Below, in pieces: positions 1-53,919 of a stretch of 53,919 bases of DNA. The notes under the pieces were generated by a model. The model made no database searches and was not told where the DNA came from. It saw only the letters and a program-made list of their open reading frames with translations. Origin of the DNA: Planctomycetaceae bacterium (GTDB lineage: Bacteria; Planctomycetota; Planctomycetia; Planctomycetales; Planctomycetaceae); assembly GCA_947476295.1 (NCBI GenBank), contig CANJQC010000019.1:1-53919 (forward strand), read 5' to 3'. Each line of letters begins with the position of its first letter. Position 1 is the first letter of the stretch. The position numbers were made by a program, and so were the translations under genes.

Positions 1-1
1 C

Positions 2-43
2 GGTGTGCCGGCGCTCGCATTCGCTCGCTGGTCACACCCTACG
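2..43 (-). repeat. REP palindrome, left flank of RAYT gene
   Basis: Read on the minus strand this starts GTAGGGTGTG and ends CGGCACACC, so GGTGTG and CACACC pair around an AGCG/CGCT-rich centre. It is the same family as the element at 616-649 but in the opposite orientation. The stop codon of the transposase gene (44-46) abuts it. Imperfect palindromes beginning GTAGGGTG and ending in CC(C/A)ACC are typical REP sequences found beside RAYT genes. Confidence 0.75.
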
Positions 44-598
44 TTATTCGCCCCATTCCGGTGCATCCCAGCCGGGCACGGGATCGACTCCGCCCCAGTC
101 CAGATTGTATTCGCCTTCCGCGACGAACCGGTGGAAGGATGACCATTCCCAGTCACGGACTCGTTTTATGAGTTTGTGCTTTCGCGGATTCCAGTGACAG
201 TAATCGGCACAGCGTTTCAGGTCATCTTCATCACGAACCGTGTGTTCCCAGTAACGCTTCTGCCAGATTCCACGCAGGCGATGTTTCGTTCGAGATTCGG
301 ATTGCGGAAGCTCAGTGCCGCCTCGGTCGAGCCATCGCTCGGTGAATTCCTCCTTGATCCGCATCCAGCGAAGAGGATAGCGATCATCACCGGACGGAAG
401 GGACCAGATAGCGTGCCAATGATCTGGCAGCAGAACAATGGTAACAATTTCGAACGGATGATCAGCCTTGACCTTCAGGATTGCTTCTCGAAGACAACGG
501 CGTCCGAGATCGGTGGTCAAGATGGGTTGTCGCTGATACGTCACGCACGTAAAGAAATAAGTACCGCCTTTGACGAAATTGCGCCGAAAGTTCGGCAT
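44..598 (-). CDS. REP-associated tyrosine transposase (RAYT, IS200/IS605-like Y1)
   Basis: A 184-residue single-domain Y1 transposase-like protein. The HUH metal-binding motif is His60-Trp-His62 in LLPDHWHAIW, and the likely catalytic tyrosine is Tyr133 in the context DYCHWNP, the usual Y-x-H-x-N-P block of this family. Length fits RAYT proteins. The ATG at 598 is preferred over an upstream in-frame start at 649, because the extra 17 residues would be read from the flanking REP element and because MPNFRRNFVKGG is the normal N-terminus. RAYTs cut and rejoin single-stranded REP DNA and are thought to spread REP copies through genomes rather than move themselves. The gene lies between two inverted REPs, which supports the assignment. 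No second ORF (tnpB) is present. Confidence 0.9.
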   Translation of the reverse strand: MPNFRRNFVKGGTYFFTCVTYQRQPILTTDLGRRCLREAILKVKADHPFEIVTIVLLPDHWHAIWSLPSGDDRYPLRWMRIKEEFTERWLDRGGTELPQSESRTKHRLRGIWQKRYWEHTVRDEDDLKRCADYCHWNPRKHKLIKRVRDWEWSSFHRFVAEGEYNLDWGGVDPVPGWDAPEWGE

Positions 599-615
599 CG
601 AAAATCCTCCAATTC

Positions 616-649
616 GTAGGGTGGAACAAGCGAAGCGCCGGCCCACCAT
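616..649 (+). repeat. REP palindrome, right flank of RAYT gene
   Basis: The element begins GTAGGGTGG and ends GGCCCACC; GGTGG pairs with CCACC and the centre carries AGCG...CGC. It lies just upstream of the transposase start and is inverted relative to the element at 2-43, giving a REP-RAYT-REP arrangement. Confidence 0.75.
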
Positions 650-713
650 TTTTCGTTTGCATCATTTCATTCAGACCAGCCGCAGCGCAAGCCCCTGGCG
701 ACAAGGCGGTGTT

Positions 714-1103
714 TCATGTGAGGACGATCATCAGTGTGCTTTGTTCGATTTTTGATAATGAGGGGCTGGGCGGGGCACTCTGCTTAGCCATGGCTAGCAA
801 ACATTTTGCACATTCGAATTCCGGAAGCCGTCCCAGATTCAATGCATCTGCTATGGACGCTGGAAGAAGTCCGGTCAACTGCTTGCAACGTGGACATTTT
901 GCGTGTCCCCACTGAGTATCATAAATGTTTGCCTCACAGTGAACGCATGGGACGCTGTGCAAGTCGCCGACTTGGTTCAGGGGTAACAGGAATAGCGTTG
1001 GGTTGTGGTTAGCGAGAAGCAGGGAGTGACATCGTCTCGAACGAGTCGTGGCAGCGTGCCCCTGCGATCGCACGTTGCCAACATCAGTCTCGACTAAATT
1101 CAA
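714..1103 (-). CDS. Hypothetical small CxxC (zinc-ribbon-like) protein
   Basis: Weakly supported reading frame of up to 129 residues. It contains three CxxC pairs (CVHC, CPRC, CAKC); the first two are separated by 13 residues, a spacing compatible with a zinc ribbon. The start shown is a TTG without a clear Shine-Dalgarno sequence, and the N-terminal 45 residues do not look conserved, so translation may start further in, near the first CxxC. It follows the gene at 1119-1442 by 15 bases on the same strand and could be its downstream partner. No function can be assigned. Confidence 0.3.
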   Translation of the reverse strand: MNLVETDVGNVRSQGHAATTRSRRCHSLLLANHNPTLFLLPLNQVGDLHSVPCVHCEANIYDTQWGHAKCPRCKQLTGLLPASIADALNLGRLPEFECAKCLLAMAKQSAPPSPSLSKIEQSTLMIVLT

Positions 1104-1118
1104 ACAGAGTCGGCGTGT

Positions 1119-1442
1119 TTAATCTGCACACAATTGCGTAATGCCAATAAACGAAAGCCGATATACAAGTCCTCGCTGTTCCGCATTCAACATTATTGCT
1201 GTACCATGTCTTGCGTCCGGTAAGAAAAAGCGAATCCGACGTGAATGGTGGGGGATTTGAAGAATGGCTCCAAACTCATTATCGCTTATCGAAAGCTCCG
1301 TAACTCCATACCAAAACACCGTTTTGGAGTCGTATTCATGCTGAAACAAATGGACGAGCGCACCCTTAATTTCCAAGCTACTATCACCTGCGCCATCGCG
1401 CAAAAAGGAAACTTGGCATTCGACTTTCTGCTCTGTTAACAT
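1119..1442 (-). CDS. Hypothetical protein, downstream of aconitase
   Basis: A 107-residue protein I do not recognise. The start is well supported: CCGGAGG lies eight bases ahead of the ATG, one of the best ribosome binding sites in this window. The sequence is mixed charged and hydrophobic, with no signal peptide or membrane segment and alternating hydrophobic stretches suggestive of a small beta-rich fold. It starts 49 bases after the aconitase stop on the same strand, so co-transcription with acnA is possible. The middle contains an FWYGVTEL segment and an HHSRRIRFFLPD segment that could seed a homology search. Confidence 0.55.
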   Translation of the reverse strand: MLTEQKVECQVSFLRDGAGDSSLEIKGALVHLFQHEYDSKTVFWYGVTELSISDNEFGAILQIPHHSRRIRFFLPDARHGTAIMLNAEQRGLVYRLSFIGITQLCAD

Positions 1443-1491
1443 AATTCTTGCCTCCGGGGTGGAAGAAGAGTCGGCTATTCCGCCAGCTACA

Positions 1492-4164
1492 TCACCCCTT
1501 CGCCAACTGCCTCAGCACCGTATGCAAAATCCCTCCGTTGCGGTAGTAAACCACTTCCACCGGTGTATCAATCCGGCAGGTTGCCACGAAGTGAATCTGT
1601 TCGCCGTTCGGCTTTTTGGCGGTGACTTCAACGGCTTGCTGGGGTTTCAGCTTGTCGTCAAGGCGGATGTCGAAGACTTCAGTGCCGTCGAGTTCTAATG
1701 ACTCGCGGCTTTCGCCGTCGCGGAATTGCAGCGGAAGCACGCCCATGCCGACGAGGTTCGAACGGTGGATGCGTTCGAAGCTGGTAGCGATGACAGCGCG
1801 GATGCCGAGAAGGTACGTTCCTTTGGCGGCCCAGTCGCGGCTGGAACCTGTGCCGTATTCGGCTCCGGCGAGGACCACCAGCGGCGTGCCTTCTTCCTTG
1901 TATTTCATTGCGGCGTCGTAGATCGATGTCTGTTCGCCGCTAGGGAAGTGAATCGCCACGCTGCCTTCGGTGCCGGGGGCGATCAGGTTTTTCAGACGGA
2001 TGTTGGCAAACGTTCCGCGAGTCATCACACGGTCATTGCCTCGACGAGCCCCGTAGCTGTTGAAATCGTTTGGTGTAACGCCTTGTGCCTGAAGATACTT
2101 GCCAGCTGGACTGCTGGCTTTGATGGCTCCTGCGGGGCTGATATGGTCAGTCGTTGTGGAATCGCCGACAGAGACAAGGCAACGAGCCCCTTCGATCGAT
2201 TGAATTGCGCCCGGAGTCACCGGCATATCGACGAAGAACGGAGGTTCCTGAACGTAGGTGCTGTGTTCATCCCACTCAAACAGGTCAGCATCGCTGCTCT
2301 GGATTTTCTGCCATTCTTCAGGGCCCAGTGTGGCATGGCCGTATTGTTCGGTGAACATTTCCGGGGTCATGGACGAGGCAATGGTCTCGGCGATCTCTTT
2401 CTGAGTCGGCCAGATGTCTTTCAGGAAGACGTCTTTGCCTTGCTTGTCTTTGCCGAGCGGCTCTGTCACCAGATCAATGTCCACGGTGCCAGCGATTGCG
2501 TACGCAACGACCAGCGGAGGACTTGCCAGGTAGTTGGCCTTCACCAGCGGATTGATTCGACCTTCAAAATTTCGATTTCCTGAGAGAACCGCAGCCGCCA
2601 CCAGATCACCCGACGTCACGGCCTTGGCCACAGGTTCCGGCAGAGGACCGCTGTTGCCAATGCAGGTTGTACAACCATAGCCGACGGTCTGGAATCCAAG
2701 TGCATCCAGTGAAACATCGAGTCCCGATTTACTGAGGTACTCGGTCACAACGCGGCTTCCGGGAGCAAGACTGGTCTTGACCCACGGCTTACGTTCCAGA
2801 CCTTTGGCGACGGCGTTGCGAGCCAGCAGACCCGCCCCGATCATGACGCTTGGATTGCTGGTGTTCGTGCAGCTGGTGATGGCGGCAATCACGACAGCTC
2901 CATCAGTGATACTGGAAGAACTTCCGTTGTCTTCGATCTTCACAGCAGCAGACGCCTGCGCTTTGCCGAATGTGCCGCCGAGCGACTTCTTCCATTCAGG
3001 CAACATATCCTTCAGCAGAATGCGGTCCTGAGGACGCTTCGGTCCAGCCAGCGACGGAACAACATCCGCAAGATCCAGTTCCAGTTTGCTCGTGAAGCGT
3101 GGTTCCGGTGAGCTCGCCGTGCGAAACAGTCCCTGTTCTTTGTAATAGCGTTCGACGAGTTCAATCAACTGCTTTGGCCGACCCGAGCGCTCAAGATATC
3201 GCAGCGTTTCGGCATCGACGGGGAAGAAGCCCATCGTCGCACCGTATTCCGGTGCCATGTTGGCCAACGTCGCTCGGTCAGCGAGACTCAGCGCATCCAG
3301 ACCCGGGCCGAAGAATTCAACGAACTTACCAACGACCTTGTGGGCTCGCAGCATCTGAGTCACGGTGAGTACCAGGTCGGTCGCCGTCGCACCTTCCGGC
3401 AACTTACCCGACACTCGGAATCCTACCACTTCCGGCGTCAGCATGTAGACTGGCTGGCCAAGCATCACGGCTTCGGCTTCGATCCCGCCGACGCCCCAGC
3501 CGACAACCCCGAGGCCATTGATCATGGTGGTGTGGCTGTCAGTCCCCACAAGGCTGTCCGGATAGGCGACGCCGTTTGTGGTCATCACAACGGTCGCCAG
3601 GTATTCGAGATTGACCTGATGCACGATGCCGGTTGCGGGCGGGATGACGCGAAAATTGTCCAACGCTTTCTGACCCCACCGCAGAAACTGATAGCGTTCC
3701 ATGTTGCGTTCAAACTCGATTTCGACGTTGTGCTTCAATGCAAACTTCGATCCGAATTCATCAACCTGCACGCTATGATCGACCACAAGGTCGCAAGGCA
3801 CCAACGGATTAATTTTCTTGGGATCCCCCCCCATCCGCACCATCGCGCTGCGCAGTGCGGCGAGGTCAACGATTGCGGGCACGCCTGTAAAGTCCTGCAG
3901 CACGACTCGCCCCGGCTTAAAGGGCACTTCAACCTGAGCAGGCTTCTCAGCGTTCCAATTGGCGAGATTACTGACATCGTCAGCGGTGACGATAAAGTTG
4001 TCGATGTTACGCAGGCAGGCTTCCAGAAGAACCCGGATCGAAAACGGCAGCGTGTTGATGTCGCCGATGCCGTCCTTAATCAACTTTGGAAGACTGAAAT
4101 ACCTGACGCTGCCGCCGGATGTAGAAAGTGTGGCTTCGGCACCGAATGGATTGGTATTGCTCAT
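1492..4164 (-). CDS. acnA: Aconitate hydratase AcnA
   Basis: An 890-residue cytosolic aconitase of the AcnA/IRP type, interconverting citrate and isocitrate in the TCA cycle. The [4Fe-4S] ligands are visible as Cys432 (in [10 protein letters not shown]), Cys498 and Cys501 (in [12 protein letters not shown]). Other family blocks are [21 protein letters not shown] (residues 207-227) and the C-terminal swivel-domain block [17 protein letters not shown]. Length is the usual ~890 residues, so both the catalytic part and the swivel domain are complete. The ATG at 4164 gives the standard N-terminus. A 97-bp gap separates it from the upstream ABC-F gene on the same strand, so it may have its own promoter or be read through. 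No sign of transfer or damage. Confidence 0.97.
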
Positions 4165-4261
4165 GAGCAGGCTCGGATGTTTTCATACGGAAAGAGGACA
4201 GAATCGGCTGCGAATGATAACGAATTAAAAGGTGACGTGCGAGTTGGCGGACCGACGTCGC

Positions 4262-6190
4262 CTACGTGCCGTCGAGCGCTTCCCAACGTCGAAAACAACC
4301 GGTCAGGTCTTCGTCGATTTGAGCCAGTTCCGTCGCGGCCTTGGTGATGCGGTTGCCCCCCGATTGGTAAAATCCAGGAGCGGCCATTTCGGCTTGCAGT
4401 TCCTTTTGGCGTTTCTCCAGCGAGGCGATGCGTTCCGGAAGTTCATCCAGTTCTCGCTGGTCCTTGAAACTGAGCTTTTTGGATTTCACACTGACCGCTG
4501 TTGAGCCGAAAGATAAACCTGCATTCGACGAAATGCCTCGCACCGGCTTTACCGCCGCAGTTGCTTCACGAGCGATCGTGGAACGCTGTTCTTTAGTTCT
4601 GAGCCAGTCATCGTAACCACCGTCGTATTCACCGATCTCGCCGTTCCCTTCGAACACGATGGTGCTGGACACAACATTATTAAGGAATGCACGATCGTGG
4701 CTCACCAGCAACACCGTGCCACTGAACGTCGGCAACATTTCTTCGAGGAGTTCCAGCGTTTCCGCATCGAGGTCGTTGGTCGGTTCGTCAAGGACAAGGA
4801 TGTTGGCGGGCTTGGACATCATTTTCGCTAGGAGAAGCCGATTTCGTTCACCCCCGCTCAGAAACTTCACCAGCGTGTGAGCGCGTTCCGGAGAAAACAA
4901 GAAGTCCTGCAAAAAGCCCATGATGTGTCGCTTTTGATCGTTGATCATTAGAAAGTCCGTGCCATCGCTGATGTTTTCACGAGCGGACTTGTCCTCTTCC
5001 AGCTGATTTCGAAGCTGATCAAAATAGCCGACAGCAAGATTCGTCCCCAGCCGCACTTTGCCTTTGGTCGGCACAAGCTGTCCCAGCAAAATCCGCAGAA
5101 GCGTCGATTTTCCTGCCCCGTTCGGCCCGATGATGCCGATGCGATCATTGCGAAAAACGGTTGTTGTAAAGTCGCGAATGACGGGTTCTCCTCCGTCGAA
5201 GGAATGCGTGACATTTTCAAGTCGCGCGACAATCTGTCCGGAACGTTCCGCTTCCTGCAGAAACATTTTTGCCGTGCCGACTTTCTGCCGACGCTGCCGA
5301 CGTTCTTCTCGCATGTCCTTCAGCGCGCGGACACGGCCTTCGTTACGACATCGACGGGCTTTGACGCCTTGTCGAATCCAGCGCTCTTCTTCGGCCAGCT
5401 TCTTGTCAAACTGAGCCTGTTCTACCGACTCTGCCGCGAGCAACTGATCGCGGCGTTTCAGAAATGTCTGATAGTCGCAAGTCCAGTCGAACAGGCGACC
5501 TCGATCAACTTCGACTATTCGATCGGCGATGTCCTGCAGGAATACACGGTCGTGGGTGACGAAGATCAGAGTTCCGCTGAAGCGTTTCAAAAAACCTTGA
5601 AGCCAGACGATGGACGTAATGTCCAGATGGTTCGTCGGTTCATCAAGCAGAAGGACATCCGGTTCACGAATCATGGCCGCAGCTAGGAGCACGCGACGCT
5701 TCATCCCGGCGGACAGCGACGAGTATTTCACGTCAGGGGGAAGCTGCATTTCAATCAGCAGCGCGTCCAAGCGGTCGGCGGCCGACCATTCATCTGCGTC
5801 CGCGATCGCGTGGCTGGCCTCTTCGTAAGACTTGAGTTCTTTTGCCGTCAACTCGACGCCTTCGTGCAGCTTGTGGCCAAGGTTGCGATAGTCGCTGACG
5901 GCACCGCAGAGTGGCCCAAAACCTTCGGCTGCCATTTCAAATGCTGTGCTGTTCCCCCCCGACGGAACTTCCTGATCCAGACGCGCGACGACTGCTTCGG
6001 ATTGCAGATCGACCGAACCGTCGTCCGGCTTGAGCAGCCCTGCGATGAGCTTCATCAGGGTCGATTTTCCAGCGCCGTTGCGACCGACAAGCCCAATTCG
6101 TTCACCACGTTCAATATGCAGCGTGATGCCGTCGAGCAGGTTGGGCCGGGAATACGTAAACGTCAAATTGTTCAGACTGAGCAGTGCCAT
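4262..6190 (-). CDS. ABC-F family ATPase, Uup-like
   Basis: A 642-residue soluble protein with two ABC ATPase domains and no membrane segments, the ABC-F layout. Domain 1 has Walker A GRNGAGKST, signature LSAGMKRR and Walker B LLLDEPTNHLD. Domain 2 has Walker A GPNGAGKST, signature LSGGERNR and Walker B LVLDEPTNDLD. Between them is the charged linker typical of ABC-F proteins. The C-terminus (about 560-642) is a lysine/glutamate-rich helical hairpin starting KLSFKDQRELDELPERI, resembling the DNA-binding C-terminal domain of Uup. ABC-F proteins act on the ribosome, relieving stalls; Uup also affects transposon excision and branched DNA. The C-terminal domain favours Uup over EttA. The gene is divergent from the TPR gene at 6400. 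Confidence 0.92.
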   Translation of the reverse strand: MALLSLNNLTFTYSRPNLLDGITLHIERGERIGLVGRNGAGKSTLMKLIAGLLKPDDGSVDLQSEAVVARLDQEVPSGGNSTAFEMAAEGFGPLCGAVSDYRNLGHKLHEGVELTAKELKSYEEASHAIADADEWSAADRLDALLIEMQLPPDVKYSSLSAGMKRRVLLAAAMIREPDVLLLDEPTNHLDITSIVWLQGFLKRFSGTLIFVTHDRVFLQDIADRIVEVDRGRLFDWTCDYQTFLKRRDQLLAAESVEQAQFDKKLAEEERWIRQGVKARRCRNEGRVRALKDMREERRQRRQKVGTAKMFLQEAERSGQIVARLENVTHSFDGGEPVIRDFTTTVFRNDRIGIIGPNGAGKSTLLRILLGQLVPTKGKVRLGTNLAVGYFDQLRNQLEEDKSARENISDGTDFLMINDQKRHIMGFLQDFLFSPERAHTLVKFLSGGERNRLLLAKMMSKPANILVLDEPTNDLDAETLELLEEMLPTFSGTVLLVSHDRAFLNNVVSSTIVFEGNGEIGEYDGGYDDWLRTKEQRSTIAREATAAVKPVRGISSNAGLSFGSTAVSVKSKKLSFKDQRELDELPERIASLEKRQKELQAEMAAPGFYQSGGNRITKAATELAQIDEDLTGCFRRWEALDGT

Positions 6191-6399
6191 AGGCGGGACT
6201 GTAACCGAAGCACCGCACCACGCGAACGGCTGCCGATCGAATTATCACAGACGGAACAACTGAATGCTGTAGCGACTGGCGTTGTCCTGTGTTAAATTGT
6301 GATCAAACGTCTGATGTCTGGCTGGGTGAGATCCCGCAAAACTGATGGAGCGTGTCCGGACGCTGACGTCAATCGACTTTCCATGAAAGCATCGCTTCG

Positions 6400-7821
6400 A
6401 TGAATGAACGTGAAAAAGGGGCTCAGGACTGGTACAAGAAAGGCACTGAGGCCATGAACCATAAGAACTGGGATTATGCGATCAAAGCCTTTGGCATGTC
6501 TGTTATGCTCATGCCTGAGATCGTGCTGTACCGTCAGAATAAGCACGGCTGTATTCGTAAGAGTTACAGCGACAACGGCTCCGGTGCCAAGATGGCTGGG
6601 ATGCGTCTGATGGGTGTGCGTGGCCGCGTCAAGAAATGTCGGATGCAGAAGGACTGGAAGGGTGTTGAGACGGCAACTGAAGAGGGACTGCTGGTCAATC
6701 CATGGGACGCGCAACTGATGTTTGACCTCGGCGACGCCTGCGAAAATCAGCAGAATCTCACAATCGCACGGTACGCTCTGGAACGGGCTGTGGAATACGA
6801 TAAAGACAACATTGAATACAATCGACGTCTGGGACACGTACTGTTCGAGCGTCGCGACTACAAACCCGCGCGTGCCTGTTTTGAACGCATCTATAGACTC
6901 AATTCCAACGACAGCGATGCACGCAGCATGATGAGCCGCATTGATGCGGAAGCGACCATGGATCGTGGTGGCTACGACAATGCAGAAAACACACGCGACG
7001 TCAAAGTTGAACAGCCAGCAGCTCCTGTGGATGCCTACGAAGCCGATCGCCTGGCCCGAAAGGGAACGCCCAAAGCTGTTGATGCGCCTGGTGAATCCGA
7101 AGAATCCGATTTGCTGCACGCGATTCGCAAAGACCCCCGGAATTTGAATCTTTATCTCAAGCTGGCAGACCTGTACATCAAGGATCGGCAGTTCGGGAAG
7201 GCGCAGGATCATTACAACAAGGCGCTGGAGATTTCCAACGGCAGCGCTGATATTCGCGAGCAACTGCACGAGGTGCAGTTGATGATGCTCCGCAATGATG
7301 TGAGTGAAGCGGTAGACCGAGCCCGTAAGAATCCTAGTAAGGAACGATTGGTCGAAAAAGCAAAAACTTTGAAGGAGGAACTCCTCGCAAAGGAGCTTGA
7401 ATTCTTTACTCACAGCGTAGAACTGCATCCGAACGACATGCGGAAGAAATACGAGCTAGCTCAGCGGATGATGAATGCCAAAGAGCCAGCCAAAGCGATT
7501 CCTCTGCTGCAGCAGGCAGTGTCTGATCCTCGCATCAAAGTCGAATCACTGGTACTTCTGGGCGAATGCTTCACGAATGACGGCAAACTGGATCTCGGAC
7601 GGCGGCAGTTTGAAAAAGCTTTGGACGGCCTGAGTGCTACCGACAAGCCCGATCCCTTCAAGAGGGCTCATTATTACCTTGGCCGAATTTATGAAAAGGC
7701 AAAAAAGGTCGATCAGGCGGAGCATCACTACGGCGAAATTCTGGCGGTTGACTATGAGTATAAAGATGTCAAAAAACGTCTTGAAGACTTGGGGGACGGT
7801 GAAGATGGAATTGGTGAATGA
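6400..7821 (+). CDS. Tetratricopeptide repeat protein
   Basis: A 473-residue cytoplasmic protein, with no signal peptide or membrane segment, made largely of TPR-like helical pairs. The first repeat is at about residues 7-40 (AQDWYKKGTEAMNHKNWDYA), with others near 105-175, 245-290 and 345-470. A low-complexity acidic linker at about 185-240 separates an N-terminal from a C-terminal repeat block. The last repeat (YYLGRIYEKAKKVDQAEHHY) is close to consensus. TPRs are protein-binding scaffolds; no enzymatic domain is seen, so the partner is unknown. A six-codon frame (ATG at 6383) ends in the CGATGAATG that contains this start codon, which could give translational coupling. It diverges from the ABC-F gene across 209 bp. 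Confidence 0.85.
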   Translation: MNEREKGAQDWYKKGTEAMNHKNWDYAIKAFGMSVMLMPEIVLYRQNKHGCIRKSYSDNGSGAKMAGMRLMGVRGRVKKCRMQKDWKGVETATEEGLLVNPWDAQLMFDLGDACENQQNLTIARYALERAVEYDKDNIEYNRRLGHVLFERRDYKPARACFERIYRLNSNDSDARSMMSRIDAEATMDRGGYDNAENTRDVKVEQPAAPVDAYEADRLARKGTPKAVDAPGESEESDLLHAIRKDPRNLNLYLKLADLYIKDRQFGKAQDHYNKALEISNGSADIREQLHEVQLMMLRNDVSEAVDRARKNPSKERLVEKAKTLKEELLAKELEFFTHSVELHPNDMRKKYELAQRMMNAKEPAKAIPLLQQAVSDPRIKVESLVLLGECFTNDGKLDLGRRQFEKALDGLSATDKPDPFKRAHYYLGRIYEKAKKVDQAEHHYGEILAVDYEYKDVKKRLEDLGDGEDGIGE

Positions 7822-8135
7822 ACTTCGATGAGGTTCCATTCGCATGGGCTCAACCGTGAATTTCGCCGTACAAACCGGTGCTGCAGATGTGTGAGTGTGG
7901 GTTGGTTCGCTGGGAAATTTCTGCTGAAGAAAGCCGAATTAGCCGAAATTTAGTCGGAAAATTCCGCGTTGCTCCAAGTCGGGCTTTCTGGTATCACTCA
8001 GTTCTCTCTCAGCAGCAGTTTGTGCCGACACAGGCGTGGATTGCTGCAAAATCAGCAGCACACGACCTCGCGAAGCTCTCTTTTGCCTAGGTCATCCCCT
8101 TTATACGAACAGCGTTCGGCACGAGGCTGAATGCG
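7822..8135. other. Intergenic region before NtrC-type regulator
   Basis: 314 bases without a supported gene. The longest open frame is 70 codons, lacks a ribosome binding site and resembles nothing I recognise. Small imperfect inverted repeats of GAAATTT/AAATTTC type occur near 7910-7970. I see no convincing -24/-12 or -35/-10 promoter. Confidence 0.4.
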
Positions 8136-9578
8136 GTGGCCACGGAGTCGGCAGTGAGCACCAAGAAACGACATAGCCTGCGAGTTCTGTTTGTCGATGA
8201 CGAACAGTCGATTGCGGATTTGATGCGGTCTGAGTTGCCGCGAATGGGGCACAATGCCACCGTTCGTCAGTCGCCGGGTTCCGCCATAGAAGCCATTCAG
8301 AAAAACGTCTTCGATGCTGCAATTATTGACCTCAGGATGCCGGGCGGCAGCGGCTGGGACGTGATCGATTATCTGCGTGAGCATTCTCCAGAGACCGTTT
8401 CGGTCATCAGTACGGGCCACGGTGATCGCGATGACGCGATACGCGCGATCCGCATGGGAGCCTACGACTTTCTGCCGAAACCCGTGTCACTATTCGAAAT
8501 CATTAATGTGCTCGATCGCATCGGCGAGAAAAAGGCACTGCAGAATAAGACGATTGCCCTTGAGAGCCGTTTACAGCGTGTCGAAGGTCGATCAGATCTG
8601 ATCGGCACTTCGGGTCCGATGATGCGTGTTCGCAAGCTCATCGATAAGATCGCGCCGACGGATTCGGCCGTGCTGATTCTGGGTGAAACCGGGACTGGCA
8701 AGGAAATGGTAGCTCGGCGGGTTCACGAACAGAGCGAACGCCGCGACGAACCATTTGTCGCCGTCAACTGCGGGGCGATTCCGGAAAACCTCGTTGAGAG
8801 TGAATTCTTCGGTCATCGCAAAGGTTCGTTTACCGGAGCGGATGCCAACCGCGCGGGACTGTTTGAAGTTGCAAACGGTGGAACGCTGTTTCTGGACGAA
8901 CTTGGTGAACTCGACAAATCGATGCAGGTCAAGCTGTTGCGGTTTCTGGAATCCGGTGAGGTCCGACGTGTGGGCGACAATGAGCCGTTTCATGTCGATG
9001 TGCGCATCGTCTGTGCAACCAACCGAGAGTTGCAGCAAATGGTGGCGGAAGGCACGTTCCGCGAAGACTTATACTTCCGAGTCAACACGTTTGAAATCTA
9101 TCTGCCGCCATTGCGGGAACGAATGGATGATATTCCGTCATTGGCGATGCACCTGATCGCTCGACACCTGAAGCGCGACAACATTTCGCCCGACATGTTG
9201 CCACCAGAGACTGTGAAGTTGTTGCAGGCTCACTACTGGTCCGGCAATGTTCGCGAACTGGCGAACGTGCTGGAGCATTCAGTAATTTTGTCCGATGGCC
9301 ACACGATACGTCCCGAAGATCTGCCGCGGAGCATCAATCGCGATGTTGCGGCCGCTGTTGGGGCACCTCCGGATTCGCCGACCATCACCATGACCGCTCA
9401 AGGTTCCATCTTCACCAGTGAACCTAAGACTTTGCGGGAGATGGAAGAAACCATGATCCTGCGGGTGCTCGACAAGTACCAAGGAGACAAGCCCAAAGCC
9501 GCTAAGGAGCTGGGCATTGCCCTGAAGACGCTCTACAACCGGCTGAGTCAGATGGGCTCGCAACGCGACGCCGGTTAG
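8136..9578 (+). CDS. Sigma-54-dependent response regulator, NtrC family
   Basis: A 480-residue regulator with three domains. The receiver (about 15-130) has a full phosphorelay set: acidic pocket Asp21-Asp22, phospho-acceptor Asp65 in IIDLRMPG, Thr93 and Lys115 in FLPKP. The AAA+ domain (about 150-385) has Walker A GETGTGKE (183-190), Walker [12 protein letters not shown] and the sigma-54 contact loop, here GSFTGA (230-235) rather than GAFTGA. A Fis-type helix-turn-helix ends the protein ([17 protein letters not shown]). It should drive sigma-54 promoters when phosphorylated by a histidine kinase, but no kinase is adjacent. The start is a GTG at 8136; a second GTG at 8154 is equally possible and would trim six residues. 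The target genes are not evident here. Confidence 0.93.
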
Positions 9579-9597
9579 CAACCGCCCCCGTTCTGTA

Positions 9598-10560
9598 TTA
9601 CGCCTCGCTCAACACAATCGTTCGCTTTGTTTGCGCCAGGAGTTCGCTCAGGTGATTCGGGATTTCGTATCCTTCCGCAAATTTCATTTGCTCAGCATCG
9701 ACGGTCCTGCAGACGTCTGTCAGATCAATCGCGGGACAATGTTTCGCGACTTTGATGAGCGTTTGAAATCCGGTCGGAGACTGATGAAGTTGATCCGGGA
9801 GTAACGCTGCCAGTGCGACCGGGAACAGTTTGAAGAATTCCGCGTGCGTTCCCTGAAGGGTTGATTCCAGAGAATGATGAAAGAAGATCGCACACAACAG
9901 GTCGGGCGGAAAACGCCAGTCGTTCGCAAAGCGAGCCCCTGCCGATGCGTGATCAAAGCCAAAGGTTTGACGTTCCCAGACAGCCAGATCTTTCCCCTGC
10001 CCCAGCGGCACCTCCAGAAACTGCATATACTGTTTGTCGTAGGTGTTGGTCAGTACCGGCAACAAATAGTCCTGAAGCAGACCGCCCAAGAATGCTAAAC
10101 CGGGATCCAGCTTTATGCGTTTCGCAATTTCCCGCGCGAACAACGCTCTCTGCAGCGATTCGTTCCAGAAGTTGCGTTGATTGATAAGTCGCGTCTTGAG
10201 GGATCGAGTGGCCGCTTTCATGCCGACCGCCAGCAGATGCATTCGCGCCGGATTGATGCCGATATGCACAATCGCATCTCGTACAGAGCGAATCGGATTC
10301 CGTATCTCGTAAATTGCAGAGTTGACGTGTTTGAGCAGTTCAACCGTCAACGATGAATCTCTTTCAACGATCGCGGAAAGTTCATTGATATTGAAATTAG
10401 GATCGGCAGCCTTCTGCACAAATTCCGTCACAGCGTGCGGCAGCGCAGGCAATTCGATGGACGTCGGAAGCAGCTCTGCTTTGACCGAGGCGACCGAATT
10501 GGCGCTCAGAGTCTTCCAGTCAAATTGTGCAGGGGCAGCAGTTGACAAGGCCAGACGCAT
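9598..10560 (-). CDS. HDOD domain protein
   Basis: A 320-residue HDOD protein. The domain, related to HD phosphohydrolases but usually lacking the catalytic His-Asp pair, covers about residues 30-225. Recognisable blocks are ELPALPHAVTEFVQKA, IVERDSSLTVELLKHVNSA (typical 'D.aLtakLLrlvNSa' helix) and the following IRSVRDAIVHIGINPAR. Such proteins take part in signalling and stress responses in bacteria, often with two-component regulators; here it faces the NtrC-type regulator tail to tail, 19 bases apart. The ATG at 10560 is chosen over an upstream GTG at 10596. There is no signal peptide or second output domain. Confidence 0.88.
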   Translation of the reverse strand: MRLALSTAAPAQFDWKTLSANSVASVKAELLPTSIELPALPHAVTEFVQKAADPNFNINELSAIVERDSSLTVELLKHVNSAIYEIRNPIRSVRDAIVHIGINPARMHLLAVGMKAATRSLKTRLINQRNFWNESLQRALFAREIAKRIKLDPGLAFLGGLLQDYLLPVLTNTYDKQYMQFLEVPLGQGKDLAVWERQTFGFDHASAGARFANDWRFPPDLLCAIFFHHSLESTLQGTHAEFFKLFPVALAALLPDQLHQSPTGFQTLIKVAKHCPAIDLTDVCRTVDAEQMKFAEGYEIPNHLSELLAQTKRTIVLSEA

Positions 10561-10865
10561 TCTCGTTAGAGACACAATCGTCACATCGGCACGCACGTCC
10601 GAACTGACCGGTTATCGCTGCAATTGGTTTGGACTTGCCCCCTCAACAGCCGCAAACCTGCCCGTCGCCTGCTTTGTTCGGTAACTTTTTCCGATCTGAC
10701 TAATCTGCAGGTTGTGCAGGATCTATCGGCCGTGTCCATGCTCAACACATTGCAAACGGCTGGTTAAGTCCTCGCTTCCCCAGGCAACAGCTTCAGTCGC
10801 CGTGCGGCATGCGTCGAATATGAATTTCAGACAACACAGATCATGACTCCGGGAGACGCAGGTTT
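10561..10865. other. Divergent intergenic region
   Basis: 305 bases between divergent genes. It must hold both promoters, but I find no clear hexamers. A GGGAGACGCAGG stretch at its right end is the ribosome binding site of the gene at 10866. Confidence 0.4.
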
Positions 10866-11141
10866 ATGTCAGCAAGTTCCATGAAAGAAATGCGAAGAAT
10901 TTTTGCAGAGTGGCCGGTCAGCATTCCGAAATCCGGAATCGTTGTGACGGCATTCGGCGAGTCGATTCCCTTCTGCAGCTATATGTTGTCCGGCGATCTG
11001 ATCCTGTTTGAACGAAAGACTCCGGACGCTCAGGGTGCCCGCCGAGTCCTGATGTCGTGCGATGGAATTCATGCCATCAAGATTCTCGACGCCATCGAAA
11101 TGGCGAGGTTTACAGCGATGGGATTCCAGGGCGTAGCGTGA
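10866..11141 (+). CDS. Hypothetical small cytoplasmic protein
   Basis: A 91-residue protein of unknown function. A GGGAG/AGG-rich sequence ahead of the ATG supports the start. No signal peptide or membrane segment. The core reads as a small beta-rich fold (GIVVTAFGESIPF, GDLILFERKTPD, RRVLMSCDGIHAIKI). It ends 17 bases before the release-factor-like gene at 11159 on the same strand, so the two are probably co-transcribed; the start region of that gene is read from the end of this operon. Nothing in the sequence identifies the role. Confidence 0.6.
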   Translation: MSASSMKEMRRIFAEWPVSIPKSGIVVTAFGESIPFCSYMLSGDLILFERKTPDAQGARRVLMSCDGIHAIKILDAIEMARFTAMGFQGVA

Positions 11142-11158
11142 CATGTCAGAATGCTCTG

Positions 11159-11701
11159 ATGGCGAACCAGGACCCAAATTCACTCCGCATTTTTGAAAAG
11201 CATCCGGTCACGCTGTCCATTGACATGCTGGTGCTGCAATGCGACATCCGTCGAACACGGCACAGCGGCCCAGGTGGCCAGCATCGAAACAAAGTCGAAA
11301 CCGCGATTGAGATTACTCATCGTCCCACCGGCATTGTCTCTTTCGCCGCCGAACGCCGTAGTCAGCAACAGAATCGGCAAGTAGCCATATCGCGTCTGAG
11401 ACTGCTGCTGGCGGTTCGAGTTCGCTCAGTGGGACACGCGGAGGTCATTCCATCCGAGTTGTGGCAAACTCGTTGCCGAAACCAGAAGATCGCCTGCAGC
11501 GAACGCCACGAAGATTTCCCGGTCATGATGGCCGAAGCACTGGATGCGATCGATGCCACGGAATTCGACGTGCGAAAAGCAGCAGCCGCCCTTGGTTGCT
11601 CCACGTCGCAACTCGTGCGTTTCATCGCGAACGTTCCTGAAGCACTGAAAATCGTCAACACCCAGCGAACCGCCCGCGGCCAGCACAAGTTACTTCCCTG
11701 A
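11159..11701 (+). CDS. Peptide chain release factor-like protein (GGQ domain)
   Basis: A 180-residue protein carrying the catalytic domain of class I release factors alone. The GGQ tripeptide is at residues 39-41 in SGPGGQHRNKVETA, a near-consensus block that places the glutamine in the ribosomal peptidyl-transferase centre to hydrolyse peptidyl-tRNA. Codon-recognition domains are absent, as in ArfB/YaeJ and mitochondrial ICT1, which rescue stalled ribosomes. Unlike ArfB, the C-terminus is not a simple basic tail: residues about 130-165 look like a helix-turn-helix (DVRKAAAALGCSTSQLVRFI). The ATG at 11159 is used; an open frame extends further upstream but overlaps the previous gene. A ribosome rescue role is inferred from the domain only; a peptidyl-tRNA hydrolase with other targets is possible. 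Confidence 0.85.
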   Translation: MANQDPNSLRIFEKHPVTLSIDMLVLQCDIRRTRHSGPGGQHRNKVETAIEITHRPTGIVSFAAERRSQQQNRQVAISRLRLLLAVRVRSVGHAEVIPSELWQTRCRNQKIACSERHEDFPVMMAEALDAIDATEFDVRKAAAALGCSTSQLVRFIANVPEALKIVNTQRTARGQHKLLP

Positions 11702-11900
11702 AGTTGCTGTACTGCGCGACGATCCTCGATGCATCTGTTCGTTCAACGGCTACACCGGTCAAATCATTCGCCGAACACGCAACACAAATCATATCGTTGA
11801 AAAATCCTCACATTCCAAACCGCTTCGACAGCTTATCAAGATTGGATGTGTGGTAGTATGAACGCTCGGCATCGAGGTTAAACAATCTAAGGACAACTCC

Positions 11901-12314
11901 ATGTATCAACATTCAATCGTTCTCATTGCGGCACTATTGCTGTCCGGCTGCGTTGAGTCTGCGCCTGCGACACGCCCAAAACGAAAAACAACTGACAAGA
12001 TCGGTGAATTCGATCCAAACGCCGGCAACGAAATCGTTAAGCCGGAAGTCAAGATCACGAACCCAATCACCGGGCCATTGGAAGCCTATCATCCGCTCAT
12101 GCAACAGGTGGCGGCATTGGGCATCGAGCATGCAGTGAATCTGTTCAATGCCTCAGAAGGTCGCTACCCGAATTCGTACGACGAATTCATGGCACGCATT
12201 ATCAAGGAGAATAACATTCGCCTGCCGGTTCTTTCGCCTGGGCTGGAATATCAGTACGATGTCGAAAACCACAAGCTGCTGGTGATTCGAGCGGGTGCAG
12301 CAAAAGCACCGTAG
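11901..12314 (+). CDS. Small lipoprotein, unknown function
   Basis: A 137-residue exported protein. Residues 1-17 form a lipoprotein signal with lipobox LLSGC (Cys17). The mature part begins with a charged, disordered stretch and then a helical segment (LEAYHPLMQQVAALGIEHAVNLFNASEGRYPNSYDEFMARI) and a beta-rich tail. The 'GRYPNSYDEFM' element resembles the pseudopilin-type 'G.YP.sl.eL' motif often seen in planctomycete exported proteins, but no pilin N-terminal helix is present. AAGGAC lies eight bases before the ATG. It is convergent with the isomerase gene, 14 bases apart. Function unknown. Confidence 0.75.
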   Translation: MYQHSIVLIAALLLSGCVESAPATRPKRKTTDKIGEFDPNAGNEIVKPEVKITNPITGPLEAYHPLMQQVAALGIEHAVNLFNASEGRYPNSYDEFMARIIKENNIRLPVLSPGLEYQYDVENHKLLVIRAGAAKAP

Positions 12315-12328
12315 GTGGTGCCTGAGCA

Positions 12329-13246
12329 CTAATTCGGAATGAAATTCCTGAGGAACGTGTGACTCTGGCGGAGCGATTTCAAGCGTTCATCTAGGCTGCC
12401 TTCGTAGGCGCGGTCTTCGACTTCCACACAGACGGGGCCGCGATAACCGCAATCCGTGAGCGTGGAGAAAAACTGGCCCCAGTTGACATCGCCCATGCCC
12501 GGCAGTTTCGGAGTGTGATACTTTGAGGGATGCGCCATGATGCCGACTTGATTCAGCCGATGTCGATCGATCCGGACGTCCTTGGCATGAATGTGAAACA
12601 GCTTGTCACTAAAATTACGCATCGGAGCCAGATAATCCATGTGTTGCCAGATCATATGCGACGGATCGTAGTTCAAGCCGAAGCAATCAGAATGAATGTC
12701 TGAAAACATACGCGTCCAGATCTCAGGCGTCGTCGCCAGATTCTTTCCGCCCGGCCATTCATCGGCACTGAACAGCATCGGGCAATTTTCAATTCCGATA
12801 CGAATTCCACGATCCTCAGCCAGATCAATGAGTGGTTTCCATGTTGTCAGGAAGCGAGGCCAGTTGTCATCGACAGACAGCGTCCAGTCGCGACCCACGA
12901 ACGTATTAACATGGGCCAGTCCCAGCCGATATGCCGCTTCGATGACCACATGCAGATGAGCGACCGCAGCGTCTGCTTCCGCTGAGTTCGGGCTGAGCGG
13001 ATTGGGATAGTACCCCAACGCACTGATCAGCACGCCGGTGGCGTCGGTTGTTTTTCGGATGTCAGACACCAGATGCTCAGTCATGTGCACGACATCAATG
13101 TGACTGACGCCCGCATAGCGCCGATCCGCCTTGCCAGCAGGCCAGCAGCAGACTTCAACGCAGTCATATCCAATTTCCGACGCAATCAGCAATGTGCGGT
13201 CGAATGTCTGTTCAGGAAGTATAGCACTTACAAATCCAAGCTGCAT
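12329..13246 (-). CDS. Sugar phosphate isomerase/epimerase family protein
   Basis: A 305-residue TIM-barrel protein of the xylose isomerase-like / AP endonuclease 2 superfamily. Recognisable elements are the first strand [16 protein letters not shown] with [12 protein letters not shown], the metal-ligand region [11 protein letters not shown] (Glu), the [14 protein letters not shown] strand and helix (Asp, His), [12 protein letters not shown] (His) and the last strand [12 protein letters not shown] (Glu). These positions bind a divalent metal in the family. The substrate cannot be told from sequence; members isomerise or epimerise sugars and inositol derivatives. No signal peptide. The gene has no sugar-catabolic neighbours. 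Confidence 0.88.
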
Positions 13247-13360
13247 GGGAGACTTTCGTGTTGTGGTGGAGTTACTGGGAGTCTTGTGAGCCGAATGGCA
13301 CCAGCCACCGGTGTGTTGCAGGCACAGTTAGCGGCGGCGAGCACCTTTTCGCTCAGCACG

Positions 13361-15718
13361 TTACGGCGAAGTTTCGCCGGAATCCTGAGGATACAAAATT
13401 AATCGATCATGACACAGCAGGATGAGATCCATGCGACCGTCGGACGTCACGTCTGCCACAATGCCTTCGCGTGGTTCTGTGCCACGATCGTCTTCGGCTG
13501 ATACCAGACGCTTTTCTTCGAACACGCGAAAATGAGTCGCTTCCTGAAGTCCGGTATCGGGATCAAACTTCAGGATTTCAAGACCATCAATGCTGGTGTC
13601 GATGACAGTCAGATCTACCTGTCCATCTCCATTGATATCACCCACGATGACGTCGGCAGGATAGGTGGTATCGCGTTCCGATTCGAACGTCGCCAGTTCC
13701 TCCAATTCTGAATCGGACCGCCCTGAGTACAATACCGAGAAATGCTGGGCACCGACGAGCAATAAATCGCTGCGGCCGTCTCCATTAAGATCCGCGACCA
13801 GCGTTGAACTGAATTGCATGGCCCCCAGATCGACTTCCTTCCACGGTCGGTAAATGCCGTCCTGTTTTCGCATGATTCGGAGCTTATTGACGCCGGTATC
13901 GACCAGCGCGATTTCATCGCCAGGCTCCTGGTCCAGGTTAAGCACCGCGACACCTTCAAGACTGGCTGATGATTCACCGGCATTGAACTGATCTTCGACT
14001 TTCCATCCGTCTCCACCGAACGACAACGAGCGAGCAAATGAATCGCGGGCGACCAGCAGTCGGTCGTTACTCACAAACACTCTGCCAGCCGACGACACTC
14101 CCAGATCAAGCCTTGCTTTTTCCTGAGCGACCTCAAGCGAACCATCTTCCTTCTGCAGCAATACCTGCACTCCCGCTTTGGATGTGCCAGTCGGGACGGA
14201 CAGCAAATCTGTCCTGCCATCGCTGTTGACATCCATCCGGACTAACCTCACGCCACGACTGCCGACTGCACCGGCCAGTTCAATTTCCTTGCCTTCTTTT
14301 GCGGGCAACCATTCGCCAGATTCGCTTCGAACCAATCGCTGAAATGCGAGCTTCGTGCTGGAACCCGAACCCATCGTGAGCGCCACCACAATCTGAACGG
14401 TCTCACCCGACCTGAGTAAATTCACCGCAGCCAGTTCACTGCCTTCGGGCTTCTTAAGAATCGTCTGAGGGAACGTAATGCGACCGCCATCATAATGACT
14501 TGTCGCCACCACGCCCTCTTTTCCGCTTAACAGTACCATGTCCAGCACGCCATCTGCGTCCAGATCGGCGGTAGCGATGTCTGTCACTCCCAGCAGGCCT
14601 GGAAAAGTTTCTGCCATGCCCAAGCCATCGATTCCGTTCTGACGGTAGAGCAGCAACTGGGCCTGTTCGGAATCAGTGACCACAACATCATTTAGTTTAT
14701 CGCCGTCAACATCCCCGATCGCGACGCCCCGATCACGATTAGCACCGGACGGGCCGATCCCGTACTGCAGCAACCGCGTCGGCACGGTGCCGTCTTTCAG
14801 TGTCGCGGATTGAAGTGACGAGATTTGAACGCGGCCCGTGCGGGAGTCTACCGTCACAACTTCGTGGCCTGGCTTCTGATCAACGTTAGCCAACGTAACT
14901 GATCGGGGTTGCTGCAGACCGAATCTCATCTCCGGCCCCAGGCGACTGTCGTTGGTCTGAAGTCGAGCACACAAGCCACGAGTTGAACCTTCGTTAGCCA
15001 GATAACAGATATCGTTACGACCGTCACCGTTGAGATCAGCAACCTGCACCATTGACAACTGTGGAGAAGTATTGATAAGCGATTGCGGCGTCTGCATTTC
15101 GCCTTTGTCGCTCTGCAGGACAACGTACGTGACATTCTTGCCCAGCACGACGATATCATCGCGGCGATCGGAATTCAGATCGCCTGCCGCGATCATCCAG
15201 GCGACCGGTTCAATTCCCGGAAGCCGAGTGGTCCAATTCTCTGTCCATTCCAACTCGCCCGGTGCAGGCTGATAACGAACGATCAACTGGTCGGGCGATC
15301 CAATGCAGGCCACATCCAGGCGTCCATCGCCGTTGAAATCTCCAGTGGTCATGCCTGCCAGAGTTTTATCTACGGAGATTGCCCGAATGTCGAATCGCCA
15401 GTCGGAAGTGAGGTCGTTCGTTTTACCGCTGGATTTTGCCGCCGCCTGATCCGGCTGACTGAGCTGAGCCAACAAACGCAGACAACTACCGTGATTGTCA
15501 ATTACCAGAATGTCGGTCAATCCATCGCCGGTAAAGTCCGCTGCTTGAAGGTTGAATGCGCGCGGATCCAGTTTGAAAAGTTCGATCCCGGCGAAACCGT
15601 AGAACTGGGCGATCTCGTTCGGTTTATCTGCACGCTCGCTCGCGACTCCGACCATCGATGGACTGAAACAGGAAGAAATTATCACAGCGACAAGGCACAG
15701 CAGACACGGAAACCGCAT
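13361..15718 (-). CDS. Secreted FG-GAP/VCBS repeat protein
   Basis: A 785-residue exported protein made of integrin-like beta-propeller repeats. At least ten calcium-loop motifs of D-x-[DN]-x-D-G-x-x-D type are visible, for example DFTGDGLTDILVID, DFNGDGRLDVACIG, DLNGDGRNDICYL, DVDGDKLNDVVVTD, DLNGDGRSDLLLVG and DINGDGQVDLTVID, spread over the whole length, so it probably folds as more than one propeller. The start is the ATG at 15718, which gives a clean signal peptide (MRFPCLLCLVAVIISSC); the ISSC could serve as a lipobox, otherwise cleavage follows about residue 24. No enzymatic domain is seen. Such proteins are abundant in planctomycetes and are thought to bind calcium and surface partners. 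Confidence 0.88.
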   Translation of the reverse strand: MRFPCLLCLVAVIISSCFSPSMVGVASERADKPNEIAQFYGFAGIELFKLDPRAFNLQAADFTGDGLTDILVIDNHGSCLRLLAQLSQPDQAAAKSSGKTNDLTSDWRFDIRAISVDKTLAGMTTGDFNGDGRLDVACIGSPDQLIVRYQPAPGELEWTENWTTRLPGIEPVAWMIAAGDLNSDRRDDIVVLGKNVTYVVLQSDKGEMQTPQSLINTSPQLSMVQVADLNGDGRNDICYLANEGSTRGLCARLQTNDSRLGPEMRFGLQQPRSVTLANVDQKPGHEVVTVDSRTGRVQISSLQSATLKDGTVPTRLLQYGIGPSGANRDRGVAIGDVDGDKLNDVVVTDSEQAQLLLYRQNGIDGLGMAETFPGLLGVTDIATADLDADGVLDMVLLSGKEGVVATSHYDGGRITFPQTILKKPEGSELAAVNLLRSGETVQIVVALTMGSGSSTKLAFQRLVRSESGEWLPAKEGKEIELAGAVGSRGVRLVRMDVNSDGRTDLLSVPTGTSKAGVQVLLQKEDGSLEVAQEKARLDLGVSSAGRVFVSNDRLLVARDSFARSLSFGGDGWKVEDQFNAGESSASLEGVAVLNLDQEPGDEIALVDTGVNKLRIMRKQDGIYRPWKEVDLGAMQFSSTLVADLNGDGRSDLLLVGAQHFSVLYSGRSDSELEELATFESERDTTYPADVIVGDINGDGQVDLTVIDTSIDGLEILKFDPDTGLQEATHFRVFEEKRLVSAEDDRGTEPREGIVADVTSDGRMDLILLCHDRLILYPQDSGETSP

Positions 15719-15956
15719 CGAATAACTCCCGGGGAGGGCAAGGTGGAACAGGACACCGGGTCGCAACCGAGCCATGAATTATCATTCACTACTGGTATCG
15801 GCTCCCGTGCTGCATTCTCAAACCCAGACGCGATCGTTGCAAGCGTCGGATGGCATTCAATGGCGGAGAGCGAAGAGTTTGGTGGTCACTTCGCTGGACA
15901 TCGCCATTTTTGTAAGTCAAACGGGTGTTTCTACTTCCGGGCATTGCCAAGCGCAT

Positions 15957-15990
15957 AAAAAAGGTGACCGCGAGTTTACGGTCACCTTTC
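15957..15990 (-). terminator. Rho-independent terminator of the gene at 16034-16459
   Basis: AAAGGTGACCG (15960-15970) pairs perfectly with CGGTCACCTTT (15979-15989) around an eight-base loop. On the minus strand the stem is followed by a T-run, the order expected downstream of the minus-strand gene ending at 16034. This is the clearest intrinsic terminator in the window. The rest of 15719-16033 shows no gene. Confidence 0.9.
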
Positions 15991-16033
15991 CTGAGACTTC
16001 AAAAGTCCGATCATGATCCGGAATCAATCCGAA

Positions 16034-16459
16034 TTAGTCCTGATAATCGACTTCGATGTAGCCACGCTTGATACGAACATCGACGGCAAATTCGCCATAA
16101 TCGTAGCGAATTCTGTCACCGTCGCGACGGCTGCTGACTTCCTCGCATGCACATGCCGGAACGCAGATCTGAATGCACACGCACTGCGGACCACAGCAGC
16201 CATCGTCGCCACAGGGATCCTTTACTGTGATGATCTTCGTCACCGCACAAGGAGCCATCTCATCCAGATCCTTGTACTTGACGCGTGTGAACAGTGTTCC
16301 CGTGTAAGCGGCAGGATCCACAAATGTCATTGGTTCGCCCATGACAACCCCTGATCCGCCATATGGGATTTCAGGGACGGGTATCAATTCCTGACCTGCC
16401 TGAGAAGCTCCGGTCAACAGAATGACACACGCAGAACACAGCTTTGCAATACTCTTCAT
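16034..16459 (-). CDS. Small secreted cysteine-rich protein
   Basis: A 141-residue exported protein of unknown function. The ATG at 16459 follows AAGAGGATT and opens a standard signal peptide (MKSIAKLCSACVILLTGASQA), with likely cleavage after ASQA. The mature part has a compact cysteine cluster, PCGDDGCCGPQCVCIQICVP followed by ACACEE, at about residues 85-110: nine cysteines in under 30 residues, which suggests disulphides or metal binding outside the cytoplasm. The C-terminus is charged and beta-rich. It stands alone with a strong terminator, consistent with a monocistronic, possibly highly expressed gene. Confidence 0.8.
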   Translation of the reverse strand: MKSIAKLCSACVILLTGASQAGQELIPVPEIPYGGSGVVMGEPMTFVDPAAYTGTLFTRVKYKDLDEMAPCAVTKIITVKDPCGDDGCCGPQCVCIQICVPACACEEVSSRRDGDRIRYDYGEFAVDVRIKRGYIEVDYQD

Positions 16460-16744
16460 CTGAATCCTCTTTCTCTTCAGAACCAAAATCTTCGCCGCTT
16501 GCCTGACAATCAAATTGCCGAGCGGCCGCAGAAGCACCAGACGCTTGCATATCTGTCTAAACTTGCCCTGCAAACCATTGCTAGGCAAGCCGCTTTTTCG
16601 AGATCCGGAGAACCAGTCGGCATCCGCTGCCGATCGCCCCAGTCACAATGCCTCTGTTTGCTGTATTGTTCAGGAACAATGCGAGGCGTCAAGTGTCCTG
16701 ATAAACTATTCCGAATTCGTAGTCTACGTGAGACACGTCATCGC

Positions 16745-18310
16745 CTACCGTTCCGGAAAGACCCCGTATTTTCGCATTTTGTTGTACAGCGTCACTCGGC
16801 TGATTCCAAGATGTTTGGCGGTATTCGTGCGACTGAATTTGTTGTTCAGCAGCGCCTGTTCAATGATGTCTTTCTCCGTGACTTCGATTCGATTTTCCAG
16901 CGATTCGCCCTTGCGAACAGCGAAGAATGCGGCAACCGAGGGATCATTCGCCGGACCTGAAATACAGTCGATAACGTGCGTTGGCAAAGTGTCAGCCGTC
17001 ATTTTTCCGTTGCGGCTGTAAATTACCGCACTGCGGATCGCGTTTTCCATTTCCCGGACATTGCCCGGCCACGGATACTGGAGCAGACATTCCAGAAATT
17101 CCTGAGTGATCTCAACGACTTCGATCCGCAACTGCGCCGCATGGTGATGCACAAAGTACCGCGCAAGCGGTTCTATGTCGGGCATGCGTTTTCGCAGCGG
17201 TGGAAGCGTGAAGCTTAGTGTGTTCAGCCGGTAATACAGGTCGGGGCGAAAACGTCCCTGTTCGACCAGCGGCTGCAGTTGCAGATTACTCGCTGCGATG
17301 ATTCGAGCTTTCACCGACAGCGTGCGGTTCGATCCGACAGGTTCAAATTCGCCCTTCTCGATCACGCGCAACAGTTTAACCTGTTGATCGGGCGTCAGGA
17401 CGTCAATTTCGTCCAGCAGAATCGTTCCGTTGCCTGCGACCAGAAACTTTCCATCTTTGTCCGCATGCGCGCTCGTGAAAGCGCCTTTCACATGGCCGAA
17501 CAACTCGCTTTCAATCAGTTCTCCCGGCAACGCTCCGCAAGCGACGTGCAGAAAAGGATCACTGGAGCGCAGAGACATTTCGTGGATCAGGCTGGCGAGA
17601 TGCGTCTTGCCTGAACCGGTTTCGCCAATGAGCAGAATCGTAACGTTGTGTCGCGCGGCAATGTCCAGACGGCGAAGCATCGTGCGAAGTTCGGGTGTTC
17701 GCGTGCGAAACCGTTCAGCCATGCTGCCAACGTCGTCTGCTGAGACATGGGATTCACGGCCTGCCGAAGCTGGATGGCTGACCAATTTGGGCCTCGTCGG
17801 CACGTCTGCGGGAACCAGTGCGTCCGGCGACGCTGTGGTGACAGTGTCATATGAGCCGCATGAATCCATTTTGTTCGGGTCGATAAGCGATTCAGCTTTG
17901 GCTGTGAGCGGCAACAAAATCTCCTCAGCTAGGTCGTAATAGTTCTCATCGTGATTCGATAATTCGATGATACCGCAGAACGGGGCGATCTCCTGAGGAA
18001 CTCGGTCAGCAGTGAGTTGATCGGGAACACAGATCAAAGCCGCCTGACCGGATTTAATGTTGCTGATCGCCGCGAACGTGCGAGCGAGCTGCTGAGGAGA
18101 ACATGACCGAACGTCAAAGATCGAAAAGTCCGGCGAATGCAGTTGAATCATCTGAGCGGCATCGGGAATAGAATAGCACTCCATCAGTCTGCAGCGACCG
18201 GCGAGTAAACTGCCCAAACTGCGAAGGAATCCCGGGGATTCACTGCAGATTAAAGCGACGTCAAGAACCTTCACCGTGCCACCTCTGTCTATCGTAAAAA
18301 CTGTCGTCAT
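16745..18310 (-). CDS. Sigma-54 interaction domain regulator with degenerate receiver
   Basis: A 521-residue Fis-family transcription activator. Residues about 14-135 have a receiver-like fold without the full acidic pocket or conserved lysine (IFDVRSC is the only possible acceptor region), so it is probably not phosphorylated. A low-complexity linker (about 140-195) follows. The AAA+ domain has Walker A GETGSGKT (229-236), Walker B GTILLDEIDVL and the sigma-54 loop GAFTSA (276-281), where the second glycine of GAFTGA is a serine. The end is a Fis helix-turn-helix (NTAKHLGISRVTLYNKMRK). The GAFTSA change could weaken sigma-54 contact. The ATG at 18310 is used; a GTG 13 codons in is an alternative. 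Confidence 0.9.
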   Translation of the reverse strand: MTTVFTIDRGGTVKVLDVALICSESPGFLRSLGSLLAGRCRLMECYSIPDAAQMIQLHSPDFSIFDVRSCSPQQLARTFAAISNIKSGQAALICVPDQLTADRVPQEIAPFCGIIELSNHDENYYDLAEEILLPLTAKAESLIDPNKMDSCGSYDTVTTASPDALVPADVPTRPKLVSHPASAGRESHVSADDVGSMAERFRTRTPELRTMLRRLDIAARHNVTILLIGETGSGKTHLASLIHEMSLRSSDPFLHVACGALPGELIESELFGHVKGAFTSAHADKDGKFLVAGNGTILLDEIDVLTPDQQVKLLRVIEKGEFEPVGSNRTLSVKARIIAASNLQLQPLVEQGRFRPDLYYRLNTLSFTLPPLRKRMPDIEPLARYFVHHHAAQLRIEVVEITQEFLECLLQYPWPGNVREMENAIRSAVIYSRNGKMTADTLPTHVIDCISGPANDPSVAAFFAVRKGESLENRIEVTEKDIIEQALLNNKFSRTNTAKHLGISRVTLYNKMRKYGVFPER

Positions 18311-18669
18311 CCGATTCAGTTCACTCGCCGTTCGCGATACTCATGTGAGTTCGCCGACGTCCGTTTTGAACTGATCGTTTACTTACTGCATTTTTGACTG
18401 AACAAAAACGATGCCATGAGCGCAAAGAGTGTCAAGCGACGCAAACAACGGGACTTTTCGTTTTTTTGAAAACATCACTCGTTGCCTCAGAACAACAGTT
18501 GATGCCGCAACGCAACGGTATCTCGCGTGTCGCGACAGAATCCACCGCAACCGTTAGACTAAAACGCAACCGTGACGGCTCTGTACTCTGCTGAGGCATA
18601 ATTCGGGCTCTTGACGGGTAAGACCCCGCCTGTCCTTAATTCTCGAGTCCGCTATGGGCGGAGGTTGCT
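18311..18669. other. Divergent intergenic region
   Basis: 359 bases between the sigma-54 activator and the EF-hand gene. A short 66-codon frame here is not convincing. A T-rich TCGTTTTTTTGAAAAC patch lies near 18458. The promoter candidate for the rightward gene is listed separately; none was found for the leftward gene. Confidence 0.4.
18611..18640 (+). promoter_or_regulatory. Candidate housekeeping promoter of EF-hand gene
   Basis: TTGACG (18611-18616) and CTTAAT (18635-18640) are 18 bases apart, five and four matches to the sigma-70 hexamers. Transcription would start near 18647 and leave a short leader ending in the GGCGGAGG ribosome binding site. This is a by-eye match only. Confidence 0.35.
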
Positions 18670-20352
18670 GTGTTCAAAATGAAATCGTTCAGCGTGATTC
18701 CTGCCCGCAAGTTCATTCTGATCGCCGCATTTCTGTCCCCGTTCATCGTATTCAGCGCAGTCTTCAGTCAGTCCACCGAACATTCCCATGTGTCTGACCG
18801 AGCCACTTTGATTGTGCTGGCCCCGGTGGGGCCTGTGTTTGTCGATCTGCATTTGACGGTGAGTCGAATTCCCTATCGCGAATGGGTGGCTCGATTTCTG
18901 GCGACCGACATGGATCTCGATCAATCCGGGCGTCTGGATGGAACGGAGCTTAGCCTACTCACGGACGGTACAAGGACGCTTGCCGGTGTCAAAGATTCCG
19001 CTGAAATTCTGAAGGCGATAAATGCTGTCACTGACGATGTCGCCGTAGACGACTTTATCGCCTGGCTCCGAAATCGTATTCCACGCGCGTTTGATCTGAT
19101 TGCACAGCCTCAGGCAGCCGACGACGCAGTGCGACTGGCGTCGCTGCTGGACACGGATTACGACGGTGCGATTTCAGAGGAAGAACTGAAGTCTGCGTCG
19201 CGAACACTCCGGTTTCGCGATCTGGATAATGACGAAACCTTCAGCGTTTCCGAATTGCTTCCCTATCGCGATCCACGCAGCCAGAACGCCGCTGTCGCGC
19301 CGGACGCCGTGAGTCTGCCGTTCTTCCACGTCATCGATCACGAATCCGCCCAACGCGCCGCCGAACGCATCGTAAATCGCTACGGCCATGACGGGCAGAT
19401 TTCAGCGGAACTGCTCCGTCAGCATGCCGGAATCAACGACATTCCGAATTCCCCGAACACGGCAATGATGATCGACGACATGCTGGCCGTTATAGAAATG
19501 CCGCGATTCCATATGATCATGGAAGTCAGTCTGTCGGTAAAGGCGAATACGAGCACCATCAAAGTTGCCATCGATCGTGAAGCATCCGCGTTCTGCAAAC
19601 CTGATGCAAAGCAGAAATTTGGAGAATACAGTCTAACGATCGACGGTATGCCACTAAAAGTGACGGCTTTCGGTGGCTTCGCGAATGATCGGCGCAGCAC
19701 GCAGGGATTCCTGGGGCAGACGTTTGTGATGTCGGATGGTGACCGGAATCAGTATCTGGATGAAAGCGAATTCCCCGGCATGATGGAGGCCCTGAATCGA
19801 TCAGGCGTCCGGGCCGAGTTCACCGCTGTTGATCTTGACGGCGACACGAGGGTCACGCGGGAGGAAGTGTTTTCGTTCGCTAGGCGAGACCAGATGGCAG
19901 CGGCGAGCCGTGTTGAAGTGTCTGTCAAGCAGGATGGGAAAACACTCTTTGGATTATTGGACAAAAACAGTGACCGACGCCTGTCCGCCCGAGAAGTGCG
20001 TTCTGGTGGCGAAGTTCTGAAAACGTACGACTTCAATCAGGACAACAGGTTTGCGGATTCAGAACTGGGAACAGAGTTCGTGCTTGCCTTTAGTCTGGGA
20101 CAGCCGGAATTTCGGCGCAAGTCGGGGCAGACGGACTTGATGTCAATGCAAATGGGAGCCGGAGACGCCATTCTGCCTGGATCAGATTCACTGAGTGGCC
20201 CGGAATGGTTTCGCCGCATGGACCGCAATCAGGATGGCGATGTTTCATCCCGTGAGTTTTTAGGTCTGGCGCAGCAATTCGTGCAGATCGACAGCGATAG
20301 CGACAAACTGATCTCCGCCGACGAGGCCATGGCTATTGATGGCAAGCAGTAA
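18670..20352 (+). CDS. Secreted EF-hand calcium-binding protein
   Basis: A 560-residue exported protein with about nine EF-hand-type loops: DMDLDQSGRLDG, DTDYDGAISEEE, DLDNDETFSVSE, DGDRNQYLDESE, DLDGDTRVTREE, DKNSDRRLSARE, DFNQDNRFADSE, DRNQDGDVSSRE and DSDSDKLISADE. Most keep the Ca2+ ligands at loop positions 1, 3, 5 and 12. Residues about 10-33 are a signal peptide (ILIAAFLSPFIVFSAVFS). The start is taken as GTG 18670 because GGAGG lies five bases before it; an ATG three codons later is 14 bases from that site. EF-hand proteins of this size are common in planctomycetes; no enzymatic domain is visible, so calcium-dependent binding or structure is the inferred role. Confidence 0.88.
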   Translation: MFKMKSFSVIPARKFILIAAFLSPFIVFSAVFSQSTEHSHVSDRATLIVLAPVGPVFVDLHLTVSRIPYREWVARFLATDMDLDQSGRLDGTELSLLTDGTRTLAGVKDSAEILKAINAVTDDVAVDDFIAWLRNRIPRAFDLIAQPQAADDAVRLASLLDTDYDGAISEEELKSASRTLRFRDLDNDETFSVSELLPYRDPRSQNAAVAPDAVSLPFFHVIDHESAQRAAERIVNRYGHDGQISAELLRQHAGINDIPNSPNTAMMIDDMLAVIEMPRFHMIMEVSLSVKANTSTIKVAIDREASAFCKPDAKQKFGEYSLTIDGMPLKVTAFGGFANDRRSTQGFLGQTFVMSDGDRNQYLDESEFPGMMEALNRSGVRAEFTAVDLDGDTRVTREEVFSFARRDQMAAASRVEVSVKQDGKTLFGLLDKNSDRRLSAREVRSGGEVLKTYDFNQDNRFADSELGTEFVLAFSLGQPEFRRKSGQTDLMSMQMGAGDAILPGSDSLSGPEWFRRMDRNQDGDVSSREFLGLAQQFVQIDSDSDKLISADEAMAIDGKQ

Positions 20353-20464
20353 GGCAAGCGGCAGAAGAGAATTTACCGTAACGGAGCTTTTGCGAAGCCA
20401 GATCTCCAATGAATTCTGACGAATTCAGCGACGGGACCGGGAAAGTCTATTCTGCCGCTTGCCT
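20352..20464. repeat. Nested inverted repeat spanning two convergent stop codons
   Basis: AGGCAAGCGGCAGAA (20352-20366) is the perfect reverse complement of 20450-20464. The left arm starts on the last base of the EF-hand gene's stop; the right arm overlaps the stop of the TPR lipoprotein gene. Inside is a second hairpin, TGAATTC-TGAC-GAATTCA (20410-20427). There is no T-run, so this is not a standard intrinsic terminator, but either mRNA could fold its 3' end with it. Confidence 0.75.
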
Positions 20465-21677
20465 AACGACCTTGCCAACTCGTCGGTGCAATTTCTTGGC
20501 CCGGCGTCACCGGTGTTTGGTGACTGGCTCCGCGCCATTGAGGTAGTTGATTGTCTGAATTGACGCGCTGACCGATTTGTCGTTGCGGTACACTGTGCGA
20601 CACGGTCTGGAACGAGTTGTTGGGGTCTGCGTTCGCTGTCGGTTGAATGGACTGACTGGCCATTCCGAACTGAGCTGGTTGCTCGCTGACCGGCGGCAGC
20701 AGCGTTGGCGGCTCTGTAGGCTGATGGGAATTGGCTTCGCTGGACACGTATGGCAGCACCTGACCAGAGGCCCGAGCGCGATTCGTTGACGCATTTCGAA
20801 TGCTTGGCGTTTCAATGGACACTGGTTCGAACCGATCGATCTTCGCTCGGTTCGCGATGACCTGCGCCGACGGACTGGAAGACGGGTAAGTTGGCGTCGA
20901 ATTTCGGTCACGCGAATTCTCAGGAGACAGCTGAGCCAGCATCGCGCGGGTTTTTTCAGCAGTCCTAGCGTCCGGATGAGTCTGCATCGCATTCTTAAAC
21001 CATTCAGCGGCTTCAGCGTCATTTCCCTGTTCATGCAGAACGTAGCCGATATTGTAGTTGGCTGCGGATTCACCGACAGCGTACGTTAGATGCGACAACG
21101 CTTGGTCATATCGGTGACTGCGGGCAAACGCGACACCAAGTTCATACCTGCAAACCTGATCGTCCGGGTTGACGGCGGATGCATCTTCAAACGCGGCAAT
21201 AGCTTTCGGCCAGTCTTCCTGCTGAGTGTAAAGTCGGCCAAGCTCCAGTCTCACGGGGGCGTTGTCCGGTCGTGTCTTTGCGACTTCAGTGAGGATGTCT
21301 TCCGCCTGCTGCACGCGACCGCACGAAAGTTCAATGCGTGCCAGCCCCAGTTGCGCTTCTACGTTGTTCGGATAGGCGATCAGCAGCTCGCGATACTTCT
21401 TGCGGGCTTCACCATATTCTCCGATATCTTCCTGCCAGAGCGCCCAAGCGAGTAGTGTTCCTTCCGGATCTTTCTTGAACATCTTCTGAGCTTCACGGAA
21501 TTCGGGGCTGAGTCTCTCATCGCCGCCAGTTTTCGCCACCGGCGTCGAATCGTTCTTGTGGGAGCCCAGGGACGTGAACGTGTCTCGAAACGGTATCTTC
21601 AGGCCGTTCATCGCGCAACCGGAACAGAATCCCAGCCCCGCCATGACAAGTACTACGTTCAGTTTTCCGCGAATCAT
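20463..21677 (-). CDS. TPR-containing lipoprotein
   Basis: A 404-residue exported protein. The ATG at 21677 follows a perfect AAGGAGGTG ribosome binding site and opens a lipoprotein signal, MIRGKLNVVLVMAGLGFCSGC, with the lipid cysteine at residue 21. Residues about 60-250 hold five or six TPR units (for example ALWQEDIGEYGEARKKYREL, ALGRLYTQQEDWPKAIAAFE-like and ELGVAFARSHRYDQAL). The last ~150 residues are proline-, serine- and glutamine-rich and probably disordered. The layout resembles lipid-anchored TPR scaffolds that organise envelope complexes, but no specific partner is indicated. Confidence 0.87.
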   Translation of the reverse strand: MIRGKLNVVLVMAGLGFCSGCAMNGLKIPFRDTFTSLGSHKNDSTPVAKTGGDERLSPEFREAQKMFKKDPEGTLLAWALWQEDIGEYGEARKKYRELLIAYPNNVEAQLGLARIELSCGRVQQAEDILTEVAKTRPDNAPVRLELGRLYTQQEDWPKAIAAFEDASAVNPDDQVCRYELGVAFARSHRYDQALSHLTYAVGESAANYNIGYVLHEQGNDAEAAEWFKNAMQTHPDARTAEKTRAMLAQLSPENSRDRNSTPTYPSSSPSAQVIANRAKIDRFEPVSIETPSIRNASTNRARASGQVLPYVSSEANSHQPTEPPTLLPPVSEQPAQFGMASQSIQPTANADPNNSFQTVSHSVPQRQIGQRVNSDNQLPQWRGASHQTPVTPGQEIAPTSWQGR

Positions 21678-21915
21678 CGAGCACCTCCTTGCGCGCATTG
21701 CCTTTTCTGAATTCGTCCATCCGGGAACGCTGTCTTCAGCAGAAAATGCGCCTGCGTGAACTTGCAGGCTTCACCGTCGCCGCCACATAATGAATTCCGG
21801 CAGTTTCCAACAATTTAACCCCGTTATCAGACTCATCTAGGCACAGGCCCGCCCGGGCCCGCGTACAACAGTGAAAGGAGAATTCGTTGGTTCAGCTTTC
21901 TGACAGGCATCCAGT

Positions 21916-22599
21916 TTACGACAGCAACTCCGGATAAATGCATCCGGCACCAATGACGCCACCGCCAAGGCTCTCGCAAATCTCGATCAGCGTTTCCCAC
22001 AGAGACAATGCGTAACCAGGATCCACCCATATCCGATACGAGGCAATCCCACCGATCGTGTCGGGTAGTATGCAGCAACTGATACCGGCGACGCGCGTAA
22101 AGACTGCCTGCCGGGGAATCCCATCCCGGAAATTAAGACCACACGTTTGCGAGAGGACTGCCAGCGCGCGTGATCCGGTCAGCAGAAACGTGGCTTCCTG
22201 GTGTTCGACCTGAAAGATCTGACCATGCGGCAACTTGAGTTGCCGGGCGATCGCCGACACGGATTCGTTGCGAATTCCGCTTTCCAGAAAGAACTCTGAC
22301 GAACCAAAGCGAACGATCAGGCCACCGTCAGCAAGCGGAAGTGATTCAAACATCATTTTCGGCACTTGCAGATTCGCATTCCGAAGCCAGAGTTCCGCGT
22401 CGCGTCCCTTCAGGCCGAATTTCCGGAGCCCGCTCATATCACAGATTCCCAGCAATTCCATCGTCGTCCGTTCGGCGGCGGCGGAATGAAAGCGAACCGC
22501 AAATGAACTTCCATCGATGACTTGAGGCTGCGCGCCATGAGCATCCAGCCAGTCCTGGATCGGACTTCGCTGAGTGGCAGTATCAGGGAGTTGCGTCAT
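21916..22599 (-). CDS. mgdD: N-methylglutamate dehydrogenase subunit D (SoxG-like)
   Basis: A 227-residue homologue of the gamma subunit of heterotetrameric sarcosine oxidase (SoxG). The family pattern is seen in ICDMSGLRKFGLKGRDAELWL near residue 55, the central GGLIVRFGSSEFFL and the C-terminal VDPGYALSLWETLIE. In sarcosine oxidase this small subunit packs against the alpha subunit's folate-binding domain and helps enclose the inner cavity. It is the last gene of the eight-gene N-methylglutamate cluster, separated from mgdC by 202 bp that contain dispersed repeats, a wider gap than elsewhere in the mgd block. The name MgdD rather than SoxG rests on the linked gmaS and mgsABC. Confidence 0.85.
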   Translation of the reverse strand: MTQLPDTATQRSPIQDWLDAHGAQPQVIDGSSFAVRFHSAAAERTTMELLGICDMSGLRKFGLKGRDAELWLRNANLQVPKMMFESLPLADGGLIVRFGSSEFFLESGIRNESVSAIARQLKLPHGQIFQVEHQEATFLLTGSRALAVLSQTCGLNFRDGIPRQAVFTRVAGISCCILPDTIGGIASYRIWVDPGYALSLWETLIEICESLGGGVIGAGCIYPELLS

Positions 22600-22665
22600 T
22601 ATGTTTCTTGGCTCTGCTTGAGTTCTTTTCGTGCCAAAATAAACCAGCGAATGACCCCCTCATCC

Positions 22666-22705
22666 GGCCTATCGGCCACCTTCTCCCCCTTTCAAGGGCG
22701 AGAAG
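22666..22705. repeat. Extragenic palindromic repeat between mgdC and mgdD
   Basis: Two adjacent hairpins: GGCC-TATC-GGCC (22666-22677) and CTTCTCCCCCTT...AAGGGCGAGAAG (22680-22705, one mismatch). The surrounding CCCCTCATCCGGCC...ACCTTCTCCCC is the layout of widespread bacterial extragenic repeats. As RNA on the minus strand it could act as a processing or partial termination signal between the two genes. Confidence 0.65.
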
Positions 22706-22737
22706 GGACCAGATCAACGCTGCAAACTATTGTCCGT

Positions 22738-22765
22738 AAATCACGTTACAGAAATCACGTTACAG
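22738..22765. repeat. 14-bp tandem duplication
   Basis: AAATCACGTTACAG occurs twice head to tail (22738-22751 and 22752-22765) in the gap between mgdC and mgdD. Confidence 0.8.
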
Positions 22766-22801
22766 AATTTCGTCGCCACCAGGTGGCAATGTCCAATGAG
22801 T

Positions 22802-25705
22802 TCATTTTTGCCGACTGCTTTGAGCATCATAGAACGGCAACGTTACCACATGTGCTGAAGTCCATGTGCCGTTATCCAGTCGGATTTTAACTCGTGTTCC
22901 AGGTTGGGCAAGGTCGGGCCGGACGAAGCCCATGGCAACAGGATGGCCCAGCGTCGAACGCGGGGCAATGCTTGTAATTCGCCCCACAATGTCCGATCCC
23001 GCGATGATCAGCTGGCATTCCTCCGGAAGTGGTCCGGTCGAGTGCTCCGGAAACTCGAGTCCGACAAGTCGCCGGGTCAGCGTTTTTCTGCGAATGATGT
23101 CAAGACTGCGCGATCCGACAAAAAACGGTTTGTCCTTCCCAATCGCCCACGCCACGTCGGCCTCATACGGATTGGTCAATGCGTCCGTGTCCTGACTGAC
23201 AATCAGGTGACCCTTTTCCAGACGCAGCAGCCGCTGTGCTTCCAGGCCAAATGGACGGATTTCGATGGATTCACCAGCCCGCATGAGCGACGTCCAGACA
23301 TGCAGTCCGTATGACACGGGTACATGAACTTCATAGCCCAGTTCGCCGACAAAACCAACCCGCATCACCGTGGCCGGCACACCGGCAACCATGCCCTCGC
23401 GGACGGCAAGGTAGGGGAATGCATCAGGAGACAAGTCGACGTCTGTCAATTGTTGCAGAACATCGCGCGAGTGTGGACCGGCGATATTCATCCCGGCCAG
23501 ATGTCCGGTCGCATTCATCAGCGTGACATTCATTCCCCAAATCATAGCCCACCGCTGCATCTCGCGATAGAATGCAGCTGCACCGCTGCTGGTTGCCGTG
23601 ACATAGAAACGATCGTCAGCGAGTCGCGCTATCACACCATCTTCGACGATGACGCCGCTTTCGTCGCAGGCCAGACCATAGCGAACCCGACCGACCGGCT
23701 GCTTGGCAAAACGCCCCGTATAGATTCGTTCGAGAAATTCAACGGCATCCGGACCGTTGACCCGAAGTTTCCCGAGAGTACTGACGTCGATCAGGCCAAC
23801 ATTATTTCGAACATTGACAGCTTCGGCAAGTATGCACTGGTCGCGCGTGCTGCCAGCGGCCTTGTAATACTCCGGTCGCAGCCAGACACCCGCATAGATC
23901 ATCTCGGCGCCAGCGCGTTCATGCCATGCATGGACCGGCGTCCGTCGCTGCGGATGGAATCGTCGACCGGCCAAATGGCTCAGCGGAACAGGCTGGTAAA
24001 ACGGGCGGGAAGTGGTCGTCCCGGTTTCGTTGATCGACTTGTTATTCAATTTTGCGAGAATCCGCACGGCGTTCACGTTGGACAGTTTTCCTTGGCTGGG
24101 TCCCATTCCGACCGTCGTGAAACGCTTGATCAGCTCGATGTTGTCGTAGCCTTCCTGATGTGCATTGCTGAAGTCTGCCAGATGCAGATCTTCATCGAGA
24201 TCGACAAAGTTCTTTTTCCCGGCATGGGAAAATATGGGATACGGATGGCTGGGCGGCGCTGCCTGATGTTTCGGTGCTTCCGGCAACTCGCCGTCAAATC
24301 GTCCCAGATAAGCGGCTGCAGCGAGTCCGGCACGATTTCCATCGTCGATCTGATCGCTAGGGTCGAATACGCCATTCACTCGTCCGGCCGCAAACAAGCC
24401 GTCAGGCATGTCGCGAGGCATGAGTTGTTCGACGTGATCGGCGTGGTGGAATCGTCCGCCCGCCTGGTAAATGAGTCCACCGTTCGGGGTCCAGCCGACG
24501 CTCATCACAATGCCGTCGCATTCGATGTACGTTTCCGACTGGCTGATCGGACGCCCTTCGTTGTCCAGTCGGCAGATCTTCGCTCCCCGGATGCGCTGGT
24601 TTCCATTCGAAGGCACCGCTTCAATGACGGTCTGTCCATTGCGGATAGATATACCGGCGGCGGCGACCCGTTGTGTCAGTTCCGTCGATTCCCCGCCATG
24701 CCGCAAATCAACCACGGCTGCCACAACTACACCAGCATCGTGCAGATCGAGCGCGACGCGATAACCGTCGCTGTTAGCCACGAGTACCACAGCTTGGTCG
24801 AGCGGTTTCACTGCATAGAGATGAATCAGCCGCTGGGCCGCTGATCCCAGCATCACGCCTGGGAGATCATTGTTCTGGAAGACCGCCGGTTGTTCGAAAC
24901 ATCCAGTGGCCACGAGCATTCCCTTCGTTCGCAGTTTTGTCAGACGATGGGCATCGACCAGCGCAACCCAGTTGTCTGCATACCAGCCAGCGGCCTGCGT
25001 GCCACAGCGAAGTTCGATGTTATGATGCTGCTCGACTTGTTCCCGCATTCTCGCCAGATGACCGTTGTGAGCAGTATCGCCATTCCATTGCCATCCAAGG
25101 CTGCCGCCTGGCCTCGGCTGTTCATCGACTAGGACGACATGCAAGCCCTGCTCCGCCGCAGCGATGGCGCCCGCCATTCCAGCCGGTCCGGCACCGACAA
25201 CCAGCAAATCACAGAACGCATAGTCTTTCGGTGACGGTACGCAATCGTTCGTCGGATGGATGTGACCGAGCCCGGCGACTTTCCGCATCTGCCCTTCATA
25301 GAACGGAAACAGCCAGCGCGGTGTATGGAAAGCCTTATAGTAGAAGCCGACCGGAAGAAAACGGCTGAACCATCCCATGATCCGCATGCGATCGCGTTCG
25401 AGACCGCCGATCGTATTGACCGAACGCACGTCGAGTCCCGGTTCGATCGGGAGCATGTCGCCGCGCATGTTAGTCCGACCGCCGTTTTCAACGATAACAT
25501 TTGCATCGTGCCCGGCGAGGCTGTAGACACCTCGTGGCCGGTGATACTTGAAGCTGCGACCGAGAAGCCGAACATCGCTCGCCCACAGGGCGGTCGAAAG
25601 CACGTCCCCGGCAAAACCGCGATAGCTCCGGCCCTCAAACCGAAACTCAACGGGCTGGCTGCGATCAATCCATTCACCTTCGCGTGGCGGTAATCGTCTA
25701 TCCAT
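22802..25705 (-). CDS. mgdC: N-methylglutamate dehydrogenase subunit C (SoxA-like)
   Basis: A 967-residue homologue of the sarcosine oxidase alpha subunit. From the N-terminus: a ferredoxin-like domain (VEFRFEGRSYRGFAGDVL, then GRSFKYHRPRG), an FAD/NAD(P)-binding region with the dinucleotide fingerprint LLVVGAGPAGMAGAIAAAE near residue 130, and from about residue 560 a C-terminal glycine-cleavage T-protein domain (GLIDVSTLGKLRVNGPDAVEFL) that in the family binds tetrahydrofolate and captures the one-carbon unit. The start at 25705 overlaps the end of mgdB by eight bases, giving translational coupling; a longer frame to 25864 would overlap mgdB in full and is rejected. Product expected: glutamate plus a C1 unit as formaldehyde or methylene-THF. 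Confidence 0.9.
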   Translation of the reverse strand: MDRRLPPREGEWIDRSQPVEFRFEGRSYRGFAGDVLSTALWASDVRLLGRSFKYHRPRGVYSLAGHDANVIVENGGRTNMRGDMLPIEPGLDVRSVNTIGGLERDRMRIMGWFSRFLPVGFYYKAFHTPRWLFPFYEGQMRKVAGLGHIHPTNDCVPSPKDYAFCDLLVVGAGPAGMAGAIAAAEQGLHVVLVDEQPRPGGSLGWQWNGDTAHNGHLARMREQVEQHHNIELRCGTQAAGWYADNWVALVDAHRLTKLRTKGMLVATGCFEQPAVFQNNDLPGVMLGSAAQRLIHLYAVKPLDQAVVLVANSDGYRVALDLHDAGVVVAAVVDLRHGGESTELTQRVAAAGISIRNGQTVIEAVPSNGNQRIRGAKICRLDNEGRPISQSETYIECDGIVMSVGWTPNGGLIYQAGGRFHHADHVEQLMPRDMPDGLFAAGRVNGVFDPSDQIDDGNRAGLAAAAYLGRFDGELPEAPKHQAAPPSHPYPIFSHAGKKNFVDLDEDLHLADFSNAHQEGYDNIELIKRFTTVGMGPSQGKLSNVNAVRILAKLNNKSINETGTTTSRPFYQPVPLSHLAGRRFHPQRRTPVHAWHERAGAEMIYAGVWLRPEYYKAAGSTRDQCILAEAVNVRNNVGLIDVSTLGKLRVNGPDAVEFLERIYTGRFAKQPVGRVRYGLACDESGVIVEDGVIARLADDRFYVTATSSGAAAFYREMQRWAMIWGMNVTLMNATGHLAGMNIAGPHSRDVLQQLTDVDLSPDAFPYLAVREGMVAGVPATVMRVGFVGELGYEVHVPVSYGLHVWTSLMRAGESIEIRPFGLEAQRLLRLEKGHLIVSQDTDALTNPYEADVAWAIGKDKPFFVGSRSLDIIRRKTLTRRLVGLEFPEHSTGPLPEECQLIIAGSDIVGRITSIAPRSTLGHPVAMGFVRPDLAQPGTRVKIRLDNGTWTSAHVVTLPFYDAQSSRQK

Positions 25706-25964
25706 CAATGTTCTCCGCATCGAACAGGTATGTCCGAAGAATCTCATCTGTCCGGTTGTCGCGTTGTGCAATGAACCATGTGCCGCTTGGCACATGATAC
25801 CACCATTCGCGTTTGACTCCGGGCTCGCCGAGGCGATTGAACACGTAATCGGCCCACTGGCCATCCGTTGCGGCCGTCGGATCGGGCATGGTCCGCACTT
25901 CGCCGCCGAAGTGAAACTCCTGGAGCGGACGAGGACCGTTAACCGGACAGTTCATGATTTTCAT
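25698..25964 (-). CDS. mgdB: N-methylglutamate dehydrogenase subunit B (SoxD-like)
   Basis: An 88-residue homologue of the sarcosine oxidase delta subunit. The family frame is clear: N-terminal MNCPVNGPRPLQEFHFGGEV, then WADYVFNR and EWWYHVPSGTWFIAQRDNRTDEI. The characterised SoxD subunit binds zinc through three cysteines and one histidine; here one cysteine (CP) and the histidine remain, while the positions of the others read Asn (VNG) and Ser (PSG), so the zinc site is probably lost. Two starts, nine bases apart, are possible (25964 or 25955). The gene begins seven bases after the mgdA stop and overlaps mgdC by eight bases. Confidence 0.88.
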   Translation of the reverse strand: MKIMNCPVNGPRPLQEFHFGGEVRTMPDPTAATDGQWADYVFNRLGEPGVKREWWYHVPSGTWFIAQRDNRTDEILRTYLFDAENIDG

Positions 25965-25970
25965 GGTGAA

Positions 25971-27215
25971 TTAATGTCCCACCGAGGCCGCGCCCTTTTC
26001 GCCAACCAGTTCAAACTCTGCGAATCGCGACAGATTAAACGACTCAATCAATTCGTGATTGCGATCTTGAGCCAGCGTATGAGCCATCGTCTTGCCACTG
26101 ACCGGAGTTGCCTTGAATCCCCATGTGCCCCAGCCGGCATCAATGTAGAAACCTTTGATCGGCGTGGTGCCCATGATCGGCGAAAAATCGGGCGTCATGT
26201 CGCATAGTCCCGCCCACTGACGCAGGACTTTGATGTCCCCGAGGCACGGGAACAAATCCAGCAGTCCGGCACACATGCCTTCCGCGAAGTCCAGCGTCGA
26301 TCGCATCGAAATCAGCTCGTACGGATCAAGCGATGCACCGGCGACCAGCTCCCCTCGCGACGACTGACTCACATACAGGTGCAGACTGGCCGACACAACG
26401 ATGTTGCTCAGCCACGGTTTCAGAGGCTCTGTCACCAACGCCTGCAATGGATGAATGACCAGCGGCGTTCGCAGCCCCACCATTTGCGTGACATTCGTCG
26501 TCCAGCCGGCGACCGCCGACAACACTTTGCGTGTCTTGATGAATCCTCGGTCGGTATGCACTCCCGCAACTGCACCGTCGCGAATCTCAATGTCGGTCAC
26601 CGTTGTCTGCTGATGGATTTCGACGCCGCGTTGATCCGCACCGCGAGCATAGCCCCAGGCGACCGCGTCGTGCCGGGCAATGGCTCCTGGTGGATGATAG
26701 AGGGCTCCATAAATGGGCGCCTGATGACCGCCTACAGTCAGATCGATTTCCGGGACAGTTTCTTTGATAAACTCCGGACTGACAACTCGGCTGTTGATTC
26801 CAAGGTGCTTGTTCACTTCAGCCCGCCAGCGCTGCGTTCGCAGCGACGCCGTTGAATGTGCGAGTGTGAAGTGGCCGCGTTCCGAATAAAACAGGTTAAG
26901 GTTCAGTTCCCGCGAGAGGTCCTGAAATAGCTCAACACTGCCCTGATAGAAACGGACACCTTCGGGTGTAAGATAGTTCGAGCGAATGATGGCCGTGTTG
27001 CGCCCCGTACCTCCGCCACCGATGTAGCCCTTTTCAACGACCGCAACGTTGGTGATGCCATGATCCTTCGCGAGGTAATACGCCGCCGCCAGACCGTGGC
27101 CTCCACCCCCAATGATCACCGCGTCGTATTCATCCTTCAGCCGGTCCGGCGCGCGAAACATGCGAGGTTCGGGATGCTTTTGGCTTAGAGCAAACTTGAG
27201 GAGTCGGTAGGGCAT
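25971..27215 (-). CDS. mgdA: N-methylglutamate dehydrogenase subunit A (SoxB-like)
   Basis: A 414-residue flavoprotein of the DAO family, the catalytic subunit type of heterotetrameric sarcosine oxidase (SoxB). The FAD-binding fingerprint is VIIGGGGHGLAAAYYLA (about 33-49), followed by GGGGTGRNTAIIRSNY. The block ARHDAVAWGYARGA with His182 resembles the region that carries the covalently attached FMN in sarcosine oxidase. The C-terminal block YIDAGWGTWGFKATPVSG is also typical. It oxidises the N-methyl group of the secondary amine, here expected to be N-methylglutamate. First gene of mgdABCD, 60 bases after gmaS. The long N-terminal extension before residue 19 is normal for SoxB. Confidence 0.9.
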   Translation of the reverse strand: MPYRLLKFALSQKHPEPRMFRAPDRLKDEYDAVIIGGGGHGLAAAYYLAKDHGITNVAVVEKGYIGGGGTGRNTAIIRSNYLTPEGVRFYQGSVELFQDLSRELNLNLFYSERGHFTLAHSTASLRTQRWRAEVNKHLGINSRVVSPEFIKETVPEIDLTVGGHQAPIYGALYHPPGAIARHDAVAWGYARGADQRGVEIHQQTTVTDIEIRDGAVAGVHTDRGFIKTRKVLSAVAGWTTNVTQMVGLRTPLVIHPLQALVTEPLKPWLSNIVVSASLHLYVSQSSRGELVAGASLDPYELISMRSTLDFAEGMCAGLLDLFPCLGDIKVLRQWAGLCDMTPDFSPIMGTTPIKGFYIDAGWGTWGFKATPVSGKTMAHTLAQDRNHELIESFNLSRFAEFELVGEKGAASVGH

Positions 27216-27275
27216 CAGCAGTCAAGATTCGAAATTCGAGAATGAAATCGTTAAGGCACGCGGCTCAGCAACAGA

Positions 27276-28634
27276 TCAAAAGTAAGTCAGGTATTTGGAG
27301 ATCTCCCACTCCGTTACTTGACCTGAATACGCTTGCCATTCATTTGTCTTCAACCTGATGAACTCTTCGGCGATGACGCCAAGTGAGCCTTTGATGACTT
27401 CGTCATTACGAAGTTCATCGATGGCTTCCAAAAGTGATTGCGGCAGGATTTTGATGCCCCGTTCACGGACTTCCGCCAAAGTTCGTTCGTACATATTGCC
27501 GAGATTCGGATCGCCGGGATCGATTTTATTCTCGATCCCATCCATGCCTGCCTCAACGTATGCGGCTAGGACAAGGTACGGATTGCAGCCTGCCGACACC
27601 GTGCGGTCTTCGAAATGGCCGGGGCCAGCCGTGCGAATCATCTGCGTACGGTTATTGTCGCCGTAGGTGATAAAGGCGGGTGTCCAGGTAAAACCGCTCC
27701 GAGTTGAATTGAGGCCCACGCCCAGTTTCAGTCTCTTGTAGCAATTCACCGTGGGACTGGTCACGCCACACAACGCACGCGCGTGACGCAGCACGCCCCC
27801 GACAAAATGATATCCCGCCTGGGAACAACCAAGGCCACGCGGGTCAGCAGGATCTGCAAAAGCTCCCCGACCACTCTTGGCGTCTGCCAGATGGAAGTGA
27901 ATGTGCAGACCACTTCCCGTGCGATCTCCAAATGGTTTCGCCATATGTGTGGCGATCGCGCCATACTTCTTCGCAATCTGTGACGTCGCCATCCTGAAGA
28001 ACGTAATGCGGTCAGCGGTTGTCAGCGCGTCCTGATAGTCGAAGTTGACCTCGAACTGACCGTTCGCGTCTTCATGATCGGCCTGGTAGACACCCCAGCC
28101 CAGCTGATTGAGTGAGCTTGTCAGTTCCTGCAAATACCCCATCGCAGGAGCCATCGAGCGAAAGTCATAACACGGTTTTGGGAGCGAGTCCACCTTGTCC
28201 GGATCCCATGGGGCGATTGTGCCGTCTGCGTTGCGGGTGACCAAAAAATGCTCCGGCTCCATCCCTACGTTAAAGACATATCCCTTATCGCGAACGGCAG
28301 ACAGAATGCGTTTCAGATTCGTTCGCGGGCAATACGGGTGTGGCTCGCCGTCAACAAACAGGTCGCACGCAAAACGAGCCGTGTTGGGCATCCACGGCAG
28401 CGGCGTATAGCTGTCTAGGTCGATGCGGGCCAGCATATCGTGTGAATGCGGCCCCTGCCCGACGCCCTCGACAGCAGCCCCCGCAAAGCCCGCTCCGTCG
28501 TCGAGTACGCTGTCGAATGACGACACCGGCACCATCTTGACCTTCGCCGATCCATGAACATCCACAAACTGGGCAAGGATGAATTCAATGCCATCCTCTT
28601 TCATCTGTTCCCGAATTTTTTCTCGATCACTCAT
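27276..28634 (-). CDS. gmaS: Gamma-glutamylmethylamide synthetase (GmaS)
   Basis: A 452-residue glutamine synthetase-fold ligase (GlnT/GS type III-like group). It joins methylamine to the gamma-carboxyl of glutamate using ATP. The beta-grasp N-domain starts IEFILAQFVDVHGSAKVKMV; catalytic-domain blocks are GVYQADHEDANGQFEVNF, GSGLHIHFHLAD and NRTQMIRTAGPGHFEDRT (arginines that bind glutamate and phosphate). Position between mgsABC and mgdABCD is what separates it from a plain glutamine synthetase. The ATG at 28634 is chosen because AGGA lies nine bases before it; an ATG at 28643 is immediately adjacent to that site. GS-type regulation by adenylylation is not expected, since the NLYDLP-like tyrosine loop was not found. 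Confidence 0.88.
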   Translation of the reverse strand: MSDREKIREQMKEDGIEFILAQFVDVHGSAKVKMVPVSSFDSVLDDGAGFAGAAVEGVGQGPHSHDMLARIDLDSYTPLPWMPNTARFACDLFVDGEPHPYCPRTNLKRILSAVRDKGYVFNVGMEPEHFLVTRNADGTIAPWDPDKVDSLPKPCYDFRSMAPAMGYLQELTSSLNQLGWGVYQADHEDANGQFEVNFDYQDALTTADRITFFRMATSQIAKKYGAIATHMAKPFGDRTGSGLHIHFHLADAKSGRGAFADPADPRGLGCSQAGYHFVGGVLRHARALCGVTSPTVNCYKRLKLGVGLNSTRSGFTWTPAFITYGDNNRTQMIRTAGPGHFEDRTVSAGCNPYLVLAAYVEAGMDGIENKIDPGDPNLGNMYERTLAEVRERGIKILPQSLLEAIDELRNDEVIKGSLGVIAEEFIRLKTNEWQAYSGQVTEWEISKYLTYF

Positions 28635-28730
28635 TCTGCTCATTCCTGAAGCGAACCAATTTTGCTGACACTAACGTTTTCTATGTGTGAGTGCTTTCGC
28701 CCAACCAATTTGCGTGGAAAAAAGATGTGG

Positions 28731-28792
28731 AACACTAATCTGCACTAATCTTCGCTAATCCGGATTAGTGAAGATTAGCGCAGATTAGTGTT
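28731..28792. repeat. 62-bp near-perfect palindrome upstream of gmaS
   Basis: Two 31-base arms (28731-28761 and 28762-28792) meet without a loop and match at 29 of 31 positions. Each arm is itself built from three CTAATC units spaced 10-12 bases apart. It occupies the 358-bp gap between mgsC and gmaS, which has no gene. It could be a dispersed extragenic palindrome, or a hairpin that ends or attenuates mgsABC transcripts; there is no T-run. Confidence 0.85.
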
Positions 28793-28876
28793 CTAAATTC
28801 CTGAATAAAACCTTCGCACATAGAATCCGTTAGAGTCAGCAATTTTGGATTCAAATTTAGAGGCCCTGACAAGAAT

Positions 28877-28956
28877 GGGACAGGCACCCGTGCCTGCCTG
28901 TTTTTCCAGCGTTTTCAGAATTCCCGCAGGAGCCAGCCCCGGTTTTGTCAGGCGTT
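28877..28956. repeat. Dispersed repeat, copy 1 (downstream of mgsC)
   Basis: Contains GGGACAGGCACCC (28877-28889) and CCGGTTTTGTCAGGCGTT (28939-28956). The same two blocks occur in reverse complement at 31941-31984, on the other side of mgsABC. In this copy about 36 extra bases lie between the blocks. Confidence 0.8.
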
Positions 28957-28992
28957 CTACGTGTTTCGGATTTCGAAATTCGGATTTTCGAC

Positions 28993-30333
28993 TTACAACT
29001 TCCCCGGGATCCAGCTCGTGCCGGCCAGGGGCACCCTGGCCATCGCCGCAGCCTCGACAGTCAGCGCGACCAAGTCCTCTCTCTCAAGATGATGAACATT
29101 CGATTTGCCGCAGGCGCGAGCCAGAGTTGTGAGCTCCATATTGAGCACCTGCAGGTAGTTTTTCAACCGCCGGGCACCCACCTCGGGCGTTAGTCGGCGT
29201 TCGAGGATTGAGTCCTGCGTCGTGATCCCCACGGGACACTGTCCGGTATGGCAATGGTGACAAAATCCAGGGGCTGTGCCGAGTTTCGCGTAATCCTGAG
29301 TGGCATCGACATCGCGACCGTTCTCGAAATACGAATCGTGATTGCAACCAAGAGCGACCAGCACACCCTGCCCAATGGACACTGCGTCTGCTCCCAGCGC
29401 CAGCGCCTTGGCCACGTCAGCGCCCGTTCGAATCCCACCTGAAATAATCAACTGTACTTCGCCCACGACGTTCATATCTTCGAGGGCTTCCATCGCGAGC
29501 GGCAGCGCCGCGAGAGTGGGGATTCCAGTGTTCTCGATGAAAACCTGCTGCGTGGCCGCCGTTCCACCCTGCATTCCGTCGATGACGACAACATCGGCGC
29601 CCGCTTTGACAGCCAATTTCACATCTTCACGCACGCGAGTTGCCCCCAGCTTTACGTAAATCGGCACTTGCCAGTCCGTGATCTCACGCAATTCCTCAAG
29701 CTTGATCTTGAGGTCGTCCGGGCCGGTCCAGTCGGGATGACGGCAAGCCGAACGCTGGTCGATCCCTTCCGGGAGAGTTCGCATTTTGGCGACGCGAGGG
29801 CTGACCTTCTGACCGAGCAACATTCCTCCTCCGCCTGGCTTTGCCCCCTGCCCGATGACCATTTCAATCGCATCGGCCTTGCGCAGATCGTCCGGATTAA
29901 ATCCATATCGTGATGGCAGGCACTGGTAGACCAGCGTTTTGGACGACTGCCGTTCCTCCGGAGTCATTCCACCGTCGCCGGTCGTGGTCGATGTACCTAC
30001 TTCCGTAGCCGCTCGTCCGAGAGCTTCTTTCACATTCGCGGACAATGATCCAAAACTCATGCCGGCGATCGTGATTGGAATTTCCAGTACGACGGGTTTC
30101 TTCGCGTACCGCGTTCCGAGAACCGTCCTAGAAATGCATTTTTCGCGATAACCCTCGAGCGGATAGCGCGAGGCCGACGCGGTGAGGAATACCAAATCGT
30201 CGAATGACGGCACGGCACGCTTGGCACCCATTCCCCGGATTTCGTACAGACCGCACTCGGCGGCTTCGCGAATGTACCGCATCGCGCGACGATCGAGGGA
30301 AGCACTTTCTTCACGATGAATCGGCTTGGTCAA
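28993..30333 (-). CDS. mgsC: N-methylglutamate synthase subunit C (glutamate synthase FMN domain)
   Basis: A 446-residue protein equivalent to the central FMN-binding domain of glutamate synthase. Blocks seen: ITIAGMSFGSLSANVKEALG, GTSTTTGDGGM, GQGAKPGGGGMLLG, KAGADVVVIDGMQGGTAAT, ISGGIRTGADVAKALALGADAV-type phosphate-binding strand, and CHHCHTGQCPVGIT, whose cysteines match the Fe-S region of the family. In the N-methylglutamate pathway this subunit transfers the methylamine unit to form N-methylglutamate. The start is a TTG at 30333: CAGGAGT lies seven bases ahead, one base separates it from the mgsB stop, and the upstream in-frame extension would lie inside mgsB. GlxD of rhizobia is the same family, but the operon points to MgsC. 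Confidence 0.9.
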   Translation of the reverse strand: MTKPIHREESASLDRRAMRYIREAAECGLYEIRGMGAKRAVPSFDDLVFLTASASRYPLEGYREKCISRTVLGTRYAKKPVVLEIPITIAGMSFGSLSANVKEALGRAATEVGTSTTTGDGGMTPEERQSSKTLVYQCLPSRYGFNPDDLRKADAIEMVIGQGAKPGGGGMLLGQKVSPRVAKMRTLPEGIDQRSACRHPDWTGPDDLKIKLEELREITDWQVPIYVKLGATRVREDVKLAVKAGADVVVIDGMQGGTAATQQVFIENTGIPTLAALPLAMEALEDMNVVGEVQLIISGGIRTGADVAKALALGADAVSIGQGVLVALGCNHDSYFENGRDVDATQDYAKLGTAPGFCHHCHTGQCPVGITTQDSILERRLTPEVGARRLKNYLQVLNMELTTLARACGKSNVHHLEREDLVALTVEAAAMARVPLAGTSWIPGKL

Positions 30334-30334
30334 T

Positions 30335-31027
30335 TCAGTACTCCTGATGGGCTTCTGCGTTCCAGTGGTAAAGACTGCGAGCCGAAGCGACCCGCTTGAA
30401 TTCCCGCGAGTCGCAGTCGATCCCGGAGGCCGCGAGCAGGCCTGACACTCGTTCCAGATCCGCAGACTGCATCTCCTCTTCCCGAGCGTCGGCCCCCAGA
30501 CTGTGAATCCGGCCGCGGACGTAGATCGTCGCCTCGTACAGGGAGTCACCTAGGTTTGGTCCCGCATCGCCACACACGACGAGCGTCCCAGCCTGCGCCA
30601 TGAAGGCAGAAAAATGTCCAACGCTGCCGCCCACAACGATGTCGCAGCCTTTCATCGAAATGCCGCACCGCGACGATGCGTCGCCTTCGATGACGACCAG
30701 CCCGCCATGACCCGAAGCTCCCGCCGACTCGGACGCATGCCCCTTCACACGCACACTCCCGGACATGATGTTTTCCGCCACACTCCAGCCGACATTGCCA
30801 TGCACCGTGACGGCAGCAAGCTTGTTCATGCCCGCGATGAAGTATCCAGCGTGACCCAGAATATCGACCGCAACGTCGCAGTCTAGGCCGACGGCGATGC
30901 TGTGATTACCGTCGGGATTAAGAATCTCCACGCGCTCAATTCCGCTGCCCGGAAGCTCGTGGTGCAGGTACTGATTGAGATCGCGGACACGCAGTCTTGC
31001 CAGATCAAATTGCTTCACAGTGTCCAT
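30335..31027 (-). CDS. mgsB: N-methylglutamate synthase subunit B (GXGXG domain)
   Basis: A 230-residue protein homologous to the C-terminal GXGXG right-handed beta-helix of glutamate synthase. The repeated glycine pattern is visible in VTVHGNVGWSVAENIMSGSVRVKGHAS and GLVVIEGDASSRCGISMKGCDIVVGGSVGH. In glutamate synthase this domain is structural; it links and orients the amidotransferase and FMN domains. Here the three parts are separate genes, as in known mgs operons. It overlaps mgsA by 13 bases, and mgsC starts two bases after its end, so the three are translationally coupled. Confidence 0.9.
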   Translation of the reverse strand: MDTVKQFDLARLRVRDLNQYLHHELPGSGIERVEILNPDGNHSIAVGLDCDVAVDILGHAGYFIAGMNKLAAVTVHGNVGWSVAENIMSGSVRVKGHASESAGASGHGGLVVIEGDASSRCGISMKGCDIVVGGSVGHFSAFMAQAGTLVVCGDAGPNLGDSLYEATIYVRGRIHSLGADAREEEMQSADLERVSGLLAASGIDCDSREFKRVASARSLYHWNAEAHQEY

Positions 31028-31911
31028 GAGTAAATCTGTTCCGGGGCGGGTTCAAAGACGTTGGCCGTTTTGATCCGGGGAAGATGAGCGAGCGAACGAA
31101 ATTCGGACGCGACAGCGACGTAGTCATCGGTCTCAGCGACAACGGCCGGCTTACATGCAAACGCATCACGCACCAAGACCATCCGATCCGCAGTCGCCAT
31201 CAGGAACGTGAAAAAACCGTCCAGCTCGCTGAATGATGTTGCGATGGCCTGCTCCAGTGTGTCGCCTTCCCGCATCCGCCATTCCAAGAATCGGCAACCG
31301 GCCTCTGTGTCGTTGTCTGTCTCGAACGCAATGCCTCGGCTTTCCAGCTTGCGACGGATACTGTACGGATTCGAAAGCGACCCGTTATGCACAAGACAGA
31401 AATCCCGGCCTGCGGTGTAGGGATGCGCATGAGCCGGCGAAACTGCGGACTCCGTCGCCATCCGCGTGTGCCCGACAGCGTGACTCCCGTTGAGTTCTGT
31501 GAAGTGATATCGCCTCGCAATCTCATCAGGCGGGCCTTCATCCTTGAATATTTCGATCGCACTTCCAACCGAAACCAAGTTCACGTCGGAATGCGATTCC
31601 CGGAGCCAGGCTTTGAATCGATCGACCTGAATCGATGAGATCTCCATTGCATGGTTTTCAATGGAACGAATCGATCCCTCATTTCCCGTTTCGTGAATGA
31701 ATCGTTCGTGAAAAGACTGCCAGTCGAAACCTGGACTCTCTGCGAACAGGCTGTAGCGGGTTTGTCCCGGCCCCAGCAGTTCGTGATACACAGCCAGCCC
31801 TGCGGAATCCGGACCGCGCGTGCCCATACACACGAGCATCGGCGTCACCAGTTGTCCTAGGCTCGCCCGCGTTTCACTCTTCTTCAGCAGCAGTCCAACA
31901 ATCCCGCACAC
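31015..31911 (-). CDS. mgsA: N-methylglutamate synthase subunit A (class II amidotransferase)
   Basis: A 298-residue class II (PurF-type) glutamine amidotransferase domain. It starts MCGIVGLLL, so removal of Met1 exposes the catalytic Cys2. Other family blocks: MGTRGPDSAGLAVYHE, AVGHTRMATESAVSPAHAHPY and DFCLVHNGSLSNPYSIRR with ESRGIAFETDNDTE. In the pathway it would split gamma-glutamylmethylamide and channel methylamine to MgsC. First gene of the eight-gene cluster; the promoter should lie in the 578 bp upstream, where I found no clear hexamers or -24/-12 site. Confidence 0.9.
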   Translation of the reverse strand: MCGIVGLLLKKSETRASLGQLVTPMLVCMGTRGPDSAGLAVYHELLGPGQTRYSLFAESPGFDWQSFHERFIHETGNEGSIRSIENHAMEISSIQVDRFKAWLRESHSDVNLVSVGSAIEIFKDEGPPDEIARRYHFTELNGSHAVGHTRMATESAVSPAHAHPYTAGRDFCLVHNGSLSNPYSIRRKLESRGIAFETDNDTEAGCRFLEWRMREGDTLEQAIATSFSELDGFFTFLMATADRMVLVRDAFACKPAVVAETDDYVAVASEFRSLAHLPRIKTANVFEPAPEQIYSWTL

Positions 31912-31940
31912 AGCGCACTCCGAGTGCTGTCATTACCCAA

Positions 31941-31984
31941 AACGCCTGACAAAACCGGAACTGGCAGACAAGGGTGCCTGTCCC
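31941..31984. repeat. Dispersed repeat, copy 2 (upstream of mgsA), inverted
   Basis: AACGCCTGACAAAACCGG (31941-31958) and GGGTGCCTGTCCC (31972-31984) are perfect reverse complements of the two blocks at 28939-28956 and 28877-28889. In this compact copy the blocks are 13 bases apart. Together the copies bracket mgsABC as long inverted repeats. Confidence 0.8.
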
Positions 31985-32489
31985 GCTTTCGTTGCCTTTA
32001 TACCTGCGAATTGCGATGCACGACAACCATCCCAGCCTTTTGACGTGCGATTCCTCAGTTTTGAATGGGATGACATCCCGCATTTTCTTCTAAACGCTCA
32101 CTCTTCGCCGCAGACAGGAATCAAGCAGTACAGTCAGGACAGTTCAGGACAGTATTGAAGTACGTGTCTGTAAATTCGGACGTGTGATTGAATCTCATCC
32201 CGCGTTCCTATTACTCAACGCCATTTCCGGACGCGCCCGAGCTAACGTCTGGAAAATCGATTTTCGACGCGGGTTCAATTTACCTCCATCCTCCGTAGCA
32301 TGACTTCCCGACATGCATTTTGGGGGCACATGGTTATGTCTTTGTCTTCAGCGTGTTTTGCTTCCCTTGTAATCATCTGTTATTTTCCACGCTTTGGTCA
32401 GCACAGGTCTTTTGCTGTCGAAGAATGTTCCGGGAAGAGGGCGGAGTTTCTGTCATTTCTCGCAGATCGTGGTTTCGGGGAGTTTCTGT
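31985..32489. other. Divergent intergenic region between mgsA and the fusion gene
   Basis: 505 bases with no supported gene. A tandem duplication TCAGGACAGT x2 is at 32134-32153. The end holds GGGGAG (about 32477-32482), the ribosome binding site of the gene at 32490. It should contain the promoters of the mgs-gmaS-mgd cluster and of the rightward gene, but none is convincing by eye. Confidence 0.4.
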
Positions 32490-35400
32490 ATGCGACCGCA
32501 TATTTGCGCGATGATCATTATCTGGGCTGGATGCCTGAGCGTCCAGACCTCTGCGAATCATACATTAGCCGCAGAAACAGAGTTGATCACTCTGACTGAT
32601 CTGCAGCTGGGGTCTGAATGGATTCAACATCGAGTTGCTGTGCCGGAAGGTGAGCTGTCGTGTTTTCAGCGACCCGGTGAAGGGCCAACACTACTGCTGA
32701 TTCCGGGGACGTTTTCTGACAGCAGAATCTATGCACTCACAGTACGTCAGCTGGATCCAAAACTTAATCTGATCATCCTCGAAAACCGCGGTCTGGGGGG
32801 CAGCTGGCCGCCTCCAGAGAAGTCTACCATCGAAAGCTGTGCTGAAGATGCGTTCGCAGTAATGGACGCACTGAAAGTTGACCAGTTCTACGCATCTGGT
32901 CACAGTCTGGGCGGAATGATTGCGCTCGAACTTGGCCAACGAAAGCCGGATCGCGTGCAGGGTATCGTTTCCATCGAAGGCTGGACGAATGCCAGCGCTG
33001 CCGAATTGGCATTTCAAGGGGACATGAAGTCCACGCTCTCACCGGCTCAACGGGACATACTGTCTGCATATCGAAAGGATACTTCGAACATCCAGGCAGA
33101 CGTCGTCATTTTTGGCGGGACTCCGGGCGGAATCGCTGCCGCACTGGCGGCTGCGCGCCAAGGACGCAGCGTTGTGGTGGTGGAGCCACAGAATCATCTG
33201 GGCGGAATGATGGCCAGCGGTCTGGGAAAGAGCGACATTGAGAACCAGGAAAAAATTGGCGGCATCTTTCTGGAGTTCACAAAACGCATTTATGACCACT
33301 ACGCAGCAACATACGGAAGTGATCATGAAAATGTGCGACTGTGCCAGAATGGCTACTACTACGAACCTTCGGTGGCGGAGCAGATGCTAAAGGAGATGCT
33401 CGACGAAACGCCCGGAATCACAGTGCTGAAAGGCTGGCGCTTGACAGAGGCCATATTGAAAGGGCATCAGGTCGTCGGTATCGAAGTGACTTCCCGCAAA
33501 TCGAACGAGAAACGGAAACTCACTGGGCAAATTTTGATTGATGCGACATACGAGGGTGACCTGTACGCGGCGGCGGGTGCGGGTTTTCGTATGGGCCGCG
33601 AATCACGCGACGAATTCAAGGAGCCACATGCCGGAGTCGTCTATTTCGACTACCAGACTCAGCAGTTTCTTCCTGGATCCACCGGGGCAGGCGACGACCG
33701 ACTGCCAGCCTATACGTTTCGGCTGTGCCTGACCACTGATCCCATGAACGCGGTACCGATGACGGCTCCTCCGACGGGTTACGATCGCAAAAACTATCTG
33801 GGGTATTTTGATGACCTGAGTGCGGGCCGACTGGCAGCTCCGAAATCGTACAAGCCTGGCCGCGGTTTTAATCCGGCGCATTTCGACACGCTGGTCCGGG
33901 CTTTGTCGGTCACTCCTTTGCCCAATCACAAGACCGATGTCAACATCAATCCCCGGCCACTGGGGTTCCCGTTCGCCGAAATGAACCGCGGTTATCTTGA
34001 AGCCGATGATGCCTTGCGTGGGCAGATTCGTGAGCGGCACAGGGAAATGGCACTGGGACTTTTGTGGTTCCTCCAGAATGACGCACAGGTCCCGGAAGCT
34101 CATCGTCAATTGGCGCGCGAACTGTCCCTGCCCAAAGATGAGTTTTCCGACAGCGATCATTTTCCGTTTCAGCTGTATGTCCGCGAAGGCCGTCGTCTAA
34201 AAGGGTTGTACACGCTGACTGAGCAAGACGTGACCGGCGCGACAGACCAGCAGACTGTTCATCATCAGTCCGACAGCATTGCCGTTGGGGAGTTTCCGAT
34301 CGACAGTTTTCCGTGTCGAAAGAGACAGCCAGGTGATTCGAAAGTCTTGGAAGGTTATCTGGGAATGCTCGACCACATTACGAGGCCGTACGAGATTCCT
34401 TATGGCATCATGATTCCCGAGAAAATTGACGGTGTGATCGTACCGGTGGCAGCCAGCACAACTCATGTGGCGTATTCCAGTATTCGCATGGAGCCCACAT
34501 GGATGGCACTGGGACAGGCTGCTGGTACCGCAGCCGATCTGGCGATTCGACATCGCGTTGCGCCTCGTGCTGTTCCAATTGCCGAACTTCAGGAAGCTCT
34601 GATTCAGCAGGGGCAGGTCCTAAGACATCAAGAGAATTTGCACGCCCCGCCGATGCTCTCCGGGACGTGGGTTCCTGAAGATTCTCGTTTAATTGATTTC
34701 ACGAAACTGCCGCATATTCCTGCTGAGCATTCGGTTGTCAGCGACGTCCGAGCGGCCGGAAATGACCCAACAAAGGTGGATAAGTCTCAGGGCGGCGTGA
34801 ATCAGCACAACTATCTGATCTTCCATCAGAATCAGTTCTGGATCATGTGGAGTGACGGGCCCGGAGTGGAGGACCGAGTGGGGCAGCGAGTCCGTTTTGC
34901 GACCAGCCCAGACGGATTGACGTGGTCAAAACCAGAATTTTTGACCCCTGAGCCACCAGGTTCGGGACCGGATTCTGAGTTTTACGGGAAGCGGACTGCT
35001 AAAGGATCTCGCTGGATCGCACGAGGCTTCTGGAAACGTGGCGAAGATCTCTTAGCGCTGGCTTCCCTCGATGAAGCAGCCGAGTTCTTTGGCCCAGGGC
35101 TAACACTGCGAGCTTTTCGCCTCGATGAATCGTCGAGCGAATGGCAGGATCAGGGTGTCGTGTTTGAAAACAGTATTAATAATTTCCCACCGGAACTTCT
35201 GCCTGACGGTCAGTGGATGATGTCACGGCGAACTCATGATTACAAAAAAACTGGAGTTCATTTCCTGATCGGCGGCCTTGAATCGATCAACGCCTGGAAA
35301 TCATTTCCCGTTCTGGGTTCCAGCAGTGAACTGGCTGCCGAAGAACCGTTATGGTGGGTGCTTCCGGACAATCGATTGCTAGCACTGTTTCGAGACAACC

Positions 35401-35777
35401 GACGCAGTGGATTTGTGTATCGATCCTTTTCACTGGACAATGGTCGCACATGGAGTTCACCTGAGCCGACAAATTTCCCCGACGCCACTTCCAAACTGCA
35501 TGGACTGCGACTGCGCGATGGTCGATTTGTTTTGGTTTCAAATGCCAATCCTGCCAAACGAGATCCACTGACAATCGCCGTCAGTAACGATGGTGTGACT
35601 TTTTCTCAGATGGGGTATCTGGTGGGCGAACGACACGTCGACTACCCTCATGTGATGGAACATGACGGGTCTTTGTTCGTCGCCTTCGCAGGAGGCAAAC
35701 AAACGGTGGAGGTGCTTCGCATCTGCATCGATGACATGAACCGCACATTAAACGACGCGCAGCCTGTGCCTCGGTGA
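32490..35777 (+). CDS. Secreted fusion: alpha/beta-hydrolase, FAD oxidoreductase, sialidase-like
   Basis: A 1095-residue three-part protein. Residues 1-28 are a signal peptide (MIIIWAGCLSV core). Residues about 35-200 are the first half of an alpha/beta-hydrolase: oxyanion region LLLIPGTF, NRGLGGS and nucleophile elbow GHSLGG (Ser139). The fold stops after the elbow's next strand, without lid or catalytic His. From about 203 an FAD-dependent oxidoreductase of the PF12831 type follows (ADVVIFGGTPGGIAAALAAA, then NHLGGMMASGLG; DATYEGDLYAAAG). From about 720 to the end is a sialidase/BNR-like propeller with Asp-box-like TSPDGLTWSKP and SLDNGRTWSSP. ATG 32490 follows GGGGAG; an upstream frame adds only unlikely residues. 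The substrate is unknown; polysaccharide processing is a guess. Confidence 0.85.
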   Translation: MRPHICAMIIIWAGCLSVQTSANHTLAAETELITLTDLQLGSEWIQHRVAVPEGELSCFQRPGEGPTLLLIPGTFSDSRIYALTVRQLDPKLNLIILENRGLGGSWPPPEKSTIESCAEDAFAVMDALKVDQFYASGHSLGGMIALELGQRKPDRVQGIVSIEGWTNASAAELAFQGDMKSTLSPAQRDILSAYRKDTSNIQADVVIFGGTPGGIAAALAAARQGRSVVVVEPQNHLGGMMASGLGKSDIENQEKIGGIFLEFTKRIYDHYAATYGSDHENVRLCQNGYYYEPSVAEQMLKEMLDETPGITVLKGWRLTEAILKGHQVVGIEVTSRKSNEKRKLTGQILIDATYEGDLYAAAGAGFRMGRESRDEFKEPHAGVVYFDYQTQQFLPGSTGAGDDRLPAYTFRLCLTTDPMNAVPMTAPPTGYDRKNYLGYFDDLSAGRLAAPKSYKPGRGFNPAHFDTLVRALSVTPLPNHKTDVNINPRPLGFPFAEMNRGYLEADDALRGQIRERHREMALGLLWFLQNDAQVPEAHRQLARELSLPKDEFSDSDHFPFQLYVREGRRLKGLYTLTEQDVTGATDQQTVHHQSDSIAVGEFPIDSFPCRKRQPGDSKVLEGYLGMLDHITRPYEIPYGIMIPEKIDGVIVPVAASTTHVAYSSIRMEPTWMALGQAAGTAADLAIRHRVAPRAVPIAELQEALIQQGQVLRHQENLHAPPMLSGTWVPEDSRLIDFTKLPHIPAEHSVVSDVRAAGNDPTKVDKSQGGVNQHNYLIFHQNQFWIMWSDGPGVEDRVGQRVRFATSPDGLTWSKPEFLTPEPPGSGPDSEFYGKRTAKGSRWIARGFWKRGEDLLALASLDEAAEFFGPGLTLRAFRLDESSSEWQDQGVVFENSINNFPPELLPDGQWMMSRRTHDYKKTGVHFLIGGLESINAWKSFPVLGSSSELAAEEPLWWVLPDNRLLALFRDNRRSGFVYRSFSLDNGRTWSSPEPTNFPDATSKLHGLRLRDGRFVLVSNANPAKRDPLTIAVSNDGVTFSQMGYLVGERHVDYPHVMEHDGSLFVAFAGGKQTVEVLRICIDDMNRTLNDAQPVPR

Positions 35778-36280
35778 ATTGTCAACGGTCTTCATTCCCA
35801 TCGACTTGCATTCATTCGCGTTAAAATCGTGCGTCTGGTTCTGAGATGACTTCACGGTTGCGAATGACTCGCCAGTGAGCTGGCAACGGGGAGATCGCCT
35901 TCAGAGAAAGGCCGTGATGGATGAAACTTTCCCAACGCTTGGCCATTGACACGGCGAGGCTAGGCTTTGTTGTGCCGGCCCGTAGTGGAAAACAGCAATT
36001 CCTTACACGACCTAAACTGATCGCATGTTTAGTGGTATTTCCCGCAGAATATAGAGTTTGCCTAAAGTCGATCAGCACAGAAAAAGGCGGCGAACATATT
36101 GATGCCTTGAGTCGTTCCAGAGATGCTCGGGAGTGACGCGAGCATATCTCGAAGTTTTTCGCGCAACATCCTCGGGCCTCTCGGATGTTGGGCGGCAAAT
36201 CGCGAATTATGCGGTCTTGAGCAGTGGAAACTCGTCAGATTCAAAATCTGCGCAATGACATGTTTTGGTGTGAGGTCCGT
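35778..36280. other. Intergenic region before NusG-like gene
   Basis: 503 bases without a clear gene. A 125-codon minus-strand frame (35821-36198) is open but has no ribosome binding site or recognisable domain. A hairpin CAACATCC...GGATGTTG (36164-36171 and 36183-36190) would lie in the leader of the gene at 36281; GAGG five bases before that gene's ATG is its ribosome binding site. Confidence 0.4.
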
Positions 36281-36838
36281 ATGCCAATTCTCGCAAAAGA
36301 TACCGATATCAACCCGCCGAATTTGCTGGGTTCGAAGGTTTTGGAGTTACCCAACCGTCGCTGGTTCGCGCTGTATACAAAGCCCCGTCAGGAAAAAGTC
36401 CTGCTGCGGCGATTGTTCAGTGGCGGAAAATCGTTCTGTGGCTTGTTAGTTCCGAATCGCAGCAGAATGCCTGCAGGCCGGATGAAGACGTCGTACGAGC
36501 CTCTGTTCCCGGGCTATGTGTTTCTGCATGGCACACATGATGATCGCTACGATGCAGTTTGCACTGGCTGCGTTTTGCAGGTTCTGGACGTATTCGATGG
36601 TGAGTCGTTGTGCTCAGATTTGAAGCGGATCCATGATGCGATTTGCAACGGCTGTCATGTGACGCGTGCAGAAACACTTCACGAAGGCCAGCAAGTCAGA
36701 GTGCTGGCGGGGCCGCTCACGGGACAGACGGGAGTTCTGCTTTACAAAAAGGGCCAATGCCGGCTGGTGCTGTCTTTGGAATTCATCAAGCAGAGCGCGA
36801 TGGTTGAGATTGACAGTTCGATTGTTGAAGCTGCGTGA
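36281..36838 (+). CDS. NusG-like specialised transcription antiterminator
   Basis: A 185-residue NusG paralogue of the RfaH/LoaP kind. The NGN domain (about 20-115) has the typical RWFALYTKPRQEKVLLRRL opening and EPLFPGYVFLHG. The KOW domain (about 130-175) has EGQQVRVLAGPLTGQTGVLLYKKG split across its loop. NGN binds RNA polymerase; specialised paralogues enable reading through long exopolysaccharide operons. Its place at the head of the export/exosortase locus fits that role; housekeeping NusG normally sits by secE and rpl genes, which are absent here. ATG 36281 follows GAGG at five bases; longer starts at 36224 and 36260 lack a site. Whether an ops-like element exists downstream is unknown. 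Confidence 0.9.
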   Translation: MPILAKDTDINPPNLLGSKVLELPNRRWFALYTKPRQEKVLLRRLFSGGKSFCGLLVPNRSRMPAGRMKTSYEPLFPGYVFLHGTHDDRYDAVCTGCVLQVLDVFDGESLCSDLKRIHDAICNGCHVTRAETLHEGQQVRVLAGPLTGQTGVLLYKKGQCRLVLSLEFIKQSAMVEIDSSIVEAA

Positions 36839-36870
36839 ATACTGACGCATCTGTGACATGCTTCGAAATC

Positions 36871-37248
36871 TCAGCGTCTCTGGAAGTTTCTCTGTTTCGC
36901 TGGATAGAAGTGTGACCGATTTCGGAACTGCGACAGGTTGCCGAACGTACCGCCAGTGCCAGTCGGGCCTGCAGCAGCTGCATCCGTGACCTCGTTGAGC
37001 TTTCGAACCTGTAGTTCCTGCGCCCGAGTCGTGGATAAGATCCGATTGTCAAAACTCTGCTGATTCAACTGTGGTCGCACCAGGCTGTAATAGTTTGGCA
37101 GCGGCCCGCTGTCGTTGCGAAGCAGATTCAAGTACGGACTGATCGTCGGTCGCTGCGGCGTGTAACGCGGTCTGTCCTGGCCTGCGGAATTCCGGCCGTG
37201 TACAGCCAGCATAATCCCCAACGTGATAAGAATCAGAGATTTTCTCAT
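36871..37248 (-). CDS. Small exported protein, unknown
   Basis: A 125-residue protein on the opposite strand between the antiterminator and Wza genes. The ATG at 37248 follows AGGAGG at nine bases and opens a signal peptide (MRKSLILITLGIMLAVHGRNSAGQ). The mature part is Arg/Asn/Gln/Pro-rich and low in hydrophobics (TPQRPTISPYLNLLRNDSG, FRNRSHFYPAKQRNFQRR) with a glycine-rich stretch AAAAGPTGTGGTFGN, suggesting a disordered or surface-exposed protein. I recognise no family; similar small proteins beginning 'PYLNLLR' may exist in planctomycetes, which a search would show. Confidence 0.7.
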   Translation of the reverse strand: MRKSLILITLGIMLAVHGRNSAGQDRPRYTPQRPTISPYLNLLRNDSGPLPNYYSLVRPQLNQQSFDNRILSTTRAQELQVRKLNEVTDAAAAGPTGTGGTFGNLSQFRNRSHFYPAKQRNFQRR

Positions 37249-37485
37249 GGTTCTGCTTCCTCCTGTATGTTGAATTCGGCACACGCCGGCAGTGAACTCA
37301 ACAAGAATTCTCCAGCAGAACATGCCGCGTGATGAATTCTCCCGGTCAACAGTTGGTCGGTGTAAAGGTTTGTACCACATGATGCCGATTTGATGATTGT
37401 TCCGATATGAACGAATTTTAACGATTATGGCACACAAGGCAAAATTCATGAGCATCAAAATCTGACAAACAGGGCGATTGCAGTC

Positions 37486-38592
37486 ATGCGTTTGTGCATT
37501 TTCACATTGATCCTTTGTCTGCCGGGTTGTCTTTCCCTGAGCTACTCGAAGCGCAACGTTGAGCCAAGATTGCTGCCGGTCCCTCAGGAGCTGCCTCGTG
37601 AATTGCAAAAAACGATGTTACCTGACTACACGATTGAAGCCCCCGACATTCTTCGAATCGAAGTCTCCAGGCTCGTTCCCAAATCGCCGTACCTGCTGGG
37701 ACCGGGTGATGGACTGCTCGTTCAGGCAGCTCGTCCGGACGGCACTTTGCTTATCAACGAACTTCTGCATGTGGAGCTGGACGGCACACTGCAGTTCGGA
37801 TCGCCTTTTGACGACCCGAATCAGGAAACCGACCCATCTCGGCGAGTCGATGGCCCAATCAATGTGGCCGGTCTGGTCACTGCGGACGCGCGGGAACTCA
37901 TCGCAGCGCACATTGCGAAAACAATCTCAAGTCCCTCTGTGCGCGTCTCATTGAATGAGTTTGCAAACCAACAGGGAATCAGCGGAGAACATTTGGTTGC
38001 ATCTGACGGAACAGTCAACCTTGGAACATACGGCCGCGTACGAGTGACAGGATTGACGATCGACGAGGCCCGGGATCGGATTGACGAACACCTGAGCGAC
38101 TACCTTCAGAATCCGAATGCCGCGGTTGATGTCTTTTCTTACAACAGCAAGACATATTATATCATTCTGCAGGGTGCCGGTCTTGGTGATCGCGTGATGC
38201 AGTTTCCGGTCACAGGAAATGAAACAGTCCTTGACGCCTTATCGAATGTCGAAGGATTGTCCGGAGCGTCTTCCGATGAAATCTGGATTGCGAGGCCGGG
38301 GCAAAATATTTTTGGCGGGCCTCAGCTACTGACTGTCAATTGGGAGGCGATCACGCAGCTGGCGGACACTTCCTCCAACTACCAGATCTTCCCGGGAGAC
38401 CGAGTCTTTGTCCGCGAAGATTGCTTGATCGCTGCAGACACACAATTTGGAAAAGTCATAGCACCACTGGAGCGAGTCTTCGGTGTTCTGCTCCTTGGTA
38501 CAAACACTGCTTCCAGAATTCAGTTCTATAAACAATACGGCCGGAACGGCGGGAATAATAGCGGAGGTGGTGGTGGCGGTACTGGAAACTAA
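37486..38592 (+). CDS. Polysaccharide export lipoprotein, Wza/OtnA-like
   Basis: A 368-residue outer-membrane-type export protein. The lipoprotein signal MRLCIFTLILCLPGC puts the lipid anchor at Cys15. The mature part has a poly-export region (YTIEAPDILRIEVSRLVPKSP, then LLGPGDGLLVQAARPDGTLL), a second copy-like segment (GEHLVASDGTVNLGTYGRVRVTGLTIDEARDRI) and an SLBB-like segment (YYIILQGAGLGDRVMQFPVTGNETVLDAL). The C-terminus is a Gly/Asn-rich tail (GGGGGGTGN). In the pathway Wza forms the channel for capsule or EPS across the outer envelope, working with the Wzz/Wzc-like protein at 42614. Start at the ATG; ribosome binding site weak (CAGGGCG). Confidence 0.9.
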   Translation: MRLCIFTLILCLPGCLSLSYSKRNVEPRLLPVPQELPRELQKTMLPDYTIEAPDILRIEVSRLVPKSPYLLGPGDGLLVQAARPDGTLLINELLHVELDGTLQFGSPFDDPNQETDPSRRVDGPINVAGLVTADARELIAAHIAKTISSPSVRVSLNEFANQQGISGEHLVASDGTVNLGTYGRVRVTGLTIDEARDRIDEHLSDYLQNPNAAVDVFSYNSKTYYIILQGAGLGDRVMQFPVTGNETVLDALSNVEGLSGASSDEIWIARPGQNIFGGPQLLTVNWEAITQLADTSSNYQIFPGDRVFVREDCLIAADTQFGKVIAPLERVFGVLLLGTNTASRIQFYKQYGRNGGNNSGGGGGGTGN

Positions 38593-38700
38593 ACGGGGGG
38601 TAGGGAAAAGTTGTCAGTTCGGCACAGCCCAGCTGCATGCATTGTCATTTACCCACATCTCCACTGAAGAATTTGCCTTCTTCGTTTAACCTAGGGCATC

Positions 38701-38908
38701 GCTTTTGAAGTTGCGCGTTTCATTAGGGCTGGAAGCCCGGAACATCGTCTGCCGGTGGCGTGAGCCACCGGAATACGGAAAATACAGTGATGCAGGCCTG
38801 AAGGGCCGACACAATCACCATTGTGCCGGCCCTTCAGGCCTCAGATTCTTAATTCTCGTTTACCGGTGGCTCACGCCCTCCGGGCCTGAAATGCGCAACT
38901 TCAAAAGC
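38701..38908. repeat. 208-bp nested palindrome, MITE-like
   Basis: Three concentric stems: outer 22 bp (38701-38722 with 38887-38908, one mismatch), middle 15 bp (GGCGTGAGCCACCGG 38757-38771 with 38863-38877, perfect) and inner 22 bp (38794-38815 with 38820-38841, one mismatch, 4-base loop). The outer arms look like terminal inverted repeats. No target-site duplication is evident. The middle and inner motifs match palindromes I associate with planctomycete intergenic DNA. It lies in the 591-bp gap after the Wza gene, which holds no supported gene. Confidence 0.85.
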
Positions 38909-39147
38909 CAACGGCGAGGCCCGGCGTTGGTGGAATTCTCTCCGTTGGCTTGGGTTAAATATTTACCACGACAAGTTACACGAGAACAAGCAGCCTTGCT
39001 TGAATGAACACAGCAAAGATGTGGGTCACTACAAGCAGTGTGGGCAATTCTTACTTTGCCAGATGAACGCGCGGTGCGAGCGTCTCTGGGCGCGACCAGC
39101 GGGAGCTGATTACGACGCTCCGGGCGACAACTCGAATTGGATCTTGG

Positions 39148-39170
39148 ATCAAGGGCTGAAAGCCCTTGAT
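39148..39170 (+). promoter_or_regulatory. Hairpin directly upstream of a ribosome binding site
   Basis: ATCAAGGGCT (39148-39157) pairs perfectly with AGCCCTTGAT (39161-39170) around GAA. The AAGGA ribosome binding site of the gene at 39184 begins immediately after it. It may be a dispersed GGGCTGAAAGCCC palindrome, or a cis element affecting translation or mRNA stability. Confidence 0.55.
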
Positions 39171-39183
39171 AAGGAAATCTGTC

Positions 39184-39531
39184 ATGTATTTACAGTCTCT
39201 GATCCCGGTGCGATTGCGACTCATCGCGTGCTTGATCGTACTGACACTCGTCTCAAACGGGTGTGGTCTGAGAATGGGACATAGACTAGGTAACAAGGGA
39301 AAAGCCTGTTATCAGCAAGTGTATGGTGTTGAAGACACGATGTGCCATGGGTATGAAAAGACTTGTTGGCGGAGTTGGAACCAAGATGTATGGTCGACCT
39401 CTGGCTGTCCTGCGAATTACAATACCCATCCAGCACCAGTGACTTCCGAGCCAGATGTTCCTGTGCCAGCTATTCCTCTGCCCCCGGAAACTGGGTTCAT
39501 CGACACATCTATTCCGGCTGGCCGCGATTAA
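39184..39531 (+). CDS. Small lipoprotein, unknown
   Basis: A 115-residue exported protein. ATG 39184 follows AAGGAAA; an earlier ATG at 39166 lies inside the upstream hairpin and is less likely. The signal peptide runs to about residue 27 (LIACLIVLTLVSNGC), with SNGC as a loose lipobox. The mature part contains five cysteines and aromatic residues (CYQQVYGVEDTMCHGYEKTCWRSWNQDVW) and ends in a proline-rich tail. Motifs of this kind occur in planctomycete surface proteins, but I cannot name the family. It sits between the Wza gene and an IS21 remnant; a role in the export locus is possible but unproven. Confidence 0.6.
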   Translation: MYLQSLIPVRLRLIACLIVLTLVSNGCGLRMGHRLGNKGKACYQQVYGVEDTMCHGYEKTCWRSWNQDVWSTSGCPANYNTHPAPVTSEPDVPVPAIPLPPETGFIDTSIPAGRD

Positions 39532-39639
39532 GCTGAATTACGTTTCGAATTCTAGGCACGCAGCACTGAGAACACATGCTTGCCCGAACGATCGCTTCTG
39601 GCCTCCATTCGCCTGTGTAGTCCCATGCTACTTCCTGCT

Positions 39640-39912
39640 CTGCGCAAAAAACAGTGTCATTGGGCGCTTCAAAACGGGATGCTCTTCGAGGAAATCGAAT
39701 TGCGTCTGCAGCTTCACTTTGCCCGACGTTTCCAGCAGCTTGCGAATCGTGCGCAGTCGCAATGCTCCGTAAGACATCGCTGTCTCGCACGCGGCGTTGA
39801 GCGCAGTCGCATCGTGCTTTGACGCCAGAGCTTTCAGGCCCTGCAGCACGCGGATGCCTTCCACACCGCGTGCCTGCAACACGCATCGCCTGACCCGGTG
39901 GGCGCTTCCCAT
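39640..39912 (-). pseudogene. IS21-family istA remnant (C-terminal fragment)
   Basis: A fragment of about 85 residues matching the end of IS21 transposase IstA: GVEGIRVLQGLKALASKHD, ALNAACETAMSYGALRLRTI and FDFLEEHPVLKRPM. In intact proteins the last block reads close to 'EHP.IRP...Y', so the frame is disrupted just after RPM. No N-terminal HTH or DDE catalytic domain, no istB and no terminal inverted repeats were found nearby. It marks a past insertion in the gap between the Wza and sigma-54 activator genes. Confidence 0.75.
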
Positions 39913-40987
39913 GCCGGTGGCTGGTTTTGAAGCGCCTCTCGGTGGCTGAGCTTAGGCGCCTCCTGATAAAAACCGCACGATTCTGAGACAGAGCAGCACG
40001 ATTCTGAGTCGTCGCGTGGTAGTTCAATGCGTCAATACACGCCAAGTGTTTTTGGACTGGCGAATTTGGGGACAAACGAATTGCCTAAGGCTGGACAAAA
40101 ATTAGGTAATGCCCGCAATTCATTAGTAGCGAAATCCTTGAGAATTCGGATGCGACGGCAGCATGATCGTCCTTTTCCACGCTGCTACACCCACTCTCTT
40201 GGTCACCCCAGTGGCCACCTGAGGGTAAGTGATTCTGTTCCATAATCGCTCGATCCGGCGGGCCGCCTTGTTCATCTTCCGGCTCTGTTGCAAATCTTCT
40301 ACGCAACGTCGCCGATTGACAACGCCATCGATTCTCATTTTCGTTGCTCCCCAATTCACAGGAGGTCCCCGATCAACTAAAACATGGCAACGGCGTACGA
40401 GCGGTACGTGAGTTGTAAATCGTTTCACACAAGGTGTTTATAATTTAGAAAAACGACGAATTCAGTAGAGCAGAGAAAAGAATTCTTTTTTGTAGAGTTT
40501 GTGGATCATATTGTTGAATCGCGTTCTTATTATGGTTAAATTAGGGATCGCTCCGCATCCCTGCTGCCGGGGGTGAATTCATTGAACTAGGGGCACCTGA
40601 ACAACCGCACATGGGGCGCGAATTTTTTGGCGGTGTGTTCCTGAGTTGTAAAGGGCATGGCGACAAATCTTCATTCAAGAATCTGTCACCGCAAGGTGGC
40701 CTTTTGGGCGAGGTGTTTTGGTGTCGTGCAACCATTACGAATGGTCTTTGCATGGTCTGCGCTGTAAGCAGTGCGACCCATGTCGGCGAAGCCTGCGCCG
40801 TGTTTCCTGCTCCTTGATGTGGGATGATCGTTTTTCGGTCCGCTATTTTGCTGTCGTGACCCTTCCGGTTGCTGTGCAACTTTCACAGAAGTGGAGTTGT
40901 TTGGGTTGTTCGCAGTGTCGATTTATTGCCGCATTGGACCGCAGTCGCATTTTTCAAGACGTGAGTTTTACCCTGATGAGTTTGCAG
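39913..40987. other. Long non-coding stretch upstream of sigma-54 promoter
   Basis: About 1.1 kb without a supported gene. Open frames of about 100 codons on both strands lack ribosome binding sites and known motifs. The stretch 40430-40560 is AT-rich (TATAAT at 40439-40444). At 40402-40419 lies CGGTACGTGAGTTGTAAA, which matches the sigma-54 site at 40988 in 14 of 18 positions but has GT instead of GC at -12. Upstream activator binding sites may lie here. Confidence 0.4.
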
Positions 40988-41003
40988 TGGCACGTAAGTT
41001 GCA
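40988..41003 (+). promoter_or_regulatory. Sigma-54 (-24/-12) promoter of activator gene
   Basis: TGGCACG-TAAG-TTGCA matches the RpoN consensus TGGCACG-N4-TTGC(A/T) at every position, with the required ten bases between GG and GC. The predicted start of transcription is near 41015, leaving an ~80-base leader before the ATG at 41096. The downstream gene is itself a sigma-54 activator, so auto-activation is likely. Confidence 0.85.
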
Positions 41004-41095
41004 AAGCAGGAATGCTGCATCCGCCTCAATATGTGTTTGATCGTTAGTGCTCAACTTTTCCGAGTTGTCAGATCTTTGTGAAGAAGGTGATTCGC

Positions 41096-42556
41096 ATGCC
41101 CTTATTGCATGAGGCAGAAACGAAGATTGCAGCACGTAGTAGTAGTGTTCGAGGTCGGGTACTTGTCGCGGAGAAAGATCCCAATTTTAGGCACTGGCTA
41201 ATCAATGCAGTGAACGAATGGGGCTACGATGCGGTCCCAATTCTCGATCACTGCAGTCTGATCATGGAGATGGAAGCCGACGAACAGGCACCCGTCATTC
41301 TGGACGTGGACTTTGATGCTGCCGGGCCTTTGGCGGTTATGGGACAGTTGTGGCTGGATGGCTTTGAGCCTCGCGTCATTTTGGTTTGCGACGATGAGTC
41401 GTTTGAAATTGGCGAGCGGGCCATGCGGATGGGTGCGCTTGCGACCGTGCCTGCGCTGGCGACCGTGCCCAGGTCAGCAGACCTTCAGGCGATCAGGAAG
41501 GCACTGTCTTCCGCTTTGCGTATTCCTGGAGGGCGTCCGAACGGTGGATCTCCGCTATTAGGTAACAGTGCCGCAATTCGGGAAATGAGAGATCAGATCA
41601 GGAATGTCGCAGACAGTGATGCGGCCGTGATGATAATTGGAGAAAGTGGTACCGGGAAAGAACTGGTAGCGCGGGCGATTCATGACTGCAGCCGACGTGC
41701 TGCTGGACAGTACGTGCCGGTCAATATGGCGGCGCTTCCGGAAAATCTTGTTGAGAGTGTGCTTTTTGGTTATGAAAAAGGGGCGTTCACAGGAGCCGAT
41801 CACCGTCAGGAAGGGATGTGTCAACATGCCGACGGAGGAACGTTGTTCCTCGATGAAATTGGAGAAATGAACCGCGAACTTCAACCGAAGCTCCTTCGAT
41901 TTTTACAAAATCATACGGTCCAGCGGGTCGGTTCGACGTTCGTGCAGAAAGTGGACGCTAGAGTCGTCAGCGCGACGAACCGCAATATTCAGGAATTAGT
42001 CGATCTAGGCGCGTTGCGTGAAGATCTCTTTTTTCGGCTGCATGTGATCCCGATCCACGTGCCTTCGCTTCGAGAAAGGCAGGAGGACATCCCGCTCCTG
42101 GCTGAAACGTTCCTGAAACGCAAATGCCAGCAGACTCGACGACAACTCTCTTTTTCAGGTGATGTTCTTGACCGGCTCTGTAAGTATTCGTGGCCGGGGA
42201 ATATTCGGCAACTTGAGAATTTGATTGAACGCCTAGTCGTGATGACAAAATCTGACGTGATCGGGACGGAATGTTTGCCATCGGAGTGGTTTTCCAGTGG
42301 GCATGGTAAATCTCGCTCGGGTAAAATCCATACACATTTTGTCACAGATCTGGATCAGCCGATACTTGTGAACGATCGACAGTTGACGCGGATGGAATCG
42401 GCCGAGCGGCAGTTGATCATCGAATCTCTGAATCGTCACAATGGAAACGTCTCCGCCGTTGCCCGCTTTCTGGGTGTGGCGTCAGCAACCATCTATCGCA
42501 AGATGCGGGTGCTGGAGATCGGAAAGGCTGTCGAAAACAAGTCGAAAGAGAGCTGA
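41096..42556 (+). CDS. Sigma-54-dependent activator of the EPS/exosortase locus
   Basis: A 486-residue Fis-family regulator. The N-terminal receiver-like domain (about 20-140) keeps acidic residues (AEKDPN; VILDVDFDAAGP) but not the conserved Lys-Pro; in its place is a tandem LATVPALATVP (115-125). The AAA+ domain has Walker A GESGTGKE (182-189), the intact GAFTGA loop (229-234), Walker B GTLFLDEIGEM and arginine-finger region FFRLHVIPIHVPSLRER. The Fis helix-turn-helix ends the protein (NVSAVARFLGVASATIYRKM). ATG 41096 is preferred to a GTG at 41078 because AAGAAGGTGA precedes it. It resembles PrsR, the sigma-54 activator in PEP-CTERM/exosortase systems, by role and place. Its own promoter is sigma-54 type. 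Confidence 0.92.
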   Translation: MPLLHEAETKIAARSSSVRGRVLVAEKDPNFRHWLINAVNEWGYDAVPILDHCSLIMEMEADEQAPVILDVDFDAAGPLAVMGQLWLDGFEPRVILVCDDESFEIGERAMRMGALATVPALATVPRSADLQAIRKALSSALRIPGGRPNGGSPLLGNSAAIREMRDQIRNVADSDAAVMIIGESGTGKELVARAIHDCSRRAAGQYVPVNMAALPENLVESVLFGYEKGAFTGADHRQEGMCQHADGGTLFLDEIGEMNRELQPKLLRFLQNHTVQRVGSTFVQKVDARVVSATNRNIQELVDLGALREDLFFRLHVIPIHVPSLRERQEDIPLLAETFLKRKCQQTRRQLSFSGDVLDRLCKYSWPGNIRQLENLIERLVVMTKSDVIGTECLPSEWFSSGHGKSRSGKIHTHFVTDLDQPILVNDRQLTRMESAERQLIIESLNRHNGNVSAVARFLGVASATIYRKMRVLEIGKAVENKSKES

Positions 42557-42613
42557 CAAACATAAATCATTGATAATTTCCTCAACCTAGGCCAACCAGA
42601 AAGTTGAATAGTC

Positions 42614-45031
42614 GTGGCTGCTAAAGATCTTCAAATCATGCGAACTCGGGCGATCCGAGTTGACGAATCTTTGGGTCTGACCAACACGCCGGATGGCTCA
42701 AGCGATGGGAACCCCATGGAGTTGCTGTTAGGGGCACTCCGTCGTCAGTGGCCTTTGCTGGTCGTGGCCGGTCTTGTCAGCGGAACCCTGGCTTGGTTTG
42801 TCAGCGGGGAATACCGGACCTGGACTGTGACGGCCCAGTTGGAACTCAAATCGCAGCAACTGCCTTCGGCTAATCAGAATATTTATGCCGCGCCAAATCC
42901 TGAGGTGGCGGCTGCGTTTTTGATGTCGCCTGCGGTTCTTCAGCCCGTCGTAGAAAAACATGGATTGCCTGAGGTTCGCTATTTACCACGTCTGCTGTCC
43001 GTGAAACCTGACCTTCGGGCGGGCACTCTGAAAGTGGACTTGAAGATGACTGACAAGAGCACGGCAATCGTAGCGCTGAACGATCTTGGTGAACAATTTG
43101 TGAAAACGATCACTCAGATTCGAAAAGAGACGCTCACAAAGCATGCAGACTACATCAATAGTTTGCTTCTGAAGGCAGATAATGATTTGGGAGTTGCGAG
43201 AACCGAATTTATTAAGCTGCAAGATTCACAGCGATTGAATGGCGATGACCTGACAAAGAGTGCCGAAGTTCAGGCGCTGGTGCAAAGCAAGCTCCAACTG
43301 GAGACTGCTGCTGAGCAGAGATTAAGGGAACAGACAAGGATCCTGCGCGACCTACAGCTTTTAACGGAAGATAGTGCGGCCGTCCGCAACGCGATTTATC
43401 GCGACGTTTTAGAAGGCCGCCAGCGGCATGTGGACACTATTGCGAAAGGCTTAACTAGCGCGGCGCGCAACTCAAGGGTCATGAAGGATCTCCAGGGCCA
43501 ATTGACGAAACTGGAAGCAGAACTCGTCACATTGATATCTCAATCCGCGACCGACAGCAGAAGCGACGGAAGCTCAGTTGCTGATCACACTGCTGCGACA
43601 AGTGATTCGGATCAGTCGGCGACGGAATCGGCTGGCTCGACCGGTGCCCTCGCCGGTGGAGCCTCCATTGTACAGACGGCTGCCGTGAAGACTTCGCCTG
43701 CCGCTGATGTTGCTAGGGCGGCGCTCACGACTGGGTCTGCCACAATCAGCGAAGACGCCCTTGCGTCATGGATCGAAAAGGTGTCCGCAGTGGGAAAGGA
43801 GACGCTGGGTGATCTGGATCCCCAAACTCTGGCCGCCATTCAGTCATCGGAGGAAGAGCTGGAGAGAATTGCTGACAGCGAACGACGTTTGAAGTTCGAA
43901 GCGGAAGACAATAAGGCTGACCTCGAATACTTTAAGGCAAAGCAAAGTGATTTGGAAATTGCAATGAAGCGTGCCACAACGAAAGCCGTCAGCCTGTCTT
44001 CTGTCAGGGCCATGGAACTGGAGTCGGATCTGACGCAGAAAGAAAGTAAGTACTCGGCGTTGCTGCAGCAGCTAGACCAAGTCAATCAGATGAAAGACTG
44101 TCAATTGTCCGAATACATCGTGAGTCGGCCAGCCACGTTGAGTCTCGATGGTGAAGAGTCGAACAGAAAGAAGTTGTTTGCTTTTGCATTGCTGGGAAGT
44201 GGCTTGTTTTTGCTGATTCCATCGGCTGTGATCGAATTATTGCGATTGCGGCCCACTCCGATTAACGTAGTCAGTCGCCGATGGAACTTGCCAGTACTGG
44301 GAGTCCAGTCGCCGGATGTGCGATCGAAAGCGGAGTCATGCGCGTTGTCCAGCATGTCGCAGCATGAGTTGCGACTGATGGCACTGCGGATTCAGCAGAG
44401 TTTGTTTCGGCCGAAGGGGCGTGTGGTCTTGTTTTCCGGCCTCGATCACGACGAATCGCCGATGGGGCTGATTCGCTCGCTCGCCAGTTGTTTTTCGCAA
44501 CGCGAAGAATCAGTGCTCATCATTCAAGCTTTACCATGTCAACTAGAAATCGCCACCGCGAAAGCCAATGGAAACAATGCTCAGAGACCCGTGCGTCCGG
44601 GTGTGGCGGAATTTTTGGCTGGAGAATATGACGACGCCACGCAATTGGTCAAAAAGACAGGCGTTGTAGGTGTTGATTTCCTGCCAAGTGGATGCACCGT
44701 CACGGCATCAGAAGCAATGGCTTCCAGCCGGCTGACTGCACTAATCGATCAGTTCCGCGAAAACTATTCCATGATTCTGCTGTGTGGCCCGTCAACACTG
44801 CATCCGGCTGACCTGCAAATGCTGGCAGCTCGAGCCGACGGCATTGTGTTTACCGTTAACAAACGGAGTCTGAAGACTGTCTACGGGGCAGAAGTGATCA
44901 GCGACCTCATCGAACTGGGCGCTCCAATTCTTGGCTTTGCCGACCAACCACTCCTTGGCAAGAAGGCATTCCCGGCCGACAAAGCAGCGATTGAGGAAAC
45001 ACCCCGCACGACCACCGCAATTTCTGCATAG
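42614..45031 (+). CDS. Wzz/Wzc-like chain-length protein with degenerate kinase domain
   Basis: An 805-residue inner-membrane protein. TM1 (about 48-65) and TM2 (about 519-542) flank a periplasmic Wzz-type domain with long coiled coils (about 160-310 and 415-500) and a Ser/Ala/Thr-rich insert (about 315-380). The cytoplasmic end (about 600-770) has the BY-kinase fold order, but the P-loop position reads SGLDHDESPMG (no GK[ST]), the Walker A' position VLIIQALP lacks its aspartate, and Walker B reads MILLCGPS. The C-terminus has no tyrosine cluster. So it probably regulates chain length without kinase activity. The start is a GTG at 42614; an ATG at 42638 is an alternative. It follows the activator gene by 57 bases. 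Confidence 0.88.
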   Translation: MAAKDLQIMRTRAIRVDESLGLTNTPDGSSDGNPMELLLGALRRQWPLLVVAGLVSGTLAWFVSGEYRTWTVTAQLELKSQQLPSANQNIYAAPNPEVAAAFLMSPAVLQPVVEKHGLPEVRYLPRLLSVKPDLRAGTLKVDLKMTDKSTAIVALNDLGEQFVKTITQIRKETLTKHADYINSLLLKADNDLGVARTEFIKLQDSQRLNGDDLTKSAEVQALVQSKLQLETAAEQRLREQTRILRDLQLLTEDSAAVRNAIYRDVLEGRQRHVDTIAKGLTSAARNSRVMKDLQGQLTKLEAELVTLISQSATDSRSDGSSVADHTAATSDSDQSATESAGSTGALAGGASIVQTAAVKTSPAADVARAALTTGSATISEDALASWIEKVSAVGKETLGDLDPQTLAAIQSSEEELERIADSERRLKFEAEDNKADLEYFKAKQSDLEIAMKRATTKAVSLSSVRAMELESDLTQKESKYSALLQQLDQVNQMKDCQLSEYIVSRPATLSLDGEESNRKKLFAFALLGSGLFLLIPSAVIELLRLRPTPINVVSRRWNLPVLGVQSPDVRSKAESCALSSMSQHELRLMALRIQQSLFRPKGRVVLFSGLDHDESPMGLIRSLASCFSQREESVLIIQALPCQLEIATAKANGNNAQRPVRPGVAEFLAGEYDDATQLVKKTGVVGVDFLPSGCTVTASEAMASSRLTALIDQFRENYSMILLCGPSTLHPADLQMLAARADGIVFTVNKRSLKTVYGAEVISDLIELGAPILGFADQPLLGKKAFPADKAAIEETPRTTTAISA

Positions 45032-45410
45032 TGGAAAACAAGGGTCGGTTCTCAGTTCGTCCTCACGTCGGCGCACCGCAAGAAGGGAACGTGATGAAAT
45101 TCGAACGCCAACAGGGTTCCACAATGGCCATTCGCGACTGATGCGGGCGGTGTGGAACTCCGCTGGGGTTCTGTCGTTATGGTGTGGTGTAAACAGTCCT
45201 TTTGTGCGACGAATGGTCGCACCCATTTTGTTCCGTTGTCATTTCTTTGCCACGGATATAATCGGTTGATTCTTTATCATTTCCTGTTGAGTAAAGCTCA
45301 TTCTTCAAAAAAAACAGAGGATTCTGGGACATCACTACCTGTGGTATAATCTTCTGCGACATCAAGGTTAAAGGCATCTTCTCACCGCGACATCTGATCC
45401 CACAACGTCT
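45032..45410 (+). promoter_or_regulatory. Intergenic region with hairpin and two possible promoters
   Basis: 379 bases without a gene. GTGCGAC-GAATG-GTCGCAC (45204-45222) is a hairpin followed by ATTTTGTT, a possible weak terminator for the upstream gene. TTGTCA (45236-45241) with TATAAT (45257-45262) has a short 15-base spacer. A second TATAAT at 45345-45350 lacks a good -35. Either could start the exosortase gene, suggesting it is not driven only from the sigma-54 promoter. Confidence 0.4.
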
Positions 45411-48400
45411 ATGCCAACACTTAAAAAACCACTTCCCCCGTCATTTCATGTGTTCTTGCTGGTCACCGTGGCCGCGCTGCTCTGGGCTTACTGGCCGGCG
45501 TTGGTCAGTTTGGTGGAAACGTGGCAAGCGGATCCGGATTACAATCACGGCTTTTTGGTGATTCCGATCGCAGTCTGGCTCCTGTGGCAAAGACGCGACC
45601 GATTTCCATCGACGGAACTCCGTCCATCCTGGTGGGGGATCGGATTGATTGCTGGTGCCGGGTTAATTCGCTGGTTCGGGGCAGAGTTATTTATTGGTCA
45701 GTTCGAAGCATGGTCTATCCCCCTTTGGATCGCGGGTGTCGTACTGCTGTTCGGGGGTTGGGCGGCGTTGAAATGGTCGGCCGGGGCAATTGCGTTCCTC
45801 TGGTTCATGGCGCCTCTGCCGTCCTCAATGACTGATTTTTTAAGCCTGCCCCTGCAAAAATTTTCAGCAGTGATCTCCACATGGTCACTCCAGTTGTTTG
45901 CGCAACCGGCCGTTCGCTCAGGCACCACCATCAGCCTCGGCGAACAGATCATGGACGTGGAACGTGCCTGCAGTGGCTTGCGGATTTGTTACGGAATTAT
46001 GGCCTTAGCCGTGGCCTATGTGGTGTTGATGCGTCCCAGGCTTCTGCGTGCCATCGTGCTGCTGGCTGCCGCCATCCCCGTCGCCGTCCTCGCAAACTCC
46101 GCGCGTGTGACAGTGACAGGTTTGCTGTTCCTCGTGGTTCCCGGCGAAAAAGCGCATCAGTATGCACATGATTTCGCTGGCGTGCTAATGCTGCCTATGG
46201 CCGTTGGTCTGCTGTGGCTGGTCCATATGACCATGGAAAAATTCATCGTAGCATTTCAACAATCCAGCCGGGCCGGAAGCCTGCTGGTACTGAAAAGCGG
46301 TTTGGCGATCATGTTGGTGGCCACCGGATTGATCCTTTGGCAGCAAAAACAGGCAGATGCCGCCGTCGGTACCCTGTTGAAAATTGCCGAACGCCATGAA
46401 GCGGATGGCGAGAAATTTCAGACCGAAAATAAAATCAAGGAAGCTGTGGGGGCATGGTCGCAGGCGGCCAGCTTTCTGGATCGCTATTGCCGCGTACGCC
46501 CCAAGGATGCTCCGGCGGCCATCCGACTCGCGGTGGCCACGGAACGGCTCGCCTTCCGTCCGCCTGGTCTTGTCCGCGCGGCTCGATACTATGAACGTGC
46601 ATGGTCATTGCAACCGGACGACATCGAACTGGGATTCAAACAGACACGGCTGGCACTGGCTGGTGAAGAATTCGCTACGGCCCTGGCAGGAGCGGAGAAA
46701 CTGCTGCTGCAAACCGATCCGGGCAGTCCCCAGCATCTGACTGCTTTTCAATTGAAGGTTCAGTCGCAAATTCTGGATGCAGATCGATCGAATGCAAAGA
46801 CGACATGGACTCAGGTGACGGAAACGTTGAAGCACGGTATCGACGTCGATTTGGATGCAGTGTCCTGTTCCTATCAACTGGCCGTCGTTTATCGACGGCA
46901 TCCGCCCGATTCGATCTCAGAAGACCAGCGAGAGGCGGCGGCTGAGCAGGTCTTTGTCGAGTTTCTGACGAAACGTGCTGATGATCCCCTTGCGTGGTTT
47001 GCCCGCTATACATTCCATCAGATTTTTCCGCCCCCCTCCTCGGACGCGGTCCCAGCAACAGGCCAGGATCCAGCCGCCGATCCAGCCTCGGAAACCAATT
47101 CAGCGGAGAACACAACGGCTGTTGTCGGTGTTCTCTCACAAAGCCCGGACGCAGACCTGGATCGTGCCATTAAGCTGGCGACCCTGAATGTCACGCCAGA
47201 AACGCATGCGATCTGGGTCGCCGCCGGCAATCGGGCGCTCGCGACCAAAGAATACAACCAAGGGCGACAGTATTTTCGGAACGCCGTTCAGGCAAATCCA
47301 AGTCACTTTCTGGCATGGCTGCAACTCGCTCGCATGGAGACGAGTTTCGACACTGACGGTAAGCGCATTGAAGAGATCACGCCGGAACAACGCACGGCTG
47401 CCATTGAAATTCTGAAGCAGGGTCTGTCGCATGAGGAATTAAAGAATGAGCTATTACTGCGGGTTGAACTGGTACGGCAGCAATTGCAGTCACCGGAAGC
47501 CACGCAGGTTGCCGAAGCCAATCAGGAAATCCTAGATCTCAAAAGTCAGTTTCAAACTCTGCCACCTGATGTAGGTGTGCCACTTCAATTGGAATTGGCA
47601 GTCTTGGAATCTCAGATTCATGCCGATGCCGGCGATTTTGTAAAGGCGTCGCGGCTGCTGGAGTCTGTCTTGACTTCCAAAGAGGTCGTTGGCATGAAGG
47701 TAGGAAGTGGCTTGCTGAGCAGTGCTTGGCTGGCACTGGGCAGTTATTACGAACAACAGGGACTGGGTGACAAAGCAAGCACCTGTTTCGCGCAGGGTAC
47801 GGCCCTCGAGCCAGCCTCAATCCCGACGGCCATGTATCAGGCAGCCACGGCAGAGCGAGCAAATGATATATCGACCGCCGCCAATTTGTACGAGGACGTT
47901 GCCGCTCGACTTGGAAACCGCCCGGAGCCATGGATTGCGCTGGCACGGAACGAGCTGCGTCAACAACTGGCAAAGGCGACTTCTCAGGGGGATTTCACTC
48001 GTTTTGTTTCGGCACTGAATAAAGCAAAAGCATTAAATGCCCCGCTGGACGAAACAGTTGTGATTGAGGCGGAATTCGAAATTTCTCGTGGAGACACTGC
48101 CGCAGCTTTGGCATTGCTTGAAGATGCCGTAACTCAAAGCCCGAAATCCACTGATCTCTGGCGCAGTCTGGCAATCCTGCGGCAAGCCAGCGGAGATACG
48201 TCCGGGGCAGAGATTGCCCTGACACGTTATCAGGAAACAGCTGTTAATCCGCTTCAGGCGACGCTGTTGAAGGCCGATTTGCTGGCTCGCAGGCAGGACT
48301 GGGATAGCGCCCGTCAGATCCTGACCGAGGCTCTGCAGGCTGCTTCCGATCTGGACGACCAGCGTCAGTTGCACGGACAATTGGTGCAGATTGAATTGCT

Positions 48401-50777
48401 CAATAACAACGCCGACACAGCCCAACAACTGCTGGAGCAATTCGCGAAAAAACATCCGGATGATATTCCCGCGCAGATGCAACTGGCTGACTTCTACTGG
48501 GGACGACAAAAGTTTGACCAGTTCGAACAGATGGAACAAACACTCAAGAAACTTGAAGGAGAAGGCGGCGTCTTCTGGAAAAGTCTGCGTGTACGCCGCC
48601 TGATTCAGATGGCCAACCAGACTCAGGATGCCGGAGAACGCAGCACCCTCTTGGCAGAGGCCAAAGCGATCCTGAAAATGCTCCCGCCGCTGGTGACGAA
48701 CCGCCCGCAAACCCAAGTTTTGTTGGGACGGCTTGCTCTGCAGGAACGTCGGTTTGCGGATGCCGTCCGGCACTTTGAAACAGCATGGATTCAGGGGGAC
48801 AGAACGGGCTTGCTGGCGACCGAGCTGATTTATGCGTTGCAGTCGTCGGGAGACGCGGCAAAGGCTGAGTTCTACATGGAGCAAATGCAGAACCTGTTGC
48901 CACTGATACCGCAGTTGTTCGATCTTGCCCTCGCCGCAAGGTCTAAGGCAAGTTTTGCTGACCTCAACAAATCCACTGAAATTGCGCAGAGTTGGGTACA
49001 GTCAGTCGCTGATGCCGACAGCTACGTTCGTTTGGCTCGGACCCTGCGTCTGAATGACGTCGAGCGGGAACCGCGGCGGACTGAACTGCTCGATCAGATT
49101 GAAGTGGCCTATAAAAAAGCGATCGAATTGGATCCGAAGAATCCTCAGTCGTGGGGTGAATTTCTGCGATTTGTGTTTCGTGATCGGAATGATCCGTTTC
49201 GAATGGTCTCGGAATTGAACGCGTTTACGCAACAGCCGGAGATTTCTCAACTGGATCGCAGTTTTGTGACCTCTCAGCTCCTCACGGAGCTCGGTTTCCA
49301 GCAGCCTGCAGCGCGATCGTGGAACACCTCCACGCAACTGGCAGCAAAGAGTGACAATAAGCAGACTCGGAATCGTGTCCTGATGCTGGCGGCCGAGTTC
49401 TTTGCTGGCAGGGATGCACCACGCGCAATCGATCTTTCTCGCCAGGCGGTGGCTTTGGATCTCAACGACACTACAAGTTTGCGATTGCTGACTGCCCTTT
49501 TGAGTGATGCTAATACGGAATCTTCGCTTAAAGAAGCCTCGTCCCTGCTGGAGACGCTGCTGAAAATCGGCGAACAACCGGGCAACAGCCAAGCAGTGGA
49601 TGCTGACAAACGAATCATCGCATCAGTGCTGTATCGCCGGGCCGTGTTGCTGCCATCCGAGTACAATGCCGCTGATGATCTGCAGCGTGCTTCACAACTG
49701 CTGAATTCCCTGAAACCATCGACTGAGGCGGATGCGGTTCAGCAGGCACGCATTCTTGCAGCACAGGGAGACAAGCAGGCCGCGTTGCTGGCCCTGAGCG
49801 ACCAAGCGCGACGGACCGGTGCCAGCGTATCCACAATTCGCGCCTTTGTTGAGTACTGGCAGGATCATTTTTCAGGAGAAGGAAATTTAGCCGATCGTGT
49901 GCAGCAGACCCTGCAGACTCTCGAAGCGACGCCAGGAAACGAAATTGTCGCCCTGGATCTAAGGTTACGACCGACCAGTTTGACCAGCGAAGACATCGGT
50001 GAGATCGTGCATCAATTTGTCACGACGGTCGTGATCCCGCAGCCAGAGGTGCCGGCTCAGGATGTTTTATTACAGCAAACATTTGCATTGCTCGCACGAA
50101 AGAAGCTGCCAGATGTGAGTTTACGACTGGTATCCGACGATCTGGCACCTTTGACTGAAGCACAGAAGCTGAGTGCATTGCTGATCGTGGCCATCCAGGC
50201 ATCGGGCTCACCGGAATTTGAAGCATCTCTGAGCGGATTGGTCGATTCGCAGTTGCCAGCGCTGAACAATGCAGATTTAGATCGTGCGGCCGCCGACTTT
50301 TACTTCATGCGTGCCAATTGGGTGAAAGCAGAAGAATATTATCAACGATGCCTGAAGCGCGACGCAAATGATGTCGCCGCTGTGAATAATCTGGCCCTGG
50401 TCGTCGTTGAGCTGCGCAGTGATTTCACTGAAGCCGAGCGGCTGATTCAGCAGGGGCTGTCGATTATGGCGAGCAACAAATCTCCCGCAGGCAGCAATTC
50501 CTTTCTACTGGATACACAATCCCAGCTGTTGCTGGCCGCCGGTAAGACAGAACAGGCATTGGAGATCCTGACACCGCTCTCAAAGTCGGCAACTGCTGAC
50601 GCTTCTGTGTTTCTGCACCTGGCCGAATGTTTTCAGAAAATGAACAGAATTGAAGAATCACAACAGGCCTTCGCCACCGCTCAGGAACTGGGTATTTCAA
50701 GCAGTGTATTACCCCCGATGGACAAACGCATTTACGATAACTTAACAGTAACACACACGAAACAAGCCAAACTGTAA
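45411..50777 (+). CDS. Exosortase fused to giant TPR domain
   Basis: A 1788-residue protein. Residues 1-315 are a multi-pass exosortase: about eight hydrophobic segments with the catalytic set Cys187 (ERACSGLR), Arg232 (NSARVTVTG) and His253 (YAHDFAG). The order N-S-R and H-D-F is the exosortase hallmark, distinct from Gram-positive sortases. After the last segment (LAIMLVATGLILW) about 1450 residues of TPR-like helical repeats follow, presumably on the outer face, with a Pro/Ala/Ser-rich break near 550-575. Exosortases cut C-terminal sorting signals (PEP-CTERM type) of exported proteins, linked with EPS production. It may belong to the planctomycete-specific type called XrtU (from memory). 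No substrate tag protein is in the window. The ATG has no clear ribosome binding site. Confidence 0.92.
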   Translation: MPTLKKPLPPSFHVFLLVTVAALLWAYWPALVSLVETWQADPDYNHGFLVIPIAVWLLWQRRDRFPSTELRPSWWGIGLIAGAGLIRWFGAELFIGQFEAWSIPLWIAGVVLLFGGWAALKWSAGAIAFLWFMAPLPSSMTDFLSLPLQKFSAVISTWSLQLFAQPAVRSGTTISLGEQIMDVERACSGLRICYGIMALAVAYVVLMRPRLLRAIVLLAAAIPVAVLANSARVTVTGLLFLVVPGEKAHQYAHDFAGVLMLPMAVGLLWLVHMTMEKFIVAFQQSSRAGSLLVLKSGLAIMLVATGLILWQQKQADAAVGTLLKIAERHEADGEKFQTENKIKEAVGAWSQAASFLDRYCRVRPKDAPAAIRLAVATERLAFRPPGLVRAARYYERAWSLQPDDIELGFKQTRLALAGEEFATALAGAEKLLLQTDPGSPQHLTAFQLKVQSQILDADRSNAKTTWTQVTETLKHGIDVDLDAVSCSYQLAVVYRRHPPDSISEDQREAAAEQVFVEFLTKRADDPLAWFARYTFHQIFPPPSSDAVPATGQDPAADPASETNSAENTTAVVGVLSQSPDADLDRAIKLATLNVTPETHAIWVAAGNRALATKEYNQGRQYFRNAVQANPSHFLAWLQLARMETSFDTDGKRIEEITPEQRTAAIEILKQGLSHEELKNELLLRVELVRQQLQSPEATQVAEANQEILDLKSQFQTLPPDVGVPLQLELAVLESQIHADAGDFVKASRLLESVLTSKEVVGMKVGSGLLSSAWLALGSYYEQQGLGDKASTCFAQGTALEPASIPTAMYQAATAERANDISTAANLYEDVAARLGNRPEPWIALARNELRQQLAKATSQGDFTRFVSALNKAKALNAPLDETVVIEAEFEISRGDTAAALALLEDAVTQSPKSTDLWRSLAILRQASGDTSGAEIALTRYQETAVNPLQATLLKADLLARRQDWDSARQILTEALQAASDLDDQRQLHGQLVQIELLNNNADTAQQLLEQFAKKHPDDIPAQMQLADFYWGRQKFDQFEQMEQTLKKLEGEGGVFWKSLRVRRLIQMANQTQDAGERSTLLAEAKAILKMLPPLVTNRPQTQVLLGRLALQERRFADAVRHFETAWIQGDRTGLLATELIYALQSSGDAAKAEFYMEQMQNLLPLIPQLFDLALAARSKASFADLNKSTEIAQSWVQSVADADSYVRLARTLRLNDVEREPRRTELLDQIEVAYKKAIELDPKNPQSWGEFLRFVFRDRNDPFRMVSELNAFTQQPEISQLDRSFVTSQLLTELGFQQPAARSWNTSTQLAAKSDNKQTRNRVLMLAAEFFAGRDAPRAIDLSRQAVALDLNDTTSLRLLTALLSDANTESSLKEASSLLETLLKIGEQPGNSQAVDADKRIIASVLYRRAVLLPSEYNAADDLQRASQLLNSLKPSTEADAVQQARILAAQGDKQAALLALSDQARRTGASVSTIRAFVEYWQDHFSGEGNLADRVQQTLQTLEATPGNEIVALDLRLRPTSLTSEDIGEIVHQFVTTVVIPQPEVPAQDVLLQQTFALLARKKLPDVSLRLVSDDLAPLTEAQKLSALLIVAIQASGSPEFEASLSGLVDSQLPALNNADLDRAAADFYFMRANWVKAEEYYQRCLKRDANDVAAVNNLALVVVELRSDFTEAERLIQQGLSIMASNKSPAGSNSFLLDTQSQLLLAAGKTEQALEILTPLSKSATADASVFLHLAECFQKMNRIEESQQAFATAQELGISSSVLPPMDKRIYDNLTVTHTKQAKL

Positions 50778-50882
50778 ACAGAAGGTAACAAAGGCAGCGA
50801 AGGACAGCACAACAGGATTTTTTTCAGTCAGATCAGTCAGTTCCGCTCTTGTGACTCTTCGTTACCTTTGCGATCTTCTGTT
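50777..50882. repeat. Hairpin repeat overlapping exosortase stop codon
   Basis: An imperfect inverted repeat: 50777-50804 (AACAGAAG...AAAGG...CGAAG) and 50855-50882, with about 21 of 28 positions pairing. A T7 run (ATTTTTTTC) is in the loop. The motif is of the AACAGAAGGTAACAAAGG-type dispersed repeat. It might end the exosortase transcript; the rest of the 366-bp gap to 51143 shows no gene. Confidence 0.65.
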
Positions 50883-51143
50883 CAAAACTGCCATTTGTTT
50901 ACAGCATCAAGTCTTTTCACCATTCTCGTACCGCAATTTTAATGCACCGAAAATTCCAGCGAGCAACTGCCCGCTAAGTGTGCAACTTATGAACGGCGGG
51001 CCGGCGCGACCGATCAGCCTCTTGCACCGCCCTGCGTCCGAGCCAGTGACAAGAAGTCCGTATCACAATAGCCCATAGGGCGTTCGACACTTTCGTTTTC
51101 TGCCCACTAAATCCTAATTCCTCCCCCTCTTGCGACTCGCATC

Positions 51144-51779
51144 ATGCTCATTCGCCTTGCCGTCCTGCTGTTACTCACCATCGGCTCAACGCTCGTTCAC
51201 GGTAAACTGACCTACCGCTGGGGCATGCCGATAGATTTCCAGAAGAACGACGAAGTTGTCCGTTCTGTCCCCAAACAACTGGGAAACTGGAACTACGTGG
51301 AAGACGCCAAACCCATGCAGGAAGGTGTGATCAAAGAGCTAGGCGTCACCGAATATGTCAGTCGAGTTTACTCAAATGGAACTGACTCGGTCACGTTTTT
51401 ATTGATGGCCGGAAAGACAGGACGACTGATCCGCCACACGCCCGACATTTGTTATGCATCCACGGGAAATACATTCCTGAGAGAACCAACACCCGTCACG
51501 CTGAACGTGGACGGCAAACCGCATGAATTCCGAGTATTACCGATCCGTCCATCATCGGACCTCTCGGGAGACTTTGTGGTGGTTTACGGATTTGCTCACG
51601 CCGGAGAATTTCAGAGTCCCGCGAATCCTCGCCTGACATATCATGGCCAACCAGCGGTGGAGAAGATTCAGGTTCTTTGCAAATGCGACCCCGACAAATT
51701 GGGTGAGATTCCAGAATACGCAAAACCATTCATTGAAGAAGTCTGCCGCTACATGCAGCGGGAACAAGGCAAGAAATAG
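51144..51779 (+). CDS. Exosortase-associated EpsI family protein
   Basis: A 211-residue exported protein with an N-terminal signal or anchor (MLIRLAVLLLLTIGSTLVHG) and an EpsI/DUF3485 domain. Recognisable parts: VPKQLGNWNYVED near residue 42 (family 'P...G.W'), YVSRVYSNGTDSVTFLLMAG and the conserved RHTPDICYASTGN (H-x-P-x-x-C-Y). EpsI proteins are fused to or encoded beside exosortases in many genomes and are thought to act with them in EPS assembly or protein sorting. Here it is a separate gene 366 bp after the exosortase-TPR gene, same strand. Confidence 0.9.
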   Translation: MLIRLAVLLLLTIGSTLVHGKLTYRWGMPIDFQKNDEVVRSVPKQLGNWNYVEDAKPMQEGVIKELGVTEYVSRVYSNGTDSVTFLLMAGKTGRLIRHTPDICYASTGNTFLREPTPVTLNVDGKPHEFRVLPIRPSSDLSGDFVVVYGFAHAGEFQSPANPRLTYHGQPAVEKIQVLCKCDPDKLGEIPEYAKPFIEEVCRYMQREQGKK

Positions 51780-51941
51780 TTGCAATCGAGGTGGGCGATC
51801 AGATTCATGGGCTCAACTCGCCGCATGTAATCAGGATGTGTTCACCTGCCGATGTGATCGTGATCCGCCATCTGGATAATGGCGGCACTTGCCACGGTTT
51901 GACACCCGGCAAAAGCGTGAACATCAGGATGAATGCATATT

Positions 51942-53450
51942 TCATGTGAGTGAATCCTGTTCGGAATCAAACGTAATCGAGGCAATCAGCCCGAAGGAGA
52001 TTGTCGCAGCCGCTCCGATCGGTGCATACCACGGCCATGCGATCGGAGTCCAGAATTTTACGATGCACAGCACCATTGTGCCTTCCAGCATCCCGATCAT
52101 CGCACTCTTCTGGCCTACACGCCTCGTAAGTACACCCAGCGCGAAGACGCCCACCAGAATTCCGCTGGAAAACCCGGCGATCGCCAGAGCATTATCAATC
52201 ACACTGCGTTCCAGTTGAATGGCGGCAATCGCCAGGCCAATCTGCAGGACGCCAAACACCAGCGTCAGCATGCGACTCAGGCGAAGCTGCGTGCGAGGTG
52301 TGCCGACATCTTTCAAAAAGTCAGTCACAACCGCGCCAGCAGAAGAATTGAGCGAACTACTGAGAGTCGACATCGCGGCTGAAAACACCGCCGCCAGCAT
52401 CAGCCCCACCAGTCCGACAGGCATCTTCTGGACAATGAAAGTGGCAAACACTTCATCACTGCGTACAAACGCGGGACTGTTTGTCTGCGTGGCATAGAAC
52501 GCCGACAGGGCAATACCGAGAACCAGAAACAGGGTGAACTGAACGAACACAACAAGTCCGCTCGCGACCACCGCTTTCGCGGCCCCGCGCTGACTATCGG
52601 TACACAAATAGCGCTGAACCATCATTTGATCAGTGCCATGCGTTCCGAGCGACAGTAGAGAACCACCGATCAATCCGGCCAGAAAGGTATTCGCCTTCGT
52701 GAAGTTGATGAATAATGTATAGGGTCGTGATGCGTCGATGCCCGAATCAAAGAACGCGAATTTGTTGTGAGCCAACGCGAAGTTCATCAGCTCTGACCAT
52801 CCACCGGGTAACATCTGGATGATGAGTACCAGCGCCACAACGCCACCGCTCAGATAAATCACCAGTTGAATGCAGTCGCTCCAGATTACCGCCTTCATCC
52901 CGCCGACAAAGGTGTACGCAATCGTGCAGACGCCGACAATCATGATGCTCTGCGGCAAACTAAGGCCCGACATTTTTTCGACAACGATCCCTGCGAGCAG
53001 CAATCGCAGCCCATCTCCTAGGTTCCGAGTTACCAGGAATATCAGCGACGCTGTCTTCTGAGTGACTCCGCCGAATCGCTGATGAAGCACTTCGTAAGCC
53101 GTGAATAATTTTCCCTTAAAATAAAGCGGAATCAAGTGCGTCGCAACAATGACACGGCCCACACAGAACCCCATTGCCAGTTGAAGAAACTGCAGATTGC
53201 CGCCTTCGACGAAAGCCATCCCGGGCACACTCAGAAAGGTGGCTGTACTGGTTTCCGTAGCCACAATCGAACCCAGCACCGCCCACCATGGCAGACTGCG
53301 GTCTCCCAGCAGATAATCAGAAACCGTCCGATTGCCGCGTCCGATCCAGAACCCGATTCCCGTCAGTATAGCAAGATAGACGGCCACAATTGCGGCATCG
53401 ATAGACGAGATTCTGAGTGCAAGTAACGCAGGGAAGTCGTGAATCATCAT
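51942..53450 (-). CDS. Sodium:solute symporter (SSS family)
   Basis: A 502-residue inner-membrane transporter with about 13 hydrophobic helices, the usual count for the SSS family. Family signatures are the N-terminal GRGNRTVSDYLLGDRSLPWW, ATETSTATFLSVPGMAF (TM3 region with Na+-site serines and threonines), VTRNLGDGLRLLLAG, and TFVGGMKAVIWSDCIQ, a well-conserved block. The LSSSLNSSAGAVVTDF segment is the typical TM8 motif. The substrate cannot be predicted; relatives carry sugars, sialic acid, proline and others. Starts at 53450 or 53447 (ATGATG). It ends convergent with the EpsI gene, 162 bases apart. Confidence 0.92.
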   Translation of the reverse strand: MMIHDFPALLALRISSIDAAIVAVYLAILTGIGFWIGRGNRTVSDYLLGDRSLPWWAVLGSIVATETSTATFLSVPGMAFVEGGNLQFLQLAMGFCVGRVIVATHLIPLYFKGKLFTAYEVLHQRFGGVTQKTASLIFLVTRNLGDGLRLLLAGIVVEKMSGLSLPQSIMIVGVCTIAYTFVGGMKAVIWSDCIQLVIYLSGGVVALVLIIQMLPGGWSELMNFALAHNKFAFFDSGIDASRPYTLFINFTKANTFLAGLIGGSLLSLGTHGTDQMMVQRYLCTDSQRGAAKAVVASGLVVFVQFTLFLVLGIALSAFYATQTNSPAFVRSDEVFATFIVQKMPVGLVGLMLAAVFSAAMSTLSSSLNSSAGAVVTDFLKDVGTPRTQLRLSRMLTLVFGVLQIGLAIAAIQLERSVIDNALAIAGFSSGILVGVFALGVLTRRVGQKSAMIGMLEGTMVLCIVKFWTPIAWPWYAPIGAAATISFGLIASITFDSEQDSLT

Positions 53451-53464
53451 GCGTTGCCTGCTGC

Positions 53465-53919
53465 TTACTCACTCAGTTGAATTTCGTACAATGTGGGCCA
53501 GTGTTTCCCCGTGACGAACAGCCGTTGAGTTTTTTCGTCCCAGGCAATGCCATTCAGGACGGCTTCACGGTCGTGCTTCACTTCGCGAGGTCGGATGTGG
53601 GAGAGATCAATCCATTCGATAATTTTCCCTGAGGCCGGGTCGATGCTGGCGATTCGGTCTTCGTACCAGACGTTGGCAAGAATCCGACCGTTGACGAATT
53701 CCAGTTCGTTCAGTTTGGTGATCGCCTTGAACCCGGATTTGACGCGAACTGTATTTTCGAGTTTGAATGTGTCCGGATTGATAAATCGCAGGTCGGAGCT
53801 TCCGTCGCTGAGGATCAATGAATGGCCGTCGTGTGTGAGTCCCCAGCCCTCATTCAGCTTCGGATCAATGTCGCGATAGCGAACATACCCCGTGCTCTGC
53901 AGTGTTTTGGCGTCGTAAA
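53465..53919 (-). CDS. Glutaminyl-peptide cyclotransferase, partial
   Basis: The C-terminal 150 residues of a glutamine cyclotransferase (PF05096 family), truncated by the right edge of the window. Visible are the family blocks NEGWGLTHDGHSLILSDGS, INPDTFK, LNELEFVNGRILANVW and VLNGIAWDEKTQRLFVTGK followed by WPTLYEI. The enzyme is a five-bladed beta-propeller that cyclises N-terminal glutamine to pyroglutamate; bacterial forms are usually secreted. The frame stays open to the last base, so the start lies beyond 53919. Its stop is 14 bases upstream of the symporter's start, so the two may form an operon. Confidence 0.92.
   Translation of the reverse strand, partial: YDAKTLQSTGYVRYRDIDPKLNEGWGLTHDGHSLILSDGSSDLRFINPDTFKLENTVRVKSGFKAITKLNELEFVNGRILANVWYEDRIASIDPASGKIIEWIDLSHIRPREVKHDREAVLNGIAWDEKTQRLFVTGKHWPTLYEIQLSE

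Follow-up and report, generated by a model that had tools for sequence, protein, structure and literature searches.

The N-methylglutamate (NMG) pathway is known mostly from proteobacteria. The present locus raises the question of whether a planctomycete also carries it, or whether an operon of another kind lies beside a ligase gene. The window (the whole stretch of 53,919 nucleotides that was analysed) contains eight minus-strand open frames, mgsABC-gmaS-mgdABCD, from 31911 to 21916. These are predicted to encode the NMG pathway for indirect methylamine oxidation. We consider this reading highly probable because of the eight ordered genes, the conserved catalytic residues, and the phylogeny of GmaS, MgdA, and MgdC. 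The pathway itself is already known; Planctomycetota is a new host phylum.

Gene set and proposed pathway

A sequence-only reading had given the gene order as mgsA-mgsB-mgsC-gmaS-mgdA-mgdB-mgdC-mgdD. All eight frames are present in that order on the minus strand, with two starts corrected:

mgsA (GlxB-like), 31015 to 31911, minus strand: N-methylglutamate synthase subunit of the class II glutamine-amidotransferase type; Cys2 after a GTG start
mgsB (GlxC-like), 30335 to 31027, minus strand: GXGXG subunit of N-methylglutamate synthase
mgsC (GlxD-like), 28993 to 30333, minus strand: FMN glutamate-synthase-domain subunit with CxxCxxxxC; 446 aa, probable TTG start at 30333
palindromic repeat, 28725 to 28798, unstranded: inverted repeats that make up the core of a MITE-like element in the gap from mgsC to gmaS
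gmaS (glnT), 27276 to 28643, minus strand: gamma-glutamylmethylamide synthetase, 455 aa
mgdA, 25971 to 27215, minus strand: SoxB-like flavin subunit of N-methylglutamate dehydrogenase
mgdB, 25698 to 25964, minus strand: SoxD-like small subunit
mgdC, 22802 to 25720, minus strand: SoxA-like, with nucleotide-binding and folate-binding (GCV_T) domains; start more probably at 25720 or 25705 than at 25864, where the listed frame overlaps mgdB
mgdD, 21916 to 22599, minus strand: divergent SoxG-like/GCV_T subunit

Each subunit had been described as individually recognizable, and a profile search picked up all eight, MgdD weakly (PF01571, 38.1 bits). MgsA matched the glutamine-amidotransferase domain PF13522 (67 bits), MgsB the GXGXG domain PF01493 (40.9 bits), and MgsC the glutamate-synthase FMN domain PF01645 (321.9 bits). 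GmaS exceeded the cut-off of TIGR03105 (545.2 bits; cut-off 469.6). MgdA scored below the cut-off of TIGR01373 soxB (471.3 bits; cut-off 529.45), as did MgdC with TIGR01372 soxA (836.2 bits; cut-off 1164) and MgdB with TIGR01374 (58.9 bits; cut-off 116.5); MgdB also matched PF04267 SoxD at 94 bits. Genes from mgsABC, gmaS, and mgdABC, at least seven of the eight, occur together in 23 other loci, which come from a set picked by GmaS or MgdA similarity and are not a random sample. This recurrence and the profile scores exclude a chance origin.

The gap between mgsC and gmaS is about 350 bp and holds the repeat element, so the eight genes likely form two transcription units. No sigma-54 promoter was found directly upstream of mgsA or gmaS, and the idea was rejected, with 27 matches in the window at up to two mismatches compared to 32.4 expected.

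In the proposed pathway, GmaS would use ATP to join methylamine and glutamate into gamma-glutamylmethylamide. MgsA would release methylamine from this compound, and MgsABC would channel it to MgsC, the FMN subunit, where N-methylglutamate would be formed. MgdABCD would convert N-methylglutamate to glutamate, with the methyl carbon leaving as methylene-H4F or formaldehyde, and the methylamine nitrogen would enter the glutamate/ammonium pool. We infer substrate, direction, channelling, downstream fate, and physiological role from pathway knowledge.

Predicted substrates of the ligase, dehydrogenase, and synthase

The best PDB match of the window's GmaS was a solved glutamate-methylamine ligase (9qur, 423.7 bits). 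Rhodovulum GmaS (RhGmaS, 7cql) scored 325.2 bits, and the best glutamine synthetase in the PDB was lower (250.8 bits). Of 21 functional residues named for RhGmaS (PMC7948447), 19 are identical in the window's protein, including the whole methylamine pocket (7/7). The pocket and catalytic residues Lys30', Tyr147, Gln175, Asp177, Glu179, Glu186, Asn188, and Arg312 all match (8/8), and the two differences are at ATP-contact residues (Trp189 to Phe and Ser239 to His). The host's own GlnA departs from the methylamine-pocket residues at five of seven sites. In the GmaS tree, from which L096 and L099 were left out as repeats of L004 and L063, a GmaS side of 59 rows is split at 100/100 support from 28 rows that include host GlnA. 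Both solved glutamate-methylamine ligases fall on the GmaS side. The phylogeny proposed as a check by the sequence-only reading thus places the protein with GmaS and apart from glutamine synthetases, with the methylamine-pocket residues retained.

Within the GmaS side, the window's protein belongs to a separate, well-supported lineage of Planctomycetota, Latescibacterota, and Gemmatimonadota sequences. To our knowledge, no member of this lineage has a known activity, which gives some room to the idea that the ligase uses another primary amine (e.g., ethylamine or isopropylamine) and that the set degrades that amine. NpaA1, a glutamine-synthetase-like enzyme for naphthylamine and anilines, has a motif in common with GmaS (PMC11335346), which also favours this idea. 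However, the complete RhGmaS pocket and the proximity of mgsABC and mgdABCD, known to form and to consume N-methylglutamate respectively, make a different amine unlikely.

It is less likely still that the locus is an operon in which a heterotetrameric sarcosine oxidase serves betaine or creatine breakdown, next to an unrelated glutamine-synthetase-like gene. The mgd subunits show homology to SoxBDAG, and three of them have a sox family as their best NCBIfam name, all sub-cut-off; for MgdA and MgdC, such scores fit a distinct family and are not proof of an NMG family. In the MgdA tree, which excludes the very distant rows L132 and L133, the window's protein forms a clade with Paraburkholderia NMG MgdA at 98/97, apart from sarcosine-oxidase rows. 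MgdC likewise groups with complete Paraburkholderia NMG operons and off the sarcosine oxidases, with support given as SH-aLRT only. Rows left out of the trees were repeats of the same locus, proteins of off-limit length, and those with stops (e.g., the truncated Acinetobacter MgdA of L082). The earlier argument against a plain sarcosine oxidase operon is sustained by these trees; in the suggested MgdC phylogeny, and in that of MgdA, the proteins group with gmaS-linked sets and neither joins the sarcosine-oxidase rows. NMG dehydrogenases are not one clade. Proteobacterial MgdA and MgdC sit in two places, one of them beside sarcosine oxidases, and the set of a Rhizobium locus (L109, whose analysed 19 kb contain no gmaS) branches at the base of the window's group for MgdA and inside it for MgdC. 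Therefore, tree position alone is no proof of dehydrogenase substrate.

His182 of MgdA, which we take to be the covalent-flavin position, is present in 41 of 41 aligned sequences. SoxD presumably has four Zn ligands (Cys6, Cys9, a His, and a Cys); MgdB retains Cys6 and the His, and the other two are lost. The Paracoccus aminophilus NMG set likewise lacks cysteines at this site, so the Zn site alone is not diagnostic. MgdD matched solved SoxG at E 0.93 only, and mgdD follows mgdC as it does in the compared loci where mgdD was detected. A scan of the nine larger proteins that flank the set between 6295 and 35774 turned up no glyA, serine deaminase, purU, or folD, all of which accompany the sarcosine oxidase in L087; the L114 context has glyA and serine deaminase. 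This setting and the joint occurrence of mgsABC, gmaS, and mgdABC in the similarity-chosen loci argue for the NMG pathway rather than sarcosine oxidation.

The synthase subunits bear on a slimmer possibility, that the genes are intact but serve mainly an ammonia/glutamate route, with GmaS acting on ammonia and MgsABC as a small glutamate synthase. MgsA carries its predicted N-terminal nucleophile, Cys2, directly after the GTG start, and the residue is kept in 40 of 40 aligned MgsA. The six solved chains matched by MgsB are all formylmethanofuran dehydrogenase subunits. MgsC retains cysteines, two of which align with cysteines of glutamate synthases, and some relatives have mgsABC-gmaS without mgd; both features would suit an ammonia route. 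Against it, five of the seven pocket sites carry GmaS and not glutamine-synthetase residues, and an ordinary GlnA is present in the host. MgsC occurs in two forms, with or without the cysteine motif, which are newly described here and are separated by a single change on the MgsC tree.

Host residence, distribution, and fate of the methyl group

The outer arms of the MITE-like element extend to 28656 and 28848. Its core pattern, used without the outer arms, gave 61 matches at up to one mismatch on 25 host-genome contigs, several per element, compared to 0 for the reversed control. This dispersal strongly supports residence of the cluster in the host genome. A contaminant contig in the bin is scarcely credible; the lack of an MgdA ortholog in the 17 other genomes of the genus would suit it, but the repeat speaks against it, and the nearest GmaS, MgdA, MgdC, and MgsC among the rows compared are all planctomycete.

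Of 392 planctomycete genomes, 12 have a GmaS that scores over the cut-off, as do 5 of the 28 genomes of the host's family. MgdA was searched in the 12 GmaS-positive genomes, in G034, and in the 17 others of the host's genus; it was found in 6 of the 12 (3/5 in the host's family) and in 0 of the 17. At least seven genes stand in the window's order in L005, L006, L008, L009, L012, L014, and L095 (named Planctomycetota or the host's family), and also in Latescibacterota, Gemmatimonadota, and Spirochaetota MAGs. The genes are genuine, and the set turns up again, with a patchy distribution, in other planctomycetes and in several additional phyla. In L005, a TIM-barrel gene lies between gmaS and mgdA; a link to the window's TIM-barrel gene at 12332-13246 was rejected (18% identity, E 0.20).

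All eight genes occur in G181, a single-contig genome of the host's family, and other planctomycetes carry parts of the set. G238 and G350, congeners of G181, have mgsABC-gmaS clusters without mgd, L021 pairs mgsABC-gmaS with a monomeric oxidase and no mgd, and L019 has mgsC-gmaS, the sole mgs/gmaS part on its contig, with a monomeric oxidase. Planctomycetes in which mgs-gmaS stands with a monomeric oxidase, or with nothing replacing mgdABCD, are newly described. Because related planctomycetes have mgsABC-gmaS and no MgdA ortholog, some genes of the set may serve a different purpose. Tentatively, the Planctomycetota pathway could consist of interchangeable modules, in which GmaS of the separate lineage and an MgsABC with the cysteines combine with mgdABCD, a monomeric amino-acid oxidase, or no dehydrogenase. 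MgsABC might then accept electrons and act as a genuinely reductive N-methylglutamate synthase, and in some species N-methylglutamate might be stored or be the final product.

The host genome encodes Mch and two copies of Fae, and formaldehyde could therefore be oxidised via H4MPT. The suggestion that methylamine feeds planctomycete H4MPT enzymes generally found no support. Fae occurs in 50 of 392 planctomycete genomes and in all 28 of the host's family, compared to the much sparser GmaS (12/392 and 5/28), so methylamine does not generally explain why planctomycetes have H4MPT genes. For assimilation by the RuMP cycle, one HxlA-like match was found in the host (137.4 bits, well below the cut-off of 200). 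The evidence points weakly to nitrogen and energy as the likeliest use, rather than growth on methylamine as sole carbon. The set offers a concrete C1 substrate candidate in a few planctomycetes, where the role of the H4MPT enzymes is unsettled, and not a phylum-wide answer. Among marine nitrogen sources methylamine is a common one, and gmaS serves as a marker gene for methylamine-consuming bacteria (PMC7948447). The separate GmaS lineage suggests that methylamine users may be overlooked when surveys rely on gmaS from proteobacteria.

Comparison with known systems

SoxBDAG (PDB 1vrq, 2gag) has subunits homologous to MgdA, MgdB, and MgdC, and MgdD barely matches; SoxBDAG differs in its separate clade (MgdA, MgdC) and in the Zn ligands, two of the four being absent from the window's MgdB. 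The window has both gmaS and mgsABC, neither of which is annotated in L087, L088, and L114, the stretches with sarcosine oxidase. The glxBCD-glnT (mgsABC-gmaS) clusters without mgd have the mgsABC-gmaS part in common with the window but lack the dehydrogenase genes.

Alphaproteobacterial NMG sets (Paracoccus aminophilus pAMI6 and Aminobacter sp. MSH1) match the window in predicted functions, and Aminobacter has the identical gene order. Identity to the window is 38-39% for GmaS and 41-44% for MgdA, and the alphaproteobacterial MgdA is closer to sarcosine oxidases. MgsC of Aminobacter, Shinella, and Azospirillum lacks the cysteine motif, unlike the window's.

Paraburkholderia plasmid NMG sets (L086, L107) have the eight genes in common with the window, arranged as mgdABCD-gmaS-mgsABC rather than mgsABC-gmaS-mgdABCD. 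MgdA is 70% identical to that of a complete plasmid set, MgsC 80%, and MgdC 53%. MgdB lacks the same two cysteines and MgsC has the same cysteine motif, but GmaS is 46% identical and falls in a separate clade. The experimentally studied relative of these sets is presumably Methyloversatilis universalis FAM5. In that strain, which lies outside our sequence comparison, methylamine induces the pathway genes, and mutants in mgsC or mgdD no longer grow on methylamine (PMC5023235).

Gene identity and the GmaS ligase

Judged from its sequences, the cluster is a genuine and probably functional N-methylglutamate (NMG) pathway in a planctomycete. The window has eight minus-strand frames (31911 to 21916) in the order claimed by the sequence-only reading, mgsABC-gmaS-mgdABCD. 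Profile searches identified MgsA as the amidotransferase, MgsB as the GXGXG and MgsC as the glutamate-synthase-domain subunit, and GmaS (gamma-glutamylmethylamide synthetase) as a type III ligase (TIGR03105, 545.2 bits; cut-off 469.6). MgdA is SoxB-like, MgdB SoxD-like and MgdC SoxA-like with a GCV_T domain, and MgdD matches GCV_T weakly (38.1 bits); matches of NCBIfam sox models to MgdA, MgdB and MgdC were all below cut-offs. Two starts were revised: mgdC, first placed at 25864, probably begins at 25720 or 25705, and mgsC at a TTG at 30333. In MgsA the nucleophile cysteine of class II amidotransferases directly follows the start codon (GTG-TGC), and it is kept in all 40 aligned MgsA proteins.

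Among solved structures, GmaS scores highest against glutamate-methylamine ligase 9qur (423.7 bits), followed by Rhodovulum GmaS 7cql (325.2 bits); the best glutamine synthetase reaches 250.8 bits. Functional residues were mapped from PMC7948447 (ligand binding, catalytic residues, universality). Nineteen of the 21 positions are identical in the window, the exceptions being two ATP contacts (Trp189 to Phe and Ser239 to His, Rhodovulum numbering). All seven methylamine-pocket residues are identical, and host GlnA differs from Rhodovulum GmaS at five of them. A tree of 87 of 89 rows (two were left out as repeats) separated 59 GmaS-side rows, including the window protein, from 28 rows that include host GlnA (100/100), which upholds the assignment to GmaS over glutamine synthetase. 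The window GmaS sits in a 37-row group (100/98) separate from those of both solved GmaS. Planctomycetota make up most of this group, alongside Latescibacterota, Gemmatimonadota, Spirochaetota, Chloroflexota and a single row with the title Verrucomicrobia.

Host genome and distribution

The host is a planctomycete (5.99 Mb, 252 contigs, 98.97% complete) of the same family as G266, another GmaS-bearing genome. Binning error as the source of the cluster is strongly argued against because a repeat core from the cluster is dispersed through the host genome. Nested inverted repeats lie in the mgsC/gmaS gap of about 350 bp. With at most one mismatch allowed, their core gives 61 matches on 25 host contigs; each element yields several, and three fall in this gap. 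The reversed core had no match in the host genome. Other window features were:

28877-28956 and 31941-31984: imperfect inverted repeats flanking mgsABC; their core pattern occurs only at these two sites in the host genome (at most two mismatches)
32394-35777: alpha/beta-hydrolase, FAD-dependent oxidoreductase and BNR-repeat domain in one frame, an odd combination
40988-41003: exact match to a sigma-54 promoter pattern, about 75 bp 5' of frame 41078-42556

Of 392 planctomycete genomes, 12 have a TIGR03105 match over cut-off, as does one of 14 control genomes. The MgdA search covered the 12 GmaS-bearing genomes, 17 others of the host genus and G034. Orthologs were found in six of the 12 (the host, G181, G266, G188, G130 and G061), a lower bound, as three of the six genomes without MgdA are 61-72% complete; in incomplete G296, where MgdA was not found, an mgdD-like gene adjoins gmaS on a short contig. 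No ortholog was found in the 17 host-genus genomes (best identity 25%), ten of which have a completeness of 90% or more and a contamination of 5% or less.

Besides the window, 23 fetched loci carry mgsABC, gmaS and mgdABC together; tblastn often misses the divergent mgdD. The arrangements are mgsABC-gmaS-mgdABC(D), mgdABCD-gmaS-mgsABC and mgsABC-mgdBC(D)A-gmaS, and two more have divergent halves (L017, L083). All eight genes stand in the window's order in G181 (locus L095), whose genome is a single contig and which belongs to the host's family. Locus L031 has gmaS-mgdABCD, and the preceding 8.2 kb has no mgs gene.

Dehydrogenase relationships and modular variants

The sequence-only reading had set the dehydrogenase apart from sarcosine oxidases, and this part stood. 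The 42-row MgdA tree places the window with Paraburkholderia plasmid proteins in a 25-row group (98/97), and the latter belong to complete mgdABCD-gmaS-mgsABC sets. The sarcosine-oxidase group (five rows, 97/94) holds solved SoxB, two loci of betaine/creatine-type context (L087, L114) and two without gmaS (L088, L110). The MgdC tree (34 rows, SH-aLRT only) agrees. Alphaproteobacterial NMG dehydrogenases form a third group adjoining the sarcosine oxidases. In Rhizobium locus L109 (no gmaS in the stretch read), MgdA is basal to the window's group and MgdC lies inside it, adjoining Acinetobacter. The third group and the L109 placement speak against a simple reading of these trees. Two of the four Zn ligands of SoxD are missing from MgdB in the window and in the Paraburkholderia, Acinetobacter and Rhizobium CCGE531 sets, and likewise from Paracoccus aminophilus MgdB.

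MgsC has two types, with CxxCxxxxC present in 28 of 44 proteins, including the window's (28993-30333), and absent in 16:

MgsC without CxxCxxxxC: L012, L013, L020, L022-L025, L027, L029, L032, L081-L085, L108

A quick tree of MgsC shows a single change in motif state. Of the three cysteines, two have aligned counterparts in solved glutamate synthases. Exchange of modules is suggested because planctomycete locus L012 and Latescibacterota pair window-type GmaS and MgdA with cysteine-free MgsC.

In G238, which shares its genus with G181, a CDF-transporter gene comes directly after mgsABC-gmaS; in G181 a gene of this kind comes after mgdD. At the corresponding position G350 has a frame of equal length (353 aa). 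No MgdA ortholog was found in the G238 or G350 genomes. Across loci L094, L095 and L098 of this one genus, mgdABCD lies between gmaS and the CDF gene in G181 and was not found in G238 or G350. Two loci have a gene of the monomeric N-methyltryptophan/sarcosine oxidase family directly after gmaS:

L019:2986-4125: with mgsC-gmaS, at a contig edge
L021:5482-6621: with mgsABC-gmaS

These oxidases score 418 and 425 bits (cut-off 257) and are 88% identical to each other. Standing in place of mgdABCD, this gene may be a single-gene N-methylglutamate oxidase; a literature search for "methylglutamate oxidase" found nothing. The family also occurs away from mgs-gmaS genes in all five genomes searched, with members 43-47% identical to these two. 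Further insertions were:

L005:11468-12358: xylose-isomerase-like TIM-barrel gene (Pfam match) between gmaS and mgdA
L008:11399-12289: frame of equal length in the same place
L008:8359-9771: ammonium transporter gene between mgsC and gmaS

Downstream carbon and comparison with known pathways

For M. universalis the predicted product is methylene-H4F (PMC5023235), and free formaldehyde has been considered too (PMC4543880). The host has the H4MPT enzymes Fae (two copies) and Mch. Methylamine had been proposed to feed such enzymes in planctomycetes, but it is not their general reason, because Fae is far wider (50 of 392 phylum genomes, 28 of 28 in the host's family) than GmaS over cut-off (12 of 392 and five of 28). 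Fae occurs in five of six MgdA-bearing genomes (exception G188) versus 45 of 386 others, a comparison confounded by kinship. A hexulose-phosphate-synthase-like gene lies elsewhere in the host (contig C137, 13346-13960), below the family cut-off.

We found no report of the pathway in planctomycetes among titles and abstract openings on the phylum with NMG, gmaS or methylamine and among 15 of the 111 papers matched by a wider search, most subscription papers lying outside this coverage; the available parts of PMC8262859 and PMC7065363 mention planctomycetes in other connections only. As far as these searches show, Planctomycetota had not been recorded before as a host phylum of this known pathway. 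The GmaS lineage found there is distinct and the gene set has modular variants; both merit bench work. Outside Proteobacteria, the full pathway was earlier reported in three Binatota genomes in PMC8262859, which also cites metagenomic signs of methylotrophy, including methylamine oxidation, in Gemmatimonadetes, Chloroflexi and others.
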